In this document: positions 1-32,875 of the stretch, in pieces
Layout of the letters: each line of letters begins with the position of its first letter
Position numbering within the stretch: position 1 is the stretch's first letter
Origin: Bacteroidales bacterium
GTDB lineage: Bacteria; Bacteroidota; Bacteroidia; Bacteroidales; UBA10428
Reading direction: 5' to 3'
DNA length: 32,875 bases
NCBI GenBank assembly: GCA_016936215.1
Contig: JAFGPL010000305.1
Location: 1 to 32,875 of the forward strand
The notes under the pieces: generated by a model
The model's database searches: none
Told to the model about the DNA's origin: nothing
The model's input: only the letters and a program-made list of their open reading frames with translations
Made by a program: the position numbers and the translations under genes

Positions 1-758
1 ATGTCAAGAATTGCCGCTCCAAAGCTGTAAACAAATCCATTGCAGGTATTTGAAACACCATGGTAAAAAAGCAGCCATCCTTCAGTGGTTTCAATAGGCA
101 CAGGGCCTGAACCAATTTTTGTTCCCTGCCACCAGCCTTTTCCCCCTTTTCCCATTACATGCTTATGGTTCCCCCAGTAAACCATGTCGGGGCTTTCGCT
201 TAAAAAGATATCCCCGAAAGGTGTATGGCCGCTGTCGCTCGGACGGCTCAGCAAATAATATTTTCCGTTGATTTTCCGGGGAAATAATACGCCATTCCTG
301 TTAAAGGGCATGAGCGGGTTAGGCATGCGTACCCAGATTTTGAAGTCTTTTGTTCTTCCCATGCCAATAGAAGCCCCGTGCATGTCGTCACACCATGTAA
401 TATAATACCAGTCATCAATTTTTACCAGTCTCGGGTCATAGGCATAGCTTACAGGATTGGGCGAGCCATCTTCGTTTTGCCAGGGTATCACCTCGTCGTC
501 TATCTCGAAATGAAAACCGTCTTTACTTTTGCCGAAATGCAGAAATGCCCTTCCATTTTTATGATCGGCGCGGAAAACCCCTACAAAGCTTTGGTTATAG
601 GGCAATACAGCGCTGTTATATATTCTGGCGGTTGACGGGGTAGGGTTCCAGTCAATAACCGGGTTCCTGCTGTATCTCCAGATAACTTCTTTGTGACCTG
701 CCGGTTTTTCTTCCCATGGAAGATTTGGAAGAGATTGGCCTATGATGGTTTTTTTCAT
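1..758 (-). CDS. GH130 family beta-glycoside (mannoside) phosphorylase, C-terminus truncated by window edge
   Basis: Open frame on minus strand from ATG at 758 to the window edge, missing from the ORF track because it has no stop. Translation MKKTIIGQSLPNLPWEEKPAGHKEVIWRYSRNPVIDWNP...YDPRLVKIDDWYYITWCDDMHG...GSGPVPIETTEGWLLFYHGV shows GH130-type motifs. Confidence 0.88.
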   Translation of the reverse strand, partial: MKKTIIGQSLPNLPWEEKPAGHKEVIWRYSRNPVIDWNPTPSTARIYNSAVLPYNQSFVGVFRADHKNGRAFLHFGKSKDGFHFEIDDEVIPWQNEDGSPNPVSYAYDPRLVKIDDWYYITWCDDMHGASIGMGRTKDFKIWVRMPNPLMPFNRNGVLFPRKINGKYYLLSRPSDSGHTPFGDIFLSESPDMVYWGNHKHVMGKGGKGWWQGTKIGSGPVPIETTEGWLLFYHGVSNTCNGFVYSFGAAILD

Positions 759-779
759 TCCTGATAAGGTTTAAATATT

Positions 780-3170
780 TTATAAATAGACTTTTATATC
801 GTTGTTCTGTTGAAGTATTTCAACCGGGATAAAATTACCCTTTATTTCATTTGCGTTCAAATGAATTTTGGATACTCCTTGTGTTTTTTCTGCAGTATTG
901 AATATTTCAATACTAAGCAATTTATTTCTGAACATACGTTTGATTTTCAGATTGTGCCAGTGGCTTGGAATACAAGGATCTATGGTAATGCCTTTATATT
1001 GAGGCCTGATACCCAGTATATATTGTGTTGCAGCAAAATTAGCCCAGCTTGCAGCCCCACTCAGCCACGGCAGGCGCGAAGCCCCGTACCTTGCACTATA
1101 TTTGCTGTGCGTTGACTGGCAATATACATAAGGTTCTATTTCTCTTACTTCTGCACTGGCATTCATTGCCGATGGCATATAAGACCTGAAATATTCGTAT
1201 GCCCTGTTACCTTTGCCTGCCATTGCTTCGGCAATTACCGCCCAGCCTTGCGTATGACAAAACACCGCACCGTTTTCTTTCATTCCCTTGTTAAAGAGCG
1301 TGGCTTTGATCACCTTCAGGTCGGCTTTTTCATAAGGCGGGTCGCAGATCATTAGCCCGTAATCGGTAAGAAGACTGTTATTTATTAATTCAAGTAACCT
1401 TTCGGCTTTTTGTCCATTTGCATGCCCACTAATGATTGCCCATGTTTGCGGGTTTAGCCATAAAGAGCCTTCATCATCATGTTGCGAGCCATATTTCAAA
1501 CCATCATATCTGAATGCCCTTAAATAACGGTCGTTGTCCCATGCATATTCTTCTATGCTTGCATCCAGCATTTCGAGATGTTTTTGTGCCCATGCAAATT
1601 CTGCGGGCAGGGAGAGCAATTCGCATATATCAATATATGTAACAAGTGCATAGCGCAACTGAAATGCCACAAACACCGATTCTCCCTGCTGACCAAGGAC
1701 AAGGCAGTCGTTCCAGTCGGCCGCAAGTCCGCAGGGCAGGCCATGCGCCCCCATCCGGCCCAGGTTGAATTCTATGGCCCTTTTCAGGTGACCGGTTACC
1801 GTGTCGCTTCCCTTATCGGCATAAGGAAAAACTTTGTTGTAAAAATCAATATTGCCTGTTTCTTTTACATAGGCAGGTACTGTATTAAAAAGCCAGAGAC
1901 AATCGTCTGAACGGTATTCGTCTTCTTCAGGAGGTTTCATTGTGCCCGGTTTATGCGAAAAGGGTTTTACAACAGGCATAGCGCCACCTGCCGAAACCTG
2001 TCCGGTGATCATGAGTTCCAGTCTTTTACCTGCCTCTTCGGGTATCAGATGCAATACCCCCAGTATGTCCTGTACCGTATCCCTGTAACCGAGCCCGTCG
2101 CGCTCACCTGCATATACAAGGCTTGCAGCCCTTGACCAAGCATATGTTATCAGGCAGTTATATGGGCCCCACATGTTCATCATGCTGTTGAAATCGGCAT
2201 CAGGAGTGTAAACGGACATGTTTTCAAGTTTGCCGTGCCAGTATTTTTTCAGTTTATTGAATTCATTTTCAACCCATGCAGGATCATGTACCTCTTTAAG
2301 GGTTCTATTTCCCTCAAACTCTGCAGTTCCGATGCCCATAACTATAACAAACTCTTTTTCTTCACCGGGCCTGAGGTCTATATCAAACTGAAGAACACCG
2401 CAACCATTGTCTCCCGATGCAATTGAACCAGAACATTCACCTTTTTCGACAGCATAAGGCTTTGCATAATTGCCGAAAGTCCCAAGAAAGCGCTTCCGGT
2501 CGGTATCAAAACCAGTAATTTCAGCACCTGCAACACCCAGAAAAGTGTGCCGCGCCTGGCCTCCTTCCTCGAAATTATCGGGTTGCGGCGGCAGGTAAAC
2601 ATTGGTGCCATGGTCTATTATCCCGTCAACCATTTTCATGGTTAGGATATACTGGGTATATTGCAGGTTTACAATATCCTGCCAGAGGTGCCAGTTGCTG
2701 GTATATTCAACGAACGTAAACAAACGGAGATGCCGGTTTGAAGACCCGTTGTTTTTGATACGGCACCGCCATAGTTCAAAATATTTGTCAAGTGGAACAA
2801 AAAAAGTGGTTTGGACAGTGATATCCGAATATGATGATTCTATAACAGTATAGGCAGTCCCATGCCTGCACAGGGCCTTATACTTTTCAAGTGGTTTGGC
2901 TACAGGCTGCCACGATGCCGACCAATAGTCTCCCGAATCCTGGTCGCGGATATAAATATACCTGCCGGGTTGATCGAGTGGAACAGCATTGGTACGATAA
3001 CGCATGAACCTGCCCTGGGCAGCCGATTTGTAAAAACTATAACCGCCGGCATTATTGGTTATTATTGCCCCGTAAACCGTCGAACCCAGATAGTTGCTCC
3101 AGGGTGCCGGCGTTTCGGGATTGGTGATTACATACTCCCGGTTTTTGTCATCGAAATGGCCGAACAGCAT
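780..3170 (-). CDS. GH94 family beta-glycoside phosphorylase (cellobiose/chitobiose phosphorylase-like)
   Basis: 796 aa; N-term MLFGHFDDKNREYVITNPETPAPWSNYLG and GRYIYIRDQDSGDYWSASWQPV; C-term GAASWANFAATQYILGIRP...IDPCIPSHW typical of GH94. Confidence 0.9.
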   Translation of the reverse strand: MLFGHFDDKNREYVITNPETPAPWSNYLGSTVYGAIITNNAGGYSFYKSAAQGRFMRYRTNAVPLDQPGRYIYIRDQDSGDYWSASWQPVAKPLEKYKALCRHGTAYTVIESSYSDITVQTTFFVPLDKYFELWRCRIKNNGSSNRHLRLFTFVEYTSNWHLWQDIVNLQYTQYILTMKMVDGIIDHGTNVYLPPQPDNFEEGGQARHTFLGVAGAEITGFDTDRKRFLGTFGNYAKPYAVEKGECSGSIASGDNGCGVLQFDIDLRPGEEKEFVIVMGIGTAEFEGNRTLKEVHDPAWVENEFNKLKKYWHGKLENMSVYTPDADFNSMMNMWGPYNCLITYAWSRAASLVYAGERDGLGYRDTVQDILGVLHLIPEEAGKRLELMITGQVSAGGAMPVVKPFSHKPGTMKPPEEDEYRSDDCLWLFNTVPAYVKETGNIDFYNKVFPYADKGSDTVTGHLKRAIEFNLGRMGAHGLPCGLAADWNDCLVLGQQGESVFVAFQLRYALVTYIDICELLSLPAEFAWAQKHLEMLDASIEEYAWDNDRYLRAFRYDGLKYGSQHDDEGSLWLNPQTWAIISGHANGQKAERLLELINNSLLTDYGLMICDPPYEKADLKVIKATLFNKGMKENGAVFCHTQGWAVIAEAMAGKGNRAYEYFRSYMPSAMNASAEVREIEPYVYCQSTHSKYSARYGASRLPWLSGAASWANFAATQYILGIRPQYKGITIDPCIPSHWHNLKIKRMFRNKLLSIEIFNTAEKTQGVSKIHLNANEIKGNFIPVEILQQNNDIKVYL

Positions 3171-3188
3171 TTTACCCTGGTTTTATTC

Positions 3189-5450
3189 TTAATTTTCACC
3201 CCTTTGTTTTCTTCTTTCTATAAGTTCATTTTCAATTTCCTGCACACGTTTGTCATTAAGCGGATATATCATTGACAATAGTATGGACAATGCGCCCATT
3301 CCGGCAGGTATCAGGCTGAAAAGCAAAAGTAAACCATTAAGGCTTTGTGAAGATTGTACCTCATCTGGCTGAAAACCAAGCTGTGACATAAGTGTAAGTG
3401 CCACAAAGGCACCAAAAGCCCATCCAAATTTCTGAGCCATTGTAGAAGCTGAGAAAACCAGACCAGTAGACCTGGTCCCTTTTTTCCATTCACCATAATC
3501 TGCCGTGTCGGCATACATCGCCCAGATCAAAACGCTTAAAGGGCCGCCCGTCATCGAGCCGGTTATCTGGAAGAAGAAGATCAGGCCGAGTTCTTTGGCG
3601 GTAAGAAAATATATTATTCCGGTGCTGAAGATGGCGATAATAAACAGTACAACAAAAGCCTTCTTTTTGCCGATGAGTTTGGCAAACCATGCTACCAGTA
3701 AAACTCCCAGGAATGATGACATCTGCCCTATGGTGTTGTAAGCTGAAGTTAAGGTAACAAAATCGTATGTTTTAGAACCCAGGAATGGCAACTGAAGCTG
3801 CTGTGTGCCAATTACATATTTAAAGTAGTGAACGGTAACACTTCCTCTTACAGCTACAAAAAGGATAAAGGTAATGGTGGTTGCAAGCAAAATCAGCCAC
3901 GGACGATTGGTCACCAAATTCCTGAGGTCTCTTCCGATAGAAGTTTCCTGTGCTTTGGGGGGTTGTACCCTTTCTTTGGTTGATTTAAAAGCAATAAGGA
4001 AGAAGATTACTGCTGCGATACCGTAAATTACAAAGGACAGTTGCCAGCCTTTGGCCTCTTTAATTACTTCTATTTCGTACTTTAATGGTTCTCCCTCGGC
4101 TTCGACAAATGAGTCTGAAATATTTATATCCACCGTACCGAATCCGGCTGTGACTACAGCATTTTCAATCAGATTGTTTACATAGGGCGGATTGTTATCT
4201 TTGGTAGCTACCAAAATATTCAGGTTGTGAATAAGTAGTCCCCCTTTATGATCTATGGCAGTGACTTTTATTCTGGCCAGCCCCGGTTTCCCTTCGATGA
4301 ACGACAATTTACTGTCTGTAACAACAGGTGATGCTACCATTCTATTATTACTTTCAGTTTCAAAAGAAAGAGCATCACCATCGGGATCGCTGAAATACCT
4401 GGTCAGGTCAATTTCTTTTTTACCAAAACCGTTTTGCAGTTTGATGAAAACGGTCGAATCTTTGATAACCGGATTATTATTGCCCTCTTTAGCAACATTT
4501 ACATAAAAGGTGTGGGTCTTTTCCCCCCATTTTTTATCCTTAGCTTTAAGAATGATTTTACTGCTTCCGGCATTCTTTTCTGTTATTAAAAGTTTACCGT
4601 TATTGAGTTTAACATCAACAATTTTATTATTTTTATTTTCAACCGAATAATCAAAAAGTTCCTGTTCCCTTCCAGCAAACACTTCCGAAATATCAACCTC
4701 ATGTTGTTGAAATCCCTGGGTAAGATACAGGTCATTTACAGGTTTGTTGATTTCGGGCATATTATTGTCTGCCGGATTAACCCTGAAATTAAATTCCATC
4801 TGGCCTTTATTACCCTGAGTATCTTCAGCAGTTAGGATAATTCTTGCGTTTCCGTTGTCAACTTCATTTATGAGGAGCCTTTGATCCTTTATTTCTGCTT
4901 TTATAATTGATTCGTCACCACTGCCGAGACTTTTTGCCATGGGGAGCAGCGTGGCAGAAACGATGATACCCGCGGCAAATGCAAAAAGAAATTTTACAGA
5001 AGATACTGTAGTTCTTTCGTTGGAATCACCTGAGATAACGCCCAGCAAGGAAGTGTACGGTATATTTATTGCCGTGTACATCATCATGATGAGGACAAAG
5101 GTTGCATAAGCCCAGATTATTTTCCCGGACATGCCAAAATTGGGGACAGTAAAAGCAAGAACGCCCACCACAGCAAAAGGAATACACATCCATAGCAGGT
5201 ATGGCCTGAATTTTCCCCACCTGGTGTTTGTGCGGTCTGCTATAATTCCCATTAACGGATCATTTATTCCGTCCCAAAGCCTGCTTACAAGAAACATGGT
5301 GGCTGCGATTGAAGCAGGTATCAGAAACACATCTGTGTAAAAATAAGTGAAATATAGCATGAAAGTTTGCCAATATAGCACCGATGCGAGGTCTCCAAAC
5401 CCGTAACCGATTTTTTCACGTAAGGATAGTCTCATTGAAGTTGATTTCAT
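3189..5450 (-). CDS. MFS (GPH/MelB-like) sugar:cation symporter with a large cadherin/Ig-like insertion between predicted TM5 and TM6
   Basis: REKIGYGFGDLASVLYWQTFMLYFTYFYTDVF, RLWDGINDPLMGIIADRTNTRWGKFRPYLLW and ADTADYGEWKKGTRSTGLVFSA are GPH-family motifs. ORF track start is 5483; internal Met at 5450 (MKSTSMRLSLREK) is the likelier start. Confidence 0.88.
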   Translation of the reverse strand: MKSTSMRLSLREKIGYGFGDLASVLYWQTFMLYFTYFYTDVFLIPASIAATMFLVSRLWDGINDPLMGIIADRTNTRWGKFRPYLLWMCIPFAVVGVLAFTVPNFGMSGKIIWAYATFVLIMMMYTAINIPYTSLLGVISGDSNERTTVSSVKFLFAFAAGIIVSATLLPMAKSLGSGDESIIKAEIKDQRLLINEVDNGNARIILTAEDTQGNKGQMEFNFRVNPADNNMPEINKPVNDLYLTQGFQQHEVDISEVFAGREQELFDYSVENKNNKIVDVKLNNGKLLITEKNAGSSKIILKAKDKKWGEKTHTFYVNVAKEGNNNPVIKDSTVFIKLQNGFGKKEIDLTRYFSDPDGDALSFETESNNRMVASPVVTDSKLSFIEGKPGLARIKVTAIDHKGGLLIHNLNILVATKDNNPPYVNNLIENAVVTAGFGTVDINISDSFVEAEGEPLKYEIEVIKEAKGWQLSFVIYGIAAVIFFLIAFKSTKERVQPPKAQETSIGRDLRNLVTNRPWLILLATTITFILFVAVRGSVTVHYFKYVIGTQQLQLPFLGSKTYDFVTLTSAYNTIGQMSSFLGVLLVAWFAKLIGKKKAFVVLFIIAIFSTGIIYFLTAKELGLIFFFQITGSMTGGPLSVLIWAMYADTADYGEWKKGTRSTGLVFSASTMAQKFGWAFGAFVALTLMSQLGFQPDEVQSSQSLNGLLLLFSLIPAGMGALSILLSMIYPLNDKRVQEIENELIERRKQRGEN

Positions 5451-5641
5451 AATCAAGCGTGTTTTTAGGTATTTAAAGAACACATAAATACAAATTTTTC
5501 AGATACAAAACAATCTAATGTCCTGTTTCTTTCGATCTCAAAATATTAAATTATCACGGGATGAATTCAGAAGATCAGGATTAGTGCGGAACATGAATCC
5601 GGTTATAAAGTTTGGAGATAACAAAACATATACAATTCTGA

Positions 5642-5663
5642 AACACCGTTGCTAACCGGTGTT
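5642..5663 (-). terminator. possible weak terminator/hairpin downstream of the yihY-like gene
   Basis: Inverted repeat AACACCG-N8-CGGTGTT just 3' of the minus-strand stop at 5694; no strong T-tract. Confidence 0.35.
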
Positions 5664-5693
5664 AATATTTTAAACAGCAAAACTAAGAATAGC

Positions 5694-7004
5694 CTATAGT
5701 TCTTTCAGTAGTTTGTTTTTGGATGATTTTTTCAAATCTTCATAATAGGTGGCCATTATATCTTCCAGTGTTTTCAATTCTTTGGTTACGTTTGCATGAA
5801 CCTTATCCTGTCCCCTTTTGTCGAGTTTGTCAATGATGTAGCTTACCGAAATATTCCCCGGGTCTACAGCAGGCTGGTATGCAAGTTCTTTTACATTTTT
5901 AGTGGTGGTTTCTGAAATAATATTCGTATCGAGTAGGTCGTAAATAATTTCGCGAACGAGCCGAACGGGTATATCCAGCGTTTCTGAAATTTCACTCGAT
6001 GTTTCGGCAGGTTTGGCATCAACAAAGTTTTTAATAATATGATGTGCTACCAGCAGCGAGAGCAGTTTTCTGTTGTAATTGCTTATGAAAAGGCTGTCTG
6101 TTTCAAATTCATAGTTTTCAACATTCTGAGAGGCAAAGGCAATTTCGGCCCCAAACAATACAATGAGCCAGCTGTATTGCAGCCACATAAGGAAGAGCGG
6201 CAATGCGGCAAAGCTTCCGTAAATTGCGCCATATCCCGAAAGATAAACCTGGAATTTTACATAACCCCACTGCAATATGTGAAAAAGTGTGCCGGCAATA
6301 ATACCGCCTACAAAAGCAGGCCCGAATTTAACCTTGGTGTTGGGCATGATGATATACAACAGTGTAAAAACAAACCATATGATGGAGAAAGAGAGAAACC
6401 ACACCAGCACTTTTATAACCGGCCCGATATATGCAACTATAAACGTGTCATTAAAATAGTCGTTGATCTGCGATACAGTAAATCCGCTCGAAACAAAGAT
6501 AAGTATCGGGGCAATAACTATCAGTGATATATAATCGCTGAGTTTTCTTGAAAGCGCTCTTGATTTTTTTATTTGCCATATATTGTTGAAGGAACTCTCT
6601 ATATTGCCGAGCACATTCATAACCGACCAAATTAGAACGACTAAGCCGGTGCCTGCGATAAAACCTCCTTTCACATTGGCCAGCATCTTGTCTGCAAAGG
6701 CCATCACCTCTGAAAGCACAGCCTGCTGGCTTGAAAGATTTTCTTTGAGTGTGGTTTCCAGATATTCCTGGAAACCAAAACCTTTTGCAATGCCAAAAAT
6801 CATGGCAAAAACAGGAACGATTGAAAGCAGACTGTAAAAGGTAAGCGCCGATGCCCTTAACTGTACATTGTCTTTGGCAAAACCGCGTGATGCAAGGATT
6901 AGTACCCTTACCTGCTTGATCAGCCATCTGAATCCGCCGTGTTTACCTTTTAATGAAAGGTGCCAGACATCTTTTTCAAAAAAGTTTTTGATTTTCTGAA
7001 GCAT
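5694..7004 (-). CDS. YihY/BrkB family inner membrane protein
   Basis: 436 aa with DNVQLRASALTFYSLLSIVPVFAMIFGIAKGFG, NIWQIKKSRALSRKLSDYISLIVIAPIL and GAIYGSFAALPLFLMWLQYSWLIVLFGAEI; typical of YihY/BrkB. Confidence 0.92.
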   Translation of the reverse strand: MLQKIKNFFEKDVWHLSLKGKHGGFRWLIKQVRVLILASRGFAKDNVQLRASALTFYSLLSIVPVFAMIFGIAKGFGFQEYLETTLKENLSSQQAVLSEVMAFADKMLANVKGGFIAGTGLVVLIWSVMNVLGNIESSFNNIWQIKKSRALSRKLSDYISLIVIAPILIFVSSGFTVSQINDYFNDTFIVAYIGPVIKVLVWFLSFSIIWFVFTLLYIIMPNTKVKFGPAFVGGIIAGTLFHILQWGYVKFQVYLSGYGAIYGSFAALPLFLMWLQYSWLIVLFGAEIAFASQNVENYEFETDSLFISNYNRKLLSLLVAHHIIKNFVDAKPAETSSEISETLDIPVRLVREIIYDLLDTNIISETTTKNVKELAYQPAVDPGNISVSYIIDKLDKRGQDKVHANVTKELKTLEDIMATYYEDLKKSSKNKLLKEL

Positions 7005-7119
7005 GGTTTAACTGGTTTTGGTTGGTTAATAAACAATTGTTAATTACCAGATTTTGAAATTTAAAATATATTTAGTTAATTTATTTACGATAAATGTACA
7101 AATTAGTTATTAATAGCTG

Positions 7120-7497
7120 ATGCAAAAGAGCCTCCAATTCAAAAAAATACTGGTTGTGGAGGATGATGAAATGAATTTTATCTACCTGAGCCAGATTTTT
7201 AAAATAGCCAAAATAGATATAATGCGGGCAAAGACAGGTTATGAAGCGCTTGAAATGGTGAAGCATTTCAAAGACATTGCCTTAGTGTTGATGGATATTC
7301 AACTTCCTGATATTGACGGCTATGAAACCACCCGAAAAATAAGGAAAATTAACAGCACCATACCTATTATCGCACAAACAGCAGCCAGAAATATTAACAA
7401 TGCAGAACTTGCAAAGAGTGCCGGCTGTACCGATATTATTGTCAAACCGTTCAGGATGGAAGAACTCATGGCTAAAATGAAAATCTACCTTACATAA
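7120..7497 (+). CDS. stand-alone CheY-like response regulator receiver
   Basis: 125 aa; KKILVVEDDEMN, ALVLMDIQLPDIDGYETTRKIR, PIIAQTAARN, DIIVKPFRMEEL; no output domain. Confidence 0.92.
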   Translation: MQKSLQFKKILVVEDDEMNFIYLSQIFKIAKIDIMRAKTGYEALEMVKHFKDIALVLMDIQLPDIDGYETTRKIRKINSTIPIIAQTAARNINNAELAKSAGCTDIIVKPFRMEELMAKMKIYLT

Positions 7498-7625
7498 AAA
7501 CCATCCGTAAGAAAATTCAAACTTACCGGCTGCAAATTATTAGCAAGTTTGCATATATATTCATAATTCCTTCTAAAATATAGAATTACTGTACTTTAGT
7601 AATATTCTAACCGTTTTCTCCTCTT

Positions 7626-7658
7626 CCAACGGAAAACCCAATGCAACCAACGGGAAAC
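7626..7658. promoter_or_regulatory. candidate regulator-binding direct repeat (21-bp phasing) upstream of susC
   Basis: CCAACGGAAAAC (7626-7637) and CCAACGGGAAAC (7647-7658), 11/12 identical, exactly 21 bp apart. Confidence 0.5.
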
Positions 7659-7709
7659 TTACACATTTTCAGATCATTATAATTTTCCAAATTTGTTATG
7701 GATTGTAAT

Positions 7710-7826
7710 GGAATACCTGTTGTAATGATTCAGTTCATTGATGCATAGATAAGAATTTAAGGACTTATAATCAGGTTTAAACACACACACAAATCACCTT
7801 TGTCCGGCATTTTCAACAGGTATTCC
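7710..7826. repeat. perfect 13-bp inverted repeat in the susC leader region
   Basis: GGAATACCTGTTG (7710-7722) and its exact reverse complement CAACAGGTATTCC (7814-7826), 91 bp apart. Confidence 0.85.
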
Positions 7827-7891
7827 TTTTAAAATGAGGAATATAACATCAAAATATATCTATTCTATTAACAAAACCAAAAGAAAAACCT

Positions 7892-10800
7892 ATGAAGAAA
7901 ATTGTATGTCTAATCGTCTTATTTGTGGCATTAGGGGTGGTAAATACCCTGGCACAGACAAGGAGTATAAGCGGCACGGTTACCAGTGCCGAAGACAACT
8001 CCCCGTTGCCTGGTGTCGCAATTATGGTAAAGGGTACCAATACAGGGTCAACCTCTGATGTTGATGGCGCATATAAGATTGAAGTACCTGCAGGTGCCAC
8101 CATGCTTGAGTTTTCATTTATCGGCATGAAAACTACAGTAGAGGAAATCGGAAACCGCACTGTTATCAACGTGGCTTTAGAACCTGATGTCTACAGTGTG
8201 GATGAAGTGGTCGTGACTGCTCTTGGCATCCCGAAAGAGAAAAAGGCTTTGGGATATGCAGTAGGAGAGGTGAATTCACAGCAAATTCTTGATTCACGAG
8301 AAACAAATGTGATCAACTCTTTGTCGGGATTAGTGGCCGGTGTTCAGGTCAATAACTCAAGCGGTATGGCCGGTAGTTCTGCGCGCATAACCATTAGAGG
8401 TACCACCTCCCTTAATTATGAAAACCAGCCTCTAATTATAGTTGACGGTATCCCTTTTGATAATACCGAGTATAACTTTGACGAGGATGATGTTGATTAT
8501 GCACTGCTATACGGAAATAAAGGAAATACAGGCATAGATATAGATCCGAACCAGATAGAGAACATGACGGTACTGAAAGGTGCAGCAGCTTCTGCTTTAT
8601 ATGGTTCCAGGGCAGCAAATGGTGTTATTCTTATTACAACCAAAGGCAGTTTGAACGGCGGTAAGGCCCAGGGTTTAAAGGTAAATATTTCTTCTCGTTA
8701 TGGATGGGAAAACATTATTAAACCTCCGGTACAAAAAAAATATGGACTTGGTTTTAATGGAGAATACTATGATGGTGAAAATGATAAAACCTATTATATA
8801 TGGGGGCCATTGCTTGATACTATGGATATTCCGACATATGATCAATTTGATGAGTTTTTTGAAACCGGTCAAAATTGGGAAAATTCTTTCAACGTTCAGG
8901 GGGGTGGCGAAAAGGGATCCTATTTTGCATCATACTCAAATCTGGATCAAAAAGGCACTGTTCCGAAAAATACCCTCAATAGGCACAACCTTATGGCAAG
9001 GTTTAGTGCCAGGTTATCAGATCGTCTGAGTATCGAGGCAAAAATGGGGTACATTCGAACTGTTAATGACAGGATAATGGAGGGCAATAACCTCGAATCG
9101 GTTATGTGGACCATCATTAATGCTCCGGTAACATATAATTTCCAGCCTGCTGTGGATGAAAACGGAGTACAGCGACTCCACCGGACACTGAGCCGAAACA
9201 ATCACTTCTGGACGATTGAAAACGTACTGTTAACAAATTCAAGAGACCGGTTTACGCCTAATGTGGGTCTGGATTATAAAATCAATTCATGGCTTAACTT
9301 TACAGGTAAAGTTGGTGTAGATTACTATACCGATTTTACCAATTATCATGAAAACGTAGGTACAATAGGTGCAAATCCTACCGGACGAATTGATCAGACA
9401 ACAAGAACCAACAGAGAGTTTAACTCCGATCTCATGCTTAATTTCAACAAATCAATCGGAACAGATTTTAATATTTCAGCAATGGTTGGACAGAACATTA
9501 ATGACAGGTACTATGATTACCATCGTGTTAATGGTTCTGATCTTATAATCCCCGACTTTTACGATTTATCAAATGCAACAAGTTATTCTCCGTCTGAAGG
9601 TCAGACACAGAAAAGGACAGTAAGCATTTACGGACAGGGTTCTGTTGCCTGGAGAAGTATGCTGTTTCTAAATGTTACTGGTAGAAATGACTGGTCATCC
9701 TCGCTACCCGTAAAGAACAACTCTTATTTTTATCCATCGGTAAGCCTTAGCTATATTTTTACAGAAATGTTTAATATTCCCGACAATATTCTACCTTTTG
9801 GAAAAATCAGGCTCTCATATGCACAAGTAGGGAACGATCCTCCTGCATATGCTACAAAAACCTCTAATATCAGGGCAAATCCTTCTGATGGACAAAGAGG
9901 AAATATTGATTTCCCATTTAGAGGTTATGGGTCTTACATCGAGAGCAATGTTATGGGAAATCCCGATCTCAAACCTGAATTGACTTCTGAGATGGAGATG
10001 GGACTCGACCTTAGATTTTTAAACAACAGGATCGGTATTGATATGGCACTTTATAGCAAGAAAAGTACCAACCAGATATTTCCCGCACCTATTGCTTCAG
10101 AAACCGGATTTTTGCAAAAGGTGATCAATGCCGGGGAAATAACCAACAAAGGTGTAGAACTAATGGTTGATCTAATTCCAGTGAAGTTTCGTGACTTTAC
10201 CTGGAACATTAAAGTGAATTATTCCCGTAACAAAAATGAAGTGGTTAAGCTTACCGAGGGAGTGGAAAGCATAAGGCTTGCCGGTTTTACAAGTCCTGGT
10301 ATTTTCATCCGAGAAAAAACTCCTTATGGGGTAATATGGGGCACTCGTTATGAAAGAAACGAACAGGGACAGGTGCTAATTGATGATGACCCTGAAAGTG
10401 ACCTCTATGGTTTCCCAATAATTGCTGATGATTTGGGGCCTATTGGTATTGTAACCCCTGACTGGCAAGGCGGTATCCGAAACAGTTTTTCTTATAAAGG
10501 AATCACTTTAAGCGCTTTAGTTGATATGCGCAAAGGAGGAGACCTGATGAACTTTGATGAATATTATACCACTTTTTATGGTTCTTCAATACAAACCGAA
10601 AATCGTGATCAACCGGTTATAGCAGAAGGTGTAAATGCATCTGATGGCACAAAGAATGATATTGAGCTCAGTGCTTTTGACTATTATACAATTTTGCCCA
10701 CTCTTGCCGATGAGTTTATGGTTCAAAAAAGCGATTTTATTAAACTAAGGGAAGTTTCCTTTAGTTACCGGATGCCTGCCAAATTCTTTTCGAAAACGCC

Positions 10801-10978
10801 GCTAAAGGAGGTATCTGTTGTATTTACCGGAAGAAACCTCTGGATGAAAACTGATAAGAGTTTCACCGGTTCAGACCCGGAACTCAGTCTATACGGGAGC
10901 AATAACGGGCAGGGATTTCTTAATTACCAGATGCCTGCTTCGAAGAGCTACAGTCTAACCCTGAATGTCGGATTTTAA
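7892..10978 (+). CDS. SusC/RagA-family TonB-dependent outer membrane transporter
   Basis: Signal peptide, carboxypeptidase-like domain (SGTVTSAEDNSPLPGVAIMVKGTNTGSTSDVDGAYKIEVP), SVDEVVVTALG TonB-box-like segment, plug (ITIRGTTSLNYENQPLIIVDGIPFDN, AAASALYGSRAANGVILITTK). Confidence 0.96.
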   Translation: MKKIVCLIVLFVALGVVNTLAQTRSISGTVTSAEDNSPLPGVAIMVKGTNTGSTSDVDGAYKIEVPAGATMLEFSFIGMKTTVEEIGNRTVINVALEPDVYSVDEVVVTALGIPKEKKALGYAVGEVNSQQILDSRETNVINSLSGLVAGVQVNNSSGMAGSSARITIRGTTSLNYENQPLIIVDGIPFDNTEYNFDEDDVDYALLYGNKGNTGIDIDPNQIENMTVLKGAAASALYGSRAANGVILITTKGSLNGGKAQGLKVNISSRYGWENIIKPPVQKKYGLGFNGEYYDGENDKTYYIWGPLLDTMDIPTYDQFDEFFETGQNWENSFNVQGGGEKGSYFASYSNLDQKGTVPKNTLNRHNLMARFSARLSDRLSIEAKMGYIRTVNDRIMEGNNLESVMWTIINAPVTYNFQPAVDENGVQRLHRTLSRNNHFWTIENVLLTNSRDRFTPNVGLDYKINSWLNFTGKVGVDYYTDFTNYHENVGTIGANPTGRIDQTTRTNREFNSDLMLNFNKSIGTDFNISAMVGQNINDRYYDYHRVNGSDLIIPDFYDLSNATSYSPSEGQTQKRTVSIYGQGSVAWRSMLFLNVTGRNDWSSSLPVKNNSYFYPSVSLSYIFTEMFNIPDNILPFGKIRLSYAQVGNDPPAYATKTSNIRANPSDGQRGNIDFPFRGYGSYIESNVMGNPDLKPELTSEMEMGLDLRFLNNRIGIDMALYSKKSTNQIFPAPIASETGFLQKVINAGEITNKGVELMVDLIPVKFRDFTWNIKVNYSRNKNEVVKLTEGVESIRLAGFTSPGIFIREKTPYGVIWGTRYERNEQGQVLIDDDPESDLYGFPIIADDLGPIGIVTPDWQGGIRNSFSYKGITLSALVDMRKGGDLMNFDEYYTTFYGSSIQTENRDQPVIAEGVNASDGTKNDIELSAFDYYTILPTLADEFMVQKSDFIKLREVSFSYRMPAKFFSKTPLKEVSVVFTGRNLWMKTDKSFTGSDPELSLYGSNNGQGFLNYQMPASKSYSLTLNVGF

Positions 10979-10995
10979 CCTTAAAAATCAGAACA

Positions 10996-12432
10996 ATGAA
11001 AAAAATAGTTAAAACATACAGCCTGGTACTATCTTTAATATTTATTCTCAGTGCCTGTGAAAGCTGGCTTGATATCAATACCGATCCAAATTCACCTGCC
11101 GAAGATGCCATGACTGAAAATGTCTACCTGCCGGGTATTGAAGCTGAAGTAGCGTATGAATTAACCGGCGGGTTTCCTGCCAGGTACCCGAACTACTGGA
11201 TGCTGCAGGTAGGCCGTGATGCTGCAGCGCCCGACTTTGCAACATATGATATTGATGAGTCCGATCCTAACAACATGTGGACCTATTCAATATATACATC
11301 ATCACTGAAAAATGCTGTTAAACTGAATAAACTCGCTGAAGATAACGGAAATTTCCATTACGCGGGAATTGCAAAGGTTATTTCGGCTTACATTCTGGCC
11401 ATAACCACCGATTGTTTTGGCGATATACCCTGGATCCAGGCATTTCAGCCCGAAGTTTATCCTTTTCCTGTATTCGACAGCCAGGAAAGTATTTATAATA
11501 CCATTCAGACCTTGCTCGATGATGCAATTGCCAATTTTAATACCTCAGAAGAAGGACAGGAATTAAGACCTGGTGATGAAGATTATATTTATGGAGGAGA
11601 CATTAATCAGTGGACAAAATTTGCATATACGCTAAAAGCAAGGTATGCCATCAGATTAACTTATGCCCCTGGAAAAACAGGGGCAGGACAGGCAGACATT
11701 GCCCTTGCTGCCCTTGCAAATGGATTAAATAATACAAGTGATAATCCAGGTATTGAATTCAGTACTTCATCTGGTGCAGAAGCTCCTTGGTATCAGTGGC
11801 ATATTAAATGGGAAACCATTGCTGTATGGGCTAATGAGTATATGGTTAACCTGATGAACAGTAAAAATGATCCTAGAAGAGCTATATACTTCACGCAGAC
11901 AATAACAGACGATTACGTTGGTCACAGGACAGGAAACATGCTTCCGACAAACAGATATGATAGTGTATCAGAGTTTTCAAATGATATTCTTGCAGCAGAT
12001 GAAACCGTGTTCTGGATTACATACGATGAAGCCAAAATGCTTGAAGCCGAAGCTTATTTATGGAAAAATCAGCCTGCTGAGGCAAAAACATCACTTGATG
12101 ACGCTATCAGAGCTAATATGCAACGCTTAGGCCTCAGCAATGGGGAAATTGATTCCTATATTGCCTCAATTGGGCCTTTGCCTGCTGATTTTGAACAAGC
12201 CCTTAAAATGATTATGGAGGAAAAATACGTATCTAATTTTCTCTCAACCGAGGTATGGAATGACCAGCGTCGCACTGGATATCCGGTGATATCTTCTGCA
12301 GATATTGATAACCCGACATACAGCAATGTGCCTTTAAGGTTTATGTACCCTGCAGATGTTAAACAGAACAATCCTGATAATGAACCCGATGTTAACTGGC
12401 TCACCGATCCTGTATGGTGGGACAATAAATAA
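10996..12432 (+). CDS. SusD/RagB-like outer membrane nutrient-binding lipoprotein
   Basis: Lipobox-like LILSAC then ESWLDINTDPNSPAED; immediately downstream of susC; C-terminal WNDQRRTGYPVI. Confidence 0.93.
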   Translation: MKKIVKTYSLVLSLIFILSACESWLDINTDPNSPAEDAMTENVYLPGIEAEVAYELTGGFPARYPNYWMLQVGRDAAAPDFATYDIDESDPNNMWTYSIYTSSLKNAVKLNKLAEDNGNFHYAGIAKVISAYILAITTDCFGDIPWIQAFQPEVYPFPVFDSQESIYNTIQTLLDDAIANFNTSEEGQELRPGDEDYIYGGDINQWTKFAYTLKARYAIRLTYAPGKTGAGQADIALAALANGLNNTSDNPGIEFSTSSGAEAPWYQWHIKWETIAVWANEYMVNLMNSKNDPRRAIYFTQTITDDYVGHRTGNMLPTNRYDSVSEFSNDILAADETVFWITYDEAKMLEAEAYLWKNQPAEAKTSLDDAIRANMQRLGLSNGEIDSYIASIGPLPADFEQALKMIMEEKYVSNFLSTEVWNDQRRTGYPVISSADIDNPTYSNVPLRFMYPADVKQNNPDNEPDVNWLTDPVWWDNK

Positions 12433-12451
12433 TGCCGAATAATTGAAATTG

Positions 12452-12487
12452 CCCTGTGGTTTTAATTCTAAATATAAGACCACAGGG
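12452..12487 (+). terminator. intrinsic terminator-like hairpin after susD
   Basis: Perfect 9-bp stem CCCTGTGGT / ACCACAGGG with an 18-nt loop, followed by TTAATTTT, 20 bp after the susD stop. Confidence 0.65.
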
Positions 12488-12711
12488 TTAATTTTAAAGT
12501 TTGACCTGATTGTTTCTGAATACCTAAGAGAAAAAATGTCCTGAATCGCACATTATATGTTCGTTATCGTACATAACTGATATTTATGAGTATTTAATTA
12601 ATCAAAATTATTAACAGTAAATCAATTGCTTACAATCTTTGGCATAAAACATGATATATGTCATATTTTAAAAGAGATCGCTAAAGGTCCTTTTTCACCC
12701 TAACCAACCAG

Positions 12712-14667
12712 ATGATGGCTAAATATTTGAAAATCTTTTTGGTCATTGTTTTACTTAGCAGCCCGGGTATACCTGCGTTTTCGAATGAAGGTGCAGGGAT
12801 AGACAGCCTTTTATCACTTCTTGAAAATTCTGCCAGGGACACCAACAGGGTGATGCTATATATTGACATTGCCAATGAATACATGAGAAGCAATCCTGAG
12901 GAAGCATTTATTTTCACCCAAAAGGCAATTAACCTGTCAGCCAGGTTACATTTTAAGCGTGGAAAAGCAGAGGGATTGAACATGCTCGGTTCGTATTACT
13001 ACCAGCGGGGTGATTTTGTGGACGCAGCCAAGAGCTTTCAGGCAGCGGCAGATATATTCAGCGAAATAATGGATTCAGAAGGATTAGCCATTTGTTATAA
13101 TAATATCGGGGGTATTAAACTTAAACTTGGTTATTACAAAGATGCTTTAAACTATTATATCAAATCGGCAGAGATTTTTGAAGCGATGGGAGAAACTTAC
13201 GGTGCTGTTACGCTTTACAACAATATTGCTGTCATCTGCCGAAGGCAGGGAGACCTGGATAACGCTTCACGTTATTATCAAAAAGCTTTAGGCCTTAGCA
13301 ATAATCTTGATGATGATGATGAACTCATTTCAGGGATTCTGCATAACATTGGTTCTGTTAAACACGATCAGGGTGAGGATTCCCTTGCACTTGAATATCT
13401 TCAGAAAGCCTATAAGATTAGGTGCAGGAACGGGGATAGTTATGGAATGGCCCTAACAGCCCAAAGCCTGGGAACGGTATATCTCAATACGGGAAAACCT
13501 GAAAATGCTTTCAGGTACCTGCACTTTGCACTTACCAGGTTCAAAGAACTGGGTGATCTTCATGGAACAGCTGATTGCTATAATAAAATTGCTGTTTACC
13601 ACTTCAGGCATAAAAACTTATCAGAATCAAGAAATTACTTAATAAAAAGTTACCAGATAGGAGAAAAGCTTGGTTCATTGCCGGTTCAGCAATTCGCGTT
13701 AGGTTGGCTTGCAAGCCTTGATTCACTCGAAGGAAACCTGGCCGGTGCACTTAAATATTTTAAAGCATACAAGACAATAAGTGACAGCATCCTTACCGAT
13801 GATAAAAGGTTTGAAATTGCTAAAATGAGAATGAATTATGAAAAAGACCGGCTCGAAAGAGAAAAGCAAATCGAGTTGCTTTTAGTCAAAAACTCATTGC
13901 AGGAAAGTACATTAAAGAAGAACAGGTACCTTATTTTGTCCGTTATCATTGGTTTTTTGTTTTGCTTTACTTCGGGTTTAACAATTTTTCAAAGACATCG
14001 TCACAGGGTTCAGAAAAAAATTCTGGAACTGGAGTTGGATAAGCTGAGGCAGCAACTCGATCCGCATTTCTTATTTAACAGTCTTAATTCAATTCAGTCA
14101 TACATTTTTCAGGGAGATAAATCTGCATCAAATGAATACCTGACAAAATTGGTGAAGCTAATGCGTTTGATGCTTAGCAGTGCCAGGGAAAAAACCATTT
14201 CACTTCACGAAGAGATCGAATTTCTTTCTTTTTATCTTGACCTTATGAAATTAAGGTACAAGAATAAGTTTGATTATGAGTTTATTATTGATGAGTGTAT
14301 TGATATCCAAAGTTATAAGATTCCTACACTTATTTTACAGCCCTACATTGAAAATTGTGTTATTCATGGATTAAAGAATAAAGAAGGAAAGGGAAAGATA
14401 CATATTGCCTTTCTAATCGAACATAATCACCTGCATTGCAAAATCGAAGACAATGGCACAGGAAGGGAGATTACCCTGCAAACAGGAAACAGGTCAGATA
14501 TAGCTGAACATTGCGCTTACGGTACAAAAATCAACGAAGACCGTATTAAACTACTTAATTGTTTGTATGGAAAAGGTTTAGGGATAAAGTATTCAGACCT
14601 GACAGACAGAGACAACAAACCGGCAGGAACAAGGGTAGAACTTGATTTGCCAATCATAATGAATTAG
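12712..14667 (+). CDS. TPR-repeat sensor histidine kinase, LytS-type (His_kinase/HATPase)
   Basis: Signal peptide and TPR repeats, one TM (YLILSVIIGFLFCFTSGLTIF), then DPHFLFNSLNSIQSYIFQGD phosphoacceptor region and IPTLILQPYIENCVIHGL N-box. Confidence 0.94.
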   Translation: MMAKYLKIFLVIVLLSSPGIPAFSNEGAGIDSLLSLLENSARDTNRVMLYIDIANEYMRSNPEEAFIFTQKAINLSARLHFKRGKAEGLNMLGSYYYQRGDFVDAAKSFQAAADIFSEIMDSEGLAICYNNIGGIKLKLGYYKDALNYYIKSAEIFEAMGETYGAVTLYNNIAVICRRQGDLDNASRYYQKALGLSNNLDDDDELISGILHNIGSVKHDQGEDSLALEYLQKAYKIRCRNGDSYGMALTAQSLGTVYLNTGKPENAFRYLHFALTRFKELGDLHGTADCYNKIAVYHFRHKNLSESRNYLIKSYQIGEKLGSLPVQQFALGWLASLDSLEGNLAGALKYFKAYKTISDSILTDDKRFEIAKMRMNYEKDRLEREKQIELLLVKNSLQESTLKKNRYLILSVIIGFLFCFTSGLTIFQRHRHRVQKKILELELDKLRQQLDPHFLFNSLNSIQSYIFQGDKSASNEYLTKLVKLMRLMLSSAREKTISLHEEIEFLSFYLDLMKLRYKNKFDYEFIIDECIDIQSYKIPTLILQPYIENCVIHGLKNKEGKGKIHIAFLIEHNHLHCKIEDNGTGREITLQTGNRSDIAEHCAYGTKINEDRIKLLNCLYGKGLGIKYSDLTDRDNKPAGTRVELDLPIIMN

Positions 14668-14692
14668 AATTTTTAAACTAAACATAAATAGC

Positions 14693-14821
14693 ATGAAAAG
14701 TGATTTCTTAGCAAGAATTGAAAAACTCAGTCATGAAGAGATGGGTAAAATACGTGGTGGAAAAGAAAAACCACATCCCGATGATGATATTTTGATTATA
14801 AGGAAAAAGAAAGTTTTCTGA
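14693..14821 (+). CDS. small double-glycine-leader peptide (42 aa), candidate secreted signal peptide or natural-product precursor
   Basis: ORF read by eye, below the track's length cut-off: MKSDFLARIEKLSHEEMGKIRGGKEKPHPDDDILIIRKKKVF*. LSHEEMGKIRGG resembles Bacteroidota GG-leader consensus. Lies between the kinase stop and the regulator start, same strand. Confidence 0.75.
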   Translation: MKSDFLARIEKLSHEEMGKIRGGKEKPHPDDDILIIRKKKVF

Positions 14822-14876
14822 ACCAGTATGTCCGGATGATTATTAGCAAGTTACAGCCCATGTTTTTAAATTGGCT

Positions 14877-15623
14877 ATGATAAATGTTGTGATAATTGAT
14901 GATGAGCCTGACTCAATCAGTTTTCTGGGATCATTGCTCAGGGAATTTTGCCCGAATGTGAATATTTCAGGAACAGCAGATAACGTGGTTCATGCACTTC
15001 GGGAGATTGAAGACAAAAAGCCTGATCTGGTTTTTCTTGATATTGAATTACAGGACGGAACAGGTTTTGATATTCTGGAAAAATGCCGTTACCGGAATTT
15101 TGATGTAGTTTTCATAACCGCATACAACCAATATGCTATAAAGGCTTTTAAACACAGCGCCATTGATTATATTCTGAAGCCTGCAGATATTAACGAACTT
15201 AAAGAAGCCGTAGTTAAAGTGTCAAGAAGCAGGTCGGAGAAAAGCATTGGCAATTTCAGCATCCTTCTCGATAATTTAAAATCCGAGTCACCAAGAAAAC
15301 TGGCAATACCAACACTTCAGGGATATGAGTATATTATGGTAGACAATATTGTGCGCATTGAGGCAGAACGCAGCTATTGCAATATTTATCTTCTTGATAA
15401 AAGAAAGATCATGGTTTCGCGTTGCCTGAACGATTACCAGCAGATACTTGATGAGCGAAAATTCTTTAGGGCCCATAACTCCCATCTTATAAATCTAAAA
15501 CATGTAAAAATGTACGTTAAACGCGATGGGGGACATGTTGAAATGATTGACGGCTCGATTGTGCCCCTGGCAAGACGCAAAAAAGATTATTTCATGGAAG
15601 CGATGAGCATTTTTATGACCTGA
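14877..15623 (+). CDS. LytTR-family response regulator
   Basis: Receiver (VVIIDDEPDS, LVFLDIELQDGTGFDIL, FITAYNQYAIKAFKHSAIDYILKP) plus LytTR domain (IVRIEAERSYCNIYLLDKRKIMVSRCLNDYQQILDERKFFRAHNSHLINLKHVK). The track's 14871 start is a TTG; ATG at 14877 is more likely. Confidence 0.95.
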   Translation: MINVVIIDDEPDSISFLGSLLREFCPNVNISGTADNVVHALREIEDKKPDLVFLDIELQDGTGFDILEKCRYRNFDVVFITAYNQYAIKAFKHSAIDYILKPADINELKEAVVKVSRSRSEKSIGNFSILLDNLKSESPRKLAIPTLQGYEYIMVDNIVRIEAERSYCNIYLLDKRKIMVSRCLNDYQQILDERKFFRAHNSHLINLKHVKMYVKRDGGHVEMIDGSIVPLARRKKDYFMEAMSIFMT

Positions 15624-15626
15624 AAA

Positions 15627-16946
15627 TTAACGGTTCCCGATAAACGAATTGGCCTTAATCTCATCAATCAGTAGGTTTGAAATATCCTCCCGGCCCCTTA
15701 CATGAATGTATTTTCCCCTTCCATAGGCCGCGATCTCTTTCATGAAAGCGATAGCCTTTTCATCAAGGCCAAAACCGATTATTGAAATGGTAATGCCCTG
15801 ATTGGCATATCCAGAGATCATTTGCCTGAATTCATCTGCAGGTATATTGCCTCCTGTAAATTTACCATCGGTGGCAAGTATAACCTGGTTGTTCCCGTTT
15901 TGAATGTATTTCTTTTGTGCAAGGCTATAGGCACTGTTCAAGCCTTTTACACCATTGGTAATTCCTGCAGGAGTAAGTCTGTTGATTACTTCCCTAATCT
16001 TATCTTTTTCGCTTCCGTCAACCGATCGCAGCAATACTACAGGTTCTTCAGCATAAGATATAACTGCCACATTATCAATTTTTCTTAATACACTTACTAA
16101 GTTACTCACCGATCCTTTCATAAGTTCAAGCTTATTTTCGGCTTTCATTGACAATGATACATCAACAAGCAAAACCAGGTTGTTTGCTGCATATTGGTCA
16201 ACAGGGAGTGCAAGGGGTTCAATGTCAGGATTATCGGGTAAATCCGGTTCGCTTTTGGGAAATTCAATATTCAACGTGATTTCGGTAGCCGGAACAGGTT
16301 CTGCCAGGGGGTCAATTTCGAAAAAGAGTGCAGGGATAGACCTTCGCAGGTAAAAATCTTCTTCATGGGTATGGTAACCCGCTGCTGTTATTTTTGTGTG
16401 ATATTGCCCGATTTTTAGCTCTTTGGTCATTTTTCCGCCGCTGTTGGTAATGCCGCTGATCTGCTGCTGCATATTGAATAAAAATTCAACATGGGCTTTT
16501 GCTACAGGTTCTTTTGTAATTTTATTCAATACATTCACCTCCCGTATGTCCATGTTGTTTTGGTTAGGGAAACATTCCTGAATGGTAATCACTGTGCCTT
16601 TAATGATTATTTCTGAGTTTCCCACGGGGGTATTCGAAACCACGATGATTTTTTCTTCAAAAGGCCCTAACCTGTTCAGGTCAGGAAGCACAAAAATTTT
16701 TCCCTGTTCACCCGGACCGATGAATTTGCTGTCGTAGCTTACCTTTACATCGGGGCTTTTTCTAACCATGAGTATAGCAAGTGGTTCGTTTCCTGAATTT
16801 TCAAATTCAAAAACCGCAGGGGGATAATCAAGATTGGCTACCCTGCCGAAGTCGTGCGAAGTCTTCTGAAAAATCATGAGGGGTTGCGCCCACATATTGT
16901 GGGTAGTCAGAAGTAAAAAGATCATATTAAACAATGGTCGCATCAT
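15627..16946 (-). CDS. secreted DUF1573-like + carboxypeptidase-regulatory-like + von Willebrand factor A domain protein
   Basis: Likely start MMRPLFNMIFLLLTTHNMWAQ (signal peptide); TSHDFGRV...PAVFEFENSGNEPLAI resembles DUF1573; MIDAS-like DVSLSMKAENKL and VILATDGKFTGG for vWA. The upstream ORF extension (to 17087) overlaps the preceding gene and is probably not translated. Confidence 0.82.
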   Translation of the reverse strand: MMRPLFNMIFLLLTTHNMWAQPLMIFQKTSHDFGRVANLDYPPAVFEFENSGNEPLAILMVRKSPDVKVSYDSKFIGPGEQGKIFVLPDLNRLGPFEEKIIVVSNTPVGNSEIIIKGTVITIQECFPNQNNMDIREVNVLNKITKEPVAKAHVEFLFNMQQQISGITNSGGKMTKELKIGQYHTKITAAGYHTHEEDFYLRRSIPALFFEIDPLAEPVPATEITLNIEFPKSEPDLPDNPDIEPLALPVDQYAANNLVLLVDVSLSMKAENKLELMKGSVSNLVSVLRKIDNVAVISYAEEPVVLLRSVDGSEKDKIREVINRLTPAGITNGVKGLNSAYSLAQKKYIQNGNNQVILATDGKFTGGNIPADEFRQMISGYANQGITISIIGFGLDEKAIAFMKEIAAYGRGKYIHVRGREDISNLLIDEIKANSFIGNR

Positions 16947-16948
16947 GG

Positions 16949-18517
16949 TTATACTATTCGTCTTTTTCCAGCATCCCACCTGACCCTTCTCTTTTCCCTG
17001 TATGCTTTGGTGGCCATCATGCAGGTTATTGTTACCTCGAATCCTTTTTCGATATCGCATGCAGGGGTGCCCCCAAAACGAATGCAATCGAGCCAGTTTT
17101 TCAGGTGAAGGAAAGAGGTATCGGCCTTTTTACCATCGCGCATGGTATAGGTAAGTCCTTTGCTTGCATAATATTGCTCTGTTGGTGATGTTACCGCATC
17201 AATGTCGCCGATACCCTGCCGGTATTCGAAAAACACCTTACCAGGAGTAATCTGCCTGCTTTTGATATATGAGGCATATTGAGTTGATTCCCTGTCTATG
17301 ATCATACGTATGTTATTGTCAACCTCAAGCGACCCATCATGGCCCATGAATATTCTTCCCCTTTCCCTGTTCGAGGCTAGTGAGGCGCTGTAAATAAAGG
17401 TGAGTTCTTTTTCAGGGTAATTACACAATACATTAAAAATGTCGGGTGTTTCACGGTCCTCTTTATGAAAAAAAACGCCGCCTTCAGCAACAACCGAACC
17501 GGGGATGCCTAAACCCATGAGCTGGTTGGCCACATCAAATTCGTGAGACATCAATTGACCGGCGACCCCTGTTGAGTAATCCCAGTAAAGCGACCAGTTA
17601 TAAAATCGTTTAAGGTCAAAAGGCACTTTTGGTGCCTTGCCGAGAAACATGTTCCAGTCGAGTGTTTCAGGTGTTCCGGGTTTCGTGTTACCTTTACCAT
17701 CAAGATGCCTTACCCAGGCGCTGTCCTCAGAATTACGGTTTGAGGTTGTTTCGATTAGCGTTACTTTGCCAATCTTATTGTTCCTTAACAAATACTGTGC
17801 CCTTGGAAAACAATCGTTTTGCGAATACTGGTGACCGACCTGTAATACCATGTTGCTGCTTTTTACCGTATCATAAAGGGCCACAGCCTCTTCTTCGCTG
17901 TTGGTCATGCATTTTTCACAATACACATGTTTACCTGCTTTAATAGCTTCAATGGCAATTGGCCCGTGCCAGAAGTCGGGAGTGGCAATAATTACAGCAT
18001 CAACATTTTTGTCTTCGAGAAGCTTCCTATAGTCTTTGTAACCCTTTGCGGGAATTCCTGAAAAATCGTTTTTGTCTTTGTTATATGCAGAAATTTCTAT
18101 TGCCTGCTGTAAGTGCATGTCGAAAACATCGCAAGCGGCTGTTAGTGAAATATTTAATTTGTCGCGGTTTAGAAAGTCCTGCAGTGTTTTATCCGGTTGC
18201 CCCGATGAAGTGGTATGTGACTTTATCCAACTTTTGTCCACAAACCCGAGTGACCTGAGCAATGATTTGCCGCGGTTGCCGGCACCAATAATTCCAATAC
18301 GCAGATGATCACCAATAACTTTTTTTACAATGAATTTTTTACCCGGATAACCCGGTTGAAAATCTAATCCAAGTTCTGAATATAGATTTTTCCGCTCTTC
18401 AGTAATTAAATCTTCAGACTGTTTCTTTTTAAAGAATGAAAAACCCAGATAGCCAAATACAGGAACTGTTGCCAGTCCTTTGATAATATCTCTCCTGCTA
18501 ATTTTGTTACCAGCCAT
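16949..18517 (-). CDS. Gfo/Idh/MocA-family oxidoreductase with Tat-type signal
   Basis: NKISRRDIIKGLATVPVFGYLGF Tat-like leader; RIGIIGAGNRGKSLL dinucleotide-binding motif; DAVIIATPDFWHGPIAIEAIKAGKHVYCEKCM. Confidence 0.93.
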   Translation of the reverse strand: MAGNKISRRDIIKGLATVPVFGYLGFSFFKKKQSEDLITEERKNLYSELGLDFQPGYPGKKFIVKKVIGDHLRIGIIGAGNRGKSLLRSLGFVDKSWIKSHTTSSGQPDKTLQDFLNRDKLNISLTAACDVFDMHLQQAIEISAYNKDKNDFSGIPAKGYKDYRKLLEDKNVDAVIIATPDFWHGPIAIEAIKAGKHVYCEKCMTNSEEEAVALYDTVKSSNMVLQVGHQYSQNDCFPRAQYLLRNNKIGKVTLIETTSNRNSEDSAWVRHLDGKGNTKPGTPETLDWNMFLGKAPKVPFDLKRFYNWSLYWDYSTGVAGQLMSHEFDVANQLMGLGIPGSVVAEGGVFFHKEDRETPDIFNVLCNYPEKELTFIYSASLASNRERGRIFMGHDGSLEVDNNIRMIIDRESTQYASYIKSRQITPGKVFFEYRQGIGDIDAVTSPTEQYYASKGLTYTMRDGKKADTSFLHLKNWLDCIRFGGTPACDIEKGFEVTITCMMATKAYREKRRVRWDAGKRRIV

Positions 18518-18557
18518 ATTTTACCTCGCACCTGAAATTTGAATGTGCAAAATAGTC

Positions 18558-18592
18558 AAAAAAAAAGGGACTTCCAAAAATGAAGCCCCTTT
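18558..18592 (-). terminator. intrinsic terminator of the hydrogenase operon
   Basis: Minus strand: AAGGGGCTTCATTTTTGGAAGTCCCTT followed by a T-run, 22 bp past the 18614 stop; stem GGGxCTTC/GAAGxCCC. Confidence 0.85.
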
Positions 18593-18613
18593 GCCCTAAC
18601 TAATTAAACTAAC

Positions 18614-19099
18614 CTATTCGTTATATTCCTTTATTATGTCTTTTACCATTTCCGGAGACACACGACCATATGTTTTTTCTCCTACCATTACTACGGGTGC
18701 AAGACCGCATGCCCCCACGCATCTCAGGCATCCGATAGAGAATTTGCCGTCGGCTGTGGTTTCTCCAACTTCAATCCCGAGCTCTTTTTTAAATTCCTGG
18801 AGCACGGTTTCGGCGCCTCTTACATAACAAGCAGTACCGGTGCATATGGATATGGGGTATTTGCCTTTGGGTATCATCGAGAAAAAACTGTAAAAAGTAA
18901 CCACCCCATATACTTTGGATAATGGAACATCCATTTCCTGTGACACTACTTCCTGTACTTCGGCAGGAAGGTACCCAAATGTTGACTGCACCTTGTGCAG
19001 TGCATTGATTAACTCACCAGGGTTGTTATTAAAAGATTTGCATATCTCTTTAATCTTATCAACCTGGTTTTTCTTAAGTTCTACTTTTATATTTGACAT
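18614..19099 (-). CDS. hydC: [FeFe]-hydrogenase NuoE-like subunit (2Fe-2S thioredoxin-like)
   Basis: 161 aa; VYGVVTFYSFFSMIPKGKYPISICTGTACYVRGAETVL...SIGCLRCVGACGLAPVVMV, NuoE/HndA family. Confidence 0.93.
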   Translation of the reverse strand: MSNIKVELKKNQVDKIKEICKSFNNNPGELINALHKVQSTFGYLPAEVQEVVSQEMDVPLSKVYGVVTFYSFFSMIPKGKYPISICTGTACYVRGAETVLQEFKKELGIEVGETTADGKFSIGCLRCVGACGLAPVVMVGEKTYGRVSPEMVKDIIKEYNE

Positions 19100-19126
19100 A
19101 TCTCAAGTTTTTCCGTTATTGTATTT

Positions 19127-20902
19127 TCAGATATAAATGATTCTTTTTTTCTTATCAACATAATGAGTATGCAGTAATTTATGGGCCTTATCGCTCATTG
19201 GTTTGCCGAGAAATTCCTCATAAAGTTTGATGATGTATGGGTTTTCATGCGATTTTCTTATCGTTTTTCCTTCATCTTCACGATAAATTGCTTCCATACG
19301 CTTTTTCAGGATTTCGGTTTTGCCGTGGTGTAATGGTTGCCCGCCACCACCGATACAACCGCCCGGGCAGGCCATTATTTCGATAGCATGAAAATTACTT
19401 TCACCTTTCCTGATGCTTTCAAGAAGTTGCCGTGCCTTGCCAAGTCCATGGGCAATACCTATATTGATAGGTGTTCCGCCAAAATCTATGGTAGCCTGCC
19501 TGATGCCTTCCATCCCTCTTAATTCTTTAAAATCAACTTTTTCAAGGCTTTTACCTGTGAAAAGCTCGTAAGCAGTCCGGACAGCAGCTTCGATTACGCC
19601 ACCTGTGGCACCGAAAATAACGCCTGCCCCGGATGATTCACCGAGAGGTGCATCAAAATCATCGTCCTGTAATGAATTGAATGAAATATTTGCTCTTTTA
19701 ATCAAAGAAGCCAATTCACGGGTCGAAATAGAATAGTCTACATCAGGATTTCCGTTTACTTTAAACTCGTCACGCTGGCACTCGTATTTTTTGGCCAGGC
19801 ATGGCATGATCGAAACCACGATCAGGTCTTCCCTTTTTACATTTATTTTTTGTGCAAAATAGGTTTTGGCTATGGCGCCGAACATTTGTTGTGGAGACCT
19901 TGCCGTAGAAGGGATATCGAGCATGTCGGTAAACTGTGATTCGAAAAAGTTGACCCAGCCGGGGCAACAGGAGGTAAGAATCGGCAGTTTAACATTTTTG
20001 TCGCCTTTCAGATGTTTTGAAAGCCTTTCAAGCAATTCGGTGCCTTCTTCCATGATGGTAAGGTCGGCTGCAAAATCGGTGTCGAAAACATATTTGAAAC
20101 CAAGCTGACGCAGTGCCGAAACCATTTTTCCGGTGACGAGGGTTCCGGGTTCAAGGCCGAATTCTTCGCCAAGCGCGGCCCTTACGGCAGGCGCTGTTTG
20201 CACGATCACCGTTTTATTGGGATTGGCCAGGTCGCGTATCAGTTTATTGGTATGGTCAACTTCGGTAAGCGCCGCAGTGGGGCATACTGCAACACACTGC
20301 CCGCAATAGGTACATACAGAGTCTTCAAGGTCCATTTCAAAGGCCGGGGCAACTACCGACATAAATCCCCTGTTCACGGCTGATAATGCCCCTACAGTCT
20401 GGAATTCATTACACATGGTTTCACACCTGCGGCACATGATACATTTATCCATGTTACGAATAATCGAGGGTGAGAAATCCACACGATAGGTTGACATTTC
20501 TGATATTTCCTGGTAGGGGATATCCCTGATGCCAAGTTTGATGGCGATACTCTGAAGTTCGCAATTACCCGATTTCGGACATACAAGGCATTCTTTCGGA
20601 TGGTCTGAAAGGATTAGTTCCATTACAATCCTTCGGGCATTTAAGACCCTGATAGAATGCGTGTTTACAACCATTCCTTCCGTGACTTCTGTCGAGCATG
20701 AGGGGGCAAGGTTTCTGCGGCCTTCCACCTCTACCACGCAAATACGGCAACCACCCGGTTTGTGCTCAATGCCGAGGTCTGCCAGGTCCATATAACAAAG
20801 CACTGGGATATCAATGCCTACTTTTTTGGCAGCTTTGTAAATAGTTGTCCCTTTTTCTACTTCAACTATTTTGTTGTCTATTGTAAGTTTTATCATTTCC
20901 AT
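19127..20902 (-). CDS. hydA: catalytic [FeFe]-hydrogenase subunit with NuoG-like N-terminal Fe-S domains
   Basis: Complete H-cluster signatures: TSCCPGW (L1), MPCLAKKYE (L2), EIMACPGGCIGGGGQP (L3); N-terminal 2Fe-2S, HPKECLVC and 2x4Fe-4S motifs. Confidence 0.97.
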   Translation of the reverse strand: MEMIKLTIDNKIVEVEKGTTIYKAAKKVGIDIPVLCYMDLADLGIEHKPGGCRICVVEVEGRRNLAPSCSTEVTEGMVVNTHSIRVLNARRIVMELILSDHPKECLVCPKSGNCELQSIAIKLGIRDIPYQEISEMSTYRVDFSPSIIRNMDKCIMCRRCETMCNEFQTVGALSAVNRGFMSVVAPAFEMDLEDSVCTYCGQCVAVCPTAALTEVDHTNKLIRDLANPNKTVIVQTAPAVRAALGEEFGLEPGTLVTGKMVSALRQLGFKYVFDTDFAADLTIMEEGTELLERLSKHLKGDKNVKLPILTSCCPGWVNFFESQFTDMLDIPSTARSPQQMFGAIAKTYFAQKINVKREDLIVVSIMPCLAKKYECQRDEFKVNGNPDVDYSISTRELASLIKRANISFNSLQDDDFDAPLGESSGAGVIFGATGGVIEAAVRTAYELFTGKSLEKVDFKELRGMEGIRQATIDFGGTPINIGIAHGLGKARQLLESIRKGESNFHAIEIMACPGGCIGGGGQPLHHGKTEILKKRMEAIYREDEGKTIRKSHENPYIIKLYEEFLGKPMSDKAHKLLHTHYVDKKKRIIYI

Positions 20903-20912
20903 TTTTCCAGAA

Positions 20913-22706
20913 TTAATTGACGATTACTGCATTAAATTTACATCTTTCAAGACACGCGCCACATTTGATACATAGTTTCGGGTCTATTTTGTGTATTTGT
21001 TTACGTTCACCGGTGATTGCACCTACAGGGCAGGCCCTGGCGCATGCTGTGCAGCCTACACAATTTTCGGGGACTATTTCATAGGTCATTAATGCTTTAC
21101 ATACCCCGGCTGGACACTTTTTATCAATGATATGGGCATCGTATTCATGCCTGAAGTGTTCCAAAGTTGATAGCACAGGATTGGGTGAAGCCTGGCCGAG
21201 CCCACATAAAGCAGTGTCTTTGATAACGTAACTCAGGTTTATTAACCTGTCTATATCTTCCGGGGCGCCATTTCCTTTGCATATCCTGTCAAGCAGTTCA
21301 TGCAACCTTTTGTTGCCGATACGGCAGGGGGTGCATTTACCGCACGATTCTTCTACCGAGAATTCAAGGAAGAATTTGGCAAAATCTACCATACAATCGT
21401 CCTCGTCCATAACGATCATACCGCCTGATCCCATCATTGAACCTGCTGCCACAAGGGTTTCGTATTCAATCGGGATATTGAGGTGCTTTTCGGTGAGACA
21501 TCCGCCCGAAGGGCCGCCTGTTTGCACGGCTTTGAATTTTTTACCGTTTTTAATTCCGCCGCCGATTTCAAAAATAACTTCACGCAGCGTGATACCCATC
21601 GGAACCTCAATTAATCCTACGTTATTTATCTTACCTGCCAGCGCGAAAACTTTTGTCCCTTTTGATTTTTCTGTGCCAATGCTGCTGAACCATTCCGCTC
21701 CTTTTGTGAGGATGACCGGAATATTTGCAAAAGTCTCCACGTTATTTACATTGGTGGGTTTTCCGAGGTATCCTGATACAGCCGGGAATGGAGGTTTAAG
21801 TGTTGGTTCTCCACGTCCGCCTTCCATTGAATGGATGAGGGCGGTTTCTTCCCCACATACGAAGGCGCCTGCTCCATACCTTAGTTCTATGTCGAAGCTG
21901 AATTTTGAACCAAGTATGTTATTTCCAAGTAACCCATATTCCCTTGCCTGCTTAATGGCTGTTTTTAACCTTTCGATTGCAAGCGGATACTCTGCCCTGA
22001 TATATACAAGACCTTTATCAGCGCCTATACAATAGCCGCAAATGGCCATTGCTTCAATTACCGTATGCGGATCACCCTCAAGAATTGACCTGTCCATGAA
22101 GGCACCCGGGTCGCCTTCATCGGCATTACATACTACATATTTTTCATTTCCAGGGCTTTTAGCTGCAAGTTCCCATTTAAGACCTGTAGGAAAGCCGGCT
22201 CCCCCGCGTCCGCGCAGGCCGCTGTCTTTAATGATTTTGATGGTATCTGCCGGGCTCAATTCTGTAAGAACCTTACCTAATGCTTCATATCCATCACGGG
22301 ATATATATTCCCCAATATTTTCAGGGTCAATGATACCGCAATTGCGAAGCGCAATACGTACCTGCTTTTTATAAAAACCAATTTCCCTGGTTGAACCTGC
22401 TGTTTTCTTTGCCACAGGGTCGGTATAAAGGAGCCTTTCTACCTTACGGCCTTTAACGATATGCTCGGCAACAATTTCTTTAGCATCTTCAGGTTTTACC
22501 TGTGTATAAAATGTATTGTCGGGAATAATCTTCACGATAGGCCCTTTTTCACAAAATCCAAAGCACCCTGTTCTTACAACCTGTGCAAAATCGCTCAGGC
22601 CTTCATTGCCAATCTCTTTTTTCAGATTTTCATAAATCAATTCGCTTTGGGAGGCTTTACATCCGGTGCCCCCGCAAACTAATAAATGCAGTTTATAATC
22701 AGACAT
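20913..22706 (-). CDS. hydB: NAD(P)H-dependent hydrogenase NuoF-like flavoprotein subunit
   Basis: N-terminal 2Fe-2S (VCGGTGCKASQS...TGCFGFC), GLRGRGGAGFPTGLKWE, NADEGDPGAFMDRSILEGDPH, ESCGKCTPCRIG, C-terminal 2x4Fe-4S. Confidence 0.96.
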   Translation of the reverse strand: MSDYKLHLLVCGGTGCKASQSELIYENLKKEIGNEGLSDFAQVVRTGCFGFCEKGPIVKIIPDNTFYTQVKPEDAKEIVAEHIVKGRKVERLLYTDPVAKKTAGSTREIGFYKKQVRIALRNCGIIDPENIGEYISRDGYEALGKVLTELSPADTIKIIKDSGLRGRGGAGFPTGLKWELAAKSPGNEKYVVCNADEGDPGAFMDRSILEGDPHTVIEAMAICGYCIGADKGLVYIRAEYPLAIERLKTAIKQAREYGLLGNNILGSKFSFDIELRYGAGAFVCGEETALIHSMEGGRGEPTLKPPFPAVSGYLGKPTNVNNVETFANIPVILTKGAEWFSSIGTEKSKGTKVFALAGKINNVGLIEVPMGITLREVIFEIGGGIKNGKKFKAVQTGGPSGGCLTEKHLNIPIEYETLVAAGSMMGSGGMIVMDEDDCMVDFAKFFLEFSVEESCGKCTPCRIGNKRLHELLDRICKGNGAPEDIDRLINLSYVIKDTALCGLGQASPNPVLSTLEHFRHEYDAHIIDKKCPAGVCKALMTYEIVPENCVGCTACARACPVGAITGERKQIHKIDPKLCIKCGACLERCKFNAVIVN

Positions 22707-22721
22707 AACAGTTATTTTGTT

Positions 22722-23120
22722 TTATTTATTGTCAATTGTTTCATAATTAACAGGAATAATTCCATCCACCAGTTCGCCGTTTTTAATATATCTTTCGATT
22801 ATTTCATCGGCTTTTTTCATGTTGACATAGCCAAAGACTACAGGTTCTTTGCCGGGAATGGTCACCTCGATGGTGGGTTCAGCATAGCAATAACCCATGC
22901 AGCCTGTTTGAGTGACTACGGCATCAATGTTTCGTTTTTCAAGCTCGTCAACAATAAAATTCATAACCTCCCGAGACCCGGAGGCAATACAACATGTAGC
23001 CATTGCTACCTTCACCTGCACAAGGTTTTCGGGATGTTCTCCTTTTTCGCGGATACTGGTTTTTGATTTCAGTTCATCGCGGATTTTACGCAAATCGTTC
23101 AGACTTTTTAATTTGGTCAT
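22722..23120 (-). CDS. (2Fe-2S) ferredoxin-domain protein, HndB-like
   Basis: 132 aa; VKVAMATCCIASGSREVM...TQTGCMGYCYAEPTIEVTIPG. Confidence 0.88.
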   Translation of the reverse strand: MTKLKSLNDLRKIRDELKSKTSIREKGEHPENLVQVKVAMATCCIASGSREVMNFIVDELEKRNIDAVVTQTGCMGYCYAEPTIEVTIPGKEPVVFGYVNMKKADEIIERYIKNGELVDGIIPVNYETIDNK

Positions 23121-23164
23121 GGTTATTAAAATTTTAAAATATCCTTTAATATATCCTGTTTTTA

Positions 23165-23710
23165 TTAAGATGCACCAATGTTTTTCAGGTTCTCATCTAT
23201 CATCTCTTTAATAAAGTTAATAATTTTTGGTGTATTAACATTCAATCCTTCAAGTATTTCGGAAATTTCTCTGCTGTCAAATACAAATTCTCTTCCGTCA
23301 ATTTCGTGTTTGTAAACCAGGTGGTACGAATGGCCAGAGCAAAGCAAAGATTTAATCGTTGCTGCCATATTGCCCATTGGCGGGCAATCAATATGACTTT
23401 TTTTAAAAATGGCAGTCACCATGGTACCCGTACCTTTTTCCGAAACTATATTCAAAGAACCTTCACATTGTTCTGCATTCTGCTTTAGGAGTGGAAGCCC
23501 CATTCCGATTTTTCTGGTACTCCTGGTTGAGAAAAACGGATCGGTTACTTTTTCAACCAGTTCTTTGTCAATGCCTTTACCATTGTCCCTGATCTCAATG
23601 GTCAATTTGTCGGTAGCACTGTCTTCGTTTACAGTTATATAGATTTCTGATGCCCCGGCACGAATTGAATTCTGGGTGATATCCAGTATATGTAACGACA
23701 AATCATTCAT
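23165..23710 (-). CDS. stand-alone HATPase (histidine-kinase-like ATPase without a phosphoacceptor domain)
   Basis: HILDITQNSIRAGASEIYI (N-box), IRDNGKGID (G1), GMGLPLLKQNAEQ (G2); no DHp region. Confidence 0.85.
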   Translation of the reverse strand: MNDLSLHILDITQNSIRAGASEIYITVNEDSATDKLTIEIRDNGKGIDKELVEKVTDPFFSTRSTRKIGMGLPLLKQNAEQCEGSLNIVSEKGTGTMVTAIFKKSHIDCPPMGNMAATIKSLLCSGHSYHLVYKHEIDGREFVFDSREISEILEGLNVNTPKIINFIKEMIDENLKNIGAS

Positions 23711-24453
23711 TTTTTTAATGCCATCACTTTACGACCAGCTTCTGCTGCAAAGGCCATTTTTATCTCATCAAAATCATCATTTTCTATATATAGCATGGTA
23801 AAACCGCTTCCTATATCTTCGATACAATGTGCATCAGAGCCCCTTATAACCGTGTATCTGGCAATTTCAGGTGTTTTCATCAGCAAGGCGTTAAAATCAA
23901 TGCTTTTTGAAATTTCAACAGCATCAATTTTTAGGTTGTCGGGAATAAACCCCAGGTTTGCCAATAAACTGTTTGAAGGCCTGTCTATATGGGCCGGCAC
24001 AAATATGCCATTCATCATGCTAACAATCTCTGCGGCTTCACCGAGATTGAGAGAAAGTGCTGATATCAGCAGCCAATCAACCTCGTAAAGTATATTTTCA
24101 TCTCTGTCAACCACCGGCTGGTAGCCGAAAATCTCTTTCCGGTTTGGTATGTCCGGTTTATGTTTTTCAATTATTTGCTGAAAAATATTTGCCGTTTCAA
24201 CTGTTTCAAAGAACGCGAGGCAATGAACCTCTTCTTTTGTGGTGATCTCAACTCCCGGCAGCACTTTTATCCCTGCCTCTTTTCCCAGCTTACACATTAA
24301 TTTACAGTGAAGCGTGGAGTTGTGATCGGTTATTGCCAGTATGTCAATTTTTTCTGCAACTGCCTTTTCTATGATCTTAACCGGTGCCATATCAAGGCTG
24401 GCGCATGGTGAAAGAACGGTGTGAACATGAAAATCAGCTTTGAATGTCCTCAT
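23707..24453 (-). CDS. PHP-domain phosphoesterase-like protein
   Basis: FKADFHVHTVLSPCASLDM, ILAITDHNSTLHC, LPGVEITTKEEVHCLAFF, VIRGSDAHCIEDIG. Confidence 0.92.
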   Translation of the reverse strand: MRTFKADFHVHTVLSPCASLDMAPVKIIEKAVAEKIDILAITDHNSTLHCKLMCKLGKEAGIKVLPGVEITTKEEVHCLAFFETVETANIFQQIIEKHKPDIPNRKEIFGYQPVVDRDENILYEVDWLLISALSLNLGEAAEIVSMMNGIFVPAHIDRPSNSLLANLGFIPDNLKIDAVEISKSIDFNALLMKTPEIARYTVIRGSDAHCIEDIGSGFTMLYIENDDFDEIKMAFAAEAGRKVMALKK

Positions 24454-24787
24454 TTTCTTTCAGCAATTGGTATAACCTGCCTGCTGTTTCAAATGCCGGC
24501 AGGTCTGTTGCCAGGATAACCACACCCTCTTTTTCTGCCTGCGTTACTGTTTCTGTATCAGGACGATGGCCGTTAACCAGCACGATGCCCGATAACTCCT
24601 TAAGCAAGGCAACAGCAAGAATATTTTTGTGCGACTGCATGGTAATCCAGAGGTTTCCTTCTGAAGCATTGCCCATTACATTGCTTAACATATCACTGGT
24701 ATAACCCCAGGTTACCATGTTGTTTTTACCAGTGCTGCCACATACTATTTCAAAGTTCAGCCTGTCAGCAATTTCTGCTATATTCAT
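24434..24787 (-). CDS. DRTGG-domain protein (paralogue 1)
   Basis: 117 aa; MNIAEIADRLNFEIVCGSTG...TWGYTSDMLSNVMGNASEGNLWITMQSHKNILAVALLKELSGIVLVNG; overlaps the PHP start. Confidence 0.8.
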   Translation of the reverse strand: MNIAEIADRLNFEIVCGSTGKNNMVTWGYTSDMLSNVMGNASEGNLWITMQSHKNILAVALLKELSGIVLVNGHRPDTETVTQAEKEGVVILATDLPAFETAGRLYQLLKENEDIQS

Positions 24788-26169
24788 ATATCATCTTTCT
24801 TTAATGCAATATCTGCAAATTTCTTTTTTCCCCATACTTTTTCAACCATATCGAAGCTCTGGTCAGGTTTGATATCTTGGTGAATAAGCATAAGTTTTTG
24901 AATAAAAACACAATCGGTAATCGCTGCCCGTTCCTGCACGATATCTTCAGCCAGGGCTTTGCATCCGGGTGAACCGCAGGCGGCACAGTCAATAGCGGGC
25001 AGGTGGCTGTATAGTATACGTGCACGGGTTATTTTTTTCATGGCTGTATCCATGTTTTCATCCAACGCAAAGGCAGCACGCGGTTTTATCGGTTCCAACC
25101 CGATATTTTCCAGCAGATAGTCCTTGAATGTATTTACTGTGCCAGCGTATGTATTAAGGTTTCTGCTTTCTTTGATGTAATCGTTCGCACGGTTCCTAAG
25201 CCTTTCGGCGCACAGAAACCTGTTGGCAACAGAAAGGATTCCTCCTGCGCACCCCTGGTCACATGCTCTTAGTTCAAGGAAATCAAACACGCCAATCGAA
25301 TCATTTTCGAGGTCTTCAAGAAATTCTGTTACATTTTGTATTCCGTCAATGGCCAGGCTGCGGCCTGTAGCAAAGCCTGTTTCCCCATTGGTCAGGCTCC
25401 ATAGCATCTCGGTATCGCGAAGCTGTTCTTTGTCAGGTACCTGGCACGATTTACGGTCGCTGCGGTTGATGATTGAGAATACCTTGTTGTAAAGGAAATT
25501 CATGTTTATGACCCCGTTAAACGGAGATTGGCTCTCACCTACAGGGCTTTTAACTGCAGCAATTTTTGCTGCACACGGGGTGATATAGAAAACACCGATC
25601 TCATTTTCTGGAACACCCGATTCAACAAGTTTTTTTCGATATGCAATGGCAGCAATATCCAGCGGGGCTTTTAGCAGCATGATGTTTTCTACAAGCGAGG
25701 GAAATTTTACCTGTATAAGCCTTACAACTGCCGGGCAAAAAGAGGAGATAACAGGTTTTAAAGAAGCATGTTCTTTCTGGTATTTTGATATTTCTTCACC
25801 AAGCAGCCTGGCCCCGTGCTCGGCTTCGAATACATGGGTAAAACCCGATTCGAGAATTCCGCTATAAATCTCACGGGTAGGGATATTACGCGGGAACTGG
25901 CCTATAAAAACCGAGGGGACGATGGCCACACGGTATTTGTATTGAAAGATATTATGGAAATCATCCTGTTCTACAATAATCGCGTTCACAGGGCAGGCTT
26001 TCATACATTCACCACAATCCACGCAGCGCTCGGGCATCAGCACAGCTTTACCATTGCGTACCCTTAAGGCTTCGGTGGGGCATACCTGCATGCAATGTAT
26101 ACATCCGATACAAGCCTCCTCAACAATTTTAAGGGCATGATGAAATGTATGTTTTTTTCCTTCTGTCAT
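24784..26169 (-). CDS. degenerate [FeFe]-hydrogenase-like iron-sulfur protein (2x4Fe-4S + Fe-hydrogenase large-subunit-like + C-terminal Fe-S domain)
   Basis: EACIGCIHCMQVCP and ERCVDCGECMKACP; degenerate motifs SSFCPAVV, TPCAAK, ELRACDQGCAGG; C-terminal IDCAACGSPGCKALAEDIV. Likely start MTEGKKHTF at 26169. Confidence 0.87.
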   Translation of the reverse strand: MTEGKKHTFHHALKIVEEACIGCIHCMQVCPTEALRVRNGKAVLMPERCVDCGECMKACPVNAIIVEQDDFHNIFQYKYRVAIVPSVFIGQFPRNIPTREIYSGILESGFTHVFEAEHGARLLGEEISKYQKEHASLKPVISSFCPAVVRLIQVKFPSLVENIMLLKAPLDIAAIAYRKKLVESGVPENEIGVFYITPCAAKIAAVKSPVGESQSPFNGVINMNFLYNKVFSIINRSDRKSCQVPDKEQLRDTEMLWSLTNGETGFATGRSLAIDGIQNVTEFLEDLENDSIGVFDFLELRACDQGCAGGILSVANRFLCAERLRNRANDYIKESRNLNTYAGTVNTFKDYLLENIGLEPIKPRAAFALDENMDTAMKKITRARILYSHLPAIDCAACGSPGCKALAEDIVQERAAITDCVFIQKLMLIHQDIKPDQSFDMVEKVWGKKKFADIALKKDDI

Positions 26170-26582
26170 AATCTGGTAAAACAAGTTATTTCAACCTTGG
26201 TGCCGGTTCCCGGCGTGCTCGTGATTTTCAGTTCGTCTGCATTTTTTTTGATATTAGGAAGCCCCATGCCAGCGCCAAAACCCATTTCACGCACTTTCTC
26301 GTTGGCTGTGGACCATCCTTCAGTCATTGCTTTTTCAATATCTTCAATACCGGGGCCCTCGTCTTTTACTGCAATGAAGATTCTGCCAGTGTCAATATCA
26401 ACGGTCATGGTACCTCTGTAAGCATGTGCCACAACATTTACTTCGGCTTCATACATGGCAACAGCAATACGTTTGATCAATGACGGTTCAAGGTTTAATT
26501 GTCTAAGAATTTTTTTTACCTCACTTGAGGCAGAACCTGCCTTTGTGAAGTCGCCACCTTCTATTTGATATTCAAATATCAT
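26166..26582 (-). CDS. RsbW-like anti-sigma-type serine kinase ATPase
   Basis: MYEAEVNVVAHAYRG (N-box), VKDEGPGIEDIEKAM (G1), GFGAGMGLPNIKKNADEL (G2). Confidence 0.87.
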   Translation of the reverse strand: MIFEYQIEGGDFTKAGSASSEVKKILRQLNLEPSLIKRIAVAMYEAEVNVVAHAYRGTMTVDIDTGRIFIAVKDEGPGIEDIEKAMTEGWSTANEKVREMGFGAGMGLPNIKKNADELKITSTPGTGTKVEITCFTRL

Positions 26583-26594
26583 TCGGTCAACCCG

Positions 26595-26939
26595 TTAAAA
26601 CAACGGTTTTATGCCTGCATGGTGAAGTTGTCCGCAAACATTGAACATTGAAGAGGCAGATTCAATCAATACGATGTTGCTCTCCTCGGCCAGATCAATC
26701 ATTTCTTTGGTGGGTTTTTTGTTTCTTACAAATACTATCCCTGAAATGTCGGCCATTTCGGCTGTGCGTATTGTCTGCATGTTGGCAAGCCCGGTAATAA
26801 GCAGAATATCCGCTGAATCAAGCGTAAGTACGTCACTCATCAGGTCCGAGGCAAATGCGTGATTTACTTCTTTGCCAGAGTGTAAATTCCCGCTTACAAT
26901 TTTTCCGTTGATCAATCTTGCCACTTCACCAATTTTCAT
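26595..26939 (-). CDS. DRTGG-domain protein (paralogue 2), first gene of the hydrogenase operon
   Basis: MKIGEVARLINGKIVSGNLHSGKEVNHAFASDLMSDVLTLDSADILLITGLANMQTIRTAEMADISGIVFVRNKKP; same layout as paralogue 1. Track start 26951; MKIGE start at 26939. Confidence 0.8.
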   Translation of the reverse strand: MKIGEVARLINGKIVSGNLHSGKEVNHAFASDLMSDVLTLDSADILLITGLANMQTIRTAEMADISGIVFVRNKKPTKEMIDLAEESNIVLIESASSMFNVCGQLHHAGIKPLF

Positions 26940-26982
26940 TTTATACAGCATTTTATATCCGTGTTACGGATTAGCTTTTTCT

Positions 26983-27000
26983 TTGTTACAAAAATAACAA
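26983..27000. promoter_or_regulatory. Rex-like operator, site 1 (overlaps a putative -7 box)
   Basis: TTGTTACAAAAATAACAA (TTGTTA-N6-TAACAA); minus strand includes TATTTTTG, matching TAnnTTTG. Confidence 0.65.
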
Positions 27001-27005
27001 TAATT

Positions 27006-27023
27006 TTGTTATTATTATAACAA
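27006..27023. promoter_or_regulatory. Rex-like operator, site 2
   Basis: TTGTTATTATTATAACAA; perfect palindrome extending to TTTTGTTAT-TATT-ATAACAAAA (27004-27025). Confidence 0.7.
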
Positions 27024-27212
27024 AAACTCAATAAACAATTAATCTATAATGTTTCTAAATAACAATATTGATAAGTTCAAGTTACAAAAAATAGTTATAA
27101 ATGCTTAATTAAAAGGTCAATTTATTGATTGATGTTCATCAAATAGTTATACAGGTATTGATGTAACGGGAAAAATGAGTTTTGTATGCCTGGTTAAACC
27201 GAAGATTTTGGT

Positions 27213-28013
27213 CTATTGTTTATTTAACCATTCCAGCCAATTCTCAAGACCGGTCCCTGATCTTAAAGAAATCTCAAAAAATTGAAGATGATGATTGATT
27301 TTTAACGCATTGTTTTTCAGTTCATCAAGGTTAAAATCAAGATGCGGGAGTAAATCTGTTTTATTGATGATACAGACATGAGATGACTGAAACATATACG
27401 GGTATTTCAGAGGCTTATCCTCTCCTTCGGTAACACTAATGACAACAACCCTTGCCGTTTCCCCGAGGTCGAACATGGCCGGACAGACGAGGTTGCCCAC
27501 ATTTTCAATCATCAGAATGGAGTTATCGGGTGGTTGCAACTCTTTGAGGGCTGAATGCACCATAGATGCATCAAGGTGGCAGCCGCTGCCGGTATTTACC
27601 TGAACAACCGGCACCCCTGCAGACTTGATCCTGTCCGCATCACGGGTGGTCTGTTGGTCGCCTTCAATGACTGATATTATTCTTTTTACCTGCCGCGACT
27701 GAACAGTTTTTTCAAGCAGGAGCGTTTTTCCGGCGCCGGGGGAGCTTACAAGATTGAGGGCAACAATATTTTTTGCCTCAAAAAATCCCCTGTTCCTTTC
27801 GGCAAGAAGGTTGTTATGGTAGAGGGCATCTTTTTCTACTTCAATAATTTTTCCTGAATGATGGTGGTGGCTGTGATTTTCTTCGTTACCGTGGTCGTGC
27901 TGATGAGGATGTGTATGCGGGTGCTGGTGGTCATCACCATGATGGGTATGGCCGCCTGATGAGGTGATGATTGTATATCCGCTGTTATTGCTGCATCCGC
28001 ATGTATCACACAT
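27213..28013 (-). CDS. hypB: hydrogenase nickel incorporation GTPase HypB with His-rich N-terminus
   Basis: MCDTCGC N-terminal motif, His-rich stretch, NLVSSPGAGKTLLLEKT P-loop, VIEGDQQTTRDADRI, IINKTDLLPHLDF. Confidence 0.95.
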   Translation of the reverse strand: MCDTCGCSNNSGYTIITSSGGHTHHGDDHQHPHTHPHQHDHGNEENHSHHHHSGKIIEVEKDALYHNNLLAERNRGFFEAKNIVALNLVSSPGAGKTLLLEKTVQSRQVKRIISVIEGDQQTTRDADRIKSAGVPVVQVNTGSGCHLDASMVHSALKELQPPDNSILMIENVGNLVCPAMFDLGETARVVVISVTEGEDKPLKYPYMFQSSHVCIINKTDLLPHLDFNLDELKNNALKINHHLQFFEISLRSGTGLENWLEWLNKQ

Positions 28014-28060
28014 GGTTTTTTGTTTGTTTTGTCAAATTTAATATAATTGTTTCTTTTTCA

Positions 28061-28402
28061 CTAATCAATCTCAATAGACTTTACCCGCATCTCTTTACCT
28101 GAAGTTATCGTTACATTGAACGAGGAGCAGTGAGGGCAGACAGCAATGAGGTTATCGGGGTTAAACTCTTTATTGCAGTCATTACAGATAGCCTTTGCCG
28201 GAATATATATAAAAGTTATTTTTGCGTTTTCAAGCATGGTATTTTTAACGGCTGATTGCATGGCCATTTCAAGTGCTTCAGGGACAATGCCCGATGCTTC
28301 CCCGATTTCGAGTACAATACCGCTTATTTTTTCAGCATGGTGCAACTTCGCAGTTTCTTCGGCTATTTCAACAATATTTACTGCTATTGAAAATTCGTGC
28401 AT
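28061..28402 (-). CDS. hypA: hydrogenase nickel insertion protein HypA
   Basis: MHEFSIAVNIVEIAEETAKLH; zinc motif CNDCNKEF...CPHC. Track ORF extends upstream to 28429; MHEFS start at 28402. Confidence 0.92.
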   Translation of the reverse strand: MHEFSIAVNIVEIAEETAKLHHAEKISGIVLEIGEASGIVPEALEMAMQSAVKNTMLENAKITFIYIPAKAICNDCNKEFNPDNLIAVCPHCSSFNVTITSGKEMRVKSIEID

Positions 28403-28422
28403 AAAACAAGTGTTTTTTGCCA

Positions 28423-29445
28423 TTAACAAATCCGGGGCAACATTTCCCCTGTAAGTTTGTCTATGATTCTTTTACCCCCGGTTACTGAATTTAGTGCTGC
28501 TTTTCCCCTGAAATCTTTGGTGATTTCCCCGATTATCATGGCATTTTTGCCATACAGGTTTTTTTTCATGATTGATAATGCTTTAACTGCATCGTTTTTA
28601 TCGGTTACAATCATTACTTTGCCTTCGTTTGCCAGGTAAAGGGGATCGAACCCAAAAATCTCGCATGCACCTTTAACGACATCTTTCAATGGAATTTGTT
28701 TTTCTTCGATGCATATACCGTAAGTTTTGTTTTCAGTTACTTCAGCAAGAATGGTTCCCAATCCTCCCCGCGTTAAGTCACGCATGAATTTTATCCCCAC
28801 ACCTGCTTCAAGCAGCTCATCAATTAAGGTATTTAGCGGGGCGCAATCGGAGAACAGTTCTTCTTCAAAACGGATATTTTCACGTACACCAAGCACCGCT
28901 ATGGCGTGGTCGCCAATAGACCCGTTAATGATCACCGCATCACCTGTTTTTATATTCTCTCCCCTTGAAATATGCCGGTATCGCGGGTTTAAAACTCCGA
29001 TACCGGTGGTGGTGATAAATATCTTATCGCATTTGCCACGGTTGACAACCTTGGTATCACCTGTTACAATTTTTACACCTGCCTGCCCGGATGTTTGTGC
29101 CATTGAGTTTGTAATCATTTCCAGATGGCTGAGGGGAAATCCCTCTTCAATAACAAAGGCTGCACTAAGAAAACGGGGAGAGGCCCCCGCAACGGCCAGG
29201 TCGTTTACTGTTCCGCATACTGCCAGTTTGCCAATATCGCCACCCGGGAAAAAAACCGGGTCAATGACATAAGAATCTGTGGTAAAGGCAATGTAGGAGC
29301 TGTCGGCTTTCAGGATGGCTGAATCGGTAACCTGGTCAAGTACCGGGTTGCTGAATTTGTCAATAAAATATTTTTTGACCAGTGCCGAGGAGAGTTTTCC
29401 CCCGCTGCCATGTGCCAATAGTACTTTTTGTTCCTGAATTGCCAT
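28423..29445 (-). CDS. hypE: carbamoyl dehydratase HypE
   Basis: LLAHGSGGKLSSALVKKYF, FTTDSYVIDPVFFPGGDIGKLAVCGTVNDLAVAGA, MRDLTRGGLGTILAEV, C-terminal LPRIC ending in the functional Cys. Confidence 0.96.
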   Translation of the reverse strand: MAIQEQKVLLAHGSGGKLSSALVKKYFIDKFSNPVLDQVTDSAILKADSSYIAFTTDSYVIDPVFFPGGDIGKLAVCGTVNDLAVAGASPRFLSAAFVIEEGFPLSHLEMITNSMAQTSGQAGVKIVTGDTKVVNRGKCDKIFITTTGIGVLNPRYRHISRGENIKTGDAVIINGSIGDHAIAVLGVRENIRFEEELFSDCAPLNTLIDELLEAGVGIKFMRDLTRGGLGTILAEVTENKTYGICIEEKQIPLKDVVKGACEIFGFDPLYLANEGKVMIVTDKNDAVKALSIMKKNLYGKNAMIIGEITKDFRGKAALNSVTGGKRIIDKLTGEMLPRIC

Positions 29446-29458
29446 GTTTTAAAAAAGG

Positions 29459-30643
29459 TCAGATGTATTTTATTTTGATTTTCTTCAGAAATTTTTCTTC
29501 AAGGATATTGGCGATGCGGTTTACCACAGTTCTCCTGATTTCAAGCTCAACTGGAAGATTGGGGTCCTGGTGCGCGATATTTATCCTGGTACCAACAAAT
29601 ATCTGAATCTCATCGCTTTCGAGAATTAATTTTACTACTTCATCTGCAGGGCCTTTGTTGAGGTTATAGGTTTGATTGTATGCTTTAAGAATTTTTTCAA
29701 CCTTGTTGAGGGTCAGGATTCCTTCGGTATATAAATCTACACCTTCAATTTTTGAAATGGGGGGCAGTTCGGGGTCGTCAAACACAAACCCGTCCTGTAT
29801 CTGCAGGTGAAGCTCGCGGGCTATGATGTCGCCGGTGGTAGCACCCATAATGATCTTTTTCCCCTGAAATGTATTTACCACTTCTGCCAGTTTCGGATCG
29901 TCTTCCTGTTCGAATGGAGGCCCCGTACAGATAAGCAGTGTACGTGGTTCGCGGTAATAGATTACACCGCAGCTTGTATCGTCTTTCGACTGAAACCCGT
30001 CGTGCCTGTATGCCATGTTAAGTATCCTGCCCGAAAGTTGTTTTGCGGAAATCTGTGGAAATTGTTTGATTACATCAATAACATATCTTGTCAGGTTGTC
30101 GTTACCCCATCCAAAAGGAAACTGGGGTGTGCCAAGCCCTGATTGCGGAATACCGTCGCTGCTGAAAATAATCCTGTCGCCTTTTCTGGGTTGGAAACTG
30201 GTTACCCTAAGTGTTTTGTTGCCTCCGTTGCATGAATTGAAAGAAATATTTTTTACCTCCGGTTCAAGTGTTTTACGGTCGCGGATGATAATACATTCGG
30301 GGTTGTCGTATTCAAGAATGGTTGTTTTGCCATCGAGTTCAATATCGAAGATTGTGAATGTGGAATAATTCATTTTTCTTTCGCTGCACTCGGGCAGGGT
30401 TTTCATGATAATTTCGGCAGTCCTTTCGGGCGCTTTGTGTTCTTTGGTAAAGTTTAGCGCCATGGTGGCCGTTAATGTGCCCAGCACGCTGGCTTTAATT
30501 CCATGCCCCATGCCATCGGAAAGTACTATAATGATCCTGTTTTCTTCTTTCACCTTGTGTGTAAGAAAAACATCCCCGCAGATACGCTCTTTATAATGGT
30601 TTTTCTGCTGGCAGTCAACCTCAACGAAAAATTTTCCGGTCAT
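29459..30643 (-). CDS. SpoIIE-type PP2C phosphatase with a ~160-aa C-terminal extension
   Basis: ICGDVFL, IVLSDGMGHGIKASVLG, GDRIIFSSDGIPQ, KDDTSCGVIYY; further conserved-looking sequence RTLLICTGPPFEQEDDPKLAEVVNTFQGKKIIMGATTGDIIAREL. Confidence 0.85.
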   Translation of the reverse strand: MTGKFFVEVDCQQKNHYKERICGDVFLTHKVKEENRIIIVLSDGMGHGIKASVLGTLTATMALNFTKEHKAPERTAEIIMKTLPECSERKMNYSTFTIFDIELDGKTTILEYDNPECIIIRDRKTLEPEVKNISFNSCNGGNKTLRVTSFQPRKGDRIIFSSDGIPQSGLGTPQFPFGWGNDNLTRYVIDVIKQFPQISAKQLSGRILNMAYRHDGFQSKDDTSCGVIYYREPRTLLICTGPPFEQEDDPKLAEVVNTFQGKKIIMGATTGDIIARELHLQIQDGFVFDDPELPPISKIEGVDLYTEGILTLNKVEKILKAYNQTYNLNKGPADEVVKLILESDEIQIFVGTRINIAHQDPNLPVELEIRRTVVNRIANILEEKFLKKIKIKYI

Positions 30644-32499
30644 TTGCCTGTTCCGTTTCCTTCGTTATAAAATTTTATGATAGAATTGAGCATTTTTTCA
30701 ATATCCGAAGCGCCTTCACCCATCAGAAACCCAATTTTCTGGACCATCTCAAGGTTTTTGTCAATAACTTCTGAGATTCTTTTGATGGCTTCTGCCTTCT
30801 GAACTTCGGGAGCACGCATATCGCGTATGATGGCGCCCGCGACCCTGTTTTTTACAATAGGGAAAACCGAGATATTCAGCATAATTTCCCCAAGCATGAT
30901 GTCCCTGCTTTCTATATTTTCGCCTTCGGTAAGAACGTAGGTAAAAAGGTTCATTATTCCCGGGCTGAGCAGTCTTTTAAGGTCAGCGCCGGCAAGCCCC
31001 GGGATAACTTCGTTGATCTCTTTTGCTTCTTCACCAAGGATATTGATAAAAGCAGTATTCGACTGCAATACTTTCATCTGGAAATCATATATTACCACGC
31101 CGGCCCTTAATTTTTCAAGCATTGCATTGGTAAAGTCCGATGCCTGTTTTGCTGCGGTGCGCTCTTTTTTTGCATTTTCTTCAGATTCTTTCAGCGCTTT
31201 TCTTGTTTGTGAAAGTTTTTCATTCAGATGTTTGAGTGATTCTTCAAAATTCATTGAGCTCCTGAATGCATAGGACGAACACATTTCCGGGGTGGCAAGC
31301 CCCCTTGCAATATCTTCGGCAAATGCTTTGCACGACTCATAGCCACACTGGTCGCAGCCCAGCACATCATCTTCGTTGCGGTTGAGGAGGTCGAGAATCT
31401 CAAGTACCTTTTCGTGCTGTGGTTCGGGAAGCCTTTGATCATCATTTTTAAAAGAACAGGAGAAATCAAGTTCCATGTAACTCTGAAGATTGTTATACCA
31501 TTCATGGCGAAAAAAATTGTTCAGCCTTTTGTTTGCATATTCTATAACCAGGTGTTCTTTCAATAGTTTGTTGCCGTGTTTGGTGAGCCCGGGGCCGTAA
31601 AGCGAATTTCCGTATGTAACATTCAAATGACGGTGTATGGTTTTTACATTGTTTTCAAACTCTTGTATAGATTCAAGCATAGGTTTTCTCCCTTCAATAG
31701 TTATAATATCAGAGGTAAGCCTGTTTTCGTCCATGTCTGCTGCCTGTATAATGCCGTTGGCAAGCGGGTAAAGCGATCCTTTATAACCAATTGGCGGGTC
31801 GAAATCAGAAAATTCAATTGTGCTTTCATCAAGGGAATATTCTTCGAAAAGCTGCCGCAATTCAAGAAATGTGAGTACCACGTCTATTTTGGCATCGCCT
31901 TTATGTCTTAAAGCTTCTTCTTTCCGGGCAATTTCAGGGCCGATATAAATGATTTTTATGTTTTCGCCATAGATTTTGTGCATAATCATGGCGCAGGCAA
32001 TCATGGGAGAAACCATTGGCGCCAGGTTGCTGATCAGGTTCGGGTGATATTTTTCTATGTACGATACCACTACAGGATCGTAGGTGGTAATGTAATATTT
32101 ACCCTTGAAATCGTTGAAAAGGTGCAAATACTTGTAGGCAATAATATCTACAGCGAAAGAGACCTCGTTTACGTATTTTGCCCCGAGCGAACGCAGCATG
32201 GAAACAAATTTACGGTAATCTGTAATATCATTGAATTCGGCTGAAATACTGGGTGAACAGATAAAGGCAATATCCTGCCCGGACTGCAGCAGCTCTTTGG
32301 CGTTTTCTATGTCGCTCCGGTAACTGATAGCTCCCGGGTAACAAGAGGTAATACAATCACCACAACCAATACACCTTTTAACACTTATCTCGGGGTGCTT
32401 GTTGCTTTCATTTATTTTAACCGCTTTTACCGGGCATACCCTCAGGCAGGTATAACAGGTAGTGCATTTTTGTTGGTCAATTTTTACCAGTGGTTCCAA
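30640..32499 (-). CDS. [FeFe]-hydrogenase-like scaffold protein lacking H-cluster cysteines, with 2x4Fe-4S, C-terminal Fe-S and PAS-like domains
   Basis: CTTCYTCLRVCPVKAVK and CIGCGDCITSCYPGAI; hydrogenase-like core IAFICSPSISAEF; LGCDQCGYESCKAFAEDIARGLATPEMC; coiled coil then PAS-like LEKLRAGVVIYDFQMKVLQSNTAFINILG. Confidence 0.83.
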   Translation of the reverse strand: MEPLVKIDQQKCTTCYTCLRVCPVKAVKINESNKHPEISVKRCIGCGDCITSCYPGAISYRSDIENAKELLQSGQDIAFICSPSISAEFNDITDYRKFVSMLRSLGAKYVNEVSFAVDIIAYKYLHLFNDFKGKYYITTYDPVVVSYIEKYHPNLISNLAPMVSPMIACAMIMHKIYGENIKIIYIGPEIARKEEALRHKGDAKIDVVLTFLELRQLFEEYSLDESTIEFSDFDPPIGYKGSLYPLANGIIQAADMDENRLTSDIITIEGRKPMLESIQEFENNVKTIHRHLNVTYGNSLYGPGLTKHGNKLLKEHLVIEYANKRLNNFFRHEWYNNLQSYMELDFSCSFKNDDQRLPEPQHEKVLEILDLLNRNEDDVLGCDQCGYESCKAFAEDIARGLATPEMCSSYAFRSSMNFEESLKHLNEKLSQTRKALKESEENAKKERTAAKQASDFTNAMLEKLRAGVVIYDFQMKVLQSNTAFINILGEEAKEINEVIPGLAGADLKRLLSPGIMNLFTYVLTEGENIESRDIMLGEIMLNISVFPIVKNRVAGAIIRDMRAPEVQKAEAIKRISEVIDKNLEMVQKIGFLMGEGASDIEKMLNSIIKFYNEGNGTGK

Positions 32500-32510
32500 A
32501 ATACTATGGT

Positions 32511-32768
32511 TTATTTGAAGATATCTTTTAATCCATCCATAAGAAAATCTATCACATTGTCTTTATTAACGCCATGGTATATTTTACCGTCAATCATCAG
32601 GTTCGGGCCTTCGGTGCATTTTTCAAAGCAGTGGTCGCCGCGAAATGTAACTTTGTCAGTAACTTTTTTCTGCCTGAGATACTTCTCAATAAATTTCATC
32701 AGTTCTTTGTTGCCCCTGGCAAAACAAGAACTGCCAAGACATATGATGATCTCTTTTTTCGGGTACAT
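32511..32768 (-). CDS. (2Fe-2S) thioredoxin-like ferredoxin
   Basis: MYPKKEIIICLGSSCFARGNKELM...FRGDHCFEKCTEGPNLMIDGKIYHGV, NuoE C-terminal-like. Track ORF starts at 32831; internal Met at 32768 is plausible. Confidence 0.82.
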   Translation of the reverse strand: MYPKKEIIICLGSSCFARGNKELMKFIEKYLRQKKVTDKVTFRGDHCFEKCTEGPNLMIDGKIYHGVNKDNVIDFLMDGLKDIFK

Positions 32769-32875
32769 GGCGCTGTAAGATGATTGCGATGATTTTATTT
32801 CAAAGTAAAGATAATAAACATTATTTTTCAAAAAATTTGTATTTTTAAACCGAACGAATATAAATCTGAATGCCA

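Follow-up and report, generated by a model that had tools for sequence, protein, structure and literature searches.

A predicted GPH-type sugar symporter of a Bacteroidales bacterium with a split cadherin-like array between TM5 and TM6

MFS secondary transporters usually have short loops and, to our knowledge, how folded domains enter these loops is poorly known. Our literature search for a comparable domain in GPH symporters or elsewhere in the MFS, with subscription papers mostly outside its coverage, returned only PepT1 and PepT2, mammalian MFS transporters of the POT family. The extracellular domain of these proteins consists of two Ig-like lobes in tandem, binds trypsin, and can be removed with transport left intact (PMC4597091). 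The Ig-like domains were proposed to tether trypsin, a nutrient-releasing enzyme (PMC4597091).

The stretch of DNA analyzed here, the window, comprises 32,875 nucleotides of contig JAFGPL010000305.1 from a Bacteroidales bacterium. An uninterrupted ORF on its minus strand (3189–5483) begins at a GTG; the likely start codon is the ATG at 5450, near the starts of the orthologs, which would give a protein of 753 aa (table 1). TIGR00792 (gph) and Pfam MFS_2 each match this protein in two pieces flanking residues ~180–465. The TIGR00792 match is above its cut-off over the whole core (366 bits vs. 231) and PF13347 scores 289 bits; the MelB equivalog NF007749 is not reached (212 bits vs. 456). The profile alignment to MelB spans the whole core and its break falls in the loop after TM5. 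On helix II, D60 and D64 align with D55 and D59, the cation-site pair in the WDAIND motif of MelB. The sugar-site residues D19 and D124 of MelB are not conserved, V24 and N129 being found at those columns. Hence, the protein is GPH-like in its fold and in its coupling site but has a different sugar site. The model of the protein has a 12-TM MFS fold like that of MelB (Foldseek TMt 0.80–0.87). Judged by its sequence, the protein is a GPH/MelB-type symporter with predicted cation coupling of sugar transport. An earlier inspection of the letters alone (the sequence-only reading) had already called it a GPH symporter with an insertion in the TM5–TM6 loop; the alignment to MelB bears out both points, together with the profile and Foldseek matches for the family and the order of the AlphaFold helices for the loop.

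Table 1. Features of the symporter gene, its insert, and the adjacent phosphorylase gene in the window
Feature	Window positions	Strand	Basis
GPH-type MFS symporter gene, 753 aa (predicted)	3189..5450	-	Conserved ATG start, ORF, profile matches
Core N-terminal part, TM1–TM5, residues 1–177, D60/D64 pair	4920..5450	-	AlphaFold helices 10–176; alignment to MelB chain 4m64_A
S0, second (C-terminal) half of split cadherin-like unit, four strands, residues 178–228	4767..4919	-	Unit profile positions 46–93; model strands
R1, whole cadherin-like unit, residues 229–323, conserved W-G 308–309 in F-G turn	4482..4766	-	Unit profile, strands
R2, whole cadherin-like unit, residues 324–418, DPDGDAL motif	4197..4481	-	Unit profile; sub-threshold Pfam Cadherin_4/Big_9
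S3, N-terminal half (3 strands) of split unit, residues 419–466, complements S0	4053..4196	-	Unit profile positions 1–44; model strands
Core C-terminal part, TM6–TM12, residues 467–753	3192..4052	-	Profile match, AlphaFold, MelB alignment
GH94 glycoside phosphorylase gene (predicted), 18 bases downstream of symporter	780..3170	-	Closest solved relative N,N'-diacetylchitobiose phosphorylase 8bou

The insert adds 288 residues between TM5 and TM6 (residues 179–466, window 4053–4916), so the extent of 4050–4922 given by the sequence-only reading was accurate. It consists of a half-unit, two whole units, and a second half-unit (51 + 95 + 95 + 48 aa); the array starts and ends mid-unit. A unit profile of 95 positions, built only from the two whole units, was applied to 13 sequences. 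S3 maps to about positions 1–47 of this profile and S0 to about positions 45–93 in 12 of the 13. Joined in the order last plus first, S3 and S0 match in one stretch with 47–78 bits in all 13 sequences, and shuffled controls do not exceed 5.9 bits. By this profile evidence, S0 and S3 are the C- and N-terminal halves of one 95-aa cadherin-like unit. The insert stays below the Pfam gathering scores of Cadherin_4 (16.4 vs. 25.1 bits) and Big_9 (14.7 vs. 23.6 bits), and unit R2 searched alone against Pfam gives 16 bits. The linkers NNMPEI, NNNPVI, and NNPPYV reported previously are all present, and so is a full DPDGDAL motif, once. As a refinement, the complete DPDGD is kept in only one of the three units, R2. 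Among calcium motifs, NN-P linkers are thus accompanied by a single complete DPDGD, and no LDRE was seen in the sequence. The W-G motif that R1 has in its F-G turn (window 4524–4529, minus strand) is kept in 12 of the 13 sequences, in an insert that otherwise drifts. One relative (L062:6010-8340) has 24 extra residues with repeated KVENQNK inside unit R1, possibly reflecting ongoing repeat growth or an error.

AlphaFold, run on the symporter with an alignment of 34 sequences, predicted the whole protein with pLDDT 85 and pTM 0.81: five long helices (residues 10–176), an all-beta insert (183–463), and then the remaining helices. Modeled alone, the insert reaches a mean pLDDT of 92 and a pTM of 0.72, with the strands of both half-units formed. 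The model suggested in the sequence-only reading thus yields a confident all-beta insert between the TM5 and TM6 helices. Strand counts are four for S0, seven each for R1 and R2, and three for S3, that is, a seven-strand Ig-like sandwich per unit (3 + 4 for S3 and S0). Foldseek matches the insert to cadherin EC domains with E values of 1e-7 to 1e-9, in line with the cadherin/Ig-like fold proposed earlier; the top non-MFS match of the model is a fucoidanase with Ig/cadherin-like modules. However, superposition on linear cadherin rods fails (rmsd ~28–33 Å, TMq ~0.27), the similarity being significant domain by domain and not as arrays. This failure is expected if the ends of the insert meet. Considering also the secondary structure and the confidence of the model, the two halves probably close into one composite domain. 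We infer that the insert lies on the periplasmic side because TM5 runs outward; positive charges are mostly in loops opposite the insert side. The periplasmic location asserted earlier is thereby upheld by the MelB alignment, the helix order, and the charge distribution.

A scan of named genomes revealed an insert at the same site and in the same phase in 17 other genome assemblies. Twelve of these inserts are of the three-unit form (L057–L067 and L069, ~288 aa), one of a four-unit form (L068, ~400 aa), and four of a one-unit form (L105, L108, L109, and L120, 95 aa). The four-unit form consists of a C-half, three whole units, and an N-half. In the one-unit form (L105, L109, L120), a C-half is followed by an N-half with nothing whole, and the matches are weak (7–16 bits each). 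The records carrying the insert are named as Bacteroidales, Balneolaceae, Calditrichaceae, and KSB1, as planctomycete bins, or as unclassified bacteria. Almost all of the members come from metagenome bins, and the species assignment of some loci may be wrong. Within the same genus and family, and in a second family as well, there are full-length relatives with 60–66% identity. The same scan contained dozens of insert-free orthologs with 50–77% core identity to the window, and the closest pair of insert-bearing and insert-free proteins (L064 and L102) shares 82% core identity. In the insert-free proteins the loop is near-constant across phyla and stays close to LGGGNDARGWQ (LGGGND-ARGWQ) nearly everywhere; in three of them (L070–L072) it is TGVINEAKGFQ, which resembles the end of the insert. 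Evenly sampling 396 genomes from the phylum yielded no further insert-bearing ortholog, so the insert-bearing form is rare. We therefore regard the insert as an optional accessory module on the periplasmic side. The sequence-only reading missed four points: the split unit, the stepwise unit number, the close insert-free orthologs, and a GH94 partner gene.

On a core tree built with the insert left out, the insert state changes 8 times (bootstrap range 7–9), with at least four changes forced by well-supported branches. Constraining all insert-bearing cores to one clade costs 258 log units, and their monophyly is rejected (p-AU 0.0004). When trees are built from the inserts and from the cores of the same 12 proteins, each rejects the topology of the other (p 1e-9 and 0.001). 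Mean pairwise identity is ~67% for the core versus ~35% for the insert. The unit tree places the composite units, the R1 units, and the R2 units in separate supported clades (96/82, 98/96, and 100/99, respectively), which marks them as position-specific orthologs; an unexpected pairing of L058 with L066 recurs in both R1 and R2. As these clades coexist with non-monophyletic cores, the array has a single origin, and its present carriers belong to separate core lineages. A quick FastTree run had hinted at an independent capture in the distant L069. A careful tree joins its composite and R1 units to the matching clades and does not reject the same for R2, and we discarded this possibility. A recent foreign origin judged by base composition was also discarded: the GC3 of the insert is mostly slightly lower but follows each genome.

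The nearest non-transporter sequences to the insert are arrays in large proteins from the same family of genomes. One of them (L050, 1337–6976, 1,879 aa) carries five cadherin-like units of the repeat family of the insert and a confirmed T9SS sorting tail at its end; two others (L049, and L051 of 1,586 aa) have three matches each. Most units of these arrays score 40–78 bits with the insert unit profile. In the large exported proteins (L050, L051) the units are whole and in a row, whereas the insert units of the symporters form clades of their own. It is plausible, from the profile matches, that arrays of exported proteins were the source of the insert. L050 and L051 also carry HYDIN/ASH-type Ig domains. 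A second GPH subfamily (L043, L044, L166) has ~126 extra residues at the same TM5–TM6 site; its insert-free relatives (L167–L171) share 63–80% identity with the C-terminal and 73–77% with the N-terminal part of the L043 core. In their natural order, these inserts align with Pfam Big_9 over its C-terminal part only (positions 32–88 in L043, 35–88 in L166). When the last part is moved to the front, they cover positions 4–88 or 6–88, and their scores rise from 28.4 to 38.1 and from 35.7 to 44.6 bits. The domain family is not that of the first insert and seems to be split at another turn, so an independent capture is most likely. Another GPH subfamily (L045:4991-6598, L046:5060-6766, L047:3778-5391) has an insert of ~85 aa in the same loop, and one GPH protein (L048:4929-6557) has ~70 extra residues not there but in a later loop near TM11–TM12.

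The GH94 gene next to the symporter scores 765 bits against 8bou, followed among characterized enzymes by chitobiose (540 bits) and cellobiose (524 bits) phosphorylases. Its product is likely a diacetylchitobiose or other disaccharide phosphorylase acting as partner of the symporter, and the transported sugar is probably a beta-linked disaccharide. GH94 genes lie near many insert-bearing and insert-free orthologs alike; three insert-bearing loci (L063, L065, L066) have GH130 phosphorylases instead, plus epimerase-like proteins where tested. The simple idea that the insert determines the substrate was rejected, as the same phosphorylase occurs with and without the insert and the partner varies between GH94 and GH130. 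The docking to SusC/D suggested by the sequence-only reading did not find support: the SusC and SusD of the window have no homolog in the examined flanks of any insert-bearing relative. More generally, no conserved partner gene of the insert was found. Elsewhere in the window, the region 18614–32499 (minus strand) resembles a bifurcating hydrogenase locus that also encodes regulatory hydrogenases. This [FeFe]-hydrogenase region includes HydC/NuoE-like, HydA, and HydB/NuoF-like genes at 18614–22706 and two further Fe_hyd_lg_C proteins (24784–26184 and 30640–32499), with HATPase, PHP, SpoIIE-phosphatase, CobW-like, and AIR-synthase-like genes in between. At 15627–17087 (minus strand), a protein combines a DUF1573/HYDIN-like Ig domain with a following von Willebrand A domain.

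The two ends of an Ig-like domain lie at opposite poles. From standard Ig topology, entry by splitting would solve the resulting geometric problem, the ends of TM5 and TM6 being adjacent. The chain would run from TM5 through the second half of the split unit, the two whole units, and the first half into TM6. Both halves would fold into one composite domain standing on the N-bundle, its two poles bridged by the whole units. With the C-D turn, where TM5 and TM6 attach, at the C-terminal pole, whole units would have to bridge the poles, and a three-unit ring would be the simplest closure. As TM5 and TM6 are parts of one bundle, such a module could leave alternating access unhindered. We propose that a cation-coupled disaccharide symporter of the MelB type works with the phosphorylase encoded directly downstream, and that its module is a docking or tethering surface holding the transporter close to enzymes that release saccharides in the periplasm or to some other partner in the envelope. 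The three-unit array would have a single origin, related to the arrays of large exported (T9SS-tailed) proteins of the same genomes, followed by repeated gain, loss, or exchange at the exact same site among orthologs of several phyla. To this reading as a whole we assign a probability of roughly 0.55.

Other explanations of the presence of the insert and of its distribution have to be considered. The window and many relatives being metagenome contigs, an assembly or binning chimera might have produced the insert. Yet site, phase, and unit length are the same in the 17 other assemblies, which come from several sampling projects, and one carrier, Balneolaceae bacterium ANBcel3, has a record not labeled as a MAG. 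Conserved full-length orthologs rule out an assembly chimera, the pitfall raised in the sequence-only reading, as the source of the architecture; the insert stands, and we regard the odds of a chimera as negligible. The insert might instead be ancestral, the insert-free forms resulting from many independent losses with nothing moved horizontally. The single origin of the array would fit this history, as would the TGVINEAKGFQ loops of L070–L072, although these are ambiguous as deletion scars: VNPQKGW in the distant insert-free L054 indicates that their motif may simply be an old loop. Moreover, repeated deletions would hardly restore near-identical insert-free loops across phyla, GPH proteins outside this group mostly lack the insert, and the insert and core trees conflict. 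Ancestry followed by losses alone is therefore unlikely. We infer that exchange of inserts between orthologs, or overwriting of cores, explains the tree conflict better than vertical loss alone. No recombination tract was detected in the flanks, where sliding-window identity showed no excess similarity among insert-bearing sequences, and the route of exchange is thus not demonstrated.

The function of the module can be viewed in several ways. The insert could capture periplasmic di- or oligosaccharides and raise their concentration at the mouth of the transporter. Carbohydrate enzymes often contain Ig/cadherin-like modules, the fucoidanase matched by Foldseek among them, and the W-G motif of R1 is maintained. 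However, standard topology places the conserved Trp at the R1 pole next to the composite domain, where it may be structural, and profile searches detected no carbohydrate-binding family. The low conservation and fast evolution of the insert, and its occurrence beside either GH94 or GH130 partners, argue against a conserved substrate-specific site. Glycan capture thus appears quite improbable. A structural spacer or anchor (peptidoglycan, membrane stability, or oligomer contact), or a near-neutral addition tolerated by the TM5–TM6 loop, would agree with an optional, fast-evolving insert of one, three, or four units and with the unrelated inserts that the same loop takes in other GPH subfamilies. 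It fits less well with the position-specific conservation of the three units across phyla and with long open frames kept over deep divergence, and we find it rather doubtful. Docking or tethering, dispensable for transport as modeled on PepT1/PepT2, is the role that we tentatively favor, at less than even odds; given the rapid evolution of the insert and the lack of a conserved partner gene, it rests on this analogy.

The architecture is real and well delimited; what surprises is that the array enters by a split unit and that it has changed repeatedly by whole units. A broader proposal, for which we would not claim even odds, is that the split self-closing cadherin-like ring is a transferable accessory domain, horizontally exchanged at one fixed GPH loop across bacterial phyla in whole-unit steps (0, 1, 3, 4). 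In a second GPH subfamily, the same loop would have taken up another kind of split Ig-like domain in an independent event, and splitting would be a general mode of entry of Ig-like domains into tight loops of membrane proteins. The split-unit arrangement offers a concrete structural rule for how a domain with ends at opposite poles may enter such a loop. With insert-bearing and insert-free orthologs side by side (up to 82% core identity and 0, 1, 3, or 4 units at one site), the role and cost of the module are testable by natural comparison.

Compared with known systems, the symporter resembles MelB and the GPH family (TIGR00792, PF13347) over its entire 12-helix core, in its cation-site Asp pair, and in its modeled fold, but it differs by the split cadherin-like array of 288 residues in the TM5–TM6 loop and by the loss of the MelB residues D19 and D124. 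The units of the insert resemble cadherin EC domains and bacterial cadherin-like, Big_9, and Cadherin_4 domains in fold and in their DPDGD and NN-P motifs, although they lie below the Pfam cut-offs and only one has the full DPDGD. In contrast to linear cadherin rods, the modeled insert appears self-closing. PepT1 and PepT2 belong to another MFS family; their domain is described as tandem lobes and not a split unit, and the passages considered here report no variation in unit number or exchange (PMC4597091). As in the symporter, their Ig-like domains sit in an outside loop of an MFS importer and are absent from many homologs (PMC4597091). A parallel between this bacterial sugar importer and the human PepT1 and PepT2 domains would help in asking what role such domains play.

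Follow-up and report, generated by a model that had tools for sequence, protein, structure and literature searches.

In the ComC-ComD-ComE and BlpC-BlpH-BlpR systems of streptococci, the gene of a peptide with a double-glycine (GG) leader is found together with those of a polytopic histidine kinase of the HPK10 type and a LytTR regulator. In Bacteroidales, bacteroidetocins and other GG peptides are associated with PCAT exporters, which carry a C39 peptidase (PMC10352776). TPR domains are the peptide-binding sensors of the RRNPP receptors (Rap, Rgg, PlcR), which are cytoplasmic and recognize a re-imported peptide. Pairs of a TPR-LytS kinase and a LytTR regulator occur in Bacteroidota, e.g., FimS of Porphyromonas. 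To our knowledge, TPR-LytS kinases are numerous in this phylum and their ligands mostly unknown, and peptide pheromones are poorly documented there. No paper on a GG peptide within a TPR-LytS/LytTR operon was found in the open-access literature.

Here we analyzed a 32,875-nucleotide stretch from the genome of an uncultured Bacteroidales lineage (GCA_016936215.1, contig JAFGPL010000305.1), hereafter called the window. As in the ComCDE and BlpC systems, the gene of a GG-leader peptide lies together with a histidine kinase gene and a LytTR regulator gene, and a C39 ABC exporter is encoded in the genome. In contrast to these systems, the kinase is of the LytS type, with a signal peptide, a TPR domain and a single transmembrane (TM) helix, the host is Gram negative, the peptide gene is located between or after the kinase and regulator genes, and the control elements of the operon look sigma54-type. 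The best E values obtained with the ComC and BlpC models among seven members of the peptide family were 0.082 and 0.051, respectively, below significance. Because the peptide models fail to match and the kinase type differs, the system, which would work like the ComCDE/BlpC class, is not a member of it. It differs from the bacteroidetocins by the lack of an adjacent exporter, by its short charged core and by a link to a two-component system that is conserved across genera. As in the RRNPP receptors, a TPR domain is the presumed sensor of the peptide, but here it is predicted to be extracytoplasmic and is joined to a kinase. The kinase and regulator have the same architecture as the other TPR-LytS/LytTR pairs; FimS was the best NCBIfam match, far under the cut-off of that model.

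Results

The peptide ORF is a real gene under purifying selection

The preliminary description, made from the sequence alone, had placed a 42-residue GG-leader ORF between a TPR-LytS kinase and a LytTR regulator, and the locus reads exactly as claimed. The ORF (positions 14,693 to 14,821, plus strand) encodes MKSDFLARIEKLSHEEMGKIRGGKEKPHPDDDILIIRKKKVF, 42 residues followed by a stop codon, and starts 25 bp after the stop of the kinase gene (12,712 to 14,667, plus strand). It ends 55 bp before the ATG of the regulator gene (14,877 to 15,623, plus strand); on the basis of a comparison of homologues, this start was preferred over the TTG at 14,871 given in the mechanical ORF list. The predicted leader comprises residues 1 to 23 and ends in IRGG, and the predicted core, KEKPHPDDDILIIRKKKVF, has 19 residues and is devoid of Cys, Ser and Thr, as had been noted.

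When the 209-bp gap between the kinase and regulator genes was shuffled with dinucleotide composition preserved, none of 20,000 shuffles contained a GG-leader ORF by either the strict or the loose motif. The peptide genes of the window genome (G000) and its congener (G001) differ at 9, 14 and 23 first, second and third codon positions, respectively, over 42 codons, and their flanks align poorly. The pN/pS ratio was 0.298/0.66, corresponding to a dN/dS of about 0.24, similar in the leader and the core; this value is rough, the gene being short and the synonymous sites close to saturation. Because of the shuffling result and the low dN/dS, a chance ORF was ruled out, and the peptide ORF is a real gene under purifying selection.

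The peptide had no match in Pfam. In a GG-leader profile search of its own assembly, which is fragmented and in which a contig ends within a CHAT locus, it was the only match. A class I lanthipeptide was also considered and rejected: the leader scored 12.8 bits with NF038153 against a cut-off of 22, and the core lacks Ser, Thr and Cys. No LanBC gene was found among the window genes tested.

The peptide is a lineage-restricted accessory of the kinase-regulator pair

Homologues were searched in 60 relatives, followed by a profile search and inspection of the orthologous regulator loci. The peptide showed 57% identity in the single congener and 53% in a family member of a different genus. Orthologous regulator loci, set off by a clear score gap, were present in 12 genomes, and a peptide with a GG or AG leader was found at 7 of them, in seven species. 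The peptide gene lies between the kinase and the regulator genes in G000, G001 and G003 and directly 3' of the regulator gene, at about 13 to 44 bp, in G006, G015, G011 and G017. Among the homologues, the leader pattern LxxxEMxxIRGG is retained, not the GG alone. The preliminary description had named conservation at orthologous loci as a check, and with the ORF and the leader motif kept at 7 of 12 loci its claim was not refuted. The cores of the seven loci are KEKPHPDDDILIIRKKKVF, AEKPRVEEDIIIINRKRRFF, GEEPTVEDDVIIIIKKKGGYCGFHSM, KQQPEKPKKPKTPPELISQPYNGEDY, RGLAIPEDIIIQPGPR, LGKSDKPKSPGEVIILNLWDLMV and ISFGNKPNPPGPEDEPILDI. They range from 16 to 26 residues and vary between genera, and most have in common an acidic pair with aliphatic residues after it. 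The core RGLAIPEDIIIQPGPR follows RAG, which in G015 stands in place of RGG.

In the genus g5 (G016, G022, G012, G007 and G020), the kinase-regulator pair is kept but no such peptide was found at any of the five loci; SusC and SusD genes lie upstream of these pairs wherever the contig reaches. In a tree of the regulators, the 12 loci formed one clade (support, 96/93) with three subclades, namely, those with the peptide between the two genes, those with the peptide after them and those with none. The tree does not fix the branching order of the subclades and is compatible with a loss in g5 as well as with two gains.

A leader HMM was also run over 80 LytTR loci from public genomes. It matched only at three members of the clade, which are in the profile by construction, so that the informative part of the scan is the absence elsewhere; the 77 other loci gave no match, nor did a reversed-sequence control. 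A GG peptide as a general feature of TPR-LytS/LytTR pairs was therefore ruled out. No other kinase-regulator locus with a recognizable homologue turned up in 394 genomes from the order and 398 from the phylum, and beyond the family there were only leader-like matches at other loci. Because it is missing from the g5 loci and from the 77 other LytTR loci, the peptide is a lineage-restricted accessory of the kinase-regulator pair.

The kinase sensor is compatible with peptide binding

The kinase consists of a signal peptide, a predicted exported TPR superhelix (residues 27 to 360, approximately), a TM helix (about residues 405 to 427) and a His_kinase domain (PF06580); the regulator combines Response_reg and LytTR domains. 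In AlphaFold models of 11 sequences, kinase residues 27 to 360 were predicted as a regular TPR superhelix with a pLDDT of about 90. The best solved structures found for the sensor with Foldseek were TPR domains that bind peptides, LGN with Inscuteable being one example; Rap-pLS20 with Phr* was also among the matches. TPR folds are common and matches to them generic; the modeled fold of the sensor is therefore compatible with peptide binding, which speaks to compatibility and not to function.

Faster evolution of the sensor in the peptide-bearing clades was not seen: a table of identities gave no visibly faster divergence of the domain there than in the peptide-less clade. With seven loci, no covariation of core and sensor could be demonstrated.

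A C39 exporter is encoded elsewhere in the genome

As previously described, the window contains no C39 gene. A search of the rest of the genome, proposed at the same time, found one C39 peptidase domain (C47:808-1167) with intact DCGPSC and NHF motifs, fused to an ABC membrane domain and truncated where the contig ends; it is unlinked to the peptide locus. The congener has a full C39-ABC gene (729 amino acids) followed by HlyD, and HlyD also adjoins the exporter in G006. In the genus g4, the exporter operon carries a GG peptide of its own with a similar leader.

Matches to C39 were found in 18 of 23 genomes of the family. A C39-ABC exporter was present in 6 of 7 peptide-bearing and 2 of 5 peptide-less genomes, a difference that is not significant at n = 12 (one-sided exact P of about 0.15, calculated by hand). 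No canonical C39-ABC exporter was found in the peptide-bearing G003. Its C39-like membrane protein has a single domain, with QPGIIC in place of the expected catalytic DCGxxC. This stand-alone protein (L133:1168-2034, on G003:C131) has similar matches on G001:C2 and G002:C1.

Control elements upstream of the kinase gene look sigma54-type

Cross-locus motif comparison revealed two elements upstream of the kinase gene, both on the plus strand. The tandem 21-bp repeat TGTCCTGAATCGCACA-N5-TGTTCGTTATCGTACA (12,537 to 12,573) comprises candidate activator sites, and TGGCATAAAACATGAT (12,640 to 12,655) is a sigma54-like -24/-12 element. The repeat follows a tandem TGTnC-N5-CGnACA pattern with a period of 20 to 22 bp, which was found upstream of the kinase gene at 9 of 10 loci. 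At all nine, it scored highest within the locus, also in G015 and G011, which lay outside the weight matrix; the motif had been chosen after the loci had been seen. At the same nine loci, a TGGYAY-N5-WTG element lies 3' of the tandem repeat, and that of G012, TGGTATAATATTTGCA, comes near the full sigma54 -24/-12 consensus. RpoN is encoded in the window genome.

Of the 23 family genomes, 19 have a few copies each of the tandem pattern, which is rare when read backwards. At several other sites, a sigma54-like element follows at a nearly constant distance, 56 to 68 bp downstream, and the genes after these sites are, by sequence appearance, MacB/FtsX-looking ABC-transporter genes and genes of small exported proteins. 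The repeats occur in genomes with and without the LytTR regulator of this locus. From these patterns, the tandem repeats are probably upstream activator sites, transcription of the kinase operon probably depends on a sigma54 activator, and the repeats with their sigma54-like promoters probably make up the regulon of one such activator in the family. If so, the activator would tie the peptide system into a larger regulon.

In ComC/BlpC systems, the regulator switches on its own operon by way of direct repeats, and autoregulation by the LytTR regulator through the tandem 21-bp repeats was first suspected here. This idea was weakened by the presence of the repeats before ABC-transporter and other genes, although binding of the LytTR regulator to them is conceivable. 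The parallel with ComC-ComD-ComE drawn in the preliminary description did not extend to autoinduction, which is not supported because the elements look sigma54-type and are common to ABC-transporter genes.

SusCD genes are upstream neighbors

Upstream of the kinase gene lie a SusC/RagA TonB-dependent transporter gene (7,892 to 10,978) and a SusD/RagB-like lipoprotein gene (10,996 to 12,432; SusD-like_2), both on the plus strand. A hairpin, CCCTGTGG/CCACAGGG, read from the sequence 3' of SusD (12,452 to 12,487, plus strand), is likely a terminator that divides SusCD from the kinase operon. For SusC of the window, G001 and G003, BT_2264 was by far the nearest solved structure (466, 392 and 504 bits, respectively).

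SusC proteins 34 to 40% identical to that of the window were found in G001 and G003, which have the peptide, and in G022 and G012, which do not. Another SusC type is shared by the peptide-bearing G006, G015 and G011 and the peptide-less G007 and G020; SusC of G015 and G011 is 59 to 71% identical to that of G007 and G020. To judge from this distribution, SusCD looks like a separate neighbor.

Discussion

We propose that the ORF is part of the kinase-regulator operon and codes for the precursor of a small peptide that is secreted. An ABC exporter with a C39 peptidase, whose gene lies elsewhere in the genome, would remove the leader after Gly-Gly and export the short, acidic-hydrophobic-basic core, which would then bind the neighboring kinase at its exported TPR superhelix and tune phosphorylation of the LytTR regulator, by activation or inhibition. 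We give an even chance to this sequence of export, cleavage after GG and sensing by the adjacent kinase. For it speak the placement of the peptide at 7 of the 12 loci of one clade, the constrained leader and core, the C39 exporter and the fold of the TPR sensor; against it, the absence of the peptide from g5, the weak association with the exporter, the lack of a canonical C39-ABC exporter in G003, the sensor divergence, which is not visibly faster where the peptide is present, and the generic nature of TPR matches. The peptide-pheromone or feedback system suggested in the preliminary description has thus been borne out in part: a conserved GG peptide is co-operonic with the kinase and regulator in a genome that encodes C39, but the absence of the peptide from g5 and of a canonical exporter from G003 does not fit.

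The peptide could instead be an output of the two-component system, a small secreted bacteriocin- or microcin-like effector carried in the operon that controls it. The GG leaders and C39 exporters of the bacteroidetocins (PMC10352776) and the differences among cores from genus to genus favor such an effector. However, no exporter, immunity or modification gene was recognized in the window or the operon, the cores have just 16 to 26 residues, and three species have the gene within the kinase-regulator operon, which makes an effector unlikely. Chemical modification of the core by an enzyme encoded elsewhere, giving a modified natural product such as one with a graspetide-like Lys-Asp/Glu lactam, could be read from three cores in which an Asp/Glu cluster precedes one of Lys/Arg. 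The g4 cores do not retain this pattern, and no modification enzyme was found among the window genes tested; we regard this as very improbable.

A peptide that is never exported but stays in the cytoplasm as a small regulator, acting there on the kinase or the LytTR protein, with GG as a relic, would account for RAG in G015 and for the lack of a canonical C39-ABC exporter in G003. It is distinctly unlikely, as the entire leader pattern is kept beyond GG and the leader has a dN/dS about as low as that of the core; C39 peptidases accept GA sites as well, which counts further against it. Re-import of the exported peptide to the periplasm by SusCD, which would then serve a pheromone loop as a dedicated component, was attractive because SusC at the three loci with the peptide in between is closest to BT_2264, and the Bt2263/64 complex has been solved with a peptide (PMC7782687). 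Such a dedicated loop is disfavored because SusCD type and peptide presence are cross-classified, the SusCD types being swapped irrespective of the peptide, and we consider it improbable.

If the core is sensed by the kinase as proposed, a conserved and probably exported peptide in the same operon would be a concrete, testable ligand for a TPR-LytS kinase. Other GG peptides recovered with the profile adjoin TPR proteins at all six loci tested, and such recurrence near exported TPR proteins suggests a wider signaling theme. It is possible, albeit doubtful, that exported TPR domains of Bacteroidota act as receptors for C39-exported GG-leader peptides, in the LytS kinase here and in TPR-CHAT proteins elsewhere. 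If true, this would be a Gram-negative principle of peptide signaling, with a TPR sensor outside the cytoplasm reading a peptide exported by a C39 transporter.

The family has a second recurrent GG-peptide locus (L018:5043-10627 on G001:C22; L180:5824-14633 in G006; L183, L185, L186 and L105). Its genes encode an exported TPR-CHAT protein with a C-terminal TM helix, a GG-leader peptide, a TM-TPR protein and a HisKA kinase, to which genus g4 adds a C39-ABC exporter and HlyD; Pfam evidence for CHAT was obtained in L018 and L180 only. GG peptides beside TPR proteins were also seen in other Bacteroidales families (L193, L196, L200, L204, L208 and L211). On G015:C411, two paralogous GG-leader peptides (L177:6919-7059 and 8249-8389, minus strand), with the cores NDDPEPPIIRVKL and NDDPETPIIRIKP, lie 2 to 3 kb from a non-TPR LytS/LytTR pair, and a longer ORF (8780-9157, plus strand) has a similar ending, GPVIRVKP. 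In the window itself, positions 18,614 to 32,499 form an [FeFe]-hydrogenase region with NuoE-, NuoF- and HydA-like genes and genes of two further Fe-hydrogenase-domain proteins, together with those of PHP, DRTGG, SpoIIE and HATPase proteins and HypA, HypB-like and AIRS genes.
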